Below, piece after piece: positions 1 through 64,000 of a stretch of 64,000 nucleotides of DNA. The position numbers and the translations under genes are program-made. Positions within the stretch are counted from its first letter, which is position 1. Each line of letters opens with the position of its first letter. The stretch is from Thermalbibacter longus. Its GTDB lineage: Bacteria; Chloroflexota; Chloroflexia; Thermomicrobiales; Thermomicrobiaceae. The stretch spans positions 1 through 64,000 of the forward strand of contig NZ_JAMSLR010000002.1 of assembly GCF_023806485.1 (NCBI RefSeq), written 5' to 3'. The notes below the pieces were generated by a model. It saw nothing but the letters and a program-made list of their open reading frames with translations, searched no databases and was not told the origin of the DNA.

Positions 1-1020
1 CTCTACCAGCCCCGCCCCACCGTGCGGATGAAGGTCTACCACGGTTTCGGCAGCAGCGTCTCGGGAACGGTCAACTACCGCTGGGCCGGCCCGCTGGTCT
101 ATGCGGCCTGGGTCGAAGAGCTGCCCACCGCGGTGACCGAGGAGCGTCCGCTCGATGCGGGGAAGAACCCGCCGGACGGCGTGATCGTCACCTACTACCT
201 TCGCGAGCGGCCGGAAGGGGAGGTCAGGCTGACTTTCCTCGACATGGCTGGCAACGAGCTGCGCAGCTTCTCCAGCGAGAAGCCGGCGGATCCGTTGCCG
301 GAGCTGCCGAAGGAGAAGAAGCCGAAGGAGGAGCCCCGGCTGGAGAAGGAAGCCGGCTTCCACCAGTTCGTCTGGGATCTCCGAGTAGCCGGCGCCCGCC
401 GGGTCGTCGGCGACAAGAGCTACGAGGAGTATCTGGCCGGGCCGCGGGTCGTACCCGGCGCCTATCAGGTGCGGCTGACCGTCGGCGAGCAGTCCTGGAC
501 GCAGGCGTTCGACGTGCGTCGCGATCCGCGGATCGAGGCGACCGAGGAAGACCTGCGGGAGCAGTTCGACCTGCTGCTGCGGATCCGCGACAAGGTGTCG
601 GAGGCGCACGACGCGATCAACCAGATCCGCAGTGTACGCCAGCAGCTCGGGGAGTGGCGGAAGCGGATCGAGGCGCAGGACGGCCGGACGGAGCTGATCG
701 AGGCGGCGGGGGAGCTGGAGAAGAAGCTGGTCGAGATCGAGGAGGAGCTGATCCAGCCGAAGATGGACGATCCCCGGCAGTTCCCCTGGAAGCTGGCGGC
801 CCGGCTAGCGGCGCTGACCAGCTTCGTCGAGAGTGCCGACAGCCGCCCGACGCAGGGGGAGCGCGAGGTGTACGCCACGCTGGCCGGAGCGATCGACGAG
901 CAGCTCAGTCGCCTGCGCGAGCTACTGGCGACCGAGCTGGCGGAGCTGAACCGCCGGTTGGCCGCGGCCGGCGTGCCAGCCATCGTGCCGCGCACCGCTC
1001 TCGTGCCGGCCGGAGGATGA
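1..1020 (+). CDS. C-terminal part of a BNR/WD40-type repeat glycosidase-like protein (5' truncated by window)
   Basis: The reading frame is open from base 1 to a TGA at 1018-1020, so the N-terminus lies outside the window. The visible part has two beta-rich stretches of the FlgD/Ig-like kind (around residues 55-85 and 140-175; the second ends in a Tyr-x-Val-Arg-Leu-Thr strand and then Arg-Arg-Asp-Pro). A long helical, charge-rich tail follows (about residues 180-315). This order is known from the C-terminus of large secreted sialidase/VPS10-type propeller proteins whose propeller would lie upstream. Substrate cannot be told from this part. A hairpin terminator follows at 1061. Confidence 0.6.
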   Translation, partial: LYQPRPTVRMKVYHGFGSSVSGTVNYRWAGPLVYAAWVEELPTAVTEERPLDAGKNPPDGVIVTYYLRERPEGEVRLTFLDMAGNELRSFSSEKPADPLPELPKEKKPKEEPRLEKEAGFHQFVWDLRVAGARRVVGDKSYEEYLAGPRVVPGAYQVRLTVGEQSWTQAFDVRRDPRIEATEEDLREQFDLLLRIRDKVSEAHDAINQIRSVRQQLGEWRKRIEAQDGRTELIEAAGELEKKLVEIEEELIQPKMDDPRQFPWKLAARLAALTSFVESADSRPTQGEREVYATLAGAIDEQLSRLRELLATELAELNRRLAAAGVPAIVPRTALVPAGG

Positions 1021-1060
1021 TCTCTCCAGTCCTTCTCCAGTGACACGATACCGTTCTTGA

Positions 1061-1093
1061 AAGCCCCGGCGCCGGACAAGGGTGCCGGGGCTT
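1061..1093 (+). terminator. Hairpin terminator after the first gene
   Basis: A perfect 10-bp stem, AAGCCCCGGC at 1061-1070 paired with 1084-1093, has a 13-nt loop. The tail is pyrimidine-rich (CACTCCTT) rather than a pure T run. It sits 40 bases after the stop of the preceding gene and before the next lipoprotein gene. Confidence 0.6.
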
Positions 1094-1324
1094 CACTCCT
1101 TAAAAGCGTGCCTGGTCGGCACCACAGGCACGCCCCGGCACACGCTTCCCTGGCCCGCGTTACCGGATCGGGCGGGTCGATAGCAACCTGCGTGACGTGC
1201 TCCAGGGTGGGAACCCCTGCCTTCCCGTCACAGCACTATCGTCAGGAGTAGGACCGGTAGGCCGTGCCTGTGCCTGGTCCAGAGCATCGATGAGCGGGGT
1301 GGGATCGTGGTAAGGAGGTCTACG

Positions 1325-1942
1325 ATGAAGTGGCTCATGACGGCCTTCAGAGGCGTGCTCGCGACCTGCGTCATGATCAGCGTCGTGGTCCTGACCGCTG
1401 GCTGCGAGACGACCAGCAGCCAGCCGGCTGTCACGCCGTCTGGCGGAACCAGCGGGGCGGTCCGGCCAACGAGTACCCCTACAGTGGCGGCCAGCCCGAC
1501 TAAGCCCTGGGGCACGAGCAAGGAAGATGTGCACGTGCCGCTGGCCGAGGGGCAGACCGCGGAAGTGACTTCGGGCGACCAAACCTACCGCGTGACGCTC
1601 GTCAAGATTGTCGACGGCGCGACCTCGTCGAATATGTTCCAGGCGCCTGCTGAGGGGAAGAAGTACCTGCTCTTCCAGGTTATTGTGGAGAATGCTGGTA
1701 CCAGCGCGCTGCATCTTATCGGCAGCGAGTGGGCGCTCCGCGACAAGAACAACTTCGATTACGACCCGGTCTTCGCACCGGTCGGCTTCACCGAGGGGGA
1801 AGCGCTGGCCGGTGAGGTCGGTCCTGGCGGCAAGCAGCAGGGGATCGTTGTCTTCGAGATCCCGCAGGACGCGCAGCCGCTCTTCCTGAAGTTCGACCCG
1901 AACATGTTCACCTCCGGCGAGATTTACTTCGATGCGGAGTAG
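1325..1942 (+). CDS. DUF4352-like lipoprotein
   Basis: This 205-residue protein starts at ATG 1325, seven bases after AAGGAGG (1312-1318); the GTG at 1307 lacks such a site. Residues 1-26 form a lipoprotein signal with lipobox Leu-Thr-Ala-Gly-Cys, followed by a Thr/Ser/Pro-rich linker of about 40 residues. The remainder is a beta-rich domain with the features of DUF4352/telokin-like families: a VTLVKIVDG strand, a YLLFQVIVEN strand with the 'extended, comparable-to-others' pattern, and a C-terminal FEIPQDAQPLFLKFDP segment. Such proteins sit on the outer face of the membrane; their role is mostly unknown. It probably forms its own transcript with the small membrane gene at 2072. Confidence 0.75.
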   Translation: MKWLMTAFRGVLATCVMISVVVLTAGCETTSSQPAVTPSGGTSGAVRPTSTPTVAASPTKPWGTSKEDVHVPLAEGQTAEVTSGDQTYRVTLVKIVDGATSSNMFQAPAEGKKYLLFQVIVENAGTSALHLIGSEWALRDKNNFDYDPVFAPVGFTEGEALAGEVGPGGKQQGIVVFEIPQDAQPLFLKFDPNMFTSGEIYFDAE

Positions 1943-2071
1943 CGCCAACTGGGCACGTGGAGGGACCGGTGAAGAGCTCAGCCCGTCCGGGAACGGGCGC
2001 GGGCGGCAGTCGCGAGTCCGGAGAGTACAGCTCTTCTCTCTGAGACAAAGGTGTGAGAGGAGGTCGACTAG

Positions 2072-2419
2072 ATGCGCATCGCGGCGCTCATCCTCGGCAT
2101 CGTCGGTGGAGTGCTCGGGATCGTCGCCGGGATCTTCGCGATGACAGTCGGCGGGATCGGGGCGGCCTTCGCGGCGGAGGGCGCCGGCACGGTCACCTGG
2201 CTCGGCTTCGCTGCCATCCTGCTCGGCGTGCTCGGCATCGCCGGTGGAGGCGTGGCCCTGCGCTACCCACGCGCGAGCGCGCTCATGCAGCTCATCGCCG
2301 GCCTCGGCGGGTTCATCGCGGTATCGCTGTTCTGGATCCCGGCGGGCCTGTGCCTGCTGGCCGGCGCGCTGCTCGCCTTCCTCGGGCGGCGCCCGGCCAG
2401 CCCTGTCGCGGCTGCCTGA
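2072..2419 (+). CDS. Small four-helix membrane protein
   Basis: The protein has 115 residues and almost no soluble part. Hydrophobic segments at about residues 3-25, 43-62, 70-88 and 88-106 predict four membrane spans with Gly-rich packing, similar to DUF4064-type small membrane proteins. The ATG at 2072 is preceded by GAGAGGAGGTCG. The function is not recognisable. It lies 129 bases after the lipoprotein gene on the same strand and may be cotranscribed with it. Confidence 0.65.
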   Translation: MRIAALILGIVGGVLGIVAGIFAMTVGGIGAAFAAEGAGTVTWLGFAAILLGVLGIAGGGVALRYPRASALMQLIAGLGGFIAVSLFWIPAGLCLLAGALLAFLGRRPASPVAAA

Positions 2420-3108
2420 GGCCTACGCGGGGCTGACCCAAACGCTGCGCGAGGGCTTCCGCCCCTGCGGGCCGAGCTGGGACACCGGTGTGCACCAGCA
2501 CGCCCATGGCTTCGCTCGGCTCTAGGCTCGGCGGGCGCAGAGGTTGCCCAGGGCATATCGCTAAGAGGCGATCACTCGCGTCCTTTCACCTGCGGTGCGA
2601 CTCTCCAAGCCTGTCGGGCGCGGGTATGCATCCAAGCGCTCATCGACCCTCACCCGCTTCCCCTCTCGCACGGCCCGTGCGAGGGAACGCCACCCGGCGC
2701 GAGTGGTGAGAGAGCAGTGCGCTCGGGTACTGGAGAGGCGACCCGCCGGTCGCCCCTACCCACCGGTAGGGGGTGAATGATCATTGGCCCCTACAGCCAT
2801 ACAGGCGGAGCTCGCCCGCGCCCCTCGGCTCTCCCGAACCTTCGGGAGAGAGCACCTGCCGGTAGGACCGGCCCTGCTTTCGCATGCGGGAATCGGGGTG
2901 GTGATGCCGGGGTGAGGGCGGCCAGCGGAGACCTGGCTCGCAGCCGGCTTGTGAGGGGGAGGAAGTCCTCTTTCAGGGGGCTTGCGGACTGAGCGCGGTG
3001 CTTCAGCGCCGTGCAGGGTCGGCGTGCGCGTTGCGAGCGGGCGCAAGCTGTTGACTCTGAGCAGGCGACCTCGTTGCCGGGGCGCATGGGCGTGTTCGGT
3101 CCGGTCGA
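2420..3108. other. 689-base gene-free stretch with three strong hairpins
   Basis: No convincing coding frame lies here. Three perfect short-loop hairpins occur within 190 bases: 2665-2672/2676-2683 (8 bp, loop 3), 2753-2760/2765-2772 (8 bp, loop 4) and 2829-2838/2841-2850 (10 bp as written, so in practice 9 bp with a 4-base loop). Downstream is a GGGGGAGGAAGTCCTC segment (2954-2969). The stretch could hold a structured RNA, stacked terminators or a decayed mobile intron; the sequence alone does not decide. No tRNA, rRNA or tmRNA signature was seen. Confidence 0.4.
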
Positions 3109-3474
3109 TCAGTCCTCGCCTTGGTCCCTCCACCGATCCATCGATTCCAGCCAATGGCGCTGGCGCTCCAGCGCGCGCAGCCGGTAGGGGACCAGCTCCG
3201 GAGCGTTGTCGAGCGCGCGTTGGAGGTTCGGGTCAGCCGTGCCGGTCAGCGTCTTCACATCGAGGCAGCGGTTCGTGTACGCCATGTCCGCGGCCGGCGT
3301 GAGCCGCGCCCGGCTGGCCTCGACCCGCTCCAGGCACTCCACCGCCAGCCGCACCACGCGCTCTTCCTCGCTCTCGACCAGGCGAGGCGCGATCGCCACG
3401 AAGGTTGCGACCAGCGCCAGCGCAGTTACGCCAGTGGCTACAGCCGTGGCTGTGATCATGCTGGCACGCCTCAT
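3109..3474 (-). CDS. Small membrane-anchored protein of unknown function
   Basis: This 121-residue protein has one N-terminal hydrophobic segment (about residues 7-30) and a soluble, Arg/Glu-rich helical remainder with two cysteines (Cys48 and Cys70). A clear AGAGGAGC ribosome site precedes the ATG. No family was recognised. It stands between an M48 protease gene on the same strand (3554, ending upstream) and the gene-free stretch. The 79-base gap to the protease gene allows cotranscription. Confidence 0.55.
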   Translation of the reverse strand: MRRASMITATAVATGVTALALVATFVAIAPRLVESEEERVVRLAVECLERVEASRARLTPAADMAYTNRCLDVKTLTGTADPNLQRALDNAPELVPYRLRALERQRHWLESMDRWRDQGED

Positions 3475-3553
3475 GCGCGTGCTCCTCTTCTTCTACTCGG
3501 GTTGAGCTGCATACCCTCGGGCTGCGCTCCCGGCGGTGTGACCACGCGGCGGG

Positions 3554-5248
3554 TCAGGCTGCCTGTCCCGGCCCCGGGTGACCGGCCGAGCGCTCCGCCT
3601 GCGCCGCCTGGAGCACGGCCGGGAGGTCGAACAGGACGAACGCGGTCAGCGCGGTGATCGCGCCCTCGAGCCGGTCGGCGTCCCGCAGCAGCCGGCTGGC
3701 CGGCTCGAGCGGGCCGGGGATGTCGCGGGTCTCAGCGATCACCGGCCGCCCGCCGAGCGTCAGCGTCCCTCTCCGGACTGGTCGCAACGAGGCCCGCACC
3801 CTGGCCCACCCCTCGTCGAATGGCACGCCGAGCGCCTCCAGCCGTGCCGCCAGCGGCGGGTGGCTGTCGACCGGGTGGGGCTGCGTCTGGGCGGCGAGCC
3901 AGGACGGCGCCGACTGGCTGCGTGCCAGATCCGCGGCCTCGGAGGTGGTGATCGCGCTCATCCGGGGCACCGGCTCGTTCATGGTCTCGGCGATCTCGGC
4001 TAGCTCGGAGAAGTCCTCGCCGCTCTCGGTGGCAACCTCCCATCGGCGCCGGGCCGCGAGATACTGCGTGTTCCACTGGCGGAGGCGGTGCAGGTAGGCG
4101 GGCCAGACGTATCCGGCCAGGTGGACCTTGATCAGCGCCGTCGCGATCGCCAGCGAACTTGCCACCCGAGCCGCCGTGCGGTCGGCCACCAGCTCGCGCT
4201 GCCGCGAGCGCTCGGCCGCGGCCACCTCGAAGGCGGCGACCGCATAGCCGAGCACCGGGATGGCCGGTAGCACTGCGATCGAGCGCGGGTTCTCTTCGAG
4301 GCTGCCGACCGCGTTGCCGAGCGCCTGCAGCGCCCCGCGGTAGAGCGGGTAGAAGCGGCGACTGAAGGCGGTGTCTTCACCGTGGAAGTGGGCGAACTCG
4401 TGGGCCAGCACCGCGCGGAGCTCGTCGCGCTCCAGCACCGCGAGCAGGGGCAGCGAGAGGTAGAGCAGGCGGCCGTGGCTCTGCCCGCCGGGGTAGCTCA
4501 CCGGCACCTCGGTCACGTAGCAGTTCGGCTCGGCCCCGAGCAGGATCGTGCGCGGTGGCTCGGTGCCCACCACGCGCGCCACCTCGCGGGCCAGCTCCCA
4601 GAGCCCCGGCTGGTCTTCGGGGGTGACCGCCACCGCCAGTTCGGTCACCTTCACCGGCTGGAAGACCTGGAGCACCCCAGCTCCGACGGCCAGCGTGGCG
4701 ACCAGGCCGGAGAGGCCGATCCCGGCCAGGATGAAGGGGTGAAACCGCTCGATGAAGACGACTTCGAGCAGGTAGAGCACCACTACCAGGTTCGCGCTCT
4801 GGATCAGGAGCAACCCGACCAGCCCGAGCGCGACCAGTACCAAGGAGAGCCGGAAGAGGCCGAGCAGCTTCCGGTGGTCGCGTCGCGCCGCGCCCCCGGC
4901 CCAGGCCACGAACGCCAGCAGGGCTACCCCGCCGGCGCCAGTGAGCACGCTGCCGAGCTGGCTCAGCTCAGCCAGGTTGAAGTGCGAGCAGAAGTCTTCG
5001 CTGCTCACCTCGGGCTGGTCGCAGAACGATTCCAGCCGGACGAGCTCCCACTCCTCCGCCGTCAGCCGGCCGTACTCGGCCTCCACGGCGTCCCGCCAGG
5101 CCCCGTTCATCCGCGCCTCGACGATCCAGGCTCCGACCCAGAGCGCGACCGGGAGGATCAGCACGATGACCGCTGCTCCCAGCCACGGCAGCCCGGCCTC
5201 GCTCTCCCCCTGCGCCCCACCCTTCGACGACGGTGTCCCCCCAGCCAT
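3554..5248 (-). CDS. M48-family membrane zinc metalloprotease
   Basis: The 564-residue protein has an N-terminal membrane helix (about 22-43), then further helices at about 97-117, 130-150, 152-172 and 175-195, and a cytoplasmic or periplasmic catalytic domain. The zinc site is visible: HEFAH with His283, Glu284 and His287, and a downstream Glu352 in a Glu-Leu-Val-Ala-Asp segment typical of M48 (HtpX/Ste24-like). The Asp-Pro-His-Pro-like substrate-side segment appears as His-Pro-Val-Asp-Ser-His-Pro-Pro, also characteristic of the family. The protein is longer than HtpX (about 290 residues) because of the N-terminal multi-helix part. A role in membrane protein quality control is inferred from the family. 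Confidence 0.85.
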   Translation of the reverse strand: MAGGTPSSKGGAQGESEAGLPWLGAAVIVLILPVALWVGAWIVEARMNGAWRDAVEAEYGRLTAEEWELVRLESFCDQPEVSSEDFCSHFNLAELSQLGSVLTGAGGVALLAFVAWAGGAARRDHRKLLGLFRLSLVLVALGLVGLLLIQSANLVVVLYLLEVVFIERFHPFILAGIGLSGLVATLAVGAGVLQVFQPVKVTELAVAVTPEDQPGLWELAREVARVVGTEPPRTILLGAEPNCYVTEVPVSYPGGQSHGRLLYLSLPLLAVLERDELRAVLAHEFAHFHGEDTAFSRRFYPLYRGALQALGNAVGSLEENPRSIAVLPAIPVLGYAVAAFEVAAAERSRQRELVADRTAARVASSLAIATALIKVHLAGYVWPAYLHRLRQWNTQYLAARRRWEVATESGEDFSELAEIAETMNEPVPRMSAITTSEAADLARSQSAPSWLAAQTQPHPVDSHPPLAARLEALGVPFDEGWARVRASLRPVRRGTLTLGGRPVIAETRDIPGPLEPASRLLRDADRLEGAITALTAFVLFDLPAVLQAAQAERSAGHPGPGQAA

Positions 5249-5621
5249 GCGGATCCCCCTCTCGCTGCGCGTGCAGCCTCCGGCGAGCCACAGCCTAACC
5301 CCTAGCGGGGAAGACAGGGGTTCCCGCCGGTGACTGGGTGGTAGGCGATTGTATGATGCGGGGCCGCCTGAGCCGGTGGCGGGTTGGCGCGCAGAGGTAC
5401 CAGGCTCGCCGGTGACTACCTGGCGCTGAGCCAGGACTCTCCCGGTGACACGCGGGTGCTGCCCAGGGCTGCTGCCCGCCCACGGGTCGCCACCGGCCGC
5501 CTGGCGTGAGAGCCGCTGGAGAGCGCGGTGCGCCGCGCGGGGAGGCTAGCGGGCGGCGTGAGTGCGTGTTTCAATGCTGGTGCCGGCTTCTCTTTGCCAG
5601 CGCGGTCGAAAGGAGCGAGGC
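5249..5621. other. Divergent intergenic region, no gene seen
   Basis: These 373 bases separate the M48 gene (minus) from the alcohol dehydrogenase gene (plus) and must hold both promoters. A GC-rich inverted repeat, GCGCGG-TGCG-CCGCGC, lies near 5523-5538. I see no convincing -35/-10 pair and no small coding frame. Confidence 0.4.
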
Positions 5622-6899
5622 ATGCAGTTCGAGACGACCTTCACGATGGACACCTCCAGCATCAAATACGGCCCCGGCGCGACCCGCGAGGTCGGCCACG
5701 ACATGCGCCAGCTCGGCGCGCGGCGCGTCATGGTCGTCACCGATCCCCGCCTGGCCCACAGCGAGCCGGTCGAGATCACGCTGGCCTCCCTGCGCGAGCA
5801 GGGGATCGACGCCGTCCTCTTCGACCAGGTGCGCGTCGAGCCGACCGACCTCTCTTTCAAGGAGGCGATCCGCTTCGCCACCGAGGGCCGCTTCGACGGC
5901 TTCGTCGCCGTCGGCGGCGGCTCGAGCATCGACACGATGAAGGCGGCGAACCTCTACTCTACCTACCCGGCCGATTTCCTGGCCTACGTCAACCCACCGA
6001 TCGGCGAGGGGCGGCCGGTACCCGGTCCGCTCAAGCCGATGATCGCTATCCCAACGACCGCCGGCACCGGTAGCGAGACCACCGGCGTGGCGATCTTCGA
6101 CTTGACCGAGATGCACGCCAAGACCGGCATCCGGCATCGCGCGCTCAGGCCGCACCTCGGCATCCTCGACCCGGAAAACACCCGTACCATGCCGCGCATG
6201 GTGGCCGCCTGCTCCGGTCTCGACGTCCTCAGCCACGCCCTGGAGTCGTTCACTGCCCTGCCGTACTACCGGCGCCCGGCGCCCGAGCGCCCGGAGCTGC
6301 GGCCGGCCTACCAAGGCGCCAACCCGATCAGCGATATCTGGGCCGCCCAGGCGATCCGGATGGTCTCGGCACACATCGTGCGGGCTGTGGAAGACCCGGA
6401 CGACGACGAGGCGCGGAGCCAGATGATCCTCGCCGCTGCGATGGCCGGCGTCGGCTTCGGCAACGCCGGCGTCCACCTGCCGCACGGGATGTCCTACCCA
6501 GTCTCCGGCATGGTGCGCGACTACGTGGCCGAGGGCTACCCGCCCGACCACCCGCTGGTGCCCCACGGCATGTCGGTCATCCTCAACGCCCCCGCCGTCT
6601 TCCGCTGGACGGCCTCCGCCGACCCGGCGCGGCACCTCCAGGCGGCCGAGCTGATGGGCGTCGATGTGCGCGGAGCCGCCCCTGAGGATGCGGGCACGAT
6701 CCTGGCCGACGCCATTATCCGGATCATGCAGCGGCTGGGGATACCGAACGGCTTGAGCGCAATCGGCTACACGCCGGACGATATCGACGCGCTGGTGGCG
6801 GGTACGCTGCCGCAGCGTGCCGTGATCGGCCTCTCGCCGCGGCCGGTGACCGCCGACGACCTCAGGGCGATCTTCCTCGATGCCATGCGCTACTGGTGA
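5622..6899 (+). CDS. Iron-containing alcohol dehydrogenase, hydroxyacid-oxoacid transhydrogenase type
   Basis: This 425-residue protein starts at ATG 5622, directly after AAAGGAGCGAGG; the longer frame from 5562 lacks a site. The N-terminus (FETTFTMDTSSIKYGPGATREVG), Gly-Gly-Gly-Ser-Ser-Ile-Asp-Thr nucleotide loop and Thr-Thr-Ala-Gly-Thr-Gly-Ser-Glu segment mark the type III Fe-ADH fold. Metal-ligand histidines appear in LSHALESF and HLPHGMSYPV. The overall pattern, including the long insert around YYRRPAPERPE, matches ADHFE1-like transhydrogenases, which move hydride between 4-hydroxybutyrate and 2-oxoglutarate without free NAD. The exact substrate is inferred. It appears monocistronic. Confidence 0.85.
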   Translation: MQFETTFTMDTSSIKYGPGATREVGHDMRQLGARRVMVVTDPRLAHSEPVEITLASLREQGIDAVLFDQVRVEPTDLSFKEAIRFATEGRFDGFVAVGGGSSIDTMKAANLYSTYPADFLAYVNPPIGEGRPVPGPLKPMIAIPTTAGTGSETTGVAIFDLTEMHAKTGIRHRALRPHLGILDPENTRTMPRMVAACSGLDVLSHALESFTALPYYRRPAPERPELRPAYQGANPISDIWAAQAIRMVSAHIVRAVEDPDDDEARSQMILAAAMAGVGFGNAGVHLPHGMSYPVSGMVRDYVAEGYPPDHPLVPHGMSVILNAPAVFRWTASADPARHLQAAELMGVDVRGAAPEDAGTILADAIIRIMQRLGIPNGLSAIGYTPDDIDALVAGTLPQRAVIGLSPRPVTADDLRAIFLDAMRYW

Positions 6900-7153
6900 G
6901 CGCCGGGCCTGATGCTCGGCAACGGCAGCGAACGCGTCGAGGTCCCGCCGGCTTCATCGGGCTCAGCCGCTTGCCGAGGTGGTCTGGACCGAGTCTATGC
7001 AGGTGAACGAACGCGCCGCCGATCTCGTCCCGAGGTAACGCCTGATCGCCAGCGAATGTGAGCGTGCAATCCTCGCGCTGCTGCTCTCCAACAGCGCTTC
7101 TCTCTCATCGGGGTCGAATGCAGGTACAGATGGTGAGGGGGAAGCCGCTGTAC

Positions 7154-7483
7154 TCAGGCAACCTGCTCGGGGTGCTTGCGCACCTGAGAGCCCTCATCAA
7201 GATGCCACCACCAATTCTGTCTCGGGATATTCGCCTTGCGCTGCGGATGGAACAGGTCAGGGAAGCGACGGACGAGGACCTCGCTTGCCCGGATCAGGGC
7301 CGCATCAGCCTCGGCGAGCAGATGCGAGGTTTCCGGTGAGGGCGTCTCGCCGGCGTGCAGCCGTTCCTCGATGGCATCGCGCCAGTTGAGGGCACCCTCG
7401 ACTTCCAGCTCGTCCTCGTATGTCATGAGTGCTGCGGCCATCGCCGCATACACGCGTACCTCAAAGTCCAAGCCGTTTGGCAC
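7154..7483 (-). CDS. Small protein overlapping the preceding gene; possible partner protein
   Basis: This 109-residue protein starts at GTG 7483 with GGAGGTG seven bases upstream, inside the end of the 7461-7937 gene (23-base overlap in another frame), so the two are translationally coupled. It is acidic and helical in its first two thirds (AAALMTYEDELEVEG, RDAIEERLHAGE), with a Trp-Trp-Trp near the C-terminus. No family was recognised. The coupling to a possible toxin-like protein suggests an antitoxin or immunity role, but this is only inference from arrangement. Confidence 0.5.
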   Translation of the reverse strand: MPNGLDFEVRVYAAMAAALMTYEDELEVEGALNWRDAIEERLHAGETPSPETSHLLAEADAALIRASEVLVRRFPDLFHPQRKANIPRQNWWWHLDEGSQVRKHPEQVA

Positions 7484-7937
7484 GTTCCGTCACCTCCACC
7501 GCTGCGAGGTGTCGCTTCCACCAGAGATCGACATCTCGTAACGGAAATACCGTGCGAATGAGACCCGCACGAGTGACCACGGCAAGTGTAGCAACTTTAC
7601 CCTGCACCTGATAGGTGAAGATATAGGACACCATGCCGCTTCGCTCTAGCTCGGTAAACAATCGGTTCCATGAGTGGAGGACAACACGGCTGCAGTCGTC
7701 CAGCTCTGTCGGCGTCAGTGGCGCGCCGAGAATCTCGGTGAAGTCACGGGCGTGGCGTTTGGCATGCTCCACGAGGCTAGGAGCACGCCACCGGGACTGC
7801 TGATGGCGACGAACTTCATCCGCGAACTCCGTGTCGCTCGTTCGCCGCAATTGTTCAACTCGCCGCAGCCGGCGATCTTCTGGCCCATTTCCACCTTCAG
7901 CACTACCCTGAGAATGACCTCTGCCTGTACGTCTCAT
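7461..7937 (-). CDS. Basic small protein, possibly of the RelE/BECR RNase-like kind
   Basis: The protein has 158 residues. The first 40 are low-complexity and strongly basic, so the true start may be further in. The C-terminal part has the strand pattern Tyr-Ile-Phe-Thr-Tyr, Ala-Thr-Leu-Ala-Val-Val-Thr and then Gly-Leu-Ile-Arg-Thr-Val-Phe-Pro, which resembles the end of BECR/RelE-like nuclease domains where a Thr-x-(Phe/Tyr)-Pro closes the sheet. Residues 54-62 contain a His-Ala-Lys-Arg-His-Ala helix. I could not confirm catalytic residues. The downstream gene overlaps by 23 bases. Confidence 0.45.
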   Translation of the reverse strand: MRRTGRGHSQGSAEGGNGPEDRRLRRVEQLRRTSDTEFADEVRRHQQSRWRAPSLVEHAKRHARDFTEILGAPLTPTELDDCSRVVLHSWNRLFTELERSGMVSYIFTYQVQGKVATLAVVTRAGLIRTVFPLRDVDLWWKRHLAAVEVTERAKRLGL

Positions 7938-8120
7938 GCTGGTTTCTCGCCTGCCTGCGACGCGGCCACTCGTGATCCCCTCATTCCGGCTAGCGCTCCT
8001 CTCGGCGTCGACAATCGCACCGCAGATCCTGCTTGGAACCGGCCCCTGCCAGACCGGAATTCCGCTACAACCCGGCTGAACTCGGGCATTGGCTGCCAGC
8101 GGTCTAGGCCGCTCGCCTGG

Positions 8121-8984
8121 CTAGCCGAGTGCCAGGGCGATGATGCCCAGCACCATGCCGCTCGCGGCCAGCAGGCGCCGGTGAGCGTTCCCCTCATCGA
8201 GCAGGTGCGCGCCCATCGCCGTGCCGATCAGGATGCTGATCTCCCGAGCCGGGGCCACGTAGCTCACCGGCGTGAAGCGCATGGCGGTAAGGACCAGGAT
8301 ATACGCCAGCGGGGTGAGGATCGCCACTCCCAGCACCGGCAGCCGGTGATCGCGCCACAGCGCCTGCACCTCGTCCCAGCGCCGCGCGGCGATCGGCGTC
8401 AGCAGCAGCGAGCGAGCGACCGCCGTAGACCAGTCGAGCACGACCGGCGGGATCGCCAGCGCGCTCACCGCGTGCTTGTCCCACAGCGTGTAGGTCGCGA
8501 TCAGCGTGCCGGTCAGCAGGCCGAAGACGACCGCGCCGTCGGCAGACAGCGGGCGCCGGAGCAGCCGGGCGCCGCCGGTCAGCAGGAAGATGCTGCCGAT
8601 GATGAGCGCCGCACCCGCGAGGGCGAGCGGGCTGGGGCGCTCACCGAAGAGCGCGATGGCGCCGAGCGTCGAGAGCATCGGCCCGGTACCACGGGCCAGC
8701 GGGTAGACCAGCGAGAGGTCGCCGACCCGGTAGCCCTGCTGGAGCAGCAGGAAATACGCGATGTGCAGCAGCGCGCTGCCGACGATGAACACGAGCTGGG
8801 GTAATCCCAGCTCGGGCCGCTGCCAGAGGATGATCCCGATGGCCAGCGGGCCATAGATTAGGGCTCCGAGCGTCCCGAACAGCCAGATGAAGGGCGCTCC
8901 GCTCCCGACGCGCTTGGCCAGGAGGTTCCAGGTCGCGTGGCAGAAGGCCGCCGCCAGGATGAGGCCGAGGGCGAAGAGCGTCAT
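8121..8984 (-). CDS. EamA/DMT-superfamily transporter
   Basis: This 287-residue protein starts at ATG 8984, eight or nine bases after GAGGAGG; the longer frame to 9200 is antisense-like sequence within the neighbouring peptidase. Ten hydrophobic segments form two EamA repeats (about residues 1-140 and 148-287), with the typical Asn-Leu-Leu-Ala-Lys near the first helix (His15-Ala-Thr-Trp-Asn) and Pro-Leu-Ala-Arg-Gly in the third. Family members export or import metabolites such as amino acids or nucleotides; the substrate is unknown. The gene follows the S9 peptidase by 28 bases on the same strand, so the two probably form an operon. Confidence 0.8.
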   Translation of the reverse strand: MTLFALGLILAAAFCHATWNLLAKRVGSGAPFIWLFGTLGALIYGPLAIGIILWQRPELGLPQLVFIVGSALLHIAYFLLLQQGYRVGDLSLVYPLARGTGPMLSTLGAIALFGERPSPLALAGAALIIGSIFLLTGGARLLRRPLSADGAVVFGLLTGTLIATYTLWDKHAVSALAIPPVVLDWSTAVARSLLLTPIAARRWDEVQALWRDHRLPVLGVAILTPLAYILVLTAMRFTPVSYVAPAREISILIGTAMGAHLLDEGNAHRRLLAASGMVLGIIALALG

Positions 8985-9012
8985 GGGCCACCGCCTCCTC
9001 GGGCCTGGCGAC

Positions 9013-10911
9013 TCACTCCGCGAGCCAGCGCTCGTACCAGGCGACGATGCGCCGCAGCAGGTCGAGCTGGTGAGCCCGCTCGTGGAAGGCGTGCTTCTGC
9101 CGCGGGTAGAGGACGAGCTCTGTCGGCACCCCGGCCTCGCGCAGGCCGAGATAGAGCTCCAGGCCTTGGCCAGGCGGCACCCGCTGGTCGGCCTCCCCAT
9201 GGACGATCAGCGTCGGGGTCTTGATCCGCCCGAGGTAGCGGACAGGCGAGCGCTCCCAGTACACGTCCGGCTGCTCGTGGAGCGGGCCGGGGAAGCGATC
9301 CTCGTTGAGCGGGCGGATATCGGTCGTGCCGACCTTGCTGGCCCAGTTGGTCACGGCGGCGCCGCAGACGGCGGCCCGGAAGCGGTCGGTGTGCCCGATC
9401 AGCCAGGCGGTGAGGAAGCCGCCGTAGCTCCAGCCGCCGACGCCCAGCCGGTTCGGGTCGGCCACTCCCTGGGCCACGCACCAGTCGACCCCGCGCAGCA
9501 CGTCGTCGGCGTCGCCGCCACCGAGGTCGTTGCGGTTGGCGGCGGTGAATGCAGCTCCCCGGCCGGTGCTCCCGCGCGGGTTGGGCAGCAGCACGGCGAA
9601 GCCGGCCCCGGCCAGCACCTGTCCCCAATCGTGCCAGGTGGCGTGGAAGGTGGCGCCCCAGACCGCGCTCGGCCCGCCGTGGATGTCGACTACCAGCGGC
9701 AGGCGCTCTCCCGGGCGAGAGCCGGGTGGGGTGAGCACCCAGCCCTGGATGGCGAGGCCGTCGCTCGCCTGCCACTCGACCGGCTCCATCGGCGCGAGCT
9801 CCACCCCCGCGAGCTGCGGGTTGAGTTCCGTAAGGCAGCGTAGCCCCTCGGCCCACTGTCCGGCCCAGACCTCCGGCGGGCTGAGCGGCGACTGCCGAAT
9901 CAGCCCCAGCGTCCGCCGGTCGAGGCTCAAGCTGGCTAGCGGGGTCACCCAGCCGCCGGCTGGCACCGGCTCCAGGGGGCATGAGGTACCGGTCTCGACT
10001 TCGTAGCGATCGAACCGGGTCCAGAGCCCAGCGGCCGAGAGGATCAGCAGCGTGCGCTCTCCCAGCCAGCCTGCCCAGAGCGGCGTGGTCTCGCCAGGGT
10101 CGAGGGTGCTGACGTGGCCGCGCGACAGATCGAGGAGGATCACCCGCTGGTCGTCGGGGTGGCCTGGGAGTATGCCGACGATCGCCAGCCGGCGTCCGTC
10201 CGGTGACCAGGCCAGCGAGGCGGGGAGCCGGGCCAGCCGCAACAGCTCGCGCTCGGCCCGCGTGCTCGCGTCGAGCAGGATCACGCGCGTCTGGTCGGGC
10301 GTCGAGTCCAGCAGGTCGCTCGGTGACACGACAGCGGCCAGCTCGTGGCCGGTCGGAGACCAGGCGTAGTCCCAGACGTGGCCGGCGGCTGGGCCGAGAA
10401 CGCTCGGCGGCCCGCCGTCGAGCGGTACCCGGACGATGACCCGTGGCCGGGGTAGCAGGCTAGCGACCCGGACGTCGACCGGTGGATCCTCCGCCCCGGC
10501 CAGGATTAGGCGGTCGACGGTCACGGTGACGGCGCGGCCATCCGGGATCCAGGCGGGGAGGTCGACGCCGCGGCGAAAGCTGGTCAACCGCTGGGCTGTC
10601 CCGCCCTCGGACGGGATGATCCAGAGCTGGTGGGCACGGTCCGGTTGCGCGCGCTGCTCGCGGTCGGAGAGGAAGGCGATCAGCCGGCCATCGGGGGACC
10701 AGCGCGGCGCCCGGTCTTCTGCGTCGCCGGCCGTAAGCTGGCGCGGCTCGTTCGTCCCGTCGACCTGGCGCCACCAGAGCGATGACGCTGGTGCCGGCTG
10801 AGCGTGGCCGATCGGCGCGGTGACCCAGGCGACCCGGCTGCCATCGGGCGAAACCTGCACGTCGCCGGGTACCTGCAAGCTGACTGCGAGCTCGGGCGTA
10901 TAGCGTCGCAC
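9013..10911 (-). CDS. S9-family (prolyl oligopeptidase-like) serine peptidase
   Basis: The 632-residue protein starts at GTG 10911, five bases after AAGGAGG; upstream in-frame ATG 11076 has no such site. The first ~370 residues are WD40/PD40-like repeats (VQVSPDGSRVAWV, PRWSPDGRLIAFLSD, LAWSPDGRRLAIV) that build the propeller lid. The alpha/beta-hydrolase domain follows, with Gly-Trp-Ser-Tyr-Gly-Gly around nucleophile Ser495, Asp575 in HGEADQRVP and His607 in QKHAFHE, giving a complete triad. The family cleaves short peptides or removes acyl-amino acids. No signal peptide is visible, so the enzyme is likely cytoplasmic. An EamA transporter gene follows by 28 bases, perhaps exporting or importing a related small molecule. 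Confidence 0.9.
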   Translation of the reverse strand: MRRYTPELAVSLQVPGDVQVSPDGSRVAWVTAPIGHAQPAPASSLWWRQVDGTNEPRQLTAGDAEDRAPRWSPDGRLIAFLSDREQRAQPDRAHQLWIIPSEGGTAQRLTSFRRGVDLPAWIPDGRAVTVTVDRLILAGAEDPPVDVRVASLLPRPRVIVRVPLDGGPPSVLGPAAGHVWDYAWSPTGHELAAVVSPSDLLDSTPDQTRVILLDASTRAERELLRLARLPASLAWSPDGRRLAIVGILPGHPDDQRVILLDLSRGHVSTLDPGETTPLWAGWLGERTLLILSAAGLWTRFDRYEVETGTSCPLEPVPAGGWVTPLASLSLDRRTLGLIRQSPLSPPEVWAGQWAEGLRCLTELNPQLAGVELAPMEPVEWQASDGLAIQGWVLTPPGSRPGERLPLVVDIHGGPSAVWGATFHATWHDWGQVLAGAGFAVLLPNPRGSTGRGAAFTAANRNDLGGGDADDVLRGVDWCVAQGVADPNRLGVGGWSYGGFLTAWLIGHTDRFRAAVCGAAVTNWASKVGTTDIRPLNEDRFPGPLHEQPDVYWERSPVRYLGRIKTPTLIVHGEADQRVPPGQGLELYLGLREAGVPTELVLYPRQKHAFHERAHQLDLLRRIVAWYERWLAE

Positions 10912-11133
10912 GCCGCCTCCTTCCTCTCTCGCGCACGCGGCGGAACGTCGCCCTACTTTCCCCCAGCCGCTCGCAGGCGGCAACCCCCTCGGGGGGATCC
11001 TCGCCACAACCTCCGGGAGGCGCTGCTGAGGAATCCGGTTCGCATGTCGAGAGTGAGGGGGCCGCGCTTGTGGCAAAGCGCGCGTCGCGTGCCGGGCACC
11101 CGCGGGGAGAAGTGCAGGGGGCGATGGACTGGC

Positions 11134-11913
11134 CTAGAACCCGCCGTCTCGGCCGATGGCCTGGATCTCGTCGACGATCAGGCGCAGCTCGGTCGACCGG
11201 GCGTGCATGCGGACGATCGGCTCGCCCTCGGGGTCGAGGAACAGGATGTCGACGTGGTCGTTGGCCTCGATCAGTTCCGAGCCGCTGTAGTCGAGCTCGA
11301 CGGTCAGGACCGGTGTGATCCGGTCGCTCTGGTGTGCCGGCTCACCGGGCGGCGCGTGCGTGAGCGCGTAGCGGAGGTGGCCCAGGAGATCGGTGAGCGC
11401 GCCGCGCTCGTTCGGCTCGGTGCCGAGGTAGAGGGCCAGGTCGATGCGGCCGTCGCTGACGTGCAGGTAGTAGCCGTCCTCGGCGTGCTCCAGCGCGATA
11501 TCCTGCGGGAACCAGAGGTCGTAGATCACGAGGGGACGGACTTCGGCCTCGTCTTCCTCGTCCTGGTCCTCTTCGATCGCTTCGCCGGAGGAGAAGACGG
11601 CGGCTCCCTGCCCCTGGAGCAGGGAGAAGTGCGCGAGGCCGTAGAGATAGAGTGTCTCCGCCAGGTGCGAGCGAACCGGAGCCGTGAACAGGCCAGGGAA
11701 CTCGTCTTCGAGCAGCCGCTCGAGGGAGCGGAGCATCCGCTCGTACTCCGGGCGCCCGCGCAGCTCGCGGTGGACGAAGCGCCGCGCCTCCTGGAACGCC
11801 GCGCGGAGCTCGCCATCGATCGCGTCACCGGACTGCTCGGCGAGAAAACGCTGGATGGCCTCGAACAGGTCATCCTCGGCCGATTGGCCGTCACGGACGG
11901 GTTCGTCTGACAC
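11134..11913 (-). CDS. Acidic protein of unknown function
   Basis: This 259-residue protein starts at GTG 11913 after CAGGAGT. Residues 1-95 are helical and charged. An acidic run (EEDQDEEDEAE) near residue 120 separates this from a mixed alpha/beta C-terminal half with strands such as VIYDLWFP, DLALYLGTEP and PVLTVELDYSG. There is no signal peptide or membrane segment. I do not recognise the family. It is monocistronic, lying between the S9 peptidase and the M28 gene. Confidence 0.5.
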   Translation of the reverse strand: MSDEPVRDGQSAEDDLFEAIQRFLAEQSGDAIDGELRAAFQEARRFVHRELRGRPEYERMLRSLERLLEDEFPGLFTAPVRSHLAETLYLYGLAHFSLLQGQGAAVFSSGEAIEEDQDEEDEAEVRPLVIYDLWFPQDIALEHAEDGYYLHVSDGRIDLALYLGTEPNERGALTDLLGHLRYALTHAPPGEPAHQSDRITPVLTVELDYSGSELIEANDHVDILFLDPEGEPIVRMHARSTELRLIVDEIQAIGRDGGF

Positions 11914-12196
11914 GGCTGGACTCCTGAGTCACCACGGGCGGCGTGGCCAGCATCGATGACTAATTGTGGCATGACCGCGGTAACCCGTCTAGCCAGGTAG
12001 GCAAGAGAACGCCTGCGACTGCGGGACGATGTGCGGCTGAGCGCGCTCGCGGTCCCGGGCGTCGGGTTGGGCAGCGCGCTGCGGGCCGCGCTGCGCTTTC
12101 GCTGGGAGTAGACCGTATGGACTAGCGAGCCTCTCCAGGCTGGGATACGATACCGTGCCGGTGGAAAACGGAGAGACGCACCAGGCGGAGGGAGCG

Positions 12197-13981
12197 ATGC
12201 AGGCGCACACGAGGTGGCGTGATCCAGAGACCGAGCGTGTCGTGCTCGACGCGATCGATATCGAGGAGCCCTGGGCGCTGCTCGAGCGCTTCAATACCCT
12301 GGTCCGGCTCTCTGGTAGTCAGGATGAGGCCGAAGCCGTCGCCTATCTCACCGGCCGACTCGATGCCTGGGGGGTGCCCTATCGTGTCCATCACCCGGTC
12401 TGCCTGATCAGCATCCCGGTGCGAGCCACGCTCCGCGTGGTGAGCCCGAGCCCGCGTCCTATCCGGGCCAAGACGCTCTCCTTCTCCCCCTCCACCGACG
12501 GCGCTGAGATCACCGGCGAGCTGGTCTACGTCCCCTCCGCGCACGCCCGGGGTGTAGCCGAACTGCTCGGCGCTGCTCGGCCGCAGATCGAGCAGGACCT
12601 GCGCGGCAAGGTCGTCCTCACCGAGGGGCTGGGACTGGCCGCCCGCGGCCTCGATCTGGCGAAGACCGGCGCGATCGGCGCCATCTTCATCAACCCAGGC
12701 GACTACATCCACGAGGGGATCGCGACCACCTCCTGGGGCTCGCCCGACCTCGACTCGCTCGGCCGGGTACCCCCGGTGCCCATCCTGGCCATCAGCCGGC
12801 CCGACGGCGAGTCGCTCAAGGCCGAGCTCGCGCGCGGGTCAGTGCAGGTGGCCTTCTCGACCACGGTCGATACCGGCTGGCGGCCGATCCCGGTGGTGGT
12901 CGCCGAGATCCCGGGCACCCAGGCAGCCGATGAGTTCGTGCTCTTCCACGGTCACCTCGACTCCTGGCACGTCGGCATCGGCGACAACGCGACCGGAGAC
13001 GCCACACTGCTCGAGATCGCCCGCGTCTTCTGGCAGCACCGCGACCGGTTGCGCCGCACGCTGCGCATCGCCTGGTGGTCGGGGCACTCGCACGGGCGCT
13101 ATGCCGGCTCGACCTGGTATGCCGACACCTTTGCCCAGGACCTGATGCCTAACTGCATCGCGCACGTCAACTGCGACTCTCCCGGCTGCCGCTGGGCGAC
13201 CGAGTATCGCGACGTAGCCTGGATGGCCGAGGCGGGCGAACTGGTGCGCGCAACCATCCGCGACGTGACTGGCCAGGAGGCGACCGGTTCCCGGCCACTG
13301 CGCGCGGGCGACTGTTCCTTCAACAACTTGGGCCTCACGACCTACTTCATGCTCTCCTCGACCATGCCCGAAGCGTTGATCCGGGAAAAGGGCTACTACC
13401 CGGTCGGCGGTTGTGGTGGCAACATCCAGTGGCATACCGAGGACGATACCCTCGAGATCGCCGATCGCGACAACCTACTGCGCGACATGCGCGTCTACGC
13501 CGCGGTGCTGCTGCGCACGCTCAACGCGCCGGTGCATCCGTTCGACTACCGGGCTACCGTGCGCGAGATCGAGGGCTATCTCCAGCGCTACCAGGAGGCG
13601 GCCGGTGACGCGTTCGACTTCCGGCCCGCGCTCCAGGCGGCCGGCAACCTGCTGACCACCCTCGACCGCTTCTATGAGCTCGTCGAGAGCCTGCTCGACC
13701 GCGAGGTCGACGACCCCGAGGTGCGCCGGGTGAACGCGGCCCAGCGCGCGCTGGCCCGGCACCTGGTGCCGCTGGGCTATGTACGGGCCGGACGGTTCCG
13801 CCACGACCCGGCGCAGCAGATCCCGCCGCTCCCGGAGATCGCGCCGGCTACTGAGCTGGGGCAGGTTCCGGCGGGCAGCGATCGCTGGCACACCCTGCGC
13901 ACGCATCTGGCGCGCGGGCAGAACTACGTCGTCTGGAGCCTGCGCCAAGCGCACCGGCGCATCGCCGAGATCCTGCCCTAG
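12197..13981 (+). CDS. M28-family peptidase-like protein with altered catalytic Glu-Glu motif
   Basis: The start at ATG 12197 follows GGAGGGAGCG; the GTG at 12155 does not. The 594-residue protein has an N-terminal part, a PA-like insert (about residues 90-215), an M28 core, and a helical C-terminal region (from about 465). The M28 metal ligands His253 and Asp255 (Gly-His-Leu-Asp), an Asp in VNCDSPG and His413 in WHTEDDT are present. Where active aminopeptidases have Gly-Glu-Glu-x-Gly-Leu-x-Gly-Ser, this protein has Gly296-His297-Ser298-His299-Gly and then Ala-Gly-Ser. The general-base Glu and a metal-binding Glu are therefore replaced by Ser and His. It may bind metal differently, hydrolyse another bond, or be a non-peptidase. 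No signal peptide is seen. Confidence 0.8.
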   Translation: MQAHTRWRDPETERVVLDAIDIEEPWALLERFNTLVRLSGSQDEAEAVAYLTGRLDAWGVPYRVHHPVCLISIPVRATLRVVSPSPRPIRAKTLSFSPSTDGAEITGELVYVPSAHARGVAELLGAARPQIEQDLRGKVVLTEGLGLAARGLDLAKTGAIGAIFINPGDYIHEGIATTSWGSPDLDSLGRVPPVPILAISRPDGESLKAELARGSVQVAFSTTVDTGWRPIPVVVAEIPGTQAADEFVLFHGHLDSWHVGIGDNATGDATLLEIARVFWQHRDRLRRTLRIAWWSGHSHGRYAGSTWYADTFAQDLMPNCIAHVNCDSPGCRWATEYRDVAWMAEAGELVRATIRDVTGQEATGSRPLRAGDCSFNNLGLTTYFMLSSTMPEALIREKGYYPVGGCGGNIQWHTEDDTLEIADRDNLLRDMRVYAAVLLRTLNAPVHPFDYRATVREIEGYLQRYQEAAGDAFDFRPALQAAGNLLTTLDRFYELVESLLDREVDDPEVRRVNAAQRALARHLVPLGYVRAGRFRHDPAQQIPPLPEIAPATELGQVPAGSDRWHTLRTHLARGQNYVVWSLRQAHRRIAEILP

Positions 13982-14066
13982 CCCGCTCGACCCTGGCGAC
14001 CGCTGCCTGGCTTACCGGAGCGTCGGCCCGTGAGCCGAGCGGCCGGTCTCGCTCGCCAGCGAGGCA

Positions 14067-14096
14067 ATCACCCCCGGGGCGCGCCCCGGGGGTGAT
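14067..14096. terminator. Bidirectional terminator between convergent genes
   Basis: A perfect palindrome pairs 14067-14080 (ATCACCCCCGGGGC) with 14083-14096. It lies 85 bases after the M28 gene stop and 60 bases from the end of the converging monooxygenase gene, so it can serve both. Confidence 0.75.
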
Positions 14097-14156
14097 CCTG
14101 TCGGAAGATGCGGTGTGCGCGCTGCCTCGCCCCGCGGCCGGATCCTCGCTCGGCGT

Positions 14157-15794
14157 CTAGGACGCTCGGCCCAGTACGCGCGACAGCGCGCGTTCGAGTT
14201 CTCGCTCGGGTTCCTCTGCCCCAGCCTCGTTGCGCCAGGCCACGAAGCCGTCGGGGCGAACCAGCAGCGCGCCGTCCGGTCCGATGCCGTGCGCGGCTGT
14301 TCCGTCGGCGCCGCCGAGCTCTACGCCGAAACGATAGGCATCGAGCGCGATCCCGACGCGCGCTGCGATTCGCTCTGCCGCCGTCATCCACGCTGCTCCT
14401 GCCGGGCCGGCGAGGAGAACGAATCGCCGCCCGTACAGGTCGAGCGAGGAGATCTCTCTCCCATCTCTCCAAACTGAGAGGTGTGGTGCGCGGGTACCTG
14501 GCTGGCCGGACAGCTCCCGCGGGCGCACTGGGGTGTCATCGTCAGGCGCGCCGGCAACGGCCGCCGAGCGGTAGCGGTAGCCCATCGCTACGGCCGCGTA
14601 GTCGAGCAGCGGCATCTCGGCGCCTGGCCCCATCCGGGCGCCGAACCGGGCCAGGGCTTGCTGCATGGTGAGGAGCCCTACTGGGCGCCGCTCCACCTCG
14701 TAGGTATCGAGCAGCGCTGGGCTGGCCTGTCCGCGCAGCACCATGGCCAGCTTCCAGGCCAGGTTGTGCGCGTCTTGCACGCCCGCGTTCCCGCCGAACC
14801 CACCGGTGGGCGGGACGAGGTGGGCCGAGTCGCCAGCCAGGAAGATCCGCCCCACGCGGTATCGCCGTGCCACCTGCGCGCCGATGGCAAAGCCCAGTAC
14901 CTTCCGGTCGGTACCCGGGATCTGCGGAAACAGGGTTACCTTCAGATCGGTCAGCCCCACGGCTTCCCGGACTAACGCGGCGACCCGCTCATCGGTGAAG
15001 GTCTCGACCGGCTGGCGTGCCGGGTCGTAGCCGGTGCCGAAGATCCAGCGCTGTCCCGCGTCATCGTGCGCCATCAGGAGCGTGTATGGCTGCGGCCGCT
15101 CGAGGTAGGCGATGCTGACGCGTCTCCCCCGCAGGGCCGGGGTAAGATCTGCCTCGATCATCGCCGTGATCGCATGAAAGAGGAGACCAGGGCCATCGAG
15201 CTCGATCTCGAGCTGCTGCCGGATACCGCTACTGGCGCCATCGGCGGCGATGAGGTAATCTGCCCGCAGCGCGTGTTCAGCTCCAGTACGGCGATCCCAG
15301 AGTAGAGCGGTGACCCCGCCGTCGTCCTGCTCGAACGAGACCAGCTCGGTGGCGAAGCGGATGTCTGCCCCGAGTTCCCGCGCTCGCTCTCGCAGCAGCA
15401 TCTCCAGCCTGTCCTGGTCGATGGCGCCGAACGCGCACGGGCTCGCGCTCTCCGTCTCGTCGACTTCGCCTCGCTCCACGGCGGGCAGGTACGTCTCGCT
15501 GGCCAGCGTCTCGGCGCGCACGGCGATCCATTCGAACTGCTCGTTGCTCGCATAGCTCGCCGCCCTGATCGCCGGCTCGAGGCCAACCTGGCGGTACAGC
15601 TCGACCGTGCGCGGGGTGAGACCGCGCAGGCGCGGGTGGATGAGCAGGTCGGGGTGGCGCTCGACGACGACGCAGGGCACGCCGTGCCAGGCCAGGAACA
15701 CGGCACTGGAGAGACCCGTCAGCGCGCCGCCCACGATCAGTACCGGGGTGTACTCCGTGATTGTGGTTGTCTCCATCTTCGGAAGGCCGTTCAT
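14157..15794 (-). CDS. FAD-dependent aromatic-ring monooxygenase (PheA/TfdB group)
   Basis: The 545-residue protein has a Rossmann FAD motif near residue 22 (Gly-Gly-Ala-Leu-Thr-Gly-Leu, a variant of GxGxxG), the Asp-Gly motif in LIAADGASSGIR, and the Gly-Asp ribityl motif in FLAGDSAHLVPPTGG followed by Asn-Ala-Gly-Val-Gln-Asp-Ala. A thioredoxin-like C-terminal domain (from about 420) is typical of phenol hydroxylases and of antibiotic-modifying relatives. It uses FAD, NAD(P)H and oxygen to hydroxylate aromatic rings. ATG 15794 follows AGGGAGA. The GT4 gene ends 72 bases upstream on the same strand, so it is probably the last gene of the PadR-MFS-GT4 operon. The substrate is unknown. Confidence 0.85.
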   Translation of the reverse strand: MNGLPKMETTTITEYTPVLIVGGALTGLSSAVFLAWHGVPCVVVERHPDLLIHPRLRGLTPRTVELYRQVGLEPAIRAASYASNEQFEWIAVRAETLASETYLPAVERGEVDETESASPCAFGAIDQDRLEMLLRERARELGADIRFATELVSFEQDDGGVTALLWDRRTGAEHALRADYLIAADGASSGIRQQLEIELDGPGLLFHAITAMIEADLTPALRGRRVSIAYLERPQPYTLLMAHDDAGQRWIFGTGYDPARQPVETFTDERVAALVREAVGLTDLKVTLFPQIPGTDRKVLGFAIGAQVARRYRVGRIFLAGDSAHLVPPTGGFGGNAGVQDAHNLAWKLAMVLRGQASPALLDTYEVERRPVGLLTMQQALARFGARMGPGAEMPLLDYAAVAMGYRYRSAAVAGAPDDDTPVRPRELSGQPGTRAPHLSVWRDGREISSLDLYGRRFVLLAGPAGAAWMTAAERIAARVGIALDAYRFGVELGGADGTAAHGIGPDGALLVRPDGFVAWRNEAGAEEPERELERALSRVLGRAS

Positions 15795-15866
15795 CTCGTC
15801 ATTCTCCCTGTTCGACAGGCCAGATCACCGGACGGTGACCTGGCGCTCCCGTATCCCAGCGGAGTC

Positions 15867-17237
15867 TTAGGCGACCGAACCAGCCGCCCAGGTCACGGTC
15901 TCCTCCTGGCGACGGATCGCGATCGCCCTGGCCACGACGGCTTCGATCCTCGGCGTGATCACGCGCCAGTCGTATCGCTCCCGCACAGTCTCGAGACCCT
16001 GCGTGGCCAGGCGGCAAGCCAGCTTGCGGTCGACCAGGACACGCCGCATGACCGCCGCCAGGGCAGGCGCATTGCCCGGCGGAGCCAGCAGCCCGTTCAC
16101 GCCGTCGGTCAGCACCTCGGCGTAACCGGGTATCCGCGAGGCGACCACCAGGACGCCGGCTGACAGCCCCTCGAGCAGCACCTTGCCCTGGCTCTCGCCG
16201 CCTAGCGACGGTACGGCCAGAACCCAAGCGCGCCCGAGGGCCGCCCGCTTCTCCGCCTCGCTCACCGGGCCGAGAAAGGCGACACGACCGGCGAGGCCCA
16301 GCCGTTCCACCTGCGCGCGGTACGGTGCCCAGGCGATCTCGTCCCCGGCGCCAGCCACCTCGAGCCGCGCCCGCGGCACGAGCCGGGCGAGGTGAGCGAA
16401 GGCGTCGAGCAGCACGGCCAGCCCCTTGCGTGGCTCCGGTCGGCCCAGGAACAGGACGGTCGGATCGGGCGCGAGCGGCGCCTCTCTGGCGGCGGAGAAG
16501 GCATCGACATCGACCCCATTCGGCACGATCTCGGCCGGCAGCTCGAGGTACGAGCGCGCGAACTCGGCCGCCGCGGGCGACACCGCCGCCAGGGCATGCA
16601 GGCGATCGAGCCCTGGAGTGAGCAGATCCCTAAGCAGCCACAGCGGCACCTGCCGGCGGCGCAGCATGGCCACGAGATCGAGATGCCCCCGTCGTGCCGA
16701 GACGTCGAGCCACGGTGGCGGGCCCTGCTCGCTGAACGCGTGGACGACGCCCACATTGGCGCTCGTCGATCGGCTCAGGAGAGCCTGGCCGAGCGGCAGC
16801 ACCGGCTCGTGCACGATCAACGCATCGTAGCGTTCCCGAGCCAGCAGCCGGTCGATGGCCTGATCGGACTCTGGCCCCGTTGGCACGACGATTCGACTGA
16901 TCGAGCCGTTGAGCGGCACCGAGACGACCCAGCTCGGGATCGGCCGGATCATGGGATCAGCACTCCCCTCGCCGTCATCGCCGGTCACCAGGTGGACGGT
17001 GTGCCCTCGCGCCCGAAGCCGGGCTGCCATCGCGATCGCGGTGTCGGCCACGCCCCCAGCATGACGCCGGTCGTAGGGCAACACGATCGCCAGTCGCCAG
17101 GGACCGCGCGCGACTCCGGCTACGGGGTCAGTCATGTCCGGCCCGCGCAGGCGCGGCAGCTCAGAGAGCATCGCTGTGCTCCTCTCCGATTCCTTGCCGG
17201 TCATCGGCTCGTCTATCGAACCGTGCCGCATCGTCAC
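15867..17237 (-). CDS. GT4-family glycosyltransferase
   Basis: The 456-residue protein has two Rossmann halves (GT-B fold). The N-terminal half carries HAGGVADTAIAMAARLRARGH, and the C-terminal half starts with FLGRPEPRKGLAVLL and has the Glu-Ser-x-Gly-Lys-Val-Leu-Leu-Glu donor-binding segment and ASRIPGYAEVLTDGVNGLL. This resembles PimA-type mannosyltransferases. The GTG start at 17237 overlaps the MFS stop by four bases (GTGA), with GGAGGTG just upstream, showing translational coupling. The first ~40 residues are poorly conserved-looking and the true start may be later. The acceptor is unknown; coupling to an exporter and a monooxygenase suggests a small molecule or lipid. Confidence 0.85.
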   Translation of the reverse strand: MTMRHGSIDEPMTGKESERSTAMLSELPRLRGPDMTDPVAGVARGPWRLAIVLPYDRRHAGGVADTAIAMAARLRARGHTVHLVTGDDGEGSADPMIRPIPSWVVSVPLNGSISRIVVPTGPESDQAIDRLLARERYDALIVHEPVLPLGQALLSRSTSANVGVVHAFSEQGPPPWLDVSARRGHLDLVAMLRRRQVPLWLLRDLLTPGLDRLHALAAVSPAAAEFARSYLELPAEIVPNGVDVDAFSAAREAPLAPDPTVLFLGRPEPRKGLAVLLDAFAHLARLVPRARLEVAGAGDEIAWAPYRAQVERLGLAGRVAFLGPVSEAEKRAALGRAWVLAVPSLGGESQGKVLLEGLSAGVLVVASRIPGYAEVLTDGVNGLLAPPGNAPALAAVMRRVLVDRKLACRLATQGLETVRERYDWRVITPRIEAVVARAIAIRRQEETVTWAAGSVA

Positions 17238-18916
17238 CTTTCACCTCCCGTTCTCTCCGGGCGCGTCGGTCCGCCGCTGGACGGAACCCCGGCTCGAGCA
17301 TCCTGTCCAGAGCCTGTGCTCGGAGCTGCTGTCACCGGTTCAGTCTCTACCAGAGGCTTCTCCTGACGGATCGCGAGACAACTCCCCGCCGCCAGCAGCA
17401 CCACCACGATCGGCAGCAGAAGGGCCAGATGCATGGCGTCCACGAAGCTGTGCCGGAACACCTCGACGGCGAGCTGCTGGATCTCGGCCGGGAACGGCAC
17501 GCCTGGCGCGCTCAGTCCGGCCTCCACGTGCAGCCCGCCGCTGGCTGCGCCCGCGACGGCGTCGAGGAACTGCTCGCGAAGCTCCCCGGGCAACTCGCCG
17601 GACCTCCGGAGAGCCTGCTCGCGCAGGGCAGTTGCCAAGCGGTGCTGCAGTAGTGCTCCCACGACAGCTCCAGCGATGACTCCGCCGATCTCCTGGATGG
17701 TTTCGATCACTCCAGCCGCCGTGCCGGCGACTCGAGGCTCGATCTGGCGCATGGCGATGCTGAACAGTGGCGCCCAGACGCATCCGAGGCCGGTGCCCAT
17801 GAGGAGTAGTGCGGGGAGCAGATCCCAGCGCGCGGTGCTGGCCCGTGCCATCATGTCCAGATAGGCCATGCCGGAGGCGAAGAGGGTGAGCCCGGCGAGC
17901 AGAATGTGCTTGCCCCCGAGCCGATCAGCCAGCGAGCCGGCGGGGCCGGCGACGACCGTCATCACCAGCGCCTGTGGGAGAACGGTCAGGCCGGCATCGA
18001 ATGCATCCAGGCCCAGCACTGATTGCAGGTAGATCGTGAATGGGAGGAAGAGTCCCAGCATGGCGAAGCCCATCGCTGCGGCGATCCCCGTCGTCAGCGC
18101 GTAGTTGCGGTGCCTGAACAGCTCGAAGGGGAGTAGCGGCTCGCCGTCCTGTCGCCGGTACTGGACGAGGAGAAAGAGTGCCAGCACGAGAATGCCCAGC
18201 CCAATGACGTGAGGGATGGCGATGACCGAGACGATCGTCCCCCAGCGATAGCGCTCGCCCTCGATCAAGCCGAAAGTGAGCGCCAGCAAGCCGGCCGTCG
18301 CCAGTAGCACGCCGAAGAGGTCGAGCCGGTGCCGCTGCCCAGGCCGGAGGTCCGGCACCACGAGCGTGACGAGCGCGAGCGAAATCGCTCCCACCGGCAC
18401 GTTGACGAGGAAGATCGCCGGCCACCCGAACGTGTCGACCAGAGCGCCTCCCAAAATCGGCCCGGCTGCCACTGCCAGGCCACCGAGAATCCCCGGAATG
18501 GCGAAGGCGGCGCCCCGGCGCTCCGGCGGGAAGAGGCGAGTGATGATCGCCATCGGCTGGGGCGACATCAACGCGCCGCCGACGCCTTGCAGGGACCGGG
18601 CTGCGATGAGCTGGACGGGATCGCGTGCCAGGCCACAGAGTGCCGAAGCGAGGGTGAAGAGCGCCATGCCGGCGAGGAACAGCCGCTTGGGGCCGGCGAT
18701 GTCGCCAAGCCGGCCCGCTGTGATCAGCAGGGCCGCGTATACGAGAACGTAGGCGTTCACGATCCACACGATCTCGTCGAGCGAGGCGTCCAGGCCGGCA
18801 CCGATCGCCGGAATCGCGATGTTGACGATGGTGGTGTCCAGCAGGGCCATGAAGAGGCCCAGGCACAGGACGGCCAGCACCGCCCAGGGATTCGTTCGCA
18901 GATCATGAGGTGACAT
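17234..18916 (-). CDS. MFS drug/metabolite exporter, DHA2 (14-helix) type
   Basis: This 560-residue protein has about 14 hydrophobic helices. Motif A is visible as Gly-Arg-Leu-Gly-Asp-Ile-Ala-Gly-Pro-Lys-Arg after the second helix, and motif C is Gly-Pro-Ile-Leu-Gly-Gly-Ala-Leu in helix 5. The first helix has LDTTIVNIAIPAI, the QacA/EmrB signature. ATG 18916 is preceded by GGAGG. The family exports drugs by proton antiport. The gene lies 183 bases after the PadR gene and overlaps the GT4 gene by four bases, so it is likely PadR-controlled. Confidence 0.9.
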   Translation of the reverse strand: MSPHDLRTNPWAVLAVLCLGLFMALLDTTIVNIAIPAIGAGLDASLDEIVWIVNAYVLVYAALLITAGRLGDIAGPKRLFLAGMALFTLASALCGLARDPVQLIAARSLQGVGGALMSPQPMAIITRLFPPERRGAAFAIPGILGGLAVAAGPILGGALVDTFGWPAIFLVNVPVGAISLALVTLVVPDLRPGQRHRLDLFGVLLATAGLLALTFGLIEGERYRWGTIVSVIAIPHVIGLGILVLALFLLVQYRRQDGEPLLPFELFRHRNYALTTGIAAAMGFAMLGLFLPFTIYLQSVLGLDAFDAGLTVLPQALVMTVVAGPAGSLADRLGGKHILLAGLTLFASGMAYLDMMARASTARWDLLPALLLMGTGLGCVWAPLFSIAMRQIEPRVAGTAAGVIETIQEIGGVIAGAVVGALLQHRLATALREQALRRSGELPGELREQFLDAVAGAASGGLHVEAGLSAPGVPFPAEIQQLAVEVFRHSFVDAMHLALLLPIVVVLLAAGSCLAIRQEKPLVETEPVTAAPSTGSGQDARAGVPSSGGPTRPERTGGER

Positions 18917-19099
18917 CAGGTCGAACCTCCGCTCCGTGCCCTTGTGCGCGCGAGCTCGGGCAACCTCCGGCGGAGCGGTTCGACCTGCTATCCTTAGAAG
19001 TGCGCGCCTCGGACAACTGGTCTCGCTCCGCGGGATCGGTTGCTCTGGGCATCAGGCCTCCGGCTCCGGGTGCGGCAACACCTGGCCGGAGGTCGTCGC

Positions 19100-19750
19100 T
19101 TACCTCAGCTCATCTCGTCCTCCTTCCCTTGACCGTTCGACCGCGACCGGTTCGGTCCACGAGTGAAAGAGCTCCCACAGATGCAACCCCTCGATCGTCC
19201 CCGCTTCGATCTCCTTCACCAGTGCGTGGACCCAGGCCACCTCGGTCTCCAGCAGTGCCAGCTCGTACTCGTGTTCGATAAGGAACAGCCGGGGAACGCC
19301 CAGGGCGCGGCCTTGGGCCAGACCGCCGCGCACCCGCGAGATCCGGTCCTCGAGGAGCTGGATCCGTTCCTTGAGCAAGCTCAGCGCTTCCGACGGTGGG
19401 AGCGCCGCCAGAAACGAGAGCCCGGCCATGAACCGGGGATACTCCTTCTCCGGCACCCGCACCAGCTCGCGTAGCCAGTCGAGGAACTCGACCCGCCCGG
19501 CCTCGGTGATGGCGTAGACGGTTCGTTCCGGACGGCGGCCGGCGCGCTCCGTTTCCCGGGGCACGATCAGGCCGGCTCGCTCCAGCGCCTCGACGACCGA
19601 GTAGAGGGAGCTGTACCGTAGCTTGACCGACTCGTGCTTGCCGCGCTCGCGCATGGTGGTCACCATCTCGTACGGGTGCATCGGGCGCTCGTAGAGGAGC
19701 GCCAGTACGGCGAGCGCGAGCGGGTTGGGGACGGTTCGCTTCGTTGCCAT
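19100..19750 (-). CDS. PadR-family transcriptional regulator
   Basis: The protein has 216 residues from ATG 19750 (GAGGGTCG upstream); a GTG at 19762 is possible. The N-terminal winged helix has the PadR hallmarks LALLYERPMHPYEM and LRYSSLYSVVEALERAGLI, followed by a wing with RRPERTVYAITEAGR. A long C-terminal antiparallel helix pair (about residues 100-200) provides dimerisation. PadR proteins commonly repress adjacent exporter genes and their own gene and lift on binding phenolic or drug ligands. A 16-bp palindrome lies upstream at 19779-19794. The MFS, GT4 and FAD monooxygenase genes follow downstream. Confidence 0.9.
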   Translation of the reverse strand: MATKRTVPNPLALAVLALLYERPMHPYEMVTTMRERGKHESVKLRYSSLYSVVEALERAGLIVPRETERAGRRPERTVYAITEAGRVEFLDWLRELVRVPEKEYPRFMAGLSFLAALPPSEALSLLKERIQLLEDRISRVRGGLAQGRALGVPRLFLIEHEYELALLETEVAWVHALVKEIEAGTIEGLHLWELFHSWTEPVAVERSREGGRDELR

Positions 19751-19764
19751 CTCGACCCTCACAC

Positions 19765-19794
19765 TAGTCGATCTCGTTTAGTCGATATCGACTA
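19765..19794. promoter_or_regulatory. Probable PadR operator
   Basis: The 16-bp perfect palindrome TAGTCGATATCGACTA (19779-19794) lies 29 bases upstream of the padR-like start. A half copy, TAGTCGAT, occurs at 19765-19772. Perfect symmetry, repetition and position argue for autoregulation. Binding is inferred. Confidence 0.65.
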
Positions 19795-20130
19795 TACAGT
19801 CTCCGTCCCCCGCTGTCAAGCCGCGGACGAGTTGGCGAGTGCGGAACTCTAGCCTGGTCTATTGTTCCGGCTTGGCGCTGTGTCTCGGAGCCTGGCGAGC
19901 TCTTGGGGCACTGTGGCACGGCTCGCTGGGTCTAGCTGTGGCGCGGCACCTCCGGTAGGATGTGCTCCCAGAGCATGGGGAGAACGTCGTAGTGGGCGTT
20001 TGCACGAGTTCGGGCTTGTCATCGTGATGGCACCCGTCCTCGAGCGCTTTATCGCCCGCGGGCTACTGGGCGCGGTGCGCGGCTGAGCCAGAAGGCGCGG
20101 CCGTCGTCGCAGGGAACGAAGGGAGGGCAG
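19795..20130. other. Intergenic region between PadR and SDR genes
   Basis: These 336 bases lie between divergent genes. They must hold the promoters for padR and the SDR gene. I see no coding frame with a ribosome site, no RNA gene and no repeat. Confidence 0.35.
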
Positions 20131-20886
20131 ATGCCTGAGCTAGCCGGGCGGATTGCGATCGTGACCGGCGCGGGGTCGGGGATCGGGCGGGCGATCGCGC
20201 ACCGCTTCGCCGGGGCTGGCGCGGCCGTCGTCGCCGCCGACCTGAACCTCGCCGCAGCGGAGGAGACCGCGACCAAGTTCTCCGAGCAGATCGTGCCGCA
20301 TCAGGTCGACGTCACAGACGAGCCCAGCGTCCAGCGGCTCGTGCAGGCGACGCTGGAGCGCTTCGGGCAGATCGACATCCTCGTCAACAACGCGGGGATC
20401 GGCACGACGAAGGACATCGTCGAGACCGACCTGGAGGAGTGGGAGCGCGTCTTCGCGGTCAACGTGCGCGGGGTCTTCCTCTGCTGCAAGCACGCGCTCC
20501 CCAGCATGCTGGCGCGCCGGCACGGCGTCATCGTCAACATGGGCTCGGTGGCTGGACTCATCGGACTTCCCCAGCGGGCCGCCTACTGTGCGAGCAAGGG
20601 AGCGGTCGTTACCCTGACCAAGCAGATCGCCGTGGCCTACGTCAAGCAGGGCATCCGCTGCAACTGCATCTGCCCGGGAACCGTGGACACGCCCTGGGTG
20701 GAGCGACTCGTTGCCCAAGTGCCCGACCCGGAGGCCGCCCGGCGCGCCCTCGAAGCCCGCCAGCCGATGGGCCGGCTGGTCCTGCCGGAGGAGGTGGCCG
20801 CTGCCGCGCTCTACCTGGCCTCCGACGATGCCGCCGCCATCACCGGCTCGATCCTGGTCATCGACGGCGGATGGATGGCCCAGTGA
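20131..20886 (+). CDS. Short-chain dehydrogenase/reductase
   Basis: The 251-residue classical SDR has the NAD(P) loop Thr-Gly-Ala-Gly-Ser-Gly-Ile-Gly near residue 13, Asn-Asn-Ala-Gly at about 87, the catalytic Ser in MGSVAGLIG and Tyr-x-x-x-Lys in YCASK. Asp at the end of the second strand (VVAADLN) favours NAD over NADP. The C-terminus VIDGGWMAQ is typical. ATG 20131 is preceded by AAGGGAGG. Likely a 3-oxoacyl-ACP reductase-like or sugar/alcohol dehydrogenase; the substrate cannot be read. Monocistronic. Confidence 0.85.
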   Translation: MPELAGRIAIVTGAGSGIGRAIAHRFAGAGAAVVAADLNLAAAEETATKFSEQIVPHQVDVTDEPSVQRLVQATLERFGQIDILVNNAGIGTTKDIVETDLEEWERVFAVNVRGVFLCCKHALPSMLARRHGVIVNMGSVAGLIGLPQRAAYCASKGAVVTLTKQIAVAYVKQGIRCNCICPGTVDTPWVERLVAQVPDPEAARRALEARQPMGRLVLPEEVAAAALYLASDDAAAITGSILVIDGGWMAQ

Positions 20887-21034
20887 GCTGGAGTGAGCGC
20901 GCCAGGAGCACTGTGCCTCGTTTCGCTGGCAGGGGCCATACTGTGTCCTCCCTCGGTGCGCCGCGGGAACAGTGTCCCCGGGCACCACAGATCCGAGGAT
21001 GTCACGCGGAGCGACCTGGAGGAGAAACAGCCTC

Positions 21035-21062
21035 GGCCCGGCGGGAAGACGCCCGCCGGGCC
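21035..21062 (-). terminator. Probable ancestral nrdJ terminator
   Basis: An 11-bp perfect stem (GGCCCGGCGGG at 21035-21045 with 21052-21062), 6-nt loop, is followed on the minus strand by GAGGCTGTTTCTCC. It lies 28 bases beyond the repeat copy of the nrdJ 3' end (21091-21120), which is where the terminator of an uninterrupted nrdJ would sit. It can also serve the converging SDR gene. Confidence 0.6.
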
Positions 21063-21090
21063 GGCCGGTTCACAGGCGTTCCGGCTACGA

Positions 21091-21120
21091 GCAGCCGAGG
21101 CTGTTGCCGCAGTTGAGGCA
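21091..21120. repeat. 30-bp direct repeat, island end (att-like), copy of nrdJ 3' end
   Basis: This 30-bp sequence is identical and in the same orientation at 26712-26741. Read on the minus strand it encodes [10 protein letters not shown], and the flanking bases TCG TAG add Ser and stop, so it reproduces the end of NrdJ. Upstream bases on the minus strand (island side) bear no likeness to nrdJ, so only this end is duplicated. Confidence 0.85.
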
Positions 21121-21742
21121 ACTGAGACGTGCTGCGGATGGCGTCGCTTAGGGTATCTGATAGGCCCCTTCGTACGCGGGATTCGCTTCCCCAGGTGCTG
21201 CCGGTTTCTGCTTGTGTCCGCATGCGATTGCGGTCAGGATTGCGGTCAGCGTGCCACGTTAGGCGGACGGGCATGCCGTCGTCTTCTGCGTTCGCGAGCC
21301 CGGGCGCCTTGGCGGCGGTCGTCGGCTGGCGGGTGCAAGAGAAGGCGCGTGCCTGGAAGATCCTCATGTCGCTGAACTGACCGTCAGGCCGCGAGCGAGT
21401 GCGAGGCTGGCCCCGGACAGCCCAGGGCCAGCCTCGTATACCGTTTCGATGGGCTCGCGCTGTCAAGCAGAATCTGCGACCATCCGAAAGGATTATCAGG
21501 ATGCAGAGCGACCGCAGCACGATTGGGAGCCTGTCGTGCCATCCCGTGGGGCAGGCTCTTGAGCTAGACGACGGCAGGGCCATTGCGGAGATCGAGGGGA
21601 TTATGGCGAACCGGAACGCGGGCGCATTTCTCAAGGGGTGTGTTGTCGGTGCCGGTATATCGATGATGGCGTTCGTATCGATTGCTGTAGCCGCCCTGTG
21701 GTGTACCAGAGTGCCGGTTCGATCTGACTTCATTGGCTCTCG
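21121..21742. other. Decayed island end without an intact gene
   Basis: No frame here resembles a known family. The best candidate is a short frame from ATG 21603, after GAGGGGA, coding for a basic start and one hydrophobic helix (LKGCVVGAGISMMAFVSIAV), but its continuation to 21821 runs through the B12-binding relic in the wrong frame, so it is probably a truncated fragment. Confidence 0.3.
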
Positions 21743-22113
21743 ATGGCGGCTTGCGTGGAGGGAGAGCTGCACGAGCTGGGCTGTACATGGCGGCGTGCCT
21801 AGTCGAATCGTTTGGTTATGAGCTGCACTACCTTGGTGCGAACACGCCCGTAGCCGACGTCGTGAACACCGTCTGACGCTGGCGGCCAGCGCTCGTGCTG
21901 TTGGCCGCGGTCTATCCGAAGCATGTGCCAGCAAAGGGGGCGGACAGCGCGTGCGTTGGACGCCTTGCCAGATGCGGTGCGGCCGCGGTGGGTGATGCTG
22001 GGGGCAAGGCCGCGCTAGAGCGGCGAGCGTGGTTGGCCCACATGCCGGTGATTCCCCTCGATCACCGGCCGCACAGCGTGGAGGAGTTGCAAGGGTTACT
22101 TCGCGGTAAGTAA
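21743..22113 (+). pseudogene. Relic of a cobalamin (B12)-binding domain, likely a MerR-type regulator end
   Basis: From ATG 21743 the frame gives VEGELHELG, which is the start of a MerR-associated B12-binding domain. A one-base loss then shifts the frame; from 21787 it continues MAACLVESFGYELHYLGANT-PVADVV, the usual helix and Leu-Gly-Ala-Asn-Thr-Pro loop. A TGA at 21874-21876 interrupts it, after which RWRPALVLLAAVYP and a degraded tail run to the TAA at 22111-22113. The order of segments is that of the intact family; two lesions make it a pseudogene. It converges with and overlaps the GNAT gene by 18 bases. Confidence 0.65.
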
Positions 22114-22635
22114 GGATGAGGGCGCCGTGATTCCCAAAAGCATTACGTCATACCACTGTCCATTTTTCCATACTGCTTCCTTCTTAACCCCTTCTCTTGT
22201 GAAGCCAACCTTCTCAAGGCAATGAATCGCAGCCACGTTACCGGATAGCACCAAGGCTTCGATACGATGAAGGCCAAGATCCGAGAACGCATATTCTATT
22301 ATTATTCTGGACACCTCTTGGCCAATTCCCCGTCCCCGCATTTGACGATCCCCTATTATTAGACCGTACTGAGCAGAACGATTCTTCCAGTCAATGCCTT
22401 GGAGGATAGCTTCACCAATAGGTGAGATAGAATCGAGTGGAACTATTGCAAACATCCGTATTCGAGGATCAGCGCGGGCGGCAACAATTTGCTCTTCAAT
22501 CTCCTCAACAGTCAGTGGCCGCGGGTCACCGAAGACAGCCCATTGCGCTACGTCTTCATCAAGCAACCACTCCCGTACTTTTGACGCCATGTGTCGTTCC
22601 ATTGGGAGAAGCATTAGACGCTGGCTTTTAAGCAT
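22096..22635 (-). CDS. GNAT N-acetyltransferase (RimJ/RimL-like)
   Basis: The 179-residue protein has the acetyl-CoA loop Arg-Gly-x-Gly-Ile-Gly (QMRGRGIGQEV, about residues 98-108) and the following AFSDLGLHRIEALVLSGNVAAIHCLEKVGF helix-strand pattern with Asn-x-x-x-Ile-x-x-x-Glu-Lys-x-Gly-Phe. This is the ribosomal-protein/peptide acetyltransferase branch. The gene starts three bases after the MFS stop and is the last of the radical SAM - MFS - GNAT operon, so acetylation of a peptide product or resistance is plausible. It is markedly AT-rich compared with the genome. Confidence 0.85.
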   Translation of the reverse strand: MLKSQRLMLLPMERHMASKVREWLLDEDVAQWAVFGDPRPLTVEEIEEQIVAARADPRIRMFAIVPLDSISPIGEAILQGIDWKNRSAQYGLIIGDRQMRGRGIGQEVSRIIIEYAFSDLGLHRIEALVLSGNVAAIHCLEKVGFTREGVKKEAVWKNGQWYDVMLLGITAPSSLLTAK

Positions 22636-22638
22636 TCT

Positions 22639-23871
22639 CTATGCCCTTCTAAGCGTTCTTGAGCACAGCGCAATGATCCCGAGCATCGTCATCACAGATC
22701 CCATTCCGGCAATGCTCGCCTTAGGACCAAAAGATTCGGCAAGTCCACCACCCAAGAGTATGCCGATAGGTCTAATAACAAAGGTAAGCGACTGACGGAG
22801 GGCTGTGACCCGACCAAGCAGAGTAATTGGCACGTCGCGTTGATACAGTGTTCGTGCAAAGATTGTTGTGGCAATCGTCCCTGCACCTGCCAAAAAGGAT
22901 CCGAATAAAGCGCTAGCGAACACTGGAGAAAAACCGAATAGGACATTGCCTAGCCCAAGCAGTATGATGCTAATCCCCAGCAGCGAGCCTACACGCCGGC
23001 TTCTTCCGAATACTGACAGTAGTCCACTCATTGTAAGGACGCCAACGGCAAATGCTGATGAAGAAAGCCCCGCTGCGGCTGAGCCAAGTGCGAAGTCTTG
23101 CTTCACTGCAAGAGGCACGAGAAAGCCAAGGGGGGCAAGTGTCAGGCTGACCACTGCTGTCAGAAATGTTAGCACGAGTAGATGCGGGGTATGTCCAAGG
23201 AACACCAGAGCTTCTTTGAGGCTATGGTGGGCTCTAGTACCCCGAGTCTCAACATTTGCTACCTCAATGCACAGGAGCGACAACAGGAGTACACCAAACG
23301 TTATGGCATTGACCCAAAAGAGCAATCCGATTGCCTGTGCCGCAATATAGCCGGCAAAGGCAGGTGAGAGAATACCAACTACGGCACGGATCGTTTCAAG
23401 CCTGCCATTCGCCCGGGAAAGACCATCCGGTGATACGAGCTCCCTCAGCAGGACTTGCTGCAAGAGCAGGTATGGCTGGTCGAGGGAGGCGACAGCAAAG
23501 GCAATGGCGTAGAGAGCCACAAGAGAGACTCGATCAAGCAACATCGCGCTACCACTTATTAGAACGATAAGTATATACACAATGACAGTGGTGATCATGA
23601 GCTTCTTATGATTGAGTATATCAACCAATATGCCTGCGCACGGAGCAGTGATAGCACTGGTTACTGCCATGATGAGTGAAACAAACGATACCGCCACAGC
23701 TGAATCTGTATAGGTCACAGCCCACCAAGTTAGAGCAAAAGGGAGAAGTTGATCGCCAAAGTAGGAAATCCCTTGCCCGATCCAAAATGCTCGAAGACCC
23801 CGGGAGGATCCGGAGTCTTCATTCAAATCACCGTGATTAAGTTTCGGTGGTGCGTCCGAACGAGAGCACAT
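22639..23871 (-). CDS. MFS exporter (12-helix, MFS_3-like) in the island operon
   Basis: The protein is up to 410 residues with 12 hydrophobic segments. It begins with a FWIGQGISYFGDQLLPFALTW helix typical of the MFS_3/enterobactin-exporter group, has PCAGILVDILNHKKLM as the motif A loop, and a long cytoplasmic loop near residue 210. ATG 23871 has no good ribosome site; a TTG further in (before AsnGluAsp, about residue 16) is an alternative start. It lies 35 bases after the radical SAM gene and three bases before GNAT, implying cotranscription. An exporter for the product of the radical SAM protein is the simplest reading. Confidence 0.8.
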   Translation of the reverse strand: MCSRSDAPPKLNHGDLNEDSGSSRGLRAFWIGQGISYFGDQLLPFALTWWAVTYTDSAVAVSFVSLIMAVTSAITAPCAGILVDILNHKKLMITTVIVYILIVLISGSAMLLDRVSLVALYAIAFAVASLDQPYLLLQQVLLRELVSPDGLSRANGRLETIRAVVGILSPAFAGYIAAQAIGLLFWVNAITFGVLLLSLLCIEVANVETRGTRAHHSLKEALVFLGHTPHLLVLTFLTAVVSLTLAPLGFLVPLAVKQDFALGSAAAGLSSSAFAVGVLTMSGLLSVFGRSRRVGSLLGISIILLGLGNVLFGFSPVFASALFGSFLAGAGTIATTIFARTLYQRDVPITLLGRVTALRQSLTFVIRPIGILLGGGLAESFGPKASIAGMGSVMTMLGIIALCSRTLRRA

Positions 23872-23906
23872 AGGCTGCCAATGAATATCCCAATCCGTTC
23901 AGTAGG

Positions 23907-25343
23907 CTACAGGCGAGATAATGTTGGTATCACTTCGGTTCTAACAAGCGCTCCTGGGATCTCGCGAATATCGATGCCCCTAAAGGGATTAGAGGGGGAT
24001 GCCAGCGATCGGAGCTCCTGCAATTGCTCTGATCCTTCCCAGATCTGCTGCAGCGAAGTAGTGGTCACATGGCCAACAGTATGAAACCTCGGACACCAAT
24101 GACGAAGCTTGGCTGAGACGTAGACAGCTCCGGTTGGATCAATCCGAAGAGTCCGATCCGCCTTATTGGTTATGTACACTTGATCGCGAACAGGGTTCGA
24201 GGCAGGAACCACATCAATTAGCTTGTGCCAAAGCGCATCTGCCGGCATGACCAGCCCAATTCTAACTGCCTCGACGAACTGTCGGACAGCGCAATCCCAT
24301 TCATCCGGAGAGAGCACTAGATGCCATAGGCGTGACCCTCTTCCGACCGGATACATTGGACCAACATAGTACTGCCCGTCAAACTGGCTAACAAGCTCAG
24401 CTATTTCCCTAACCGTATTAAAATTTCCCTTGTGAACAGTTGTGCCCACACCAATCGGTATCCCCAAAGAGCTAAGCAATCCAAGCTGCTTTACGGTGAT
24501 CTGCCAAGCCCCTCGTCCTCGCGATGCGTCGGCCACCTCGGGTGTTGCACCGTCTAGGCTGGTTTGAATCGCCGCTAAATGCTGTATTGCTTGCAGTCTC
24601 TCAAGATCTGTTGTCTTCAAGATACTTAAATCCGAGTTAATATACATTATGATACGCTTCTTGTCCGCATATGTCAGGATCTCCCATATATCATTCCTTG
24701 CAAAAGGATCTCCGCCTGTTAACTCCACAGCAATAACACCATTTCGCTCTATCTCGTCAAACACGGTAAACCATTGCTCCGTCGATAACTCCACCTGACA
24801 AGGGATTTTGGGATTCGGACCAGACTCGTACGCGCAGTATATACAGTTCCGGTAACATTTGTTCGTTATCTCGAGTTCCAGACCAAAGGGGGATTGATAA
24901 ACCATATTGGGATCCACTGATACTCTCATTGAGTAGATAGTGGCATTTGACTTTTGCTGTGACTCAGTAGCCGGCACTAAAACACCAACAGCGAAAAGTT
25001 CTTGCAGAAACGCTCCAAGATCACCGGGGGTTATTGCTATCCCATCGTGTTGGATTTCAGTGGATAGTCGAACAAGAGTTTTTGGATAGACAAGCCTTTC
25101 AAGAATTGTTGTAGCTTCAGCGGTGAGGAAGTAGACTAACGTCCGATATTGGACGATTCCGAAAGATCTCTCTCGCCGAAGGCGAACATCGTCGCTAAGC
25201 AAAACAGGCGTATCTGTGCTAAACTGATTGGCTCTTCGCGACAAGAAAAGCTTATTCCTGTTAGGTGGTGCTGGGGTTAGTGTATCCCATCCAGCTCTAA
25301 GCCAAAGGTGATCATCGGTCACATCCCACCATCGCTTGACCAT
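23907..25343 (-). CDS. Radical SAM protein with RRE/PqqD-like N-terminus and reduced SPASM-like tail
   Basis: The 478-residue protein starts at ATG 25343 after AAGGGGGGTCT; an upstream ATG at 25385 lies inside the promoter -10 box. Residues about 45-125 form a PqqD/RRE-like winged helix (hydrophobic LTAEATTILERLVYPKTLVRL, then ITPGDLGAFLQELFAVGVL). The 4Fe-4S motif is CxxxCxxC: Cys163, Cys167, Cys170 in CYRNCIYC. Gly-Gly-Asp-Pro (ELTGGDPFARNDI) is the SAM-binding motif. The C-terminal part has RIDPTGAVYVSAKLRHWCPRF and GHVTTTSLQQIWE, the SPASM outline, but only one Cys, so auxiliary clusters are probably absent. Such proteins modify ribosomally made peptides. No precursor gene was found nearby. 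Confidence 0.85.
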   Translation of the reverse strand: MVKRWWDVTDDHLWLRAGWDTLTPAPPNRNKLFLSRRANQFSTDTPVLLSDDVRLRRERSFGIVQYRTLVYFLTAEATTILERLVYPKTLVRLSTEIQHDGIAITPGDLGAFLQELFAVGVLVPATESQQKSNATIYSMRVSVDPNMVYQSPFGLELEITNKCYRNCIYCAYESGPNPKIPCQVELSTEQWFTVFDEIERNGVIAVELTGGDPFARNDIWEILTYADKKRIIMYINSDLSILKTTDLERLQAIQHLAAIQTSLDGATPEVADASRGRGAWQITVKQLGLLSSLGIPIGVGTTVHKGNFNTVREIAELVSQFDGQYYVGPMYPVGRGSRLWHLVLSPDEWDCAVRQFVEAVRIGLVMPADALWHKLIDVVPASNPVRDQVYITNKADRTLRIDPTGAVYVSAKLRHWCPRFHTVGHVTTTSLQQIWEGSEQLQELRSLASPSNPFRGIDIREIPGALVRTEVIPTLSRL

Positions 25344-25383
25344 AGACCCCCCTTGCCTTTTATCGGTTCCTTGGGCCAATGTC

Positions 25384-25412
25384 ATTCTACAACGTTGTGG
25401 TTAGTCTGTCAA
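25384..25412 (-). promoter_or_regulatory. Consensus sigma-70-type promoter for the radical SAM operon
   Basis: On the minus strand TTGACA (25412-25407), a 17-base spacer and TAGAAT (25389-25384) match the housekeeping consensus in all but one position. Transcription would begin near 25377, giving a leader of about 34 bases to the ATG at 25343. Confidence 0.75.
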
Positions 25413-25573
25413 CCCCTATGGCGGGCAGCGTAACGGCGAAGGAGAATCGCCCTAGCATCGACGCTATGGCTGGTGATCGGTCACATGGATCCTGACCTGG
25501 CCCAGTGAGGCGGGGAGCCAAGGGGCAGGCGCCTAAGCGTCCGGATCCCATCCGATGAAGAACCCCACCAGTG

Positions 25574-26225
25574 CTATCCCGCTTGGTTGACCATCTCCTC
25601 GACCTGACCGCGCAGGCGCTCCGATGGTACCGGCGAGAAGACCGTCGGGGCGTCGTGCCACGGGCTTTCCGGCTCCGCCATCCCGTCCGGAGTGAGGACA
25701 AACCGCCAGGGATGCAGCCTGCCCGCATGGTACTGCGGATCCCAGGACAGAGGGGCGAGGAACAGAAGGTACGTCTGCCCAGCCTCCATCGGGATGTGCG
25801 GAAAGGTCTCACGCGCCTGCTGTATGGTCTGCTCGCTGACCGGCATCCGGTTCACATTGATGAACCCCTCGCTCTGCACCACGTGCAGAATGTCACCTCC
25901 GGTGCCTGAGGTAGCGCTCGACGGCAACATCGTAGACCTGGCCGAGAATGAAGGTTTCTGGGTCAGGTTCACGCGGGTTGCCCGGCTTCCTGGCCATGTT
26001 GACGATCTCCCCGGGACCGATGACCCGGCCGACGACGATCACCGGCGACTGGGCGATGAGCTCGTCCAGCGTGCGCGCGGTCATGTAGCTGGCCTGCGCT
26101 GCCCCCTGTTCTCCACCGGTGGGTGACGGTCCAGTACGCTGTGCCGTGCAGCTCGTAAGGGCGGCAAGCCCTACGAGCACGAGGGATAATACTGACAGGC
26201 GGATGAAGGCCCTCTGGGAAACCAC
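25574..26225 (-). pseudogene. Frameshifted lipoprotein gene
   Basis: The first frame starts at GTG 26225 after AGGAAGGAGATCCAG and encodes a lipoprotein signal with lipobox Leu-Thr-Ser-Cys, then a soluble domain with VIVVGRVIGPGEIV and VYDVAVERYL. It stops at 25893. The adjoining frame carries the evident continuation GDILHVVQSEGFINVNRMP to LSWDPQYHAGRLHPW and stops at 25574. The switch needs a one-base change near 25905-25925 around a CAGGCACCGGAGGTG segment. Either the gene is broken or there is a base-call error. The start lies 23 bases after the protease relic, suggesting one operon. No name can be given to the family. Confidence 0.6.
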
Positions 26226-26247
26226 CTGGATCTCCTTCCTCAGTATA

Positions 26248-26631
26248 CTACCAGTATACCTGGTTAACAAGATCAATATCTAGTTGTTGCGGTGTATAGT
26301 AGATTTCTGAATCTGGATTATTACCAAGCAGAGCAATACCCGAATCGGCAATATGGCCAAGACTCCATCCGTGCCCTAGCTCATGACCAGTTACTGACCT
26401 TCGATGATTTGAAGAGTAGCCATAGAGTGCATCGTAGTAGGTATTACCCATGACGTCGTACGCAGTGGTCGTTGTGCCGCTGCAGTATGGGACAGCGAAT
26501 CCAGCAAGGCCGTCATTCTCGCCCCAATAGGTATTGATGTGTACATCGCCGTAGCTGTCGAAGTAGTAGAATAGACAAGTAGGCGTATTATTCCAATCTT
26601 GCAGAGACTGCTCAAATATTGTGGTCAAACA
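26248..26631 (-). pseudogene. C-terminal fragment of a metzincin-type zinc metalloprotease
   Basis: The frame ending at 26248 encodes a short domain with the metzincin zinc motif HExxHxxxxxH (HELGHGWSLGH, bases 26353-26385), preceded by strands DVHINTYWGENDGLAGFAVPY. The upstream part is missing: the frame enters the terminator hairpin at 26634 and the island end with no start codon or signal peptide. A full-length secreted relative would have a signal peptide and a helix-rich N-terminal half. It appears cut by the insertion event that formed the island junction. Confidence 0.65.
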
Positions 26632-26633
26632 CG

Positions 26634-26662
26634 AGCCCGGTGCCGCAGTCGGGCACCGGGCT
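26634..26662. terminator. Terminator after nrdJ supplied by the island
   Basis: An 11-bp perfect stem (26634-26644 with 26652-26662) and 7-nt loop are flanked by CAAACACG on one side and CGTTTG on the other, so T-rich tails follow in both directions. It lies 44 bases beyond the nrdJ stop, within the island. Confidence 0.75.
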
Positions 26663-26705
26663 TCGTTTGTGCTCCGCGTCTCGAGGGCGGGGTTCGATCT
26701 CCCGA

Positions 26706-29700
26706 TCAACTGCAGCCGAGGCTGTTGCCGCAGTTGAGGCACTTGTAGCACGAACCGTTGCGCACCGTGATGTGGCCGCAGACATCGCAGAACGGCGCGT
26801 CGCCCATGAGCTGCGAGAGCTGCTCGCTCAGCGCGTCGGCTGGGCGTGGCCCGCGCTGGCCGGCGGCCTGGGTCGGCCCCTGGACCACGGTGACCAGCTC
26901 CTCGGCCTCCTGGCGCTGGCCGTTCTGGTAGTGCGCGCCGTTCTGCGGCGAACCGGCGGCTGGTGGCTTGGTCTCGCCTGCGCGCTGCTCCGGCGCCGGG
27001 GCTACGCTCCCGCCACGCGGCGGTACCTCGTCGGCATCGCCGCCGTGGATCGGTGGCTGCACCTGCACGAAGTCGGTGCGGCCCAGGTACTCGTAGCCCA
27101 GCACGCGGAAGATGTAGTCCACGATCGAGGTCGCCATCTTGATGTACGGGTGCCCCTCGACCAGCCCCTGCGGCTCGAAGCGCTGGAAGGTGAAGGTGTC
27201 GACGAACTCCTCCAGCGGCACGCCGTACTGCAAGCCCTTGGAGATGGCGATCGCGAAGCAGTTCATCAGGCTGCGGAAGGCGGCGCCCTCCTTGTGCATG
27301 TCGACGAAGATCTCGCCCAGCGTGCCGTCCTCGTACTCGCCGGTCCGCAGGTAGATCTTGTGGCCGGCTACCCGCCCCTCGTAGGTGATGCCGCGTCGCT
27401 TCGGCGGCAGCGGCCGTCGCCGCGGGCGCTCGACGATCACGACCTGCTTCTCCGGCTGGGCCTCCGGCTCCTTCTCTTCGGCCTTCTTCTCGGCCCGTGT
27501 CGAGAGCGGCTGCGAGAGCTTGGAGCCGTCGCGGTAGATCGCCAACGCCTTCAGCCCGAGTCGCCAGGACTCCAGGTAGGCGTCGGCCACGTCCTGCACC
27601 GTCACCTCGTTCGGCATGTTGATGGTCTTGGAGATGGCGCCGGACAGGAACGGCTGCACGGCCGCCATCATCCGGATGTGGCCGAGGTGATGGATGAAGC
27701 GCGTGCCGTGCTTGCCGCACTTGTTGGCGCAGTCGAACACCGGCAGGTGCTCGGGCTTCAGGTGCGGCGTTCCCTCGACGGTCTGCCGGCCGCAGATCAC
27801 ATCGTTGGCCTCCTCGATCTGCTGCCGGGTGAAGCCCAGCTCGCGCAGCAGGTCGAAGTCCGGCCGCGTCCACTGCTCCGGCGCGAACCCCAATCGCCGC
27901 ATCGTCTCCTCGCCCAGCGTCCAGGGGCTGAAGGCGAAAGAGAGCTCGAAGACCGACGGCAGCGCCTGCTCGATCCGGGTCAGATCGTTATCGGTGAATC
28001 CGCGCTGGCGCAGCGACTCGCGGTTGATGTGCGGCGCGCCCTCGAGCGAGAGGGTGCCGAGCACGTAGCGGAGGATGTCCTCGATCTGCTCCGGCGAGTA
28101 GCCCAGGCGCCGCAGCGCCGGGGCGATCGAGCGGTTGGCGATCTTGAAGTAGCCGCCACCGGCCAGCTTCTTGAACTTGACCAGCGCGAAGTCCGGCTCG
28201 ACGCCGGTGGTGTCGCAGTCCATCAGCAGGCCGATGGTCCCGGTCGGCGCCAGCAGCGTGACCTGGGCGTTGCGGTAGCCGTGGCGCTCGCCGAGCTCGA
28301 GCGCGCGATCCCAGGCCTGCCGGGCGGCCTGCACCAGGTACGGCGGGCAGTGCGCCGGGTTCAAACCGACCGGCGGGGTGTGCAGCCCTTCGTACTCGGC
28401 CGGGTGGGCGTTGTAGGCGGCCCGGCGATGGTTGCGGATCACTCGCAGCATGTGCTCGCGGTTGGGCGCGAAGCCGGGGAAGGGGCCCAGCGCCTCGGCC
28501 ATCTCGGCTGAGGTGGCGTAGGCCTCCCCGGTCATGATGGCGGTGATGGCGGCGGCGATCGCCCGGGCCTCGTCGGAGTCGTAGGGCAGGCCCATGGTCA
28601 TCAGGAGCGAGCCCAAGTTGGCGTAGCCGAGCCCCAGGGTGCGGAACTCGTAGCTCTTCCAGGCGATGGCGTCGCTGGGGTACTGGGCCATCAGCACGCT
28701 GATCTCGAGCACAACCGTCCAGAGCCGGACGGCGTGCCGGAAGGTCTCGACGTTGAAGACGCCCGTCTCCGGGTCGTAGAACTTCATGAGATTCAGGGAA
28801 GCCAAATTGCAGGCAGTGTCATCGAGGAACATATACTCAGAACACTGCGCAATATAAACCCCGTTGGCCCAGACTGCATGATCATGTGGCTCGGTCAGAT
28901 TGTAGGTCAGCTCCTCGCCGTCCTCTTCGACCCGTACGACGTGCACCGGCCGGTCGGCCGCCTTGCTCATTCGCCGGCTGCCCAGAAGGCTCCGAAGCCG
29001 CTCCTGCTTGTAGCGGACAGAAAACCCAATATCAGTGCTGAAGCGCTCGAGATCCTGGGGATGTACCCGGAGACGATAGCAGGCTCGAGAGGTATATCCC
29101 CCAAACCCTTCCTTCTCGGCACCGCGCATCTCACCAATCGAGGAACGAATGCCGAAGAGCTGGAGGAGGAGCTGGATGTCTTCGAGCAACCCTCTGGCCG
29201 CACTCGCTGCGGAAACCTCGCACTCTCCCATTTCACCGCGACCGTAGCATGTACCGTCAGCGCCGAAGTAGCCGCGCAGAAAAGCGGCAACGATCTCCTT
29301 CGGTGCCGTGAAGAGAGAATTAGGCACTCGCTTATCGTGCGCGCGCGCTGTCTTGACTCCAAGGGCGGCGAAGAAGCGACCAACTGCTCGTCGGGAGATA
29401 CGGAGTTGCCGGCAGCCGTTCCCAACACGCGTATCACTCACCGCAATGCCGAAGAGCGTCTCAAGCCATCGCTTATGTCGTTCGGCCGTCTCCTCCCGCT
29501 CATCTTCATGCGTGCCGTAGACCAGTACGGTGACGCCGGTCGAGTCGATGCAGCCATCGCCGATTAGGTGGCCGAGAATCTCGGCCAACTCGGGTGACCA
29601 TCGCGTGGGCATGGCCGGAAGGCTTCGCTCGCCCAACTGGCGGTCAATGCGGATCGGGAGCTCCCAGATGCCCTCGTACTCAACGGGAAAGTCATGAATG

Positions 29701-31211
29701 AGCACCTCGTCGCCGTCGACCAGCTCCGCAGCGGGCTTACGGGTTCCATCGCGAAGGATCCACGTATGATTTGGCGTTGTACGGAGTCTTCGCCCATCTG
29801 ATAGGGTTACCTTGAGAATCGGATTGACGCCGGTCAACATAAGCTGGCTGGGACGTGACGGGCTACCATCACGCCGCAAGACGCGGATGAAGCGCCCCTC
29901 GATCCCTTCACCGACGAGCTCGTCGATGCGCATCAACCCGTGTTCGGTCAGAATGCGCGTATCGCCCGTGAAGCACGGGTTGGAGGCATTGATGCGGCCA
30001 GAGGCCGGGCAGGTGTGCCAGTCGTTGATCGTCGTGTCGAACTGGATGCCCGGGTCGGCGCACTGCCAGGCCGCCTCGGCGATCAGGTCCCACAGGTAAC
30101 GGGCCTTGACTGTCTTGGAGACGCGGCCATCGGTGCGCCAGCGCAGGTGCCAGTCCCCGTCGTTGAGCACGGCCTGGATGAACTCGTCGGTGACCCGCAC
30201 CGAGTTGTTGGAGTTCTGGCCGGAGACCGTGGCGTAGGCCTCGCCGTTGAAGTCGGCCGGGTAGCCAGCGGCGATCAGCGCCGCGACCTTCTTCTCCTCC
30301 TCGGCCTTCCAGCGGATGAACTTCTCGATGTCCGGGTGGTCGATATCGACCACGACCATCTTAGCTGCCCGGCGCGTGGTGCCGCCGCTCTTAATGGCGC
30401 CGGCCGCCCGGTCGAAGACCTTCAGGAAGCTCATCAAGCCGGAGGAGGTGCCGCCGCCGGAGAGCGGCTCGCCCTCAGCCCGGATCTTGGAGAAGTTGGT
30501 GCCGGAGCCGGAGCCGTACTTGAAGACGCGCGCCTCGCGCATCACCAGGTCGAAGATTCCGCCGGGGTTGACCAGGTCGTCCTCGACCGACTGGATGAAG
30601 CAGGCGTGCGGGGTGGGGCGGGAGTAGGCGTCGGTGGACTTCTTCAGCTCGCCAGTGTCGGGGTCGACGTAGGCGTGGCCCTGGGCGGGGCCGGTGATGC
30701 CGTAGGCCCAGTACAGCCCGGTGTTGAACCACTGGGGCGAGTTGGGCGCGGCCATCTGGTGGAGGAGCATGTAGGTCAGTTCGTCCTCGAACGCCTGGGC
30801 GTCCTCCGGCGTGGCGAAGTAGCCGTAGCGCTCGCCCCAGTCGCGCCAGCAGCCCACCAGCCGCCGGACGACCTGGCGCACGCTGCGCTCGGGGCCGAGC
30901 ACCGGCTGCCCGTGCTCGTCGAGGATCGAGTTGCCCTGCTCGTCGTACTGCGGGACGCCGGCCTTGCGGAAGTACTTCGAGACGACGATATCGGTCGCGA
31001 CCTGTGACCAGGGCTCGGGCACCTCGGCGTCGGTCATCTCGAAGACGACCGAGCCGTCCGGGTTGGTGATCCGGGAGGTGCGCCGCGTCCAGGGGATCGT
31101 CTCGTAGGGGTTCTGACCCGCCCGGGTGAACACCCGGGCGATCCGGAGCCCTCCCGGCCGTCTGGCGGTGCTGGCTGTCTCACTCTTGGTCGCCTTGGCT
31201 CGCTGCGCCAT
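26706..31211 (-). CDS. nrdJ: Adenosylcobalamin-dependent (class II) ribonucleoside-diphosphate reductase, intein-containing
   Basis: The precursor has 1501 residues, of which 413-789 are an intein, so the mature enzyme is about 1124 residues. It converts ribonucleotides to deoxyribonucleotides with a B12-generated thiyl radical. Visible RNR signatures: ATP-cone-free N-terminus, [27 protein letters not shown], the [24 protein letters not shown] active-site block that is split by the intein, and [22 protein letters not shown]. The C-terminus is a zinc ribbon with CDVCG and [14 protein letters not shown] 31211 follows GGGGGA. NrdR-like boxes lie upstream. The last ten codons form the island attachment repeat and the final Ser-stop is supplied by the island. 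Confidence 0.95.
26712..26741. repeat. 30-bp direct repeat, island end inside nrdJ
   Basis: Identical to 21091-21120 and same orientation. It covers codons for [10 protein letters not shown] of NrdJ. The bases beyond it are AGT TGA here and TCG TAG at the other copy; both encode Ser then stop. Confidence 0.85.
28845..29975 (-). other. Intein in NrdJ with LAGLIDADG homing endonuclease domain and C-terminal Gln
   Basis: The 377-residue intein interrupts the RNR block between Pro412 and Cys790. It begins Cys-Phe-Thr-Gly-Asp-Thr (block A), has Thr67-Pro-Asn-His70 (block B), [12 protein letters not shown] near residues 130-141 and [13 protein letters not shown] near 229-241 (both endonuclease motifs with Asp retained), block [16 protein letters not shown], and ends VYIAQ. 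The last residue is Gln rather than Asn and the penultimate is Ala rather than His; the next residue is Cys. Gln-terminated inteins are known but rare. Base composition is less GC-rich than the flanking nrdJ sequence, indicating separate origin. Confidence 0.9.
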
Positions 31212-31793
31212 GACTCTCGTTCCCCCACACTGACCGAAACAGATGTCCTCCGCTGTTGCGCCGGCGGCATCTCGCCGGTTCCAGGATGCCCGCTGGACCA
31301 GAGGACCCGACTATCCACCGGCTCGGCCTCGATCGGGTGATCTTCGGGATTCCGGTCTCGCTGCGGGCAGGGGTGGCCCGAACGCCGAATTCGGCGAGGT
31401 ATGACCCCGCGACCACGATATCTTGGGCCGAGGCGCCTTCGTGACCCAAGATCTAGTGTAGTCGCTGTTCGCACCCGTGTCTAGATTTGTCAGAAAGGCA
31501 CACTCGTCGACTCGAAGCCCGCGCCTGCCGCCGTCTCTTGGAACACCTGAGCTATACGTACAGCCCGAGCCTAGTGTAGCGGAGTGCTGTGCTCCTGGCA
31601 AGCCCTGCGTACGGACGCTCCGAGCTATCTGTCCTGGTCATCTGTTTGGCCATCAGGGCGCGCTCGGCACACCGCGCGGGGTGCCGCGATGGCGCAATGC
31701 CTCGTCCACATCGCTGGAGCAACCCTTCGATCTCCCCAGGATGGCCCTCGTGACGGAATGAGGGGTCCACGCAGCGAGATCCCCTCGCACTCG
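31212..31793. other. nrdJ upstream region
   Basis: This 582-base stretch between nrdJ and the CocE gene carries the NrdR-like boxes at 31413-31459 and presumably a long nrdJ leader. No coding frame with a ribosome site or known riboswitch pattern was recognised. Confidence 0.4.
31413..31459 (-). promoter_or_regulatory. Pair of NrdR-like boxes upstream of nrdJ
   Basis: On the minus strand ACACTAGATCTTGGGT (31459-31444) and GCCCAAGATATCGTGG (31428-31413) resemble the palindromic NrdR box (ACACWATATATWGTGT-like). They are 15 bases apart, 31 bp centre to centre, the three-turn spacing reported for tandem NrdR boxes. They would allow repression of nrdJ by NrdR in response to nucleotide state. Confidence 0.6.
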
Positions 31794-33695
31794 TCAGCGC
31801 GGGACGAGTGGCAGCAGCAGGTGCGAGGGGTGGGCGCGATCGTGGTGGATCGTGTTGATGGCCACCTGCGTGCGCGTGTGCTGGCCCAGCGGCTCGCCGG
31901 TGTTCGGGTTGACGTCGAAGCGCGGGAAGTTGCTGCTCGAGATATCGACCCGGATGCGGTGGCCGGCCCCGAAGAGGTTGCTGGTCGGGTAGAGCGGGAT
32001 CTCGATCCGGTAGACTCGCCCCGGCTCCAACGCCTGTGGTCGATCCCAGCCCGCGTGGTAGCGCAGGCGGAAAATGCTGTCCGAGAGGTTCAGCGCGTAG
32101 CCCTCCGGGTAGTCCGGGTTGGGTGGGTAGACGTCGACTAGCTTGACCGTGATGTCGGTGTCCGGTGCCGAGGAGGAGACCCAGAGCACCGCCGTGATCG
32201 GCCCGGTGACCTCGACGGGCTCGGCGAGCGGCTCTGTCTGGAACACCAGCACGTCGGGCCGGCTGGCGAGCGGCAGGTACGGCGGCCGGGCACCGAAGAC
32301 GGCCGGGCTCGTGCGCTGGTCCTGCCCGCCGACGGCCACGATGCTGGCCCATCGCTCCTCTAACCGCACGCGGGCTGCGATCTCCGGAGGCACCGGGTAG
32401 AAGTCGGCCAGGGAGGAGATGTTGCCGCCGATCGTCGGTACTGGGTCAGTCGGGTCGAAGCGGAAGCTGGTCGACGCCTCGTCGACCTCCGGCGGGCGGG
32501 TCGACAGCCCACCACCGGGTTGCAGGTAGAAGGGGGTGTCGACCGCGCGGGCGAGCGGCCACTCGCGCTCCTCCCGCCAGGCCCCACCGTGGTAGAGCCG
32601 GCCCTGCGGCGTGCGGTGGCCGTCCCCGCCACCCATGACGAAGATCCGGAGCGGCGGCTCCTCGGCCATGCCGGTGTCCAGGCCTTTGAGCCACCAGTCG
32701 AAGAACCGGAGGTGGTGGTCGTAGACGTCTTCCGCTAGGTTGCCGGCGATCGAGGCGGCCGGGCCGAGCTCGATGTCGCCGGCGTAGGTGAGGTCGGGGG
32801 TCTCGGTGCCGTGCGTCCAGGGGCCGACGATGGCCCGCACCGGCCCGCGCTTGCGGCGTGAGAAGGCGACGAAGTTCTCGAGCGTCGAGCGGGTGTAGGA
32901 GTCGTACCAGCCGCCGCAGAAGAGCATCGGCACGTCGGCATGACGGTCGACGTGGGCGAGGAAGTTGAAGCCGGGCTGCTCCCAGTACTCGTCGTAGTCG
33001 CCGCGCGTCCAGATGTCGAACATCCAGCGCTCGTACGCGGGTACCAAGCTGAGCGGGCTGAGTCCGGTCCGGAGCGGCAGCCGGCCTAGCCAATCGCGGA
33101 AGCGGGTCGAGGTCAGCGCCGCCTGGATCGTCGGGTCGGCCATTGCCTCGGGGCTGGTGGCCGCACCCATGAAAGCCCAAGCCATAAAGCGCAGCTCGAA
33201 GGCGCCGTTGTGCCGCACCGAGCTGTGGTAGGCGCTAGCCCCGCCCTGGTTGACGTACATGGCCGCCAACCCGGGCGGATTCAGGCAGGCGAGCGCGTTC
33301 TGCACCCAGGCCAGGTAGGAGGTGCCCAGCGTGCCGACCTTGCCGTTGCACCAGGGCTGCTGGGTCAGCCAGACGACGGTGTCGTAGCCGTCCTCCGGCT
33401 CCTGCACCAGGAACGTAAAGCTGCCCTCGGAGCGGTAGCGGCCACGGCAGTCCTGGATCGCCACTGCGTAGCCGCGCCGGGCGAAGTATTCGCCCATCTT
33501 CACCGCCGTCTCCTGCCCACGCTTGTCGTACGGCGTGCGGATCAGGAGTGTCGGGAAGGGCCCTGGCAGGGCGACCCCGCCCTGGGCCGGGAAATAGACA
33601 TCGGTCGCCAGCCGCACGCCGTCGCGCATCGGAACCATCAGGTCGAGCGCCACGACCACGCCGTGCTCCGGTCGCGAGCTCGCTCGGTGTGCCAT
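31794..33695 (-). CDS. CocE/NonD-family (X-Pro dipeptidyl-peptidase-like) hydrolase
   Basis: The protein has 633 residues from ATG 33695, directly after GGGAGGGGAGCAGG; a GTG at 33728 has no site. The alpha/beta-hydrolase core has IQDCRGRYRSEG (oxyanion region), nucleophile segment Gly-Thr-Ser-Tyr-Leu-Ala, a cap domain, His in WTHGTETPD and the C-terminal jelly-roll PepX_C domain from about residue 400 (FDPTDPVPTIGGN, VKLVDVYPPNPDYPEGYALNL, RIDISSSNFPRFDVNPNTG). The family hydrolyses acyl esters or N-terminal dipeptides ending in Pro. No signal peptide. It diverges from the M24 peptidase gene, with which it may share regulation. Confidence 0.9.
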   Translation of the reverse strand: MAHRASSRPEHGVVVALDLMVPMRDGVRLATDVYFPAQGGVALPGPFPTLLIRTPYDKRGQETAVKMGEYFARRGYAVAIQDCRGRYRSEGSFTFLVQEPEDGYDTVVWLTQQPWCNGKVGTLGTSYLAWVQNALACLNPPGLAAMYVNQGGASAYHSSVRHNGAFELRFMAWAFMGAATSPEAMADPTIQAALTSTRFRDWLGRLPLRTGLSPLSLVPAYERWMFDIWTRGDYDEYWEQPGFNFLAHVDRHADVPMLFCGGWYDSYTRSTLENFVAFSRRKRGPVRAIVGPWTHGTETPDLTYAGDIELGPAASIAGNLAEDVYDHHLRFFDWWLKGLDTGMAEEPPLRIFVMGGGDGHRTPQGRLYHGGAWREEREWPLARAVDTPFYLQPGGGLSTRPPEVDEASTSFRFDPTDPVPTIGGNISSLADFYPVPPEIAARVRLEERWASIVAVGGQDQRTSPAVFGARPPYLPLASRPDVLVFQTEPLAEPVEVTGPITAVLWVSSSAPDTDITVKLVDVYPPNPDYPEGYALNLSDSIFRLRYHAGWDRPQALEPGRVYRIEIPLYPTSNLFGAGHRIRVDISSSNFPRFDVNPNTGEPLGQHTRTQVAINTIHHDRAHPSHLLLPLVPR

Positions 33696-33888
33696 CGCCT
33701 GCTCCCCTCCCGTGGCTCTGCCGCTCACAGCCGCATTCTCGCACGGCTGACAGGCCCAGGCACGGGGTCGGCTGAACGAGCACCGGCTACGGGCGCTACT
33801 ACACAGAACCGTCCGGTGGTGTGTCGCGCGGGCTATCCGTCATATACTGCGGAAGCGCGGAGGAGAGCGCTTGCGAGAGGAGACCGCG

Positions 33889-35043
33889 ATGGACTTCCGG
33901 CGACGGATCGACGCGCTCCAGGCGCGGATGGAGCAGGCCGGCGTAGACCTGGTCTGCCTGACCCGCGGAGCCAACCTCTTCTACCTGACCGGCATCCGCC
34001 GGCCGCTCGAGCACGGCACCGACCATAACGCCTACGGGGATTGGGCCAGCATCGCGCTGGTCGGCCGGCGAGACGGCGTCGTGGTGCTGGCCCCGCGCAT
34101 GGGTGGCAGTTTCTACAGCGAGGAGGCGCAGGGAAAGCCCTGGGTGCGCGAGGTGCGACTGATCCTCGAGTCCGAAGACCCAGCAGCGGTGCTGCGGAGC
34201 GCCGTGCAGGCTGTCGCCGGCTCTCCTCGACGCGTGGCGCTCGATGAGCGGCTCTGGGCTCGGACCGCCCTGGAGCTGCGCCAGTTCCTGCCGGAGGCCA
34301 CGTTCTCGCTGGCGTCCGACCTGATGGCGCCGCTGCGGATGATCAAAGACGAGGAGGAGATCGCCGCCATGCGCCGGGCAGCCGCGCTGGCCGACCAGGT
34401 CTTCGAGGCGGTTGCCCGGCAGCTCGTCCCCGGGGTGACCGAGCTGGAGGTCGCGCTGGAGATCGAGCGGCAGTTCGCTCTCCTCGGCGCCGAGTACACC
34501 TCGTTCGAGACCGGCGTGTTCTTCATCGGTGGCGGTGAGCCGGGCCGCGAGGGCACGACGCGCTCCAGCACCGGGCGCCGGCTGCGGCATGGCGACTCGG
34601 TGATGTTCGACTTCGGCTGCGTGCTCGACGGCTACTGTTCCGACTTCGGCCGCTGCGCCTTCGTCGGCGAGCCGCCGGAGGAGTACCGCCGGGTCCACGC
34701 GCTGGTGCTCCAGGCCCAGGCCGAGGCGATGAGCGCGATGCGGGCTGGCCAGGTCACGGCGGCGGAGGTGAACGCCATCGCCCGCCGCGTGATCGAGGAG
34801 GCCGGCTACGGCGAGGGATTCACCCACCGGCTCGGACACGGGATCGGGGTGACCGTCCACGAGCCGCCATACCTCGACGTCGTCGACCAGACGGTGCTCC
34901 AGGCGAACATGACCTTCACCGTGGAGCCGAGCGTCGTGGTACCCGGTCGCTTCGGCAACCGGGTCGAGGACGTGGTGCTGGTGACCGAGCGAGGCGGGCA
35001 GTCGCTGAATCGAGCTCCGCATAACCTTGTCATCGTCGGCTGA
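33889..35043 (+). CDS. M24-family (Xaa-Pro aminopeptidase-like) metallopeptidase
   Basis: The 384-residue enzyme starts at ATG 33889 after AGAGGAGA. A creatinase-like N-terminal domain (residues 1-140) precedes the pita-bread domain. Metal ligands are visible in order: Asp in MFDFGCVLDGYCSDFGR (two Asp), His in RLGHGIGVTVHEPP, Glu in FTVEPSV and Glu in RVEDVVLV. It removes N-terminal residues next to proline, or acts on similar amides. A peroxiredoxin gene follows by 24 bases. Confidence 0.9.
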   Translation: MDFRRRIDALQARMEQAGVDLVCLTRGANLFYLTGIRRPLEHGTDHNAYGDWASIALVGRRDGVVVLAPRMGGSFYSEEAQGKPWVREVRLILESEDPAAVLRSAVQAVAGSPRRVALDERLWARTALELRQFLPEATFSLASDLMAPLRMIKDEEEIAAMRRAAALADQVFEAVARQLVPGVTELEVALEIERQFALLGAEYTSFETGVFFIGGGEPGREGTTRSSTGRRLRHGDSVMFDFGCVLDGYCSDFGRCAFVGEPPEEYRRVHALVLQAQAEAMSAMRAGQVTAAEVNAIARRVIEEAGYGEGFTHRLGHGIGVTVHEPPYLDVVDQTVLQANMTFTVEPSVVVPGRFGNRVEDVVLVTERGGQSLNRAPHNLVIVG

Positions 35044-35067
35044 GCGGAGAGGAGCGGAGGCGCTGCG

Positions 35068-35637
35068 ATGGCGCGAGCAGGCAACCTGTACGAGCTTCCA
35101 GAGCATCTCCCGGTTCCCGAGGACGACGGCGCCTGTGATCACCTGCCGGGGTTGCGGGTTCCGTCTATTCCCCTGCCGTCGACCGCTGGTGGGATCGTCG
35201 ACCTATCGACGCTGCTGGGGACGACGGTCGTCTACTGCTATCCCCGCACCGGGCGGCCTGGCGAGCCGCTGCCGGCCGGCTGGGACGAGATCCCTGGCGC
35301 CCGTGGCTGCACGGCGCAGTCCTGCGCCTTTCGTGACCACTATCAAGAGCTTCAGGCGCTCGGCGCGCGAGTCTTCGGCCTCAGCATGCAGGACACCGAC
35401 TACCAGCGCGAAGCGGTCGAACGCCTGCGCCTTCCCTTCGAGCTCCTGAGCGACGCCGATCTGCGCTTCGCTCAGGCGCTACGCTTGCCGACGTTCACGG
35501 TCGAGGGTATGCGGCTGATCAAGCGCCTGACGCTGGTCATCGAGGATGGGCAGATCGTGAAGGTGTTCTACCCGGTCTTCCCCCCGCAGCGGAACCCAGA
35601 GGACGTCATCGCCTGGCTGTCAGGGCGCCAGGCGTGA
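35068..35637 (+). CDS. Peroxiredoxin (AhpC/TSA, PrxQ/BCP-like)
   Basis: This 189-residue thioredoxin-fold protein has the peroxidatic/resolving pair in Gly-Cys-Thr-Ala-Gln-Ser-Cys, the CxxxxC spacing of PrxQ/BCP. Upstream VVYCYPRTGRPGEPLPAGWDEIPGARG has a long insert that differs from typical BCP. The tail (LRLPTFTVEGMRLIKRLTLVIEDGQIVKVFYPVFPP) is typical. It reduces hydroperoxides using thioredoxin-type donors. It follows the M24 gene by 24 bases. Confidence 0.85.
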   Translation: MARAGNLYELPEHLPVPEDDGACDHLPGLRVPSIPLPSTAGGIVDLSTLLGTTVVYCYPRTGRPGEPLPAGWDEIPGARGCTAQSCAFRDHYQELQALGARVFGLSMQDTDYQREAVERLRLPFELLSDADLRFAQALRLPTFTVEGMRLIKRLTLVIEDGQIVKVFYPVFPPQRNPEDVIAWLSGRQA

Positions 35638-35659
35638 GAGTCCGGTTCGCTGGCTCAGC

Positions 35660-36331
35660 TCAGGCGCAGGCGCCGGCGGGCGTGTCCTTCGCGCGGATGA
35701 CGTAGCAGCAGCAGTGACCGCCGGTCAAGAGGTGACAGGAGCGTTCGATCTCGACGCCCAGCAGGTCGCGATACATCTCAGCCTCCAGCCGGCATGCTGC
35801 TGGGAAGGCAGATGCGACTTCGCGGATCGGGCAGTGGTACTGGCTCACCAGATACGTGGAGTCGTCCAGCTTCTCCCAGACCACCAGGTACCCCAGCTCG
35901 TCCATGCCCTGGGCCAGGATCTGCACGCGCTCGTCGAAACTCCGCGCCCTCGCCAGGCGGTGCTCCAGCTCAGCCCGCGTCCGCTCAGCACGGCGTGCCA
36001 GCAGCATCTCGACTTTCCCTGGCCCGTCCAGCTCGAGCAGGTCTGCCAGGAGATCGGTTACCAGCAGGTCGTACTGCTTGGGGAAGAGCTCATCGGCCCG
36101 CCGCGACAGCCGGTAGACCCGGGCCGGGCGACCGACTGGACGTCGACTCGGGGTCGTCTCGACCAAGCCCTCGCGCTCCAGCGTCGCCAGGTGCTTGCGG
36201 ACTGCCATGGTCGTAATGCCGAGCTGGTCGGCGAGCTGGTCGGCAGTCAGCCCGTCGCTCTTCTTGAGGAGGTTCAGGATGGTCTGCCGCGTGCCGTTGC
36301 GCGGCAGCGACGCCGCGACGCGAGTACCCAT
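35660..36331 (-). CDS. SufR-like winged-helix regulator with Fe-S cysteines
   Basis: The 223-residue protein starts at ATG 36331 after AGGAGGCGACC. It has an N-terminal winged helix (QTILNLLKKSDGLTADQLADQLGITTMAVRKHLATLEREGLV, then RRPVGRPARVYRLS), a helical middle, and a Cys-rich C-terminal domain: YHCPI, FPAAC, ERSCHLLTGGHCCCYVI. Spaced cysteines before a Gly-Gly-His-x-Cys-x-Tyr motif mark SufR-type regulators that sense a 4Fe-4S cluster and repress suf genes. No suf genes are in the window, so targets are elsewhere; it converges with the peroxiredoxin gene. Confidence 0.8.
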   Translation of the reverse strand: MGTRVAASLPRNGTRQTILNLLKKSDGLTADQLADQLGITTMAVRKHLATLEREGLVETTPSRRPVGRPARVYRLSRRADELFPKQYDLLVTDLLADLLELDGPGKVEMLLARRAERTRAELEHRLARARSFDERVQILAQGMDELGYLVVWEKLDDSTYLVSQYHCPIREVASAFPAACRLEAEMYRDLLGVEIERSCHLLTGGHCCCYVIRAKDTPAGACA

Positions 36332-36422
36332 GGTCGCCTCCTGGCGCTATCATACCATAAAAGCCGCGCGCGGATCGGAGAATGAAGGCGACGGTATCGC
36401 CGTCCGGTTATGGAGGAGCGAG

Positions 36423-37601
36423 GTGGTCGAGCTGCGCACTCCCGGCGGGCAAAGCTCCCTTACCCGGCCATCCTGGCCGAGCCGGCTGCTGGCAGCGGCT
36501 GCCTATCTCGGCGCTGGCGCGCTGCTGATCGTGATCTCGCCGCTGCAGCGGCCCTTCGTGCTCCGGCACGCTCGGGTGGCGCTGGCTCTGCACCTCGCCC
36601 GCGCGGCGGTGGTCACCGCGTTGCTCCTCGGGCTGGCCGCGGCGCGAGCCGGGTTCGAGCTGACTCTCGCCCTGCGGCTGGCGATCGCCGTTGCCTTTAC
36701 CCTGCTCGCCGGTGTCCCCTGGGCGCCTGGTCTCGACCGCTCGCTCATCCTGGTTCCATCGCTCGTCTCGGTGGGCATCTGGCTCCTCAGCCTCGCTGGT
36801 CTGGCGATCGCGCTCGCTGGGCGGACTGCCGATGTGCGGGCATTCCTAAACGCTGACTGGCCCGAGCATCCGCTGAGAGCGGCTCCCCAGCGGCCGGACG
36901 AGCCCGTGCTCCGCGAGGAGGCGCGCGCGCTCTGGGAGCACCGCCTGGCGCGCATGTGGGAGGCGGCACGGGTGGCGATGGCCGAGCGCCAGCGCCGCGC
37001 GCGGATGACCGAGCTGGAAGAGCAGATCCATGCCGTGCACGCTCGGCTGGCGCATCTGCGTCATCTCCTCGGGCTCGGGGAGCTGAGCCTGGGGCAGTTC
37101 AGCCAGGCCGAGCAGTCGCTTCTGCGCTACCTGTCTGAGCTGGAGCGCGAGCTGGCGGCCTGGACGCAGCGCCTTCCGATCGCCCAGCCAGCGCCGCCAC
37201 CTCCAGCAGTTATGACGACTCTCCCACGGGCCGAGCTGGTGATGCTCACCGTGATCGACCCGGCGGGGACGCCGGTCTTCTCCTGGGGTCACTTCCCGCT
37301 GGACGAAGCGCTCACCGCTGGGATGATGTCGGCGCTGGACTCCCTGGCTGAGGAGATGTTCGGGGCTCCGGTGCAGAAGACGGCGCTGGCCGAGGGCGCG
37401 GTCGTCTCGGTGGTACGAGGCGAGCGCACTCGACTGGTCGCCTGGTTCGACGGCGACCCGTCGCCGGTGCAGCTCCGCGACCTCCAGAGCTATCTCGAGG
37501 AGTTCGAGCGTGCCAATGCCGCTGCCTTAGCCTCGCTCCCGGTCGACCCCGGCCGGATCGTGGCGCCGCCGGTACCGCTGGTGCCGAGCGAGCGTGCCTG
37601 A
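36423..37601 (+). CDS. Membrane protein with coiled coil and roadblock/longin-like C-terminal domain
   Basis: The 392-residue protein starts at GTG 36423, five bases after GGAGGAG. Four hydrophobic segments lie at about residues 20-40, 50-70, 78-97 and 103-127. A coiled coil follows (about 175-255, RMTELEEQIHAVHARLAHLR and ELERELAAW), then a Pro-rich linker, then an alpha/beta domain (LVMLTVIDPAGTPVFSWGHF, ALTAGMMSALDSLAEEMFG, ALAEGAVVSVVRGERTRLVAWF). The last resembles roadblock/longin folds that partner small GTPases. No GTPase gene adjoins. The fold assignment is tentative. The stop is two bases from the converging esterase gene. Confidence 0.55.
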   Translation: MVELRTPGGQSSLTRPSWPSRLLAAAAYLGAGALLIVISPLQRPFVLRHARVALALHLARAAVVTALLLGLAAARAGFELTLALRLAIAVAFTLLAGVPWAPGLDRSLILVPSLVSVGIWLLSLAGLAIALAGRTADVRAFLNADWPEHPLRAAPQRPDEPVLREEARALWEHRLARMWEAARVAMAERQRRARMTELEEQIHAVHARLAHLRHLLGLGELSLGQFSQAEQSLLRYLSELERELAAWTQRLPIAQPAPPPPAVMTTLPRAELVMLTVIDPAGTPVFSWGHFPLDEALTAGMMSALDSLAEEMFGAPVQKTALAEGAVVSVVRGERTRLVAWFDGDPSPVQLRDLQSYLEEFERANAAALASLPVDPGRIVAPPVPLVPSERA

Positions 37602-37602
37602 C

Positions 37603-38469
37603 TCACCGCGACCCTGCACCCCGGTACCCCTCGAGGACAGCGGCGAAGAATTCCTTCACCGGTTCGAGGATCTTGAACCCCTCGTGGGCCACTCCTGGCA
37701 CGACGTCGAAACGAACAGCGATCCCGGCACGCTCGAAGCTCGCGCGCAGAGCTTCGAGTCGCTCGACGCGAGTCTGCCCGGCATCGTTGGCTCCCGGCAT
37801 CCAGTAGTCCTGCCAGAGCGGGCTATCTGGAGCCAGGATGATGTCCCAGTTATCAGTGTCCTCAGCCCCGATCACCATCTGCACCGGCACCTGGCGCATC
37901 GCTTCGTAATCGAGCGGTCGCCCGAACTTCTGCTCGACGTCGCGCACGCCGAGCCACCAGTCTCGACGCTCGTCGAGCAGCGTGACCACGCCGGGAGCGC
38001 CGATCGAGATGCCGAGGAGGCGCTCCGGGTGAAGGTAGAAGAACCGGTGGGCGAACTGGCCACCGCCCGAGAACCCGTGGAGGAGGAAGCGTCGCTTGTC
38101 GATCCGGTAGACCTCGGCGACCTCGTCGATCATGGCGAGCAGCACCAGGTCGAACCGGATATCGCGGTACGTGATGAATTTGTAGTTGTGGATCTCGCCG
38201 GGCTGATCGATGCCGCCGGGGAACAGCGGCGCGAGGACGATGCACTCCTGCGCTTCGGCGAAGTCGGCGAAGGCATCGCGGTACTGGAGCGCTGGCCGGT
38301 TGGTGCCGTGCACGACGACCGCGAGGGGATAGTGCCGCGTGCCGGTTTCGTGATAGCTCGTGGGGACGTAGAGGCAAAAGGAAAAGCGCTGGTCGGCACG
38401 CGAGGCGAACAGCGTCGTCGGCCCGATCCCGTAGCCGGTGCGATGCTGGGTGCGGCGCGTCATGCTCAT
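37603..38469 (-). CDS. Alpha/beta-hydrolase (esterase/PHB depolymerase-like)
   Basis: This 288-residue protein has a nucleophile elbow Gly-Phe-Ser-Gly-Gly-Gly (about residue 130), an oxyanion strand PLAVVVHGTN, and a catalytic His in VAHEGF near the end; the acid is likely in GAEDTDNW. No signal peptide. ATG 38469 follows GGAGATCGC. It is the likely last gene of the C45 - solute-binding protein - permease set (38-bp gap after the permease), suggesting it works on the imported compound. Confidence 0.75.
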   Translation of the reverse strand: MSMTRRTQHRTGYGIGPTTLFASRADQRFSFCLYVPTSYHETGTRHYPLAVVVHGTNRPALQYRDAFADFAEAQECIVLAPLFPGGIDQPGEIHNYKFITYRDIRFDLVLLAMIDEVAEVYRIDKRRFLLHGFSGGGQFAHRFFYLHPERLLGISIGAPGVVTLLDERRDWWLGVRDVEQKFGRPLDYEAMRQVPVQMVIGAEDTDNWDIILAPDSPLWQDYWMPGANDAGQTRVERLEALRASFERAGIAVRFDVVPGVAHEGFKILEPVKEFFAAVLEGYRGAGSR

Positions 38470-38507
38470 GCGATCTCCTCTCTTGCCCTCGCTCGCGTCT
38501 CACGGTC

Positions 38508-39464
38508 TCACGAGCGTTCGAGGCGACGCGGGTCGAGCGCATCCCGCAGCCCGTCACCGACGAAGTTGATCGAGATGATGGTGAGGAAAATCATGAGCCC
38601 GGGGAAGAAGCCGCGCCACCAGTGCCCCTCGTGGATCACCATCTTCTGGGCCTCCTCGAGCATGCGGCCCCAGGTGGCCTGCGGAGGTTGAAAGCCGAGC
38701 CCGAGGAACGAGAGCGCCGACTCGGCCAGGATGGCCCCGGCGATGCCGAGCGTGGCTGCGACGATGATGGGGCTGAGCGCGTTCGGCAAGATGTGTCGCA
38801 GCACGATGCGGACGTTACTCGCTCCGATCGCGCGCGCCGCTTCCACGAACTCCTGCTCCTTGAGCGAGAGGAAGCTGGCGCGCACGAGCCGGGCCGTCGT
38901 CATCCAGCGCAGTAGGCCGAGCGAGATCACGATGGTCCAGAAGTTCGGCCCTAACAGCGTGACCAGTAGAATGATCACGAACAGACCAGGCATCGAGTAG
39001 AACACGTCGACGACGCGCATGAGCGCATTATCGACCCATCCCCCTGCGTACCCAGCAATTGCCCCGATCGCTACCCCGACCGACATCGCCACCAGTACCA
39101 CCGCCAGCCCGACCGCCAGCGAGACCCGGCCGCCATCGAGCACGCGCACGAGCTGATCGCGTCCGAGCTCGTCGGTCCCCATCGGATGGGCGAGTGTCGG
39201 CGGGCTGCTCTTGGCGCGGAAGTCGATGCGCTCCGGGTCGTACGGGATCAGCTCTGGCCCGGCGATGACCGCGAGCACGATCGAGGCGAGCGTGAACAGC
39301 CCCGCGAGGGCGAGACGATGTCGCCGGAACTGCCGCCAGGCATCAGACCAGAGGGAGCGTGGCCGCTCGTGGGAAGCCAGGGACGGCACGCTGGGTCCAT
39401 GGAGTCTAGCCTGTTCGAGCACGTGCGCTCCTTCGAGCCGGTCGCCCTTCGTCGCCTCGCTCAT
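38508..39464 (-). CDS. Dipeptide/oligopeptide ABC transporter permease (DppC-like)
   Basis: The 318-residue protein has an N-terminal cytoplasmic stretch, a helix at about 50-70, a GTDELGRDQLVRVLDGGR loop and five more helices. The EAA loop is EFVEAARAIGASNVRIVLRHILPNALSP. It overlaps the upstream DppB-like gene by four bases (ATGA). Paired with it, it forms the channel for a peptide-class substrate. No ATPase genes follow. Confidence 0.9.
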   Translation of the reverse strand: MSEATKGDRLEGAHVLEQARLHGPSVPSLASHERPRSLWSDAWRQFRRHRLALAGLFTLASIVLAVIAGPELIPYDPERIDFRAKSSPPTLAHPMGTDELGRDQLVRVLDGGRVSLAVGLAVVLVAMSVGVAIGAIAGYAGGWVDNALMRVVDVFYSMPGLFVIILLVTLLGPNFWTIVISLGLLRWMTTARLVRASFLSLKEQEFVEAARAIGASNVRIVLRHILPNALSPIIVAATLGIAGAILAESALSFLGLGFQPPQATWGRMLEEAQKMVIHEGHWWRGFFPGLMIFLTIISINFVGDGLRDALDPRRLERS

Positions 39465-40435
39465 CGGTAGCGGATCCTCGGATCGAGCACGGCGTAGAGC
39501 ACGTCAGCCAGGAGGTTGAAGAGGATCACGAGCAGTGAGGCGATCATCAGGATCCCCATCAGGACTGGATAGTCCCGGAGGTGCGCCGACTCGACGAAGA
39601 GGCGGCCCATGCCCGGGATCGCGAAGATCGATTCGACGATGACCGAGCCGATGAAGAGGTCGGGGATCTCCAGCGCCAGGATCGTCACGATCGGGATCGC
39701 CCCGTTCTTGAGGGCATGCCGGAGGATGACCACGCGCTCGCTCAACCCTTTGGCCCGCGCGGTGCGCGTGTAGTCCTGCCCGATGGCGTCGAGCATGGCG
39801 GCGCGGATGTAGCGGGTCAAGCTGGCGGTGGAGACGAGCGCCAGCACAGTGACGGGCATGACCAGGTGGCGCGCTCGATCCCAGAGCGCGACGAGTCCCT
39901 CGTAGTCCTGGCGTGGATCCTCGAGCCCGAAGGAGGGGAGCCAGCCCAGCGTGAAGGTGAACACGTAGAGCAGCATCAATGCCAGCCAGAAGCTGGGGAT
40001 GGACACACCGAGGAACGCAACGCTGGTCGAAAGGTAGTCGAAGACCGAATACTGGCGTACTGCGGAGACGATCCCGATCGGGAAGGCCAGCAGGAGCGTG
40101 ACGAGGAAGGAGAGCCCGGTCACCAGGAAGGTCACGGGGATCCGCTCACCGATCATCTCCAGCACCGGCCGGCCGGTGTTGAAGGATGTCCCGAAGTCGC
40201 CCCGGAGCAGGTCGGCGGCCCAGCGGAGATAGCGGACGTAGAGGGGATCGTCCAGGCCGTACCGGTTGCGCAGGCGCTCCAACTGCTCCGCCGTGACCCG
40301 ACCGGCACTGCCGGGATTCTCAGCGATCGCCAGCGGGCCACCAGGCGTCATCTGGAGCAACACGTAGATCAGCACGCTGATGCCGGCGAGCAGCGGAACG
40401 GCTTGCAGCACGCGGCGGACGACGTACGACGTCAT
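39461..40435 (-). CDS. Dipeptide/oligopeptide ABC transporter permease (DppB-like)
   Basis: The 324-residue permease starts at ATG 40435 (GAAGGCAGAGAG upstream); the GTG 24 bases earlier is less likely. It has six helices, the DppB-type N-terminal TSYVVRRVLQAVPLLAGISVLIYVLLQMTPGGP and the EAA motif QDYTRTARAKGLSERVVILRHALKNG. The end is YAVLDPRIRYR. The stop overlaps the DppC-like start by four bases. Confidence 0.9.
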   Translation of the reverse strand: MTSYVVRRVLQAVPLLAGISVLIYVLLQMTPGGPLAIAENPGSAGRVTAEQLERLRNRYGLDDPLYVRYLRWAADLLRGDFGTSFNTGRPVLEMIGERIPVTFLVTGLSFLVTLLLAFPIGIVSAVRQYSVFDYLSTSVAFLGVSIPSFWLALMLLYVFTFTLGWLPSFGLEDPRQDYEGLVALWDRARHLVMPVTVLALVSTASLTRYIRAAMLDAIGQDYTRTARAKGLSERVVILRHALKNGAIPIVTILALEIPDLFIGSVIVESIFAIPGMGRLFVESAHLRDYPVLMGILMIASLLVILFNLLADVLYAVLDPRIRYR

Positions 40436-40520
40436 CTCTCTCTGCCTTCGGCCGGGCACAACTCGCGGGGGCGGAGAACGTCGATCCCGTCTTCGCCCCC
40501 GCGGCCGACCCAGAGCCGGG

Positions 40521-42362
40521 TTACTCCTCTAGGTACCAGTCGGCTGCGCTGTACAGTGTCCCGCGTGGATTGAACCAGATCGACTTAATGCCTTTCAGGC
40601 GGGTGCTCCACGCATCCGCTGAGGCCGAGCGGTAGAGCGGCAGCGCCGGCCGCTCCCGAGCGAAGATCTCGACCGCCCGCTGGTAGGCCTGGCGGCGAAC
40701 CTCCGGGTCGAGCGTCGAGTTCGCCTCTTCGACCGCGGCGTCGAACTCGGCGTTGCGCCAGTGACAGTACGTGAAGCCGCCTGGGTTCTGCTCGCTCGGG
40801 ATGGACGCGCTAGTGAAGATAGCGGCCCAGTCGGCAGGATCGACCTCGTAGCCGTCGCGGCTCATCACGATGTCGTAGTTGCCGCGCGCCAGCAGGCCGC
40901 CCTCCTGCCAGCTCCCGAAGATCGTGTTCGACGGGACATTCTCGATGCGCAGCTCGATCCCGACGTCCTTGCAGTTCTGCTGCACGAGCTGCTGGTAGAG
41001 CTCGCGCGTCTGGTCGCCAGCGATCGTCTGGTAGCGCAGGCTCGCCCGCACGCCGTTCTTGACTCGAATGCCGTCGCCACCCGGCACCCAGCCAGCCGCA
41101 TCCAGAATCTGCTTGGCCTTCTCCGGGTCGTACGGGGTCGGCGGTCGATCCACGGCAGCCCAGCCCGCGTAGATAAATGCGCCGGTGAGAGATCCGAATC
41201 CGCCAAGCACCTGGTCGATGATCGCCTGCCGGTCGATCGCATAGTCGATCGCCTCGCGGATAGCCGGGTCTCCGAGTACCGGGTGAGGCTTAGTGGGATC
41301 GCCGTTGTCAGAGAGATTGAACCAGAGCCACTCGACGCTGGCTCCTCCCTCGAGCAGCTCCACGTGAACCGGCTTGCCCTCCTGCTCGGCGGTCACCAGC
41401 GTGGGGAGGTCTCCCGTCACGATGAAGTAGACATAGTCGAACTCGCCATTGACGAACGAGGCGATGGCCGCTTCCTTCTCAGGCGTGACCTTGATCGTAA
41501 TGCCATCGAGATACGGCTTCTCGGGGTCGCGGTAATTGGGATTGCGCTCCAGCGTGATCTGGTCTCCGGTCTTCCAGTCGACGAACACGAAGGGGCCGGT
41601 GCCGAGCGGCAAGCGAGCGAGCGGGTGCTCCTGGGTGATCGCCGTCGACTCGAACTTGTGCTTGGGCAGGACCTGCTGGAAGAGATCCAGATAGCCCGGG
41701 TTGATCTCGGACATCTTCACCTCGACCGTCAATGGATCGATGGCCCGGGCGGACTCGATCTTCTCCCAGGCCGCGCCGACTTGCGGCGTGCTCTCTGGGT
41801 TCTGGTACACCTCGACGGTGAAGACGATGTCCTCTGCGGTGAAGGGCTGCCCGTCGCTCCAGGTGATGCCGTCTCTGAGCTTGTAGGTGATGGTGAGGAA
41901 GTCCTCGGAGATGCCCCCGTTCTCCAGGGTCGGGATCTCGGCCGCCAGCACCGGCTGGTACTCCCCGTTGCGGTCGGGGACGAAGAGCGGCTCGACGGCC
42001 AGCACTGAGAGGAACGAGCCGGACTGGCCGTTGAAGAAATCGTTCATCTGCCCCGGCTCCTGGATCAGGGCGATGACGGCGCGCCCGCCACGCTTCGGCG
42101 TACCGGCAGCTCCCGGTGTCGCCGTCGAGGCAGCCACGGGTGTGTCGACGCCTCCGCCTGTCGGCGTCGAGCGCGCGCCGGCAGCGGTCGGCTGGGGTGT
42201 CTCACCACCTTCGCCACCACCGCAAGCCGCCAGCAGCGTGCTGACGATCGTCCACGACAGACCGATCGCCGCGCCTCGGCGGATGACCTCCCGGCGGGTC
42301 AACCGACCCGCCAGCACGTCACGGATAAGCTGTTGTGCGGCCCGGAACTGGCGATCTTCCAT
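40521..42362 (-). CDS. Extracellular solute-binding protein, family 5 (peptide/nickel type)
   Basis: The 613-residue lipoprotein starts at ATG 42362 after GAGGAGG. The first 45 residues carry RREVIRRGAAIG (Tat-like) followed by a hydrophobic stretch and lipobox Leu-Ala-Ala-Cys, then a Thr/Pro/Gly-rich linker. The SBP_bac_5 body has ITYKLRDGITWSDGQPFTAEDIVFT and LRYQTIAGDQTRELYQQLVQQNCKDVGIEL. It binds peptides or similar and delivers them to the two permeases encoded downstream. Confidence 0.9.
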   Translation of the reverse strand: MEDRQFRAAQQLIRDVLAGRLTRREVIRRGAAIGLSWTIVSTLLAACGGGEGGETPQPTAAGARSTPTGGGVDTPVAASTATPGAAGTPKRGGRAVIALIQEPGQMNDFFNGQSGSFLSVLAVEPLFVPDRNGEYQPVLAAEIPTLENGGISEDFLTITYKLRDGITWSDGQPFTAEDIVFTVEVYQNPESTPQVGAAWEKIESARAIDPLTVEVKMSEINPGYLDLFQQVLPKHKFESTAITQEHPLARLPLGTGPFVFVDWKTGDQITLERNPNYRDPEKPYLDGITIKVTPEKEAAIASFVNGEFDYVYFIVTGDLPTLVTAEQEGKPVHVELLEGGASVEWLWFNLSDNGDPTKPHPVLGDPAIREAIDYAIDRQAIIDQVLGGFGSLTGAFIYAGWAAVDRPPTPYDPEKAKQILDAAGWVPGGDGIRVKNGVRASLRYQTIAGDQTRELYQQLVQQNCKDVGIELRIENVPSNTIFGSWQEGGLLARGNYDIVMSRDGYEVDPADWAAIFTSASIPSEQNPGGFTYCHWRNAEFDAAVEEANSTLDPEVRRQAYQRAVEIFARERPALPLYRSASADAWSTRLKGIKSIWFNPRGTLYSAADWYLEE

Positions 42363-42512
42363 ACCTCGTCCTCCTCTCGTTGCCCTCAGGCCGCCGGCTC
42401 GCTCGAGAGCGCAGGGAGCGCCTGACGCCGCTCCCGATGCCCCACGGGGGGCAAGCGGGACATCCGTCCCCCTCGCAGTCGTCACCTCGATCCGCGCGGA
42501 CGTCGCCAACGC

Positions 42513-43610
42513 TTACTGGACATCCGATCCTCCTGCTGTGCGAAAGGCATAGCGGTGGTACGGGTGCTGGTTCGGTGGGCCGACCGCTGCCCAGAACTCG
42601 CCATGGGTCGGCCGCGCGATCACCGAGGCGAAGGTGATGATGTCGGACTCCTCGTCGTCGCCGGGCATCCGGCAGAGCGCGTCTGGATAGCAGGCGCGGT
42701 CGCGGAGGATGTCCTGCAGCGATGCGACGTTGAGCTGGCCGCGCTGAGTCTGGAGCAGCTCTTGCATCCGCTGCAGGCGGACACGGGAGTTCTCGAGATG
42801 CCGGCCGGTCGAGCGCTCCTCCTCGAGGAGTTCCCTGGCGATGTAGTGGTTACTGTGGACGAGCAAGCCGTCTACTGGGTCGAGGCGCGCGTCCTGTGTC
42901 GGCGTCGTCTCCAGATCGGCCGCCGTGCCGCTAGCATCGAGCATGATCAGGTTACGCGAGGATGCCCTCGGGACGCGGCGCACGGCGGCGATCGCGTCGT
43001 CCACCCGTTCGTAGAGCAGCGCCAGCCGGGAGAGCAGGTAGCGAGGGAAGCCGACGCGCCAGCCGTCGCAGGTGACGTAGTTGGCGAACACGCCGAGGCC
43101 ACGCTCGTTGATGCCGATGTAGGAGACCTGGCCAGCCGGCGTGAGCATCAAGACGGCCGGCCCGTCATCCGGAACCAGCTCGACGACGACCCCGATCTCG
43201 GCGTAGAACGCGGGGAGATCGGCATTCTGGCCGATCAGCGGTGTGCCGTCGGCGCTCGCCTCGGCGAGGATGGCAAAGGTCGTGCACTCGTCGCCCGGCT
43301 CGACGGGTGTCGCGAGCTCGGCGCGCAACTGGAGCATGTAGGCTTCGGCCAGGGAGATCCCGGCGCCCTCGGCGATGCCCTGGATCTCCTCGTCGAAGAA
43401 GGGCGCGTGGTCACGGACGAACGGGCGATAGCGCATGGCTTTCGCGAGCGCCTGCTCGGGCGCGATGCCGCTCCGCTTCTGCAATCGGGCGAGCGCCAGG
43501 TCGCGATGACGGTGGATCAGCTCAGCACAGGCCTCGCCGAACTGGCGGCCGATCTGGCGATGGGTCCCGGTAAAGCGGTAAGACGGGAACACCCGTGTGC
43601 TCGTAACCAC
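42513..43610 (-). CDS. C45-family Ntn-hydrolase (penicillin acyltransferase-like)
   Basis: The 365-residue protein starts at GTG 43610 after GGGGAGGTAGC. The family segments are visible: GTHRQIGRQFGEAC at the start, FFDEEIQGIAEGAGISLAE, then Gly-Asp-Glu-Cys-Thr-Thr-Phe with the self-processing nucleophile Cys, PLIGQNADLPAF and LIMLDASGTAADLETTP. These enzymes cleave themselves to expose the N-terminal Cys, then hydrolyse or transfer acyl amide groups. It leads the likely operon with the solute-binding protein and permeases, hinting at an acylated amino compound as substrate. It is divergent from the GntR gene. Confidence 0.85.
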   Translation of the reverse strand: MVTSTRVFPSYRFTGTHRQIGRQFGEACAELIHRHRDLALARLQKRSGIAPEQALAKAMRYRPFVRDHAPFFDEEIQGIAEGAGISLAEAYMLQLRAELATPVEPGDECTTFAILAEASADGTPLIGQNADLPAFYAEIGVVVELVPDDGPAVLMLTPAGQVSYIGINERGLGVFANYVTCDGWRVGFPRYLLSRLALLYERVDDAIAAVRRVPRASSRNLIMLDASGTAADLETTPTQDARLDPVDGLLVHSNHYIARELLEEERSTGRHLENSRVRLQRMQELLQTQRGQLNVASLQDILRDRACYPDALCRMPGDDEESDIITFASVIARPTHGEFWAAVGPPNQHPYHRYAFRTAGGSDVQ

Positions 43611-43670
43611 GCTACCTCCCCTGACCTGGTTGTTTCCCGCGCTGGCGGTGTCGCGCTGCGGGTCGGGTGC

Positions 43671-43699
43671 AGTCTAGCATGCACGCACTCGTATGTCAA
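43671..43699 (-). promoter_or_regulatory. Promoter for the C45 - ABC transporter operon
   Basis: On the minus strand TTGACA (43699-43694), a 17-base spacer and TAGACT (43676-43671) form a near-consensus promoter about 60 bases upstream of the GTG at 43610. Confidence 0.65.
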
Positions 43700-43709
43700 T
43701 GCATGGTAC

Positions 43710-43717
43710 TGTATACA
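43710..43717. promoter_or_regulatory. Possible GntR operator
   Basis: TGTATACA is a perfect 8-bp palindrome 10 bases upstream of the -35 box of the C45 promoter and 84 bases upstream of the GntR gene. Operators of FadR/VanR-type GntR proteins often have the form TnGTnTACnA. Assignment is by position and motif only. Confidence 0.45.
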
Positions 43718-43800
43718 ACAGAGCACAGAGCGAGTCGTGCCCAGTTGGCCGGGACAGATACGGTAGGATAGGGCAAAGCTCGACGGACGCGAGGTGCGCA

Positions 43801-44511
43801 GTGAGCCGAGCGCTGGAGGAACGCCGGACCAGCCTGATGGAGCTACGGGAGCGGCGCGCTCACCACGGTGCGGCGGCCGAGATCGCCTACTGGACGATTC
43901 GCGACGCGATACGCCTGGGCGTGATCCGGCCGGGCGAGCGTCTGGTCGAGGTCGAGCTGGCCGCCGCCCTCGACATGAGCAGGACGCCGGTGCGCGAGGC
44001 ACTGCGCCGGCTGGAGGCCGAGCGGCTGGTTGAGAACGTGCCGCGGCGCGGGCTGGTCGTGCCGACGATCACTATCGACGACCTCATCGAAATCTACGAG
44101 ATCCGCGGTGTGCTCGAGGGGCTGGCCGCCCGGCGGGCTGCCCAGCGGATGGGCCCGGCCGAGATCGATGCGCTGCGAGAGACGGTCGAGCGCATGGAGC
44201 GGGCCCTGGCGGCGAACGATCTGGCTGCCCTCGGCGAGGCCAGCACGCAGTTCCACCGGCTAGTGCGCTCAGGCTCGCGTCATGCCCGGCTCCCGGAGCT
44301 GATCTCGCTCCTCTTCGACTCGCACCGCTCGGTGGGACTGCACGAGTTCAGCCCGGCCGAGCGCGCCGTCGCCGCAGTGCAGGAGCACCGCGCCATCTAC
44401 GAGGCGATCGCCAGGCGCGATGAGGAGGCGGCCGAGCGGCTGGCCCGCGAGCACTCCCAGAACGCACTGCGTGCCCAGATTATTGCCCACCACTTGTCCG
44501 AGGGGAGTTGA
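43801..44511 (+). CDS. GntR-family regulator (FadR/VanR-like, FCD domain)
   Basis: The protein has 236 residues from GTG 43801 (GAGGTGCGCA upstream). The N-terminal winged helix carries IRDAIRLGVIRPGERLVEVELAAALDMSRTPVREALRRLEAERLVENVPRRG. The FCD domain has EIYEIRGVLEGLAARRAA, then STQFHRLVRSGSRH, and a C-terminal EHRAIYEAIARRDEEAAERLAREH with the metal-binding His pattern. It sits between the two divergent ABC transporter sets and probably controls both. Confidence 0.9.
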   Translation: MSRALEERRTSLMELRERRAHHGAAAEIAYWTIRDAIRLGVIRPGERLVEVELAAALDMSRTPVREALRRLEAERLVENVPRRGLVVPTITIDDLIEIYEIRGVLEGLAARRAAQRMGPAEIDALRETVERMERALAANDLAALGEASTQFHRLVRSGSRHARLPELISLLFDSHRSVGLHEFSPAERAVAAVQEHRAIYEAIARRDEEAAERLAREHSQNALRAQIIAHHLSEGS

Positions 44512-44822
44512 CCTGCTCCAGACCACCCCGCAGGCGGGCGCGGCACGGCGTGCCAGGCGAGCGTGAGCCGATAGCCCTGCTCCCCATCGGGGCGGTCATT
44601 CACGCGCGAATTCCGGCATCGCTACGAGAAGCGCGTCCGCTATAGCCGAATCGGCAAACGAGTGTGGCATACGCATTGACAACGGAGAGCTCACCCGTTA
44701 TAGTCCCGCTCTGACGGGATAGATGTGCCGGCCAACCGGGTCGCCAGTGGCCAGCATGCTGAACCGGTGCAGGTAGTGACGAAAGCCGGCGCCCTGGAGG
44801 TCGAGGAGTGAGGAGGACACCG
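44512..44822 (+). promoter_or_regulatory. Intergenic region with promoter for second ABC set
   Basis: TTGACA (44676-44681), 17 bases, TATAGT (44699-44704) form a near-perfect sigma-70-type promoter about 120 bases before the solute-binding protein gene. The start site would be near 44711, followed by a small TCCCG/CGGGA inverted repeat. Nothing else coding is seen in these 311 bases. Confidence 0.7.
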
Positions 44823-46535
44823 ATGCGGTCACACGATGAGGCCCAGCGTGCCCTAATGCTCGCCCTGCAGCGACGGCTCGACCGTCGGCTGCTCCTGCGC
44901 AGTTCGGCGGCGCTGCTCGGCGGCGGGGCGCTGGCGAGCCTGCTTGCCGCCTGCGGTGGCGAAACGACTGAGGAGGGCGGAGGGGCGAGCGGCACTCCGG
45001 CTACGAGCGCGTCACCGGCTGCTGGCGGGGCTTCGCCCACGGCGGCTGCTCAGCCCAGCCCGGCCACCGGTGGGCAGAAGGGCGGCGTGCTCCGGGTGGC
45101 GATCATCGGCGAGCCGCCAGCGCTCGATCCGACCTTTACGACGGCGACCATCACGTCCAACATCACCTGGCACATGTTCGAGTCGCTCTTCACCCGCGAT
45201 GCGAGCTTCAGCCCCAAGCCGATGCTGGCGGAGTCGTTCGAGTTCCAGAACGACAACAAGGTGCTGGTGATCGCGCTGCGGCCGAACATCAAGTTCCACG
45301 ACGGGCGGCCAGTCACTGCGGACGATGTCATTGCCTCGCTCACCCGCTACTCGCAGCTCTCGGGGCGCGGCAAGAACTTCTTCACTCGCGTCGCCAACCT
45401 GGACAAGGTCGACGACACTACGGTGCGGTTCGAGTTCAACGAGCCGACCGGCATCGCCCCGGTCTTCCTGGCTCAGGTCGACGCGATGATCATTCCGAAG
45501 GATCTGGCCGAGGCCTATCCCGACAAGGAGCTGGGCGAGTATATCGGCACCGGCCCGTTCAAGTTCAAGGAGCGCCTGCCCGACCGTCACATCAGCCTGG
45601 TACGCAACGACGACTACGTCCCGCTCGAAGGCGCGGCCGACGGCTACGGCGGCGCACGGGTGCCGTACTTCGACGAGATCCGCTTCATCCCGGTGCCGGA
45701 GCAGGCGGTGCGCGGCGACGGGTTGGTGACCGACGAGTTCGACTTCGCCGAGCAGCTCAGCCTGGACAACTACGACGCGTTCACGGCCGAGCCGGATCTG
45801 GGCTTGCAGGTGACGCTGCCGTACTACTTCTACGGCGCGCACTTCAACAAGTCGCAGGAAAGCATCATGAGCAACCTGAAGCTCCGGCAGGCGCTGCTGG
45901 CGGCGGTCGAGATGGATCCGATCGCCAAGGCCGGCTTCTCGCGCAGCGAGTTCTACCGGCTCTACTCCAGCATGTCCGCCCCGGAGACGCCCTGGCACAC
46001 CGAGGGCGGCGCGGAGTACTACGACCAGAAGAATCCGGAGAAGGCCAAGCAGCTCCTCCAGGAGTCCGGCTACGATGGGCGGCCGATCCGCTGGCTGTCG
46101 ACCAAAGAGTACTCGTACAACTACAACATGGCGTTGGTGCTCAAGCAGCAGCTCGAGGCGATCGGCGCGGTGATCGACCTCCAGGTCATGGACTGGGCCA
46201 CGCTGGTCAAGACGCGGAGCCAGCGCGATGCCTGGGACATCTTCATCACCGGGCACGAGTCGTACCAGCATCCGGTGCTGCAGCCGTACATGAACGAGAC
46301 CTGGCCGGGCTTCTGGTCGAACGCGCGGCGCGATGAGCTCTTGCAGCAGCTCATGGGTGAGACTGACGAGGCGAAGATCAAGGAGCTGGTCACCGAGCTC
46401 GACAAGGTCTGGTGGGAAGACGCCGCCATGATCAAGGTCTGCGAAGGTGCCACGCTCCGCGGCTACCGCACGCGCCTGAAGGGCTATGCCAGCCTGCCGG
46501 ACTGGTTCTTCTGGAATTGCTGGTTCGAAGAGTGA
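44823..46535 (+). CDS. Extracellular solute-binding protein, family 5
   Basis: This 570-residue lipoprotein starts at ATG 44823 after GAGGAGGACACCG. The N-terminus has RRLDRRLLLRSSAALLGGGALASLLAAC (Tat-like twin Arg and lipobox), then a Thr/Ser/Ala-rich linker. The body shows GGVLRVAIIGEPPALDPTFT, ALRPNIKFHDGRPVTADDVIASL and YIGTGPFKFKERLPDRHISL, as in peptide-binding proteins. It presumably feeds the permeases encoded immediately downstream. Confidence 0.9.
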   Translation: MRSHDEAQRALMLALQRRLDRRLLLRSSAALLGGGALASLLAACGGETTEEGGGASGTPATSASPAAGGASPTAAAQPSPATGGQKGGVLRVAIIGEPPALDPTFTTATITSNITWHMFESLFTRDASFSPKPMLAESFEFQNDNKVLVIALRPNIKFHDGRPVTADDVIASLTRYSQLSGRGKNFFTRVANLDKVDDTTVRFEFNEPTGIAPVFLAQVDAMIIPKDLAEAYPDKELGEYIGTGPFKFKERLPDRHISLVRNDDYVPLEGAADGYGGARVPYFDEIRFIPVPEQAVRGDGLVTDEFDFAEQLSLDNYDAFTAEPDLGLQVTLPYYFYGAHFNKSQESIMSNLKLRQALLAAVEMDPIAKAGFSRSEFYRLYSSMSAPETPWHTEGGAEYYDQKNPEKAKQLLQESGYDGRPIRWLSTKEYSYNYNMALVLKQQLEAIGAVIDLQVMDWATLVKTRSQRDAWDIFITGHESYQHPVLQPYMNETWPGFWSNARRDELLQQLMGETDEAKIKELVTELDKVWWEDAAMIKVCEGATLRGYRTRLKGYASLPDWFFWNCWFEE

Positions 46536-46580
46536 GCCCTCAGGAAGAGGAAGGGGCCAGGCAAGAGTGAGGCGAACGCG

Positions 46581-47525
46581 ATGACCGCCTACATTCTGCG
46601 CCGGCTGATCATGGCCGTCCCGGTCATGCTCATCGTGGCGGTCACGACCTTCCTGCTCCTGCATATGACGCCCGGTGACCCGGTCGCGGTGCTGCTCGGT
46701 CCCGATGCCACGACCGAGCAGATCGAGCAGCTCCGCGACCAGCTCGGGCTGAACGACCCAGTACACGTCCAGCTCGCCCGCTGGTTCACCGGCCTGCTGC
46801 GCGGGGACCTCGGGCAGAGCATCTTCCTCAATAAGCCGGTGACGGAAGCCATCCTCGAGCGCCTGGCGCCGACGCTGGAGCTGAGCATCCTGGCGTCGCT
46901 CGTCGCTATCCTCATCGGGGTGCCGACGGGGATCCTGGCAGCCATCCGGCAGGGGCGCTTGCTCGACTTCGGCTCGATGCTGGTTGCGATGGTCGGCATC
47001 TCGATGCCGACGTTCTGGCTGGGGCTCAATCTGATCTTCATCTTCGCGGTGAGCCTGCGCTGGTTGCCGCCACAGGGCTACCAGCCGTTCCAAGACGGGC
47101 TGTGGGAGAACCTCAGCCGGATGATCCTGCCCGCGGTCACCCTGGGGGCAGGGCAGGGGGCGTTCTTGGCCCGCATGACCCGCTCGGTGATGCTCGACGT
47201 CCTCTCCGAGGACTTCGTCCGTACGGCCCGGGCCAAGGGGCTCTCGGAGCCGCGCGTGCTGCTCGCGCACGTCCTCCGCAATGGGCTGATCCCGGTCGTG
47301 ACCGTCGTCGGTCTCACATTCGCGATCTTGATGGGCGGAGCAGTCGTCACCGAGCAGGTCTTCAACATCCCGGGAGTCGGCCGGCTCTTGATCCAGGCCG
47401 TGCTGCGACGCGACTTCCCCCTCGTCCAGGGGATCGTGCTCTTGATTGCGCTCGTCTACGTCCTGATCAACCTGGGGATCGACATCCTCTATGCCTTCCT
47501 GGATCCTCGCATCCGGTACGCCTAG
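46581..47525 (+). CDS. DppB-like ABC transporter permease
   Basis: The 314-residue permease has six helices, the N-terminal TAYILRRLIMAVPVMLIVAVTTFLLLHMTPGDPV pattern, periplasmic loop with LGLNDPVHVQLARWFTGLLRGDLGQS, and EAA motif EDFVRTARAKGLSEPRVLLAHVLRNG, ending YAFLDPRIRYA. It lies 45 bases after the solute-binding protein gene. Confidence 0.9.
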   Translation: MTAYILRRLIMAVPVMLIVAVTTFLLLHMTPGDPVAVLLGPDATTEQIEQLRDQLGLNDPVHVQLARWFTGLLRGDLGQSIFLNKPVTEAILERLAPTLELSILASLVAILIGVPTGILAAIRQGRLLDFGSMLVAMVGISMPTFWLGLNLIFIFAVSLRWLPPQGYQPFQDGLWENLSRMILPAVTLGAGQGAFLARMTRSVMLDVLSEDFVRTARAKGLSEPRVLLAHVLRNGLIPVVTVVGLTFAILMGGAVVTEQVFNIPGVGRLLIQAVLRRDFPLVQGIVLLIALVYVLINLGIDILYAFLDPRIRYA

Positions 47526-47566
47526 CGGCCACGACGTGAGGGCACTGACGAGGTGAGAGGCGAGAG

Positions 47567-48457
47567 GTGACAGCGCGACAGATCTCGCTTGCCCCGGCAG
47601 CACAGCGGAGGCGCCCGCTCGGCCAGGTGATCCGCCAGGGGATGCGTCGCCATCCGGGTGGGGTCGTCGGCGGCCTGGTGCTCGTCATCGTCTTGCTCAT
47701 CGCCGTGTTCGCTGGCGCGCTGACCGACCAGAGCCCGACATCGGTCGATCCGGCCAACCGGCTCAGCCCGCCGATGGCCGGTCACCCGTTCGGCACCGAC
47801 AACTTCGGCCGGGATCTGTATGCCCGCACGTTGTACGGCGCCCGGATCTCGCTCACCGCCGGCTTCGGCGTGGCGGTGCTGGCGCTGGCGGGTGGGATCG
47901 TCTTCGGGCTCCTGGCCGGCTACTATCGTCGCCTCGACGGCGTGCTCATGCGGATCATGGACGCGATGATGGCCTTCCCGGGCATCATCCTGGCCATCGG
48001 CATCGTCGCGGCGAGAGGCCCCAGCCTGACCAACGTGATCATCGCGCTCGGGGTGATCTTCATCCCACGCGTTGCTCGGGTGGTTCGCAGTATCGTCCTC
48101 AGCGTACGCGAGCGCCAGTTCGTCGAGGCCGCGCGTGCCGTCGGAGCCAGTGATCTTCGCGTTCTAGTGCACCATGTGCTGCCGAATGCCTGGTCACCGA
48201 TCGTCATCCAGGGGACCTTCATCTTCGCCGAGGGCGTGCTCGGCGAGGCGACGCTGAGCTTTCTCGGGGTGGGGCCGCCGCCCGAATTCCCGAGCTGGGG
48301 CAACATCCTCGGGGAGGCGCGGCTCTACATCCGCGAGGCGCCGTGGATGATGCTGCTCCCCGGCCTCGCACTCACCCTGACGGTGCTGAGTCTCAACCTC
48401 ATCGGCGATACGATCCGCGACCTGATCGACCCGCGGGTGCGCCGGCGAATGACCTGA
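47567..48457 (+). CDS. DppC-like ABC transporter permease
   Basis: This 296-residue permease starts at GTG 47567 after GAGGCGAGAG. It has HPFGTDNFGRDLYARTLYGARISL, characteristic of DppC, and the EAA loop QFVEAARAVGASDLRVLVHHVLPNAWSP, then GEATLSFLGVGPPPEFPSWGNIL. It closes the second ABC set; no ATPase genes are near. Confidence 0.9.
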   Translation: MTARQISLAPAAQRRRPLGQVIRQGMRRHPGGVVGGLVLVIVLLIAVFAGALTDQSPTSVDPANRLSPPMAGHPFGTDNFGRDLYARTLYGARISLTAGFGVAVLALAGGIVFGLLAGYYRRLDGVLMRIMDAMMAFPGIILAIGIVAARGPSLTNVIIALGVIFIPRVARVVRSIVLSVRERQFVEAARAVGASDLRVLVHHVLPNAWSPIVIQGTFIFAEGVLGEATLSFLGVGPPPEFPSWGNILGEARLYIREAPWMMLLPGLALTLTVLSLNLIGDTIRDLIDPRVRRRMT

Positions 48458-48603
48458 TCCGGCCGAGCGTGTCCCGATCCAGCTCGGCTCGCGCCTGCTT
48501 TTGCGGCTGTGATAGATTCAATCGGACCGTGCGGGCGCAACGGTGATGCCTGCACCCCCGTAGGGTTCGCCGGCAGCGTAGATCGCCGGAAGGGGTCTTT
48601 GCC

Positions 48604-48933
48604 GTGTCACCCGGGCTCTTGCTCGCGCTCACGCTCGCCAGCATCGTTGGACTGCTCTTCCACAGCCTGTTCGGCCGGAGACTCTGGCAGTTCCCAGTCT
48701 ACTGGGCGGCGGCGATCATCGGGTTCCTCGCTGGCGAGATCGCGAGCGGGGTCGTGGGCGGAGCGCTCCTTCGAATCGGCACGGTCCCGGTGGCCGAGGG
48801 ATTAGCCGGCGCGCTGGTCGCCCTCGCCATCGGCTGGCTGCTGACAACTCCTGCCCCACCGCGGAGCCGGCGGCGGGTTGCAGACACACGCCGGGCCTCG
48901 ATGCTCCGGCATCGCCGAGCGCCCGTCGACTAG
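48604..48933 (+). CDS. Small membrane protein
   Basis: This 109-residue protein starts at GTG 48604 (AAGGGG upstream) and has three hydrophobic segments (about 4-20, 31-53, 62-81), a Gly-rich core and a basic Arg-rich tail (PPRSRRRVADTRRASMLRHRR). No family is recognised. A second small membrane gene follows at 48971 on the same strand, so the two likely form an operon. Confidence 0.55.
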   Translation: MSPGLLLALTLASIVGLLFHSLFGRRLWQFPVYWAAAIIGFLAGEIASGVVGGALLRIGTVPVAEGLAGALVALAIGWLLTTPAPPRSRRRVADTRRASMLRHRRAPVD

Positions 48934-48970
48934 CCGGTGGGCATGGGGCATTGGGAGGGAAGGAAGGGGC

Positions 48971-49348
48971 ATGCGTCGGGGTTGGGTGATTCTGATCGTT
49001 GTGGGGCTGCTTGCCCTCTTCATCGGGCTCTTCATCCTGCTCTACGTCCTCGGTGGCCCGGAGCAGTCCGCACTCGAGCGCGTTCGCGATATCGCCGTCA
49101 TCTTCCTCGCGCTGGCCATGGTGCTGGTGGTCCTCCTGCTCGGCGTTCTGGTCGGCGTCGGCATCTGGCTCGGCCTACTGATCAAAGACCGCCTGATCCC
49201 ACTCCTGGAAGTGGCGACGCAGACCGCAGTGCGCGCTCGCGGTACCGTCGAATTCGTCGGCGAGTCGGTGGCCCGGCCGATCATACGGACCTATGGTCGG
49301 ATCGCGGCAGTCCGCGCGCTCGTGCGGACGGTCAGCCGGCGGAGATAG
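48971..49348 (+). CDS. Small two-helix membrane protein
   Basis: The 125-residue protein starts at ATG 48971 after GGGAGGGAAGGAAGGGGC; the longer frame from 48878 covers the end of the previous gene. Two hydrophobic helices (about 5-28 and 41-70) are followed by a basic amphipathic tail (EVATQTAVRARGTVEFVGESVARPIIRTYGRIAAVRALV). The function is unknown. Confidence 0.6.
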   Translation: MRRGWVILIVVGLLALFIGLFILLYVLGGPEQSALERVRDIAVIFLALAMVLVVLLLGVLVGVGIWLGLLIKDRLIPLLEVATQTAVRARGTVEFVGESVARPIIRTYGRIAAVRALVRTVSRRR

Positions 49349-49479
49349 CGGACAGGGCAGTGCGATCCGCCCAGCGCATGGGAGACTGTGCTGGGCCGAA
49401 TGGTGGCCATTGCATGCCTTCCGGGCGGGTGGCTGACCCGCCTGGTGGACGATCGAGCGCTGGACGCGAGCAGCGTCGC

Positions 49480-50001
49480 TTACCCCTCGCCCGTGCTGGC
49501 ACCCCATTCGATGCGCTGCGCCGCGTGCGCCGAGCGGTGCTCCCGCCCGTCCAGCGGTCTGCGTAGTACGACTTCCACCCGATCAGGCCGGAAGCCTTCC
49601 CGGTGGTAGAAGGCGTAGGCCTGCGGGTTCGTTACGTCCACCGTGAGCTCGACGAAGCTGCAGCCCTGTTCCCGTGCCCGCGCGATCGCGCTCTCCAGGA
49701 GTGCCCGGCCGACCCCCCGCCCGCGGTAGTCGGGGTGGACGACGAAGCGGCGGACGAGCGCGAAGAAACCGTGCCGCGCCTTGTAGGCCCGGAACAGCTC
49801 GAGCTTGCCGACAACCTGGCCGTCGAGCTCGGCGACCAGCACGCTCGAGGGCTCATACGCGTCGTCGTGGTACTCGGCGATGATCGCCTCGTCGTCATAG
49901 CACCAGTCGGCTGAAGCATGGAGCGCCGCCTCGACGGCAGTGTCGTCGAGCCGGCCTGGACGAACGGTAACTCGGATTTCGTCTCGCGGCTCATCGCTCA
50001 C
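49480..50001 (-). CDS. GNAT-family N-acetyltransferase
   Basis: This 173-residue protein has a classic GNAT core: VAELDGQVVGKLEL, RRFVVHPDYRGRGVGRALLESAIARAREQGCSFVELTVDVTNPQAYAFYHREGF, with the Arg-Gly-x-Gly-x-Gly acetyl-CoA loop. It starts at GTG 50001. The acceptor is unknown; the long acidic N-terminus (DDEAIIAEYHDD) may set specificity. It is monocistronic. Confidence 0.85.
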   Translation of the reverse strand: MSDEPRDEIRVTVRPGRLDDTAVEAALHASADWCYDDEAIIAEYHDDAYEPSSVLVAELDGQVVGKLELFRAYKARHGFFALVRRFVVHPDYRGRGVGRALLESAIARAREQGCSFVELTVDVTNPQAYAFYHREGFRPDRVEVVLRRPLDGREHRSAHAAQRIEWGASTGEG

Positions 50002-50264
50002 CGGTGGCTCTCCCTCAGCTCGGCGTCACACGCTGCGGCGTTCTGCCGCCCGTGCGATTGTGACACGAGCAGGTGATCGCGCAACGATTGCCCGGGAGGC
50101 GGCGAACCGCCTATACTCACCGGGTGTGCATGCCGGCCTCGAACGGAGCTACTGTGGTCCATCCGGTCTTCTGGAACGTCTCTTGAATGCCGATCCGGCA
50201 TTCATCGCTGCCCGCCCTGTGCGAAGCGAGGGGCGCGGTGAGGAGCCGCTGAGGAGGTGCTCGT

Positions 50265-51041
50265 TTGGAACAGGCGGTCCGCCGGGGCACGTCGATGCAG
50301 CCGCTCGAAGACGTGCGCGAAGAGGTACAACGGATCCTGGCCGCGGCCGAAGAGCGAGACATCATCCTGCGCGCGCTCGGCGGCGTGGCTGTCTATTTCC
50401 ACTGTCCGAGCGCCCGGCACCGCGCACTCCAGCGGACGTATCGCGACGCTGACCTCGCTGGCCTCTCGGCCCAGAAGCGGGCGATCGAGGCGCTCTTCGC
50501 CGATCTCGGCTATCTCGCCGATCGCGAGTTCAACGCGCTCCACGGCCACCAGCGCCTCTACTTCTGGGATCCGGTCAACCAGCGGCAGATCGATGTGTTC
50601 CTCGATATGCTGCGCATGAGCCACACGCTCGACCTGCGCGACCGGCTGACTCTGGATCGCCTCACCGTCTCGCTCGCCGACCTGCTGCTGTCGAAGCTGC
50701 AGATTTGGGAGATCAACGAGAAGGATCTAACCGATATCGTCGCTCTCGTCCACGACCACCCCTTCGGCCGGGGGAACGACGAGACGATCGATCTCGACCG
50801 GCTTCTCGACGTGCTGACGTCGGACTGGGGCTGGTACCGCACGGCGAGGGAGAACGTCGAGCGCACGAAAGCGTTCCTCGCTCACCACGATCTCGCGGCA
50901 GAGTTCGACGTGGTGGAGCGCCTAGACCAGTTCTGGCGCCAGGTCGAAGCGGCTCCCAAGAGCCGCGCCTGGAAGATGCGTGCCGTGATCGGCGAGCGCA
51001 AGCGCTGGTACGAGCTGCCGGAAGAGGTTCGGCGCGACTGA
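50265..51041 (+). CDS. Nucleotidyltransferase-like protein
   Basis: This 258-residue protein starts at TTG 50265 after GAGGAGGTGCTCG; ATG 50295 is an alternative without a site. The N-terminal part has LGGVAVYFHC followed by RTYRDADLAGL, the Gly-Gly plus Asp-x-Asp pattern of minimal nucleotidyltransferases, with a further QRQIDVFLDML strand. The second half is helical, with SLADLLLSKLQIWEINEKDLTDIVALVHDHP, as in AbiEii/MNT-type proteins. No adjacent HTH antitoxin partner is seen. Function in nucleic-acid or protein nucleotidylation is inferred. Confidence 0.6.
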   Translation: MEQAVRRGTSMQPLEDVREEVQRILAAAEERDIILRALGGVAVYFHCPSARHRALQRTYRDADLAGLSAQKRAIEALFADLGYLADREFNALHGHQRLYFWDPVNQRQIDVFLDMLRMSHTLDLRDRLTLDRLTVSLADLLLSKLQIWEINEKDLTDIVALVHDHPFGRGNDETIDLDRLLDVLTSDWGWYRTARENVERTKAFLAHHDLAAEFDVVERLDQFWRQVEAAPKSRAWKMRAVIGERKRWYELPEEVRRD

Positions 51042-51094
51042 CTGCTGTGCAGCGGGTCGAGAAGCCGGTGGGGTAGAAAAGGGGGCGGCGAGGA

Positions 51095-52081
51095 GTGGTG
51101 CGACTTTTCCGACGGAACGAGCCAGCCAGCAGGTCAACGCGACTGGCACTCTACTACACGAGCGACGTCCACGGCTCCGAGCGCTGCTTCCTCAAATTCC
51201 TCAACGCGGCGAAGTTCTACGGGGTCGACACGCTGGTCTTGGGCGGCGACCTCACCGGCAAGGTGCTGGTGCCGATCGTCGAGATCGATGGCCGTTGGGA
51301 GATGACCTTCCTGGGTCGGCACGAAGTGCTGGCCACGCCGGCGGATGTCGCCGAGGCGGAGAAGCGGATCCGCTTCAACGGCTTCTACCCGTACCGGTGC
51401 GACCAGCGGGAGCTAGCCCGCATGGAGGCCGATCCCCAGTACGCAGTCGAGGTTTTCCGGCGCACGATGCGGGAAGCGATCGAGCGCTGGGTACGGCTAG
51501 CTGAGGAGCGGCTGCGCGGCTCGGGCGTGAGCTGCTTCATCATGCCGGGGAACGACGACGAGTTCGACATCGACGAGGCGCTGGCACACAGTGACGTCAT
51601 CGTCAACCCGGATGGGCGCGTCGTCCAGCTCGATGGCTACCAGCTCCTGAGCCTGAGCTGGGCCAACCCGACCCCCTGGAACAGCCCGCGCGAGCTGCCG
51701 GAGGAGGAGCTGGCGGCTCGGATCGAGCGCCTCGCTCGCGAGCTCGATCCCGGTGTGCCGGCCATCTTCAACCTCCACTGTCCGCCCTTCAACTCGACCC
51801 TCGACAGCGCTCCCCAGCTCAGGGAGGACTTGTCGGTCGTGATGGTCGGTGGCCAGCCGAACATGGTGCCGGTGGGTAGCCGAGCCGTGCGCGCGGCGAT
51901 CGAGCGCTACCAGCCAGTACTCAGCCTTCACGGCCACATCCACGAGTCGCGCGGCGCGGTGCGGATCGGCCGGACGCTCTGCATCAACCCCGGCAGCGCC
52001 TACGGCGAGGGCGTGCTGCACGGCGCGCTCGTCGTGCTGGAGGGTGACCGGGTAGCGAGCTACCAGCTCGTGAGTGGTTGA
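51095..52081 (+). CDS. Metallophosphoesterase
   Basis: The 328-residue protein has the calcineurin-like metal motifs: YTSDVHGSERC (Asp-x-His), LVLGGDLTG (Gly-Gly-Asp), MPGNDDEFD (Gly-Asn-Asp), FNLHCPP (His), and SLHGHIHESRG (Gly-His-x-His). A long insert between the second and third motifs (about 55-145) is unusual. It starts at GTG 51095. The cyclase gene follows after nine bases, so the two are probably cotranscribed. The substrate is unknown. Confidence 0.85.
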   Translation: MVRLFRRNEPASRSTRLALYYTSDVHGSERCFLKFLNAAKFYGVDTLVLGGDLTGKVLVPIVEIDGRWEMTFLGRHEVLATPADVAEAEKRIRFNGFYPYRCDQRELARMEADPQYAVEVFRRTMREAIERWVRLAEERLRGSGVSCFIMPGNDDEFDIDEALAHSDVIVNPDGRVVQLDGYQLLSLSWANPTPWNSPRELPEEELAARIERLARELDPGVPAIFNLHCPPFNSTLDSAPQLREDLSVVMVGGQPNMVPVGSRAVRAAIERYQPVLSLHGHIHESRGAVRIGRTLCINPGSAYGEGVLHGALVVLEGDRVASYQLVSG

Positions 52082-52090
52082 GAGTAACAG

Positions 52091-52741
52091 ATGGATGTCT
52101 ACGACCTCTCGCACCGAATCGAGAACGGCATGCCGTTCTTCCCCGGCGACCCGGAGCCACGCGTGATCCCCGGGCGTGGAGCGCCGCCCTGGCAGGTGAG
52201 TGCGCTAGAGCTGGGCACGCACACTGGCACCCACATCGACGCGCCCAGCCATCGCTTCCCGGAAGGCCGCGCCATCGCCGACTTCCCGCCAGCGCACTTC
52301 GTCCGCCCGGGCCTGGTCATCCCGGTGGCTGGCCTGGCAGAGGACGAGCCGGTCGAGCCAGAGCGGCTGGAACCGTTCCTCGCGCGCGTCCGAGCCGGTG
52401 ACGCGGTCGTCTTCGCGACCGGGTGGGAGCGCTACTGGGGCCAGCCCCGCTACTTTTGCCATCCTTACCTGAGCGAATCCGTCGCTGGGCTCCTCGTCGA
52501 AGCCGGCGTCGCGATCGTCGGGATCGACGCTCTCAACGTCGACTCGACCGTGCGGGGGACGTCCGGAGTGCACGAGCGGCTGCTCAGCGCGGAGGTGCTG
52601 ATCGTCGAGAACCTCCGCGGGCTGGATCAACTTGTCCCTGGACGGCGCTATGTCTTCAGCTTCCTACCTCTGCCGGTGCGCGGGGGCGACGGCTCGCCGG
52701 TGCGCGCAGTGGCCTGGGAGAGCGACACGCGGTTTACCTGA
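52091..52741 (+). CDS. Cyclase/arylformamidase-family hydrolase
   Basis: The 216-residue metal hydrolase has the diagnostic His-x-Gly-Thr-His-x-Asp-Ala-Pro-x-His motif (GTHTGTHIDAPSHRF, about residues 42-56), preceded by DLSHRIENGMPFFPGDP. The C-terminal half has DALNVDSTVRGTSGVHERLL with further metal or catalytic residues. Kynurenine formamidase is the best-known member; isatin hydrolase and others share the fold. It lies nine bases after the phosphoesterase gene. Confidence 0.85.
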   Translation: MDVYDLSHRIENGMPFFPGDPEPRVIPGRGAPPWQVSALELGTHTGTHIDAPSHRFPEGRAIADFPPAHFVRPGLVIPVAGLAEDEPVEPERLEPFLARVRAGDAVVFATGWERYWGQPRYFCHPYLSESVAGLLVEAGVAIVGIDALNVDSTVRGTSGVHERLLSAEVLIVENLRGLDQLVPGRRYVFSFLPLPVRGGDGSPVRAVAWESDTRFT

Positions 52742-52813
52742 GCGCGTGAGTTGAGAGGGTTGGCAGGCGAGCGCTCGGAACGAGTGCTCGCCGCTGAGTG
52801 AGGAGGGGAGTCG

Positions 52814-53179
52814 ATGGAGCAGGCACAGCAGCGAGGTGTGCCGGCCGGTGCTCCGCGAGTGTTCACTCGGGCCGCGACTGGCCTGGTGCGCGAGGCGGGG
52901 CTACTCGACGCGCTGATCTACAACGTCAATTTCATCAGCATCGGGCTGATGGTTGCCCTGATGTTGCTCTATATGTCCTCCTACGGCGGGGTGAGCGTGC
53001 CGCTCTCGCTGATCTTCTGCGCCGCGCTCGCGCTGCCCACCGCGGCGACCTACGGCATGCTGGCGGCTACGATGCCGCGGAGCGGCGGCGACTACGTGTA
53101 CGTCAGCCGCGTGCTCGGCCCGGCCTTCGGCATGATGAGCAACTGGAATACGACCGGTACAGGTTCTCTCGTCGGCTGA
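52814..53179 (+). pseudogene. N-terminal fragment of an APC-family amino acid permease, cut by an insertion
   Basis: From ATG 52814 (GAGGAGGGGAGTCG upstream) the frame encodes a cytoplasmic stretch and three hydrophobic helices of an APC permease: ALIYNVNFISIGLMVALMLLYMS, SLIFCAALALPTAATYGMLAA and the GDYVYVSRVLGPAFGMM segment. It ends at 53179 in unrelated sequence. The C-terminal half is found at 61243-61911 in the same orientation, so one gene has been split. About 190 residues of a normal ~540-residue permease are absent, implying loss of the middle. Confidence 0.75.
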
Positions 53180-53209
53180 GTCATATGCTGAGTGATATGA
53201 TGACTCAGC
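53175..53209. repeat. Inverted repeat at the left junction
   Basis: GCTGAGTCAT (53175-53184) is the exact inverse of ATGACTCAGC (53200-53209), with a further GCTGAGTGATATGA copy between. It overlaps the stop of the truncated permease, at the point where homology to APC permeases ends. Confidence 0.5.
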
Positions 53210-53341
53210 ACAGCGACAAGAGTCTGCGCCTCAACCATGCTGACATTCCAGTTTGTGGCTGTTATGCCCGTCTCACTCACCGTCCAGCCGCCTGTCCCGG
53301 CTACAGCGACGTGGGATACCCTACGCGGATGCCTGACCTGT

Positions 53342-53617
53342 CTAGGGCGTCCCTGGCTGAGCATTGGCCGTGCTCTTTGGGACGGCTGCGATTGCTTCAT
53401 GCTGGGGTACGGGTACACCGGCTGGTGTGGCCTGCTGCTCTCCTCCCTGTGCGGTAACAACACCGGGATCGTCGGTGAACCGTGAGACAGTGGCGAACAC
53501 CAGCGTACTGGCTAGAAGCCCGATGAGGATCGTCGCGGCTACTGTTCGCGTTACGTTCCGTCCCTTTCCTAATGCCGCATCGGACGAGATCGTAGGGAGT
53601 GTGCTCTCTTGGGCCAC
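53342..53617 (-). CDS. Small membrane-anchored protein
   Basis: This 91-residue protein starts at GTG 53617 after AGAGAAGG. A short polar start is followed by one helix (TVAATILIGLLASTLVFATV) and a Pro/Ala/Gln-rich, disordered tail. No family is recognised. It may be the N-terminus of a truncated gene, as it lies close to the insertion's left end. Confidence 0.4.
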   Translation of the reverse strand: MAQESTLPTISSDAALGKGRNVTRTVAATILIGLLASTLVFATVSRFTDDPGVVTAQGGEQQATPAGVPVPQHEAIAAVPKSTANAQPGTP

Positions 53618-53652
53618 ATGAAACCTTCTCTCCGCTCGCACTCTCTCCGACA

Positions 53653-53689
53653 CCGAGCGACAGGCCCTTGCGGCAGGCCTGTCGCTCGG
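53653..53689. repeat. 14-bp perfect hairpin
   Basis: CCGAGCGACAGGCC (53653-53666) pairs with 53676-53689 across a 9-base loop. It lies between the start of the small membrane gene and the IS630 relic. It could be a terminator of an older unit or part of the transposon end. Confidence 0.5.
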
Positions 53690-53702
53690 CCGACACACTT
53701 AC

Positions 53703-54120
53703 TGTCCACCGCAGCCAGATCCTGCTCGCCAGCGCCCGCGGCAAGACCGTACCATCGATTGCCCATCACTTGAGCGACAACGAGCGGACCGCCCTCCATG
53801 CGTGCAGTCAGCAGCGGATCGCGGCGCTGAGGCAGGGTTCCTCACACCCCCGCACCCTCCGGGCCGCCTTCACGCCCGAGACGGTGGCCACACGCGGCAA
53901 GATGGCCTTGCTGCGGGTTCCCCTGGTACGGCGGCTAGGTGGTGCGCGGCTGGATGCGGGAGTGCAACCTTCACGTCAAACAGACCGGCGAGGGGGTGCG
54001 GATCGTGGTCAGCTCGCTGCCGCGCAAGAGCCCTTGGCTTAATTAAGCCGATTGTGCCGCTCTGGGTCCACACTAAGCGCCATATCATCGCGCTGGATCC
54101 ACCCTGCCGGCCCGCGAGCT
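53703..54120 (+). pseudogene. Degraded IS630-family transposase
   Basis: Plus-strand frames show HRSQILLASARGKTVPSIAHHL (the N-terminal HTH of IS630 transposases), then RIAALRQGSSHPRTLRAAFTPE, and after a gap a C-terminal RIVVSSLPRKSPWLN followed in another frame by PIVPLWVHTKRHI. An internal deletion removes the catalytic DDE core, and several frameshifts and a TAA after LeuAsn interrupt the rest. Confidence 0.6.
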
Positions 54121-54290
54121 GGCCCGGCGTGTTTAGGGGTCCTGAGATGCCCGTATCATGACCACCTTCCGATTCCCGAACAGGTCCCTCGATCGTGCAG
54201 TTAAGCCATGACCCTAGAGCTTTCCTGAGGACCGAATCGGGACGTATGCCGTAGCATGCTTCCAGGTGCCGCACTGGCAGCTTGCTGGCG

Positions 54291-54770
54291 TCAGAGCGGC
54301 TCGGACTCGGCTGTCGATCCCGGGGCTGCCACCGCGTCGCGGGGCCAGGAGCGTTTAGCACGAAGCGCGAACCCCAGGGACATGATGGCCAGGATTAGGC
54401 ATCCTGGTCGTGCGGGCACCGGAAGACCATCGGCGCCTATCCCGAGTGGCAAGAAGACAGACCGCAGAGCGATGACTGCCTCGACGATCAGGTACAGCGG
54501 CCAGGCCAGGAAGCCAGCGAGCGACAGCCCAGCAAGGAGCAACCACCGGCGCCGGTCATCGCGCCCGAAGAGCAGCGGCCGGGCTCCCTGCGCCCCGAGC
54601 AGCGCGTACCCTGTTAACCAGCGTGCCAACCCAGCGGCATCGAGCACCGACTCGGGCACGAGCCACCTCGGCGGGTCGGCTGCGAACCAGCCGGCCCACC
54701 AGGAGAGCAATGCCGACCAGCCGAGCACAACTAGCCCGAGCACGCGACGAGCCACGGTGCTCCACTCCAC
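54291..54770 (-). CDS. Membrane protein, last gene of the ECF-linked run
   Basis: This 159-residue protein starts at GTG 54770 after AAGGAGGCGATCTC. Four hydrophobic segments (about 8-30, 46-62, 77-95, 98-112 and a further one near 121-140) alternate with short loops; Trp-rich periplasmic side (SWWAGWFAADPPRWLVP). No family is recognised. It follows the 54793 gene by 22 bases in what appears to be one transcript starting at 59531. Confidence 0.55.
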   Translation of the reverse strand: MEWSTVARRVLGLVVLGWSALLSWWAGWFAADPPRWLVPESVLDAAGLARWLTGYALLGAQGARPLLFGRDDRRRWLLLAGLSLAGFLAWPLYLIVEAVIALRSVFLPLGIGADGLPVPARPGCLILAIMSLGFALRAKRSWPRDAVAAPGSTAESEPL

Positions 54771-54792
54771 GAGATCGCCTCCTTGTCAACTC

Positions 54793-55284
54793 TTACTGCG
54801 CCGCCCGATCTCGCGCTGCCACTCGCCGCGAACCACCCCTGGCTGCGCCGAGGAGCACGAGGGCTGCGAGCCAGGGATAGAGCACGAGCAGGGCGTTGAA
54901 CACGAGTGGCAGCGAGCTCATCCGCGCCCAGGCGAAGGCCGGTCGGCCCTCGGTAACGGCCAGGTGGAGGGTCGCTACGCTGCCCCACCAAACCATACCG
55001 AGTCCGGTACCGACCCCGGCAACGAGTGCAGCCAGCCCCCATACCCAGGTCCGGCGTGGACAGGAGAGCATCGTCCCCGCAGCCACGCCGTTCGCCAGCC
55101 CGAGCGCCAGCGCGCCCATTGCCGCCCAGCTCAGCCGGGTGTCGCCGTGCACCTCGTCAGGATCGCGAAGCCGAACCCAGCCAAGAACATCGCGATCGCG
55201 GCCAGTCCCAGTCCTATCCCTCCCATCACCCGGCTGAGCCGGCAGTGCCAGGCGAACACCGCTGACCTCCACCACTTTCCGCAT
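54793..55284 (-). CDS. Membrane protein, probably frameshifted near its N-terminus
   Basis: The frame from ATG 55284 gives a 163-residue product: about 57 low-complexity residues and then three helices (MGALALGLANGVAAG, TWVWGLAALVAGVGTGLGMVWWG, LPLVFNALLVLYPWLAALVLLG). In the alternative frame, positions about 55220-55140 encode GIGLGLAAIAMFLAGFGFAIL, a convincing membrane helix that is then closed by TGA. The two frames together make a four-helix protein, so a one-base lesion near 55140-55155 is likely, by mutation or base-call error. Confidence 0.45.
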   Translation of the reverse strand: MRKVVEVSGVRLALPAQPGDGRDRTGTGRDRDVLGWVRLRDPDEVHGDTRLSWAAMGALALGLANGVAAGTMLSCPRRTWVWGLAALVAGVGTGLGMVWWGSVATLHLAVTEGRPAFAWARMSSLPLVFNALLVLYPWLAALVLLGAARGGSRRVAARDRAAQ

Positions 55285-55327
55285 CACGCCAGCCCTTGAC
55301 GGGCGGCAGGTCCAGCGCAAGGGTCGC

Positions 55328-56350
55328 TCACCGCTGTGGCCCTGCTGCGGTCCGCAGCGGACCACGTCGCCGTTCCCACCATCCTGCCAGCAGCCCGATC
55401 AGGACGAGCCCTGCCCCGGCGGCGAGCGCCCACCACTGCCACCTTACGGCCCTCGTCCCCTCCGCCGGCCCAACTGTGACCCGAAGTTCGAGTCGTTCGC
55501 CGCCACCGCCGCGCGCAGCCGCCTCCACCGCGACCGGAAATGTCCCCGCCTTGAGCAGGTGTAGGTGGAATGCACCAGTAGCCATGTGCTCGACGACCGG
55601 TGCCTGCCATGCCGGCGCACCGGCTACGGCGAATGCGCCAGTCGGATCGTCGACGCGCACCACCGCGTCGCGTGCCGGTTCGCTGCCGGTATTGCGCACC
55701 CGGAAGCGCAGTGTCACATCCTCGCGCACAGCGAGCGGGCCACGCGGCAGGCCCAGCTCGAGGCTGAGCTGCGGCGGCCCGCGGCGGGCTACCTGAATCC
55801 CGGAGTCGTCCTCCACGACAAGCCGGGACACCCGTACCCCTGGTGTCATATCGATCCCGAGCTGCAAAGTGTTCTCGCCGAGGCGAGGCCATTGGAACGG
55901 CACGGCGTTCCGCACCACCAGCTCCAACGCCGTCCCGAGCGCCGTCCCCACTCGCACCCCGTCGTAGAGGTCGAGCGTATTCCAGGTGAGGAACACGTTT
56001 CCGTCGTCTGCTCGATGGACGCGCACCCGAACCAGCGTTGCGCTCCACTCGTTGGCCATGTCCCAGAGCTGCAGCTCGCCCGGTGCTGTGTCCGGTGCCA
56101 GGACGATCCGATAGTGAAGCCAGACGACGATGGTTCGTCCGGATCCTTGACTCGCGTCCGCCAGCGTGTAGCGGGCGAGGGTATAGCGCCCCGGTCGTGG
56201 GTCGCGCCACTCCAGCCGGGTTGCGCCGAGCTCGCGCAGCGACCAGTAACCGTAGCCAGCGATCCGTCTCGGCTCCTCAGATGCAGCGACGGAAGATCCA
56301 AGGCCGGTCACCATCAGGAGCAGTACGGCAGTTAGTCGTATCGCCCGCAC
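55328..56350 (-). CDS. Type I membrane protein with CARDB-like domain
   Basis: The 340-residue protein starts at GTG 56350 after GGGA; residues 1-22 form a signal peptide ending near Ser-Val-Ala-Ala. The first ~200 residues are a beta-rich secreted domain (WLHYRIVLAPDTAPGELQLWD, LDLYDGVRVGTALGTALEL). A CARDB/DUF11-like Ig module follows (VREDVTLRFRVRNTGSEPARDAVVRVDDPTGAF), and one C-terminal helix (WWALAAGAGLVLIGLLAGWW) with a basic tail anchors it. Its position after the tandem secreted/anchored modules suggests a shared outer-surface complex. Confidence 0.6.
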   Translation of the reverse strand: MRAIRLTAVLLLMVTGLGSSVAASEEPRRIAGYGYWSLRELGATRLEWRDPRPGRYTLARYTLADASQGSGRTIVVWLHYRIVLAPDTAPGELQLWDMANEWSATLVRVRVHRADDGNVFLTWNTLDLYDGVRVGTALGTALELVVRNAVPFQWPRLGENTLQLGIDMTPGVRVSRLVVEDDSGIQVARRGPPQLSLELGLPRGPLAVREDVTLRFRVRNTGSEPARDAVVRVDDPTGAFAVAGAPAWQAPVVEHMATGAFHLHLLKAGTFPVAVEAAARGGGGERLELRVTVGPAEGTRAVRWQWWALAAGAGLVLIGLLAGWWERRRGPLRTAAGPQR

Positions 56351-56480
56351 GCCTGTACTCCCGGGCTGCTGTCCTTGAATCCCAGTCACCTGCCATAGCG
56401 GCGCCAGTCCCACCGCCCTGTGCTCACCCCCTGTGGACCAGAGCGGAAAAGCTGGGCTCAAACAAGCAGTCTATCGTGCC

Positions 56481-57146
56481 TTACGGGAGAGTAACTTGCG
56501 ACGCATAGCCGTTGTTCAGATAGTAATCGTTGCCATCCTGGCGGGTAGTCGGCCAGCTATCGTTGTTCGCCATCCAGGTAACATCATCGACGACGTGGTA
56601 GCCCTTGTCGCGAAGCTTCCCAACGAAATACTCCTCGGCTGTCTCGCTCCAGCCATATTTTGGAGAGAATGACGATTCATCTTTGTCGATATGGGTGGTA
56701 GCGACGACGTAGCGGCTCCACCTAGTGTTGTAGAAGTAGTCGGTCGACGGTGGCGCGTAGATTCGGATATGGTGAAAGCTATCGCTATCCCCTGACCACT
56801 GGTGCTTTTCCCCCTCGTCCGAATCCCAGAACCATCCGGCTCCATCGTTGCCACGGAAGTTCATTGAAGAGGCAAGGTGGTTGGTTCTCCCAACTGCATC
56901 CTTCGCCTTGTTGACGTCCGCGTTCGGGTAGAAGATCATGTTCACGGGCCAGTCGACCCGGTCCGTGCACGCCGGTTGTCCCGAGCCTCCGCATTGCGTC
57001 GTCTCATTGTCCCAGTTATAGAACGAGTCATCGCCGAAGGTGAGCACCTGGTAGGTCGTCGTTGAGTTAGCCAGCGCCGACCCCGCGCCGAGTGCTATCA
57101 GGATCAACGCGAGCAGGATAGCAGCGCGTGACACCAGTCGTAGCAT
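56481..57146 (-). CDS. Secreted protein, module copy 2 (paralogue of 58035 gene)
   Basis: The 221-residue protein starts at ATG 57146 after GAGGTGGGAGCA. The signal peptide ends at about Ser-Ala-Leu-Ala. The mature part shares order and key residues with the 58035 product: FYNWDN, VDWPVNMIF, MxFRGxD, FWDSD, HHIRIYA, THIDK and YGWSETAEE. The HH(I/L)R(I/L) and THIDK-type segments with WPVN recall the LssY C-terminal domain, but this likeness is only by eye. Two Cys pairs (CGGSGQPAC) may form a disulfide absent from the paralogue. Confidence 0.6.
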   Translation of the reverse strand: MLRLVSRAAILLALILIALGAGSALANSTTTYQVLTFGDDSFYNWDNETTQCGGSGQPACTDRVDWPVNMIFYPNADVNKAKDAVGRTNHLASSMNFRGNDGAGWFWDSDEGEKHQWSGDSDSFHHIRIYAPPSTDYFYNTRWSRYVVATTHIDKDESSFSPKYGWSETAEEYFVGKLRDKGYHVVDDVTWMANNDSWPTTRQDGNDYYLNNGYASQVTLP

Positions 57147-57176
57147 TGCTCCCACCTCGCGTTCGTCATTCCTCGA

Positions 57177-58010
57177 TTACTCACCGTGGTAGAGGACAGC
57201 CCGGTTCGCATCGAAGTCGACGAGCACGACAATACTCGTTACTGGCCGATCAGGAAGGTCCCGGCTCGCGCGCGCCGCTGTGGGAAGCGGCCACTGCCAT
57301 CCCCCCTCAAAATCGCGGGTGACAATCGGGACCTCGCCCCCGAGCGTGACCGGCCCCTCCGTCTTCACCCACACGAGCGCCCCGACGAGCGTGCCGTCCG
57401 GTGCCTGGATCCGGCTTACACTCTCGATCCGGTAGCTGGAACCGGCCAGCACCGCTGCCAGCCACGGCTCCTTGAGAGCGATTTCGATGGCTCGCGAGCG
57501 CAGCGGCTCCTTCAACTCGCTCGGATCCTCCTCCCGCGCCACCGTGGTGTACGGGCCGGTCGGCTCCACCTGCACGACCTGGCCACTGGCCAGATCGACC
57601 CACACCACGACGAGATCCACGTTGTATGCCGTATAAGTGTGCCGCTCCGTCGTCGGCGGCCAGCGTACCCGCCAGTCGACCGCCAGCAGCCACTCGCCCC
57701 GTAGCGTCTGCGGCTCGGCGAAGTCGACCGCGACGTACCCGCCGACCAGCTCACCGGTCGGCCCGGTCACCGGACCGATCGAGATTGCGTACTCCTCCGG
57801 GCTGCGCTCGGCGAGCACTGCCTGCACGGTCGGGTGAGCCAGCGCCACCGCGCGTACCCGCGTGGCCTGCTCCGCGGTGAGCTGCGGGCCAGGCGCCGGC
57901 ACTTGCTCCTGCACCTGCGTCCGCGCCCCAGCCAGGTATCCCAGCCCGAACGGCACGGCCAGCGCCGCGACGAGGAGGGCGCCCCCGAGCCATCGCCAAC
58001 TCCATCGCAT
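57177..58010 (-). CDS. Signal-anchored protein, module copy 2
   Basis: The 277-residue protein has an N-terminal helix (ALLVAALAVPFGLGYLAGA) following MRWSWRW and an exported alpha/beta domain. Its repeats LAHPTVQAVLAERS... and ...KEPWLAAVLAGSSY suggest two related half-domains (each with 'xxPxVxAVLAG' then a sheet with VWV), as in PepSY-like folds. The N-terminal 22 codons and ribosome site (CGGAGGATGCC) are nearly identical to those of the paralogue at 58716. It precedes the secreted-protein gene by 30 bases. Confidence 0.6.
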   Translation of the reverse strand: MRWSWRWLGGALLVAALAVPFGLGYLAGARTQVQEQVPAPGPQLTAEQATRVRAVALAHPTVQAVLAERSPEEYAISIGPVTGPTGELVGGYVAVDFAEPQTLRGEWLLAVDWRVRWPPTTERHTYTAYNVDLVVVWVDLASGQVVQVEPTGPYTTVAREEDPSELKEPLRSRAIEIALKEPWLAAVLAGSSYRIESVSRIQAPDGTLVGALVWVKTEGPVTLGGEVPIVTRDFEGGWQWPLPTAARASRDLPDRPVTSIVVLVDFDANRAVLYHGE

Positions 58011-58025
58011 GGCATCCTCCGTTCA
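57943..58025. repeat. 83-bp direct repeat, copy A
   Basis: This covers the ribosome site and the first 22 codons of the 57177-58010 gene. It matches 59464-59546 with a single mismatch (A57999 versus G59520), while the rest of the two genes differs widely. Confidence 0.85.
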
Positions 58026-58034
58026 TCGGTCCGG

Positions 58035-58688
58035 CTATGGTTCATCTGAAATGTAGACGACCGTTGCGAACCCGTTCGACAGGTAATAGCGCGTCTCACC
58101 ATGCTCAGTCACATACCCGCGGTTATCCGTGTTCACCAGACTGATCCAGTCCTCATCGACGCGATAATCCTTACCCCGCAACAGGGCAGCAAACCACTCC
58201 TCAGCAGTCTCCGACCATCCATACTCCGGGCTGGTGCACTCGTTCTTGTCGATATGGGTGGTTCCTAAAACATACCGTCCCCACTCTTGGTTGTACAGAT
58301 ATTTATTCGATGGGTGAGCGTACAGTCGGATGTGGTGATACCAGTCTCCACAGCTACCATGCTTGCGACCATTGTCAGAGTCCCAGAAATAGTTGATCCC
58401 ATCATCGCTCCCGCGGAAATACATATTGCTAGTGAGGAATGACGAACCGCCTATGGCATTCTTTACAGAATCCTTGGTATGATTACTGCCTATTCGGAAG
58501 ATCATGGTTACTGGCCAGTCGACGTTGTTGCCACTCGCTGTCTGTGATCGGTTATCCCAATTGTAGAAGCGATCTTCGCGAGCCGCGATCAGTGCCCAGG
58601 AACTGGTGGTACCTGCCAAGACCGGAGTTAGCACCCCGACCAGCACGAGCCCGGCGATCACTCCCGCAACTGTGATCAGGCGCAGCAT
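58035..58688 (-). CDS. Secreted protein, module copy 1
   Basis: This 217-residue protein starts at ATG 58688 after GGAGGTGGAT. Residues 1-26 form a signal peptide (ending TPVLAG). The mature domain repeats the pattern of the 56481 product with FYNWDN, VDWPVTMIF, MYFRGSD, FWDSDNG, YHHIRLYAHPSN, THIDKNE and YGWSETAEEWF, and shows about 40% identity by eye. The His-His-Ile-Arg and Thr-His-Ile-Asp-Lys groups are conserved candidates for a metal or catalytic site. No family is established. Confidence 0.6.
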   Translation of the reverse strand: MLRLITVAGVIAGLVLVGVLTPVLAGTTSSWALIAAREDRFYNWDNRSQTASGNNVDWPVTMIFRIGSNHTKDSVKNAIGGSSFLTSNMYFRGSDDGINYFWDSDNGRKHGSCGDWYHHIRLYAHPSNKYLYNQEWGRYVLGTTHIDKNECTSPEYGWSETAEEWFAALLRGKDYRVDEDWISLVNTDNRGYVTEHGETRYYLSNGFATVVYISDEP

Positions 58689-58715
58689 ATCCACCTCCAC
58701 AGCTCAACTTCGCCG

Positions 58716-59531
58716 TCATCGGTTCCCCGGCATCGTCGCCACCACCGACCAGGGCTCCACGCTGACATCGATCAGTACCGCCAGCTCTCTGACGCCGACC
58801 TCCTCTCCTTCAGTCACGACGACCGCCGGTGGCCACTGATGTGCTGGACGAGGCTCGACTAGGACGAGCCAGCTCCCTCTCAGGACAACCGGTCGGTCGA
58901 AGACAAAGCTCACCCCGATGCCCACAGGCACATCACGGGCGTCCCGAATCCACCACGCTTCCCGCACCTCGTAACCGTGTCCGTCCAGGAGCGTCGCCAC
59001 CCGAGGATCGCTGCACGCCACCTCAATGGCCCGCTCCCGCTCCGTGCCGAGCACCGGTTCGTGATTAGGACGCTCTGGATCGGTACGAAGCAGTGCGCCG
59101 CCTGGGAACATCGCCGCCAGGTCGCCGCTTTGGGTGTCCACGAGGAGATGCAGTCGCGTCACCCCATGCGCCGTGTACGTGAGCGGCCGTCCCACGAACC
59201 ACTCGCGGCCGTCTTCTCGGCGCAGCACGGGCTCAAGCCACTCTGTCGTGAAGCTCCCCGGCTCCTCCAGCTCGATCGTGACGTTCACGATATGCCCTTG
59301 ACCGGGCGTGTTGAGCGGCGCCCCCACCGTCACGGTGTATGGTTTCCCTGTCAGCAGTGCTGCAACGCGTGGATGCGCCACAGCCAGTCTGGCCGCCGCT
59401 TCGCTCAGCGGCGCTGGTGTCGGCGTAGAGACGCTCTCGCTGCGCGCTGCTACGAGGTACCCGAGCCCGAACGGCACGGCCAGCGCCGCGACGAGGAGGG
59501 CGCCCCCGAGCCATCGCCAGCTCCATCGCAT
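58716..59531 (-). CDS. Signal-anchored protein, module copy 1, first gene of the run
   Basis: The 271-residue protein is a paralogue of the 57177 product: same MRWSWRWLGGALLVAALAVP start and similar two-half architecture (AHPRVAALLTGKPY in half one, CSDPRVATLLDGHGY in half two), but otherwise low similarity. ATG 59531 follows CGGAGGATGCC. It is the first gene of the minus-strand run and lies back to back with the ECF sigma gene (198 bases between), so it is the likeliest ECF target. Confidence 0.6.
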   Translation of the reverse strand: MRWSWRWLGGALLVAALAVPFGLGYLVAARSESVSTPTPAPLSEAAARLAVAHPRVAALLTGKPYTVTVGAPLNTPGQGHIVNVTIELEEPGSFTTEWLEPVLRREDGREWFVGRPLTYTAHGVTRLHLLVDTQSGDLAAMFPGGALLRTDPERPNHEPVLGTERERAIEVACSDPRVATLLDGHGYEVREAWWIRDARDVPVGIGVSFVFDRPVVLRGSWLVLVEPRPAHQWPPAVVVTEGEEVGVRELAVLIDVSVEPWSVVATMPGNR

Positions 59532-59546
59532 GGCATCCTCCGTTCA
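59464..59546. repeat. 83-bp direct repeat, copy B
   Basis: Matches 57943-58025 at 82 of 83 positions. It covers the ribosome site and the N-terminal helix of the 58716-59531 gene. Confidence 0.85.
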
Positions 59547-59729
59547 GCTGTACGCTACTGCCCTACTGCGGGATGCGTAGCGCACTCTCTTTCTATTTCG
59601 CTTAGATGCAGCGTGAAGCTCATTTCGGACATCGTAGCCTCCCGATAGGAGGAGCCACAGGGTGTCGCGCGCGGAATGTCCAAACCCGCTTTGCAGCGGC
59701 ATCCTAGAACATAGGAGGCAGGTCACAGG

Positions 59730-60332
59730 ATGAATCCACCACCTAGACACGGGCTAGACCATGACGCAATCCATAGCGAACGGAGACTGAGTACCGCGAG
59801 TCGGAGTCGTGATGCGGACACGTTCAATGAATTCGTCGACCAATACTATGCGCCGCTCCGTCGCTATCTCCTGCGCCTAACCGGCGATCCCGAGCTGGCG
59901 GCTGATCTCACCCAGGAGGCTTTCCTGAAAGCGTACAGCCGCATCGAGCAACTGGCTGACGACGAGGCCTTCCGTCCGTGGCTGTACAGGATCGCCCTGA
60001 ATCTGGCTCGAATGGAGTTCCGACGACGGCAGCGACGACGGGTGCTGTCATTGGAGTGGCTGATTGAATCCGTCCGTGGTATCAGCCACTGGCTTGCGCG
60101 CCCAGATGACATGGTAACCGTGCCAACACGAGACCTAGTGCAGCAAGTCCTCGATGAGTTATCGCCGACTTTACGCGAGGCGCTCCTGTTACATCGCTTG
60201 GCTGGTTTTACGAGTGAAGAGATTGCCCGGCTGCTCAATATTTCTCCTGAGGCAGCGCGGAAGCGTGTTACGCGTGCTGTGCAGCGATTTCAGGCACTTT
60301 ATCATGAGCGTGCGGGAGCAAGAGAGGAGTAG
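59730..60332 (+). CDS. ECF-type RNA polymerase sigma factor
   Basis: The 200-residue protein has region 2 (FNEFVDQYYAPLRRYLLRLTGDPELAADLTQEAFLKAYSRI, PWLYRIALNLARMEFRRRQRRR) and region 4 (LDELSPTLREALLLHRLAGFTSEEIARLLNISPEAARKRVTRAVQRF). No extra C-terminal domain. The start at ATG 59730 follows AGGAGGCAGG. The anti-sigma gene follows five bases after the stop. It is inside the insertion, divergent from the secreted/anchored gene run, which it probably activates. Confidence 0.92.
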   Translation: MNPPPRHGLDHDAIHSERRLSTASRSRDADTFNEFVDQYYAPLRRYLLRLTGDPELAADLTQEAFLKAYSRIEQLADDEAFRPWLYRIALNLARMEFRRRQRRRVLSLEWLIESVRGISHWLARPDDMVTVPTRDLVQQVLDELSPTLREALLLHRLAGFTSEEIARLLNISPEAARKRVTRAVQRFQALYHERAGAREE

Positions 60333-60337
60333 GATAC

Positions 60338-61156
60338 ATGCGCGAATGCGATGTCGCCGCAGAGGAACTCCTCGCTTATCTCGATGGCTGCCTAGACGGA
60401 GAGCGGGAGGCGTATGTTGCCCATCATGTGAAGGTCTGTCCGGTCTGTCAAATACGACAAGCGGAGCTGGAAGAAACCAAGCAACTGCTCAAAGTCAGTA
60501 CTCCGCTGCCCAACGATGAGATAGAGCGAAGCCAGCTCAAAGCTGAGATCCTTCGTAATCCCCATCCACCGCTGCCTCGCCGCCGTCGGCGTCCACTGCT
60601 CATGGTCGTGCTGGCTGTGCTGCTCAGCCTGATCCTGCTCTGGCCGGCTGACTCATCCGCCAACCTTCAGCTTGGCCGTGTTGTGCGTGGCGTGGTTGCG
60701 CAGGTAGAAAAGTCTCTTCTCGGCCGGCGGGAGCCACCCGGTGACCGCATCAGTGGCGTGCTCTTCAGGGATTCACAAGCCTTCGTGCCTCCAGCTGAGC
60801 TTCCTCTCGGGCTTAGACTGAGCGATCGTGCCACACCAGGGCTGAGGCGAGTAGAATCGCACTATCGCAGTGAGAGTGGAGTGGAGATTCTCGTAGTTCA
60901 AGGCCCTGCGGATCAGGGCCTTGCGCTAGGGTGGCGGGATGTCGAGCTTGTGTACGTTGGAGACACAGAGGTACTGTGGTTGAAGGATCCCCGGCGAGGC
61001 AATGTGGCTGGGATGGTGTGGGAGCGGCATGGCATACTGTTCGAACTCCTGGTTCTCAATGCGCCACAAGGCAATGAGGGAGGACTGCCGCTAGAGGAGA
61101 CCCTCCTCATCGTGCGGCACATCATTGCCGCTCACGATGCTGCGTCGAGCGAGTAG
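60338..61156 (+). CDS. Anti-sigma factor with zinc finger and DUF4367-like outer domain
   Basis: The 272-residue protein has a cytoplasmic N-terminal zinc-binding anti-sigma domain (LLAYLDGCLDGEREAYVAHHVKVCPVC, with His-x-x-x-Cys-x-x-Cys), a basic stop-transfer segment PRRRRRP and one helix (LLMVVLAVLLSLILLW, about residues 86-104). The outer domain (about 115-272) ends LLIVRHII and resembles DUF4367-type sensor domains. It would hold the sigma factor until an envelope signal releases it. Confidence 0.85.
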   Translation: MRECDVAAEELLAYLDGCLDGEREAYVAHHVKVCPVCQIRQAELEETKQLLKVSTPLPNDEIERSQLKAEILRNPHPPLPRRRRRPLLMVVLAVLLSLILLWPADSSANLQLGRVVRGVVAQVEKSLLGRREPPGDRISGVLFRDSQAFVPPAELPLGLRLSDRATPGLRRVESHYRSESGVEILVVQGPADQGLALGWRDVELVYVGDTEVLWLKDPRRGNVAGMVWERHGILFELLVLNAPQGNEGGLPLEETLLIVRHIIAAHDAASSE

Positions 61157-61242
61157 GGAGATGATAACGTTGTCGCTCACCAGGCGTCAGCTTATCACGA
61201 TAATTGCGGGTGTTACGACACTGTTCTTCACCCGCCCTGCCA

Positions 61243-61911
61243 ATGGCTCCACCGATGCCCCGGTTCCATGAGCTCGTGGCGATCGGCAGTGGCAACCTGC
61301 TCCTGGCGTTCCTGATCGGCTTCGGCTTCATCTTCTGGAGCTATGCCTGGCTGCCTGGGCAGATCCTGAACGCGTCGCGGAACCTCGTGGCCTACGCCGT
61401 CGACGGCCTCCTGCCGTCCTGGCTGGCCTACGTCAGCCCGCGCTTCCACACGCCAGTCGTGAGCCTGGTGCTCATGGGTGGGCTGTCGATCGTCGCCCTT
61501 GCGATCTACGTGTTTACTCCCTACTTCGCGACGCTAGTGGGCATCTTCGGCTTCCTATTGACCTTCATCGTGGTCTCGCTCAGCGCGGTACTTCTCCCGT
61601 ACCGGCGCCCGGAGGTCTTCCGGGGATCTCCGGTAGCCTGGCGGCTGGGCGGCCTGCCGGTAATGAGCTTGGTCGGCGCGCTCTCGCTCGTCGCCTGCGT
61701 GATCATGCAGTGGGCCTGCCTGAACGATCCGTACTCGGGGATCAGCCTAGATCCGAGCACACTCGAGCAGGGGATCCTCGGCTTCGGGATGTTCCTCCTA
61801 AATGTGGGGATTTTCCTGTCGGGGCTGGTCATCTACGCGCTCGCCCGCTGGTGGCGGCGCCGGCAGGGGATCGATCTCTCGCTCGCCTACCGTGAGATCC
61901 CGGTCGAGTGA
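61243..61911 (+). pseudogene. C-terminal fragment of the split APC-family permease
   Basis: From about 61243 the frame continues as PRFHELVAIGSGNLLLAFLIGFGFIFWSYAWLPGQILNASRNLVAYAVDGLLPSWLAYVS, the APC 'ASRNL' helix and loop, then four further hydrophobic helices and a basic tail ending at 61911. The frame is open and in the same orientation as the 52814 fragment. No ribosome site precedes it, so it is unlikely to be expressed as a working transporter. Confidence 0.75.
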
Positions 61912-62140
61912 GCGGCACGCCTTCAGAGAACCCAAAGCCTGGGGCTTCCTCGGAGGAGGAGACGGAATCCTCGTCGACCCTCCGTGCGGCTGAGCAGCGA
62001 TTGGCAGATTACTCCGATGACTCTGAGACCACATAGCGAGAACAGGGAGGATGACGCTGCTCTCATGCTCACCGCTTGGACTTCGTGCCTCGAAACCACT
62101 ATACTGCCTGCCGGCTGGTCTGGTCTGAGTTGTAGGGGAT

Positions 62141-63031
62141 ATGAGCGGATACAGTAGAGCTTACGAAGTGGCGATCTTTAGCTACGGAGATGGGCCGGCG
62201 CTCCACCGATGCCTCGAGCGCGTGGCCCTCTTGTTGGAGCGGCACCCGGGGGGAACAGCCACGCTCTATGCGGTCGACGATGGACAAGGGCTGGCGAGCG
62301 TGCAGGAGCTCTGCCGTGCCTCCGGTATCTCCCTGGTGCTCGAGCCGCGGCGGCTGGGCAAGGCGCACTCGGTCGCGAGCGCGATCCTGCACGCCCAGGC
62401 GCCGGTCGTGCTCCTGGTGGGCGGGGATGGCGTTCCCTGCCTCGATGCGCCGGCGGTCGCGCTCGACGCGCTTTCAGATCCAGGGGTGGGCGGCATCGGC
62501 GGCCGGAATGTACCGGTCAACGCGGACGAGAGCATGGTCGCGAGGGCGATGGCGCTCCTCTGGGAGCTGCACGACCGCGTCAACATGCTCAAGCCCAAGC
62601 TCGGTGGCGATATGGTCGCGGTTCGCGTGGCACCGGTCGTAGGCCAGCCGTTGCTGGCCGTCGATGACGCTTCGCTCGAGGCCCTGCTCGTCAAACAGGG
62701 GCTGCGGATCGTGTACCGGCCGGACTTCTTCGTGCAGATGCGAGTGCCGACGACGCTGCGCGACGCCGTCCTGCAGCGTCGCCGCCTCGCGGCTCAGTAC
62801 CGCCAGCTCGAGCAGGCCCAGCAGTACCAGGTCTCGACCAGGCAGTGGTCGAAGGTGGTCAAGGCGCTCCTGGCCCGACCGCTGCCTCGTCATGCTCCGT
62901 ACTTGCCGCTGCTGCTCTTGATCGAGGGGATTGCTCGCTTGCTCGCCTCGTTCGACGTGCTGCGGGGCAAGGACTATCTCCACTGGGAGCCTGCCCGAAC
63001 CACCAAGGCCCGAGGATGGAAAGTGCGGTGA
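62141..63031 (+). CDS. GT2-family glycosyltransferase
   Basis: The 296-residue protein has the GT-A start VAIFSYGDGPALHRCLERV, a nucleotide-sugar strand TLYAVDDGQG, LGKAHSVASAIL, and Gly-Gly-Asp-Gly (VVLLVGGDGVPCLD) as a DxD-like metal motif. Later DDASLEALLVKQGLRIVYRPDFFVQMRVP is the usual acceptor and Q/RxxRW-type part (RDAVLQRRRLAAQYRQ). A C-terminal stretch has two weak hydrophobic helices. It may work with the GT-C-like gene downstream on a surface glycan. Confidence 0.8.
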   Translation: MSGYSRAYEVAIFSYGDGPALHRCLERVALLLERHPGGTATLYAVDDGQGLASVQELCRASGISLVLEPRRLGKAHSVASAILHAQAPVVLLVGGDGVPCLDAPAVALDALSDPGVGGIGGRNVPVNADESMVARAMALLWELHDRVNMLKPKLGGDMVAVRVAPVVGQPLLAVDDASLEALLVKQGLRIVYRPDFFVQMRVPTTLRDAVLQRRRLAAQYRQLEQAQQYQVSTRQWSKVVKALLARPLPRHAPYLPLLLLIEGIARLLASFDVLRGKDYLHWEPARTTKARGWKVR

Positions 63032-63273
63032 GCTGCCGGGTCGCTCGCGGGCCTCGCGCGGGGCAATGGTCTGCAACCGGACGGCCTGGGTGATGTCTGC
63101 GGCGATACCTACTCTGATCGCGACGCGCCAACCGAGCTGTGGGGGCGACATTCGGGCGTGCGGTAGGGCGACATGCCCGCTCGCCAGCAGCGCTGACCAG
63201 AAACGAGCTCCTCGCTCGGCCGAGCGTGCTGGCTGATCGATCTCGATGCGAGCTGCCTGAGGGGCTGGTGAAG

Positions 63274-64000
63274 ATGTCATCGTCAGCCAAGGCTGCGGTC
63301 GCGGCCGCCCGCGCGCCAGCCAGCAGTCTCCACGCCGCGCTGGCGCTCGGCGCCGGCCCGGTTGTGCTCTATGCTCTGGCCCTGCTGTGGACGGTCATGC
63401 GCTCGGGCCTGCCGATCCTCTGGGCGGACGACATCACGCGCAGCATGTATGCCGTCCAGTGGGCCAATGCGCCCTTCTTCTTCCCGCCTGATCTGGTCTG
63501 GCTCCCGGCGCCGATGTGGCTGGACGGCATCGCCGTGTGGCTCGGGGGGAACGCCTGGGAACCGATCTTCGTGGTCAATGGGCTGTGCGGTGCCATCGTG
63601 GTACTGATGGTCATCGCCATCGCACGGGAAACCCGGCTCGGTGGAGCGCTCATTGCCGGCGTGCTCGCGGCGCTCTCGCCCGTGCTGGTGATCGTCAGCG
63701 CGTCCCGGCTGTCGGAGCCGAAGGCCTGGGCCTTCACGATGGTTGGACTGTATTTCTGGCAGCGACACATCTCGAGCCGGCGGCCGCTGGCCTATGCAGC
63801 CGCCTTTCTCTTCTGCAGCCTGGCCGCGCTGTCGCGCTACGAGCTCTGGGTCGTGCCGGTCGCCCTGGCTGGCTACGGGCTCTTCACGCGCCTTCGGTGG
63901 GGCACGCCATCGCTCTGGGTGGTGATCGGCTCGGCCCTCCCGCTCGCGCTCTCCATCGGAGCCCTCGTCTACCTCAACCTGGCTCGCTTCGGGGTCCCGC
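63274..64000 (+). CDS. N-terminal part of a multi-pass GT-C/ArnT-like glycosyltransferase (3' cut by window)
   Basis: From ATG 63274 (GAGGGGCTGGTGAAG upstream) the frame is open to the end of the window (242 codons). It has at least six hydrophobic segments; after the first, Asp-Asp (ILWADDITRSMYAVQW) is in the place of the catalytic acidic pair of GT-C polyprenyl-sugar transferases. LSPVLVIVSASRLSEPKAWAF is a further helix pair. Function as a GT-C enzyme is inferred from topology. Confidence 0.65.
   Translation, partial: MSSSAKAAVAAARAPASSLHAALALGAGPVVLYALALLWTVMRSGLPILWADDITRSMYAVQWANAPFFFPPDLVWLPAPMWLDGIAVWLGGNAWEPIFVVNGLCGAIVVLMVIAIARETRLGGALIAGVLAALSPVLVIVSASRLSEPKAWAFTMVGLYFWQRHISSRRPLAYAAAFLFCSLAALSRYELWVVPVALAGYGLFTRLRWGTPSLWVVIGSALPLALSIGALVYLNLARFGVP

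Follow-up and report, generated by a model that had tools for sequence, protein, structure and literature searches.

Cis-mobilizable elements (CIMEs) are described in PMC5704250 as elements that have kept attL and attR while the genes for integration and transfer have been lost. Gene-end integrase islands that restore their target, such as those treated by Islander (PMC4383910) and SGI1 (PMC8409611; 3′ end of trmE), have a displaced gene end as one boundary, bring a working replacement end and encode an integrase, the targets being tRNA, tmRNA or trmE genes. The dusA-targeting islands (PMC4482086) have a conserved protein-coding gene as a repeated address, at its 5′ end, and their integrases belong to a known family.

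Here we describe an island at the 3′ end of nrdJ in a window of 64,000 nucleotides from Thermalbibacter longus (contig NZ_JAMSLR010000002.1, positions 1 to 64,000). Like a CIME it consists of cargo between two att-like repeats, with no integrase or transfer genes found, but we know of no ICE or IME with matching specificity here and the target is a reductase gene. It restores its target and displaces the old gene end in the manner of the integrase-bearing gene-end islands, but encodes no integrase that we could find, and it shares with the dusA islands a conserved protein-coding gene as target. The kind of island is already known, and the nrdJ address is new; no report of an island at nrdJ was found in the literature searched.

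Results

The two 30-mers that bound the island (Table 1) were found by direct sequence comparison to be an identical direct repeat, and when read on the minus strand they correspond to the final ten sense codons of nrdJ, just ahead of Ser-stop, as the first-pass annotation had proposed. Its further claim, that an island-supplied AGT TGA follows the repeat at one end and the ancestral TCG TAG at the other, is borne out by the sequence. Self-comparison of positions 20801-27000 revealed that exactly 30 bp are shared and that similarity ends sharply on both sides; random sequence with the composition and the 64-kb length of the window would be expected to yield approximately 4e-8 such pairs. When up to 2 mismatches were allowed, a degenerate 30-mer was matched at these two sites only in the window's genome, and the displaced copy does not belong to a longer nrdJ frame, as a stop interrupts the frame ten codons upstream. 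A partial duplication of nrdJ with extended similarity is already contradicted for the window by these limits and by the empty sites described below; nothing in the window speaks for such an event, for which we see hardly any chance, although a 260-nt repeat in another genome (G899, see below) would suit it there.

Table 1. Features of the island and of its target gene (window coordinates; a dot marks an unstranded feature).
Feature	Position	Strand	Evidence or remark
Native hairpin 3′ of nrdJ	21035..21062	-	11-bp perfect stem; aligns with empty sites of G002 and G003
30-bp repeat, displaced copy; att-like junction, far side	21091..21120	-	host TCG TAG at 21085-21090 follows
Island body	21121..26711	.	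5591 bp, 54.3% GC; only two short matches in 100 relatives
Possible remnant of B12-binding-type protein gene	21780..22113	+	translation read by eye; without Pfam support
GNAT acetyltransferase	22096..22635	-	PF13302, E 2.4e-19
MFS transporter	22639..23871	-	PF07690, E 5.1e-21
Radical SAM enzyme, peptide-maturase-like	23907..25385	-	PF04055, E 5.6e-17; weak SPASM, below cut-off
Two overlapping frames, like one frameshifted lipoprotein-like gene	25574..26276	-	by eye; no family match
Matrixin-like metalloprotease piece	26248..26709	-	HELGH motif; PF00413, E 0.061, below cut-off; weak collagenase matches from E 0.024
Island-supplied hairpin downstream of restored nrdJ end	26633..26663	-	12 pairs; scan reported + strand, stem exists on either strand
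30-bp repeat, copy in nrdJ; att-like junction, nrdJ side	26712..26741	-	island-supplied AGT TGA at 26706-26711 follows
nrdJ, class II (B12-dependent) ribonucleotide reductase, with intein; target gene	26706..31211	-	Pfam PF02867, PF08471, TSCPD, LAGLIDADG_3; NCBIfam NF005122 above cut-off, NF005736 just below
nrdJ intein	28845..29972	-	alignment breaks and LAGLIDADG_3

The product of nrdJ supplies DNA precursors, and turnover is considered to require its C-terminal Cys tail, so that an island landing there must rebuild the nrdJ end exactly. Each of the two nrdJ ends codes for GC-S-stop and has a hairpin behind it: AGT TGA and a hairpin now stand at nrdJ, while TCG TAG and its hairpin have been moved away, i.e. 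the target gene is restored and its old end displaced. The native hairpin had been taken for a terminator fitting nrdJ; it is conserved in G002 and G003, but it is not a typical terminator, as it was not called by a consensus terminator scan and has no adjoining T-run by eye. At the restored junction, inverted arms (CAACTGC...GCAGTTG) lie about the middle of the 30-mer with 9/11 positions paired and an 8-bp spacer, a pairing attained in 1.8% of shuffles; this signal is modest and was chosen after looking. In the empty site reconstructed from the window flanks, arm pairing reaches at most 7/11. The nrdJ intein is absent from nrdJ of G001, G002, G004, G005 and G009, and the match in G003 covers the intein region.

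In two genomes of the same genus, G002 and G003, nrdJ contains a single 30-mer (differing at one position in G002) and continues straight into TCG TAG and the conserved hairpin. This is the arrangement that the first-pass annotation had expected of island-free relatives, with nrdJ leading straight to the equivalent of the hairpin at 21035, and neither of the outcomes that it had set against an insertion was seen: similarity does not extend past 30 bp, and the island-free relatives have one copy of the repeat, not two. Across 158 genomes of the class the 30-mer pattern was matched in 38, with two copies in the window's genome and one in each of the other 37. The nrdJ contigs of G001 and G009 stop at the 30-mer or 2 bp beyond it, for which mixed populations may be one reason. 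As the host genome is in 80 contigs, an assembly chimera might be suspected; nrdJ, the hairpin and an SDR gene have the same order and orientation in G003, however, and in G002 one contig contains both the block downstream of nrdJ and the SDR block, which makes this explanation very improbable. The stretch from the hairpin to the SDR gene is approximately 3.5 kb shorter in the window than in G003, indicating that the locus was also rearranged apart from the insertion.

Searched against 100 relatives (E 0.001; up to 2 candidates per genome scored), the island body gave only short matches, of 36 and 48 query bases. Its GC content compares with 69.2% in the left flank and 66.2% in the right flank, and is a mosaic of 63.9% (21121-22095), 49.8% (22096-25385), 63.1% (25386-26247) and 49.8% (26248-26711). 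The low GC first ascribed to the whole island therefore applies to the cargo operon and the protease piece, but not to the two segments above 63%. The GNAT, MFS and radical SAM genes form the cargo operon, between pieces that look decayed. For the radical SAM protein the top NCBIfam match is mycofactocin maturase, below its cut-off, and for the metalloprotease piece no separate start is evident ahead of the right junction. Plasmid pTTJL1802 of Thermus thermophilus encodes a radical SAM protein 40.7% identical to that of the island over 427 aligned positions, with an MFS gene directly after it; the MFS proteins, however, have no blastp match at 1e-2, nor does the Thermus gene that comes next (177 aa) match the GNAT gene of the window. 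Known RNAs were not detected at gathering threshold in the window, nor at E 1 in positions 20900-26900.

A wider scan, covering contigs of at least 3 kb and perhaps not including the window's own genome, led to displaced nrdJ ends in a Bacteroidetes genome (G158) and its relative G899; the 13 other matches of the scan were unremarkable nrdJ genes in which Arg precedes the core. The insert of G158 (4.3 kb) carries an MmeI-type restriction gene and HATPase-like and STAS-like genes and is flanked by a repeat of 40 nt at 87.5% identity, whereas the insert of G899 (2.0 kb) is flanked by 260 nt at 89%, spanning the nrdJ end and downstream sequence. Judged by these longer repeats, homologous recombination may account for either insert, and the repeat of G899 looks more like a homologous duplication. 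Other relatives of G158 have the same kinds of genes after nrdJ without a displaced end. No inverted arms comparable to those of the window junction were seen by eye at G158. A match to the DUF3800-VIII RNA lies inside the G158 insert, with none at threshold in eight related loci. The upstream start of the repeat is shared by the window and G158; we discarded this as evidence, as it was partly forced by the search pattern (A at position -2 excluded, whole core demanded).

The tyrosine integrase model PF00589 had no match on the window contig, and the island ORFs tested gave no recognisable recombinase, relaxase or conjugation family, serine recombinases being covered through these ORFs only. 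The earlier statement that no integrase is present agrees with both results. Six tyrosine recombinase matches are found elsewhere in the window's genome. In the family, nrdJ was found in 19 of 21 genomes, and in none of them does the nrdJ contig carry an integrase match up to 100 kb from the gene; 5 of these 19 contigs end in nrdJ or at most 0.3 kb away, so that this is a partial test, by which no cognate enzyme is known. A local HMM built from integrase ORFs of the family was run for integrase remnants against the six-frame translated window and four Bacteroidetes-type loci, with a best window E of 0.18. Both positive controls of this HMM were in its training set of eight sequences, which also included two frames from the wrong strand (L067, L071); the PF00589 search is therefore the main integrase evidence. 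Viral contigs gave 0 matches to two forms of the 30-mer pattern. Three viral contigs that match the nrdJ C-terminus were considered as carrying a phage attachment site and rejected, as each match ends a long open frame (903, 903 and 1069 codons) and was read as a phage-encoded reductase.

With no recombinase found in the island, entry might also have been recombinase-independent, a circle or fragment with short homology to the nrdJ 3′ end being joined through RecA or end-joining at the 30-bp match. The G899 repeat suits homologous recombination, and G158 offers its 40 nt at 87.5%. The window repeat, however, has just 30 bp and stops sharply, and its position rebuilds the gene end and stop, which is the usual mark of gene-end integrases and not of random homology; we consider this route unlikely for the window.

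Tyrosine-type integration itself allows a variant, in which a cargo island lacking an integrase from the outset was mobilised in trans through an att site at the nrdJ end by an enzyme encoded elsewhere. The six recombinase matches off the window contig would fit this, as would the G158 insert, which is so full of genes that little space is left for an integrase. On the other hand, no 14-mer of either junction occurs in the stretches around these six matches; of the three matches not shared across the family, two adjoin tRNA genes; the decayed-looking pieces of the window island suit loss by deletion; and relatives of G158 carry their genes after nrdJ with no end displaced. We consider this variant possible but less likely than not.

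Discussion

We consider it probable (about 70%) that the island arose by tyrosine-type site-specific integration at the 3′ end of nrdJ, with the recombinase since lost or acting in trans and a CIME-like cargo island left behind. This reading is favoured by the exact 30-bp repeat, the empty sites of G002 and G003 and the single copy in 37 other genomes; by the lack of longer island matches in relatives and the distinct composition of the cargo operon; and by the GC-S-stop and hairpin at both nrdJ ends, the inverted arms of the restored junction and the displaced ends in Bacteroidetes. Against it count the failure to recognise a mobility family among the island ORFs tested, the lack of an integrase near nrdJ in the partial family test, the modest strength of the arm signal, the 260-nt repeat of G899 and the further rearrangement of the locus. 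The repeat, its sharp ends, the empty sites, the restored gene end and the lack of a tyrosine integrase match on the contig are seen directly. Site-specific integration at a gene 3′ end, as first proposed, is supported by the first three of these; that the junctions were made by a site-specific recombinase is what we infer.

A circular DNA with a copy of the nrdJ 3′ end would have crossed over with chromosomal nrdJ somewhere in its final 30 sense bases, a tyrosine-type site-specific recombinase being the likeliest agent. The incoming 3′ end, AGT TGA with its own hairpin, would thereby have been fused to nrdJ, preserving the Cys-containing tail of the reductase, and the original end, TCG TAG with its hairpin, would have been pushed 5.6 kb away. 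The recombinase gene may since have gone, or may never have been in the island and have acted in trans; what remains would be a CIME-like cargo island with the GNAT-MFS-radical SAM operon. The recombinase type, the circle, loss as against action in trans, and any present mobility are what we infer from the locus as it stands. For the attL/attR flanks of a CIME the island has the 30-bp direct repeat, att-like by sequence, with empty sites in two relatives, and for the missing integration and transfer genes there is neither a PF00589 match on the contig nor a mobility family among the island ORFs tested.

More tentatively, and at present improbably, the 3′ ends of class II reductase genes may be a recurrent landing site across phyla for small cargo-only islands that lack a recombinase of their own, are moved in trans and each rebuild the C-terminus. 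An nrdJ end common to Chloroflexota and Bacteroidetes would be a broad-host-range address, and a displaced gene end can serve as a search tag for integrase-less islands that integrase-anchored finders would miss.

Results

In the window genome (3.63 Mb in 80 contigs; window on contig C12), nrdJ ends in a 30-mer of which an exact second copy lies at the far edge of the island. As the first-pass annotation had claimed, both copies encode the last residues of NrdJ; the bases that follow are AGT TGA at the nrdJ copy versus TCG TAG at the far copy. The expected number of such 30-bp pairs is approximately 4e-8 per 64 kb of random sequence. Alignment of 20801-27000 to itself returned those 30 bp and nothing further, so that the extended similarity to be looked for under a partial duplication of nrdJ was absent. 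The new Ser-stop of nrdJ is supplied by the island together with a hairpin, leaving the NrdJ protein end unchanged, while the displaced end retains its own stop and its own hairpin.

Features at the nrdJ loci of the window and of the Bacteroidetes genome G158 (locus L123)
Feature	Coordinates	Strand	Remark
nrdJ, class II B12-dependent ribonucleotide reductase	window 31211 to 26706	minus	
nrdJ intein with LAGLIDADG domain	window 28845-29972		
30-mer, nrdJ copy	window 26712-26741		final ten sense codons ahead of Ser-stop
Island-supplied hairpin, 12 pairs	window 26633-26663		beyond restored nrdJ end
GNAT, MFS and radical SAM genes	window 22096-25385		
30-mer, displaced copy	window 21091-21120		
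Native hairpin	window 21035-21062		
nrdJ end, G158	L123 8340-8371		
DUF3800-VIII RNA, G158	L123 8574-8640		between nrdJ and MmeI-type gene
Displaced nrdJ end, G158	L123 12689-12720		

Two same-genus relatives, G002 and G003, carry nrdJ genes 95% and 96% identical to that of the window (queried with 705 residues). In both, a single 30-mer copy (with one mismatch in G002) is followed directly by TCG TAG and a hairpin, matching the predicted island-free arrangement and the proposal that TCG TAG is ancestral. This hairpin aligns with the native hairpin of the window; what was claimed as a terminator beside the displaced end is a conserved hairpin at which the terminator scan made no call. The 30-mer pattern occurred in 38 of 158 genomes of the class, in two copies solely in the window genome. 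Island DNA compared with 101 genomes including its own (at most two candidates scored per genome) gave, besides itself, only short matches (E 0.001) of 32 query bases in its own genome and of 36 and 48 query bases in two relatives. A chimeric assembly at the island locus is disfavored by the SDR gene left of the island, which lies near nrdJ in the same order and orientation in G003; the stretch from hairpin to SDR gene is approximately 3.5 kb shorter in the window genome than in G003. In G001 (L074, G001:C146:1) and G009 (L075, G009:C74:1) the nrdJ contig stops either with the 30-mer itself or 2 bases beyond it, which looks as if assembly had branched there. The region downstream of nrdJ varies at a further stretch, L072 (G002:C16:49548-56989), approximately 7.4 kb amid the nrdJ neighbours of G002 and absent from G003.

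The claimed absence of an integrase was supported: the tyrosine integrase model PF00589 had no match on contig C12, and no mobility protein was found among the tested island ORFs (Pfam, NCBIfam, PHROGs). Six tyrosine integrase matches lie on other contigs of the window genome. Judged by position and score, three reappear in other family members (two are probably Xer-like) and three do not; of the latter, one adjoins tRNA-Phe and one, a fragment, tRNA-Leu. Approximately 4.7 kb from the tRNA-Phe-linked integrase, L080 1476-2115 contains four to five imperfect repeats of 45-80 nt that have a GGTATA stretch in common. nrdJ was detected in 19 of 21 family genomes (none in G007, weaker reductase matches only in G020), and in none of the 19 did its contig carry an integrase match at a distance of up to 100 kb; five of these 19 have an early contig end (within nrdJ or at most 0.3 kb from it; G001, G009, G013, G015, G017).

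In the rebuilt junction, CAACTGC and GCAGTTG are opposed around the 30-mer midpoint. The arms, the second completed by the island's AGT TGA, pair at 9 of 11 positions around an 8-base spacer (1.8% of shuffles score as high); an empty site reconstructed from the window flanks gives at most 7/11. These inverted arms, a signal noticed after the fact, fit a tyrosine-recombinase core site.

The GNAT, MFS and radical SAM genes (49.8% GC) have reading frames that look intact, and the cargo may serve peptide modification and export. The radical SAM protein shares 40.7% identity with a Thermus thermophilus plasmid protein, whose gene likewise adjoins an MFS gene, but the two MFS proteins do not match each other; among 400 phylum genomes (own included) the radical SAM protein's best match outside its own genome covers 202 residues at 38%. 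Decayed-looking pieces flank the operon: a B12-binding-like remnant and a frameshifted lipoprotein-like gene, both read by eye, and, at the right junction, a piece of a protease gene.

A genome_contigs scan (one genome per species, 84,980 species) for the nrdJ end with a non-A base at -2 yielded 14 stretches; all but one were ordinary nrdJ genes (13), the exception being a displaced end in G158. Its two ends are 29/32 identical within a full repeat of 40 nt (87.5% identity). The insert holds a DUF3800-VIII RNA and genes for MmeI-type restriction-modification, for a protein weakly matching HATPase and for a DUF4325 STAS-like protein, with no integrase among them. The pattern matched 14 of 395 genomes of this phylum, with two copies in G158 only, and 30 nrdJ-relative loci, G158's included, each had one copy within the up to 1.5 kb covered beside the gene. 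Among eight loci of G158 relatives with a readable nrdJ end, one (G899) had a second copy, 1.96 kb from its own nrdJ end. The G899 repeat is long (260 nt, 89%), making homologous recombination a possible alternative origin of this displaced end. Since the G899 insert includes the final portion of that STAS gene, the two cases are not mutually independent; a stretch 91% identical to the G158 DUF3800-VIII RNA region is also present in it. Complicating this picture, homologues of HATPase and STAS lie downstream of nrdJ in G932, and one of MmeI in G907, with no displaced end found in either, so this region may be a gene-turnover spot in these relatives.

Discussion

We read the locus as a CIME-like island that a tyrosine recombinase most likely inserted at the nrdJ 3' end (probability roughly 0.70, lowered to this value because the integrase search near nrdJ in relatives was partial). 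Such a recombinase would have integrated the island at the nrdJ 3' end and would since have gone from the locus, or would be supplied in trans. Elements of this type, which have lost integration and transfer genes and kept attL and attR, are already known (definition in PMC5704250; att sites in PMC12884075); the nrdJ address was not found in print. Open-licence PMC literature on nrdJ with integrase or with genomic island, and the papers listed for broader topics, brought up no island at nrdJ, and the accessible portions of PMC2864759, PMC4428469, PMC4465626 and PMC3653736 do not describe nrdJ as an integration site. In an excerpt of PMC3826726, an ICE carries nrdB as cargo, not as target; related literature includes PMC4383910, PMC8409611, PMC4482086 and PMC11701678.

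The intein of nrdJ is missing in G001, G002, G004, G005 and G009, and the G003 match covers it; an Azotobacter nrdJ intein absent from a related genome appears in the accessible part of PMC4465626. With the island at its end, one gene thus hosts two mobile-type insertions. Across the genomes scanned, insertions at nrdJ ends recur, though rarely.

Follow-up and report, generated by a model that had tools for sequence, protein, structure and literature searches.

A tandemly duplicated exported gene pair of Thermalbibacter longus with relatives in Bacteria and Archaea and a divergent ECF sigma factor

We analysed a 64,000-nucleotide stretch of Thermalbibacter longus DNA (contig NZ_JAMSLR010000002.1, positions 1 to 64,000; hereafter the window) and found a minus-strand run of seven genes built on two exported protein families, A and B, that recur as neighbours across two domains of life, together with a divergently transcribed pair encoding an ECF sigma factor and its membrane anti-sigma. 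We read this block as a surface cassette that moves horizontally and has A and B, as exported partner proteins, at its core, with A restraining B and with expression driven, in this genome, by the ECF sigma factor, a composite reading that we favour tentatively, at a little short of even chances.

Organization of the gene run

The genes follow the order A1-B1-A2-B2-C-M1-D2 on the minus strand (59531 down to 54291), and the ECF pair (59730-61156) diverges from them across a 198-bp region between A1 and the sigma gene (59532-59729), an arrangement that an earlier sequence-only reading had described correctly (Table 1). Measured between the longest open reading frames, the minus-strand gaps are 15, 24, 21, 19, -38 and 22 bp, and the true start of C probably lies about 38 codons later, which would open a gap of about 130 bases. 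The tandem two-gene duplication proposed in that reading is also borne out. B1 and B2 are 47% identical, and the HH-I/L-R and T-H-I-D-K residues singled out earlier appear as HHIR and THIDK in both; A1 and A2 are 38% identical, with their first 26 residues the same and their genes 90% identical as DNA over the first 112 bp. A single hydrophobic segment is found in each A and B protein, at the N-terminus, and in the anti-sigma; C carries an additional one close to its C-terminus.

Table 1. Coordinates of the features of the block and of its insertion site in the window
Feature	Position	Strand	Basis or remark
Insertion, 8,101 bp	53157-61257	.	takes the place of 655 bp in an APC-type transporter gene that sister species have intact
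D2, small membrane protein	54291-54770	-	common to other Thermomicrobiaceae cassettes
M1, small membrane protein	54793-55365	-	ORF
C, signal peptide, beta-rich ectodomain and C-terminal TM anchor	55328-56461	-	Hydrothermarchaeota homologue, tblastn 3e-28
B2, second B copy	56481-57155	-	
A2, second A copy	57177-58010	-	predicted two alpha2-beta4 lobes
Near-identical 5' end of A2, 112 bp	57922-58033	-	partner 59443-59554 in A1; 90% DNA identity
B1, secreted protein with HHIR, THIDK, ETAEE	58035-58700	-	ORF, sequence comparison
A1, membrane-anchored two-lobed protein	58716-59531	-	ORF; N-terminal TM; A homologues in archaea and bacteria
Putative ECF-type promoter of A1, ATGTCC-N17-GCATC	59605-59632	-	one of 5 genome sites; 74 bp before A1 start
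Putative ECF-type promoter of sigma gene, ATGTCC-N17-GCATC	59676-59703	+	element also precedes sigma in G038, G010
ECF sigma factor	59730-60332	+	Sigma70_r2 (PF04542) 2e-16; Sigma70_r4_2 (PF08281) 2e-14; TIGR02937 2e-25
Membrane anti-sigma, zf-HC2 and one TM (86-104)	60338-61156	+	PF13490 9e-5; NF052375 7e-7
Tat-signal ORF start, cut by right insertion edge	61161-61257	+	MITLSLTRRQLITIIAGVTTLFFTRPANGST; translation; directly after anti-sigma

Only the sigma and anti-sigma genes of the block match curated families. A, B and C fit none of the families in Pfam, NCBIfam or PADLOC, consistent with the earlier statement that no known pathway accounts for the run, and a PADLOC search of the cassette for an anti-phage defence system gave no match. 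Two family labels from the sequence-only reading were not confirmed, as C has no Pfam CARDB match and the anti-sigma matches zf-HC2 only (9e-5, just past the cut-off) and not DUF4367. The small ORF at 53342-53698, with flat codon-position GC and no family, looks non-coding and is left uncounted, and an IS630-like reading of 53599-54042, made by eye, found no support in Pfam.

Distribution of the A-B pair

In profile searches B turned up in 6 of the 61 close genomes, 7 of 400 genomes of the phylum Chloroflexota, 7 of 300 from the phylum of a Desulfurococcales archaeon and 1 of 23 from the Hydrothermarchaeota phylum. Among plasmids B was found on a single record, the T. roseum megaplasmid, and searches of phages and of viral contigs found none. 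A is the immediate upstream neighbour of B, in the same orientation, at 19 of 21 loci, a count that takes in both pairs of the window and one contig keeping only the 3' end of A; of the two non-conforming loci, one is a decayed chimaera and the other a fragment. Among bacteria the pair occurs in Thermomicrobiaceae and other Chloroflexota, and among heat-loving archaea in Hydrothermarchaeota and in the phylum of the Desulfurococcales archaeon; of the named relatives that carry the cassette, the closest is Thermomicrobium roseum DSM 5159, one of the Thermomicrobiaceae. This conservation across two domains of life indicates that the gene run is more than a chance assembly. A tree of B places the bacterial sequences apart from the archaeal ones with moderate support (78/92). 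A profile built from Thermomicrobiaceae A alone, a restriction that keeps the check from being circular, recovers the ORF beside archaeal B, with the better ones at 1e-9 to 2e-6 (2,192 ORFs) and an HH probability of 97.6 (E 2.6e-12).

Some loci carry C and small membrane proteins in addition to A and B. C is common to Thermomicrobiaceae, G032 and Hydrothermarchaeota, and M1 has no detected relative in other cassettes. The usual order in Thermomicrobium is A-B-D1-C-D2, which makes the A-B-A-B-C-M1-D2 order of the window unusual. Small membrane proteins of Hydrothermarchaeota and G014 were considered as D2 homologues and rejected, as the signal vanishes once they are omitted from the profile.

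The surroundings of several cassettes have features of their own. G003 has two further genes next to its cassette (L023 8016-9765, minus strand), one for another small secreted protein, whose WFWD and NHMRFRQG pattern recalls B, and, ahead of it, one for an anchored protein of 378 aa that matches no family; the T. roseum cassette adjoins genes annotated as anti-phage, which encode phospholipase D-like and DUF1156 proteins (L025 10814-16528); and in G205 (L040 9844-11346) a C-like N-terminal part is apparently fused to a lobe resembling A.

The insertion and the host genome

In the Thermomicrobiaceae-like host genome (3.63 Mb), the cassette, the ECF pair and some unassigned sequence together form an insert that replaces the middle of the transporter gene, leaving its two parts at 52814-53156 and 61258-61911; the gene is whole in G001, G002, G003 and G008. 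The sequence-only reading had missed this insertion. Comparison by blastn with intact loci (L081-L084) aligns window positions 50266-53154 with 404-3293 of G002, and 61258-61949 with 3949-4636. At third codon positions GC stands at 59-60 in the ECF genes, 63-71 in B, 73-83 in A, C and D2, and 83-87 in the genes on either side of the insert. The contrast between the ECF genes and A, C and D2 points to different origins, and the insert looks composite. The right edge cuts off a Tat-signal ORF that lies downstream of the anti-sigma gene, and G038 has a small secreted Cys-rich ORF at the equivalent place after its homologous anti-sigma.

We also observed a second, split copy of the cassette in the host genome (L020, G000:C15, and L091, G000:C80), beside a 1381-aa Big_1-domain protein. 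Overlaps between C15 and C80 suggest an assembly break around a repeated A gene. The idea that an old cassette had been lost from the host genome at C80 was dropped, because contig C15 carries the missing part and the case looks like an assembly split around repeats.

The ECF pair and its promoter elements

The divergent pair has the marks of the ECF sigma and membrane anti-sigma class, namely sigma regions 2 and 4 in a protein of about 200 aa, an adjacent anti-sigma with a zinc-binding domain and one TM helix, and a conserved element upstream of the sigma gene. In the order of its genes and in its domains it resembles other ECF sigma factors with zf-HC2 membrane anti-sigmas, and the element that it has upstream in common with its homologues suggests self-regulation; a divergent cassette carrying a copy of this element was found only in the host genome. 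ATGTCC-N17-GCATC is present on both strands of the divergent region, and a non-overlapping pair arises in 25 of 1,000 dinucleotide shuffles of this region. The more general pattern ATGTCC-N17-GC[AG]T[CA] precedes the sigma gene in three genomes. In G038 and G010 the element lies just upstream of sigma at the same spacing and agrees at 10 of 11 positions in each, and the three-way match across the sigma upstream regions of the window, G038 and G010 was equalled in 1 of 400 shuffles. Across the 3.63 Mb of the host genome ATGTCC-N17-GCRTM has 5 sites, two of them inside the 198 bp, and a control pattern has four. Based on these upstream sequences, the sigma factor very probably regulates itself. 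Since the element is shared by both sides of the divergent region and by the homologous sigma genes and is rare in the genome, sigma probably also drives the cassette in the host genome, as a lineage-specific local recruitment.

No ECF gene was found beside any other cassette inspected, the element is absent upstream of A in other cassettes, and the two best anti-sigma homologues (in G038 and G010) adjoin homologous sigma genes in genomes that lack B. Since the ECF pair and the element are both missing from the other cassettes inspected, ECF regulation is not general, and the ECF pair is a local addition outside any conserved system. The sequence-only reading had proposed an ECF switch for the gene run, of which the local control is retained as probable and the membership of the ECF pair in the system is not; the co-occurrence that it anticipated in other genomes fails, and the scattered phylogeny of the cassette, free of linkage to sigma, speaks against ECF pair and cassette as one unit. 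Elsewhere in the window, on the minus strand, a third ATGTCC-N17-GCATC site (42436-42463) is found some 70 bp ahead of the point where a gene resembling those for peptide-binding ABC lipoproteins (40521-42509, same strand) probably starts, and may be a chance occurrence or another sigma target.

The missing ECF genes beside the other cassettes inspected, and the ECF homologues without a cassette, would also be expected if the ECF pair were a hitchhiker on the inserted DNA and the cassette were transcribed independently, as would the differing third-position GC of the pair and the presence downstream of what would be its native third gene, the small Tat/secreted ORF cut by the insertion edge. 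Against this stands the sigma-type element on the A1 side, 74 bp before the start codon, for which the genome-wide count gives an expectation of about 1 in 10,000. We regard independent transcription as unlikely, if the best placed of the alternatives, and retain local control of the cassette by sigma.

Protein A

The predicted model of A (pLDDT 66.5) consists of two alpha2-beta4 lobes. Its predicted secondary structure fits this type of lobe. Its best structural matches in the PDB are the N2-N3 domains of amine oxidase (Z 7.4), followed by YpeB and an M4 protease propeptide (both Z 5.5), all with Z < 8, the range that the tool flags as middling. Foldseek with the same model returned nothing at E < 0.001, the comparison of A with the NCBIfam amine oxidase was marginal (E 0.011), none of 14 A proteins matched Pfam PepSY, and PDB sequence profiles gave no significant match for A or C. 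In the copper amine oxidase comparison, both lobes align with 1qak (152 residues, rmsd 12.6) and a single lobe with 4kfd (2.9 A over 73 residues), but A comprises only the lobes and a membrane anchor, without a catalytic domain.

The arrangement also resembles YpeB-SleB, a spore germination lytic enzyme with its PepSY-bearing partner, in its paired genes and in combining an anchored protein of tandem alpha-beta lobes with an exported partner, and the A model aligns with the C-terminal domain of YpeB (5boi) over 67 residues. It differs in that B is not recognised as SleB or as any Pfam family, in the lack of a spore context and in the missing PepSY match of A. In other proteins, lobes of this kind retain or inhibit exported enzymes. 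According to PMC13393411, YpeB interacts with SleB and possibly keeps it inactive. Double PepSY-like proteins of archaeal dark matter (cls.004634), proposed to be inhibitors of unidentified proteases (PMC6393860), have two YpeB/PepSY-like lobes as modelled for A, a likeness drawn from their description, but they are DPANN-specific and have no reported B partner.

Protein B and a model for the pair

Residues D49, D68, W110, G115, H129, R131, H155, D157 and E171 of B are kept in 14 of 14 sequences, and D111, D113 and K117 are nearly invariant, giving invariant HxR, HxD and E motifs together with a DxDxGxK loop. The conserved polar residues read as a candidate active or binding site. The predicted structure of B (pLDDT 37) is too low in confidence to use. 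A fucose lectin assignment was rejected, the top PDB-profile matches being weak (E 0.17-1.1), running through one HIRVYA stretch and taken as chance.

Adjacency, topology and fold class form the basis of a model in which A holds B. Judging from the promoter elements, an envelope signal would free sigma from the membrane anti-sigma, and the freed sigma would transcribe its own operon and the divergent A1-B1-A2-B2-C-M1-D2 run from the ATGTCC-N17-GCATC promoters. The topology predicts that the N-terminal helix would anchor A and leave two PepSY/amine-oxidase-N-like lobes outside, that B would be released by signal peptidase, and that C would be tethered via its C-terminal helix, with M1 and D2 within the membrane. 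A may then bind B and, at the surface, hold it in a folded, tethered or inactive state, by analogy to YpeB-SleB and to PepSY propeptides. B would be the acting part, a putative metal-dependent hydrolase or glycan binder working through HxR, HxD, E and DxDxGxK. Our best guess is that, on the cell surface, B is retained or controlled by A in the way that SleB may be by YpeB.

The pair could alternatively consist of a secreted bacteriocin-like antagonist, B, and a membrane-anchored immunity protein, A, with C and the small membrane proteins aiding export or display. Such a role is consistent with the patchy occurrence in two domains (7/400 in Chloroflexota, 7/300 in the Desulfurococcales phylum), with tandem duplication and divergence, and with four loci at which B is broken beside an intact A (a stop in G002, truncations in G003 and G008, and frameshifts in a Desulfurococcales MAG), though four cases are few and some are perhaps MAG assembly errors. 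B is, however, well conserved (about 30-55% identity across phyla) and not hypervariable, and shows no known toxin fold or PADLOC match; we consider the antagonist role improbable, somewhat more so than a hitchhiking ECF pair. Very unlikely is the suggestion that B is a distant LssY_C domain (PF14067), a family raised in the earlier reading, and the cassette an extracellular version of LssY-type membrane-lipid functions: H[VI]R, GxxTxD, DxxER and Gx[VI] stretches (an H-x-R, T-x-D and acidic-helix order) recur in the same order in both, and the best HMM-HMM alignment falls in that register, but the profile comparison is not significant, with 71 of 400 column-shuffled LssY_C profiles scoring equally well, none of 14 B proteins has a Pfam LssY_C match, and B is soluble and secreted without a PAP2/DedA partner.

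Implications

The pair may represent a mobile surface module from hot environments that spans two domains of life and has not been described before, in which an exported effector, B, is checked by the membrane-tethered two-lobed A, and which could serve cell antagonism or remodelling of the outer surface and be open to new regulators such as the ECF switch; we offer this broader picture as speculation, with well under even chances. A and B are uncharacterised exported families that are linked to each other in both Bacteria and Archaea and have no entry in Pfam, NCBIfam or PADLOC, and their linkage gives two uncharacterised proteins a testable partner hypothesis. The window offers a concrete putative inducible promoter for switching on and studying the cassette, and would illustrate how a mobile operon can be captured by an ECF regulator.
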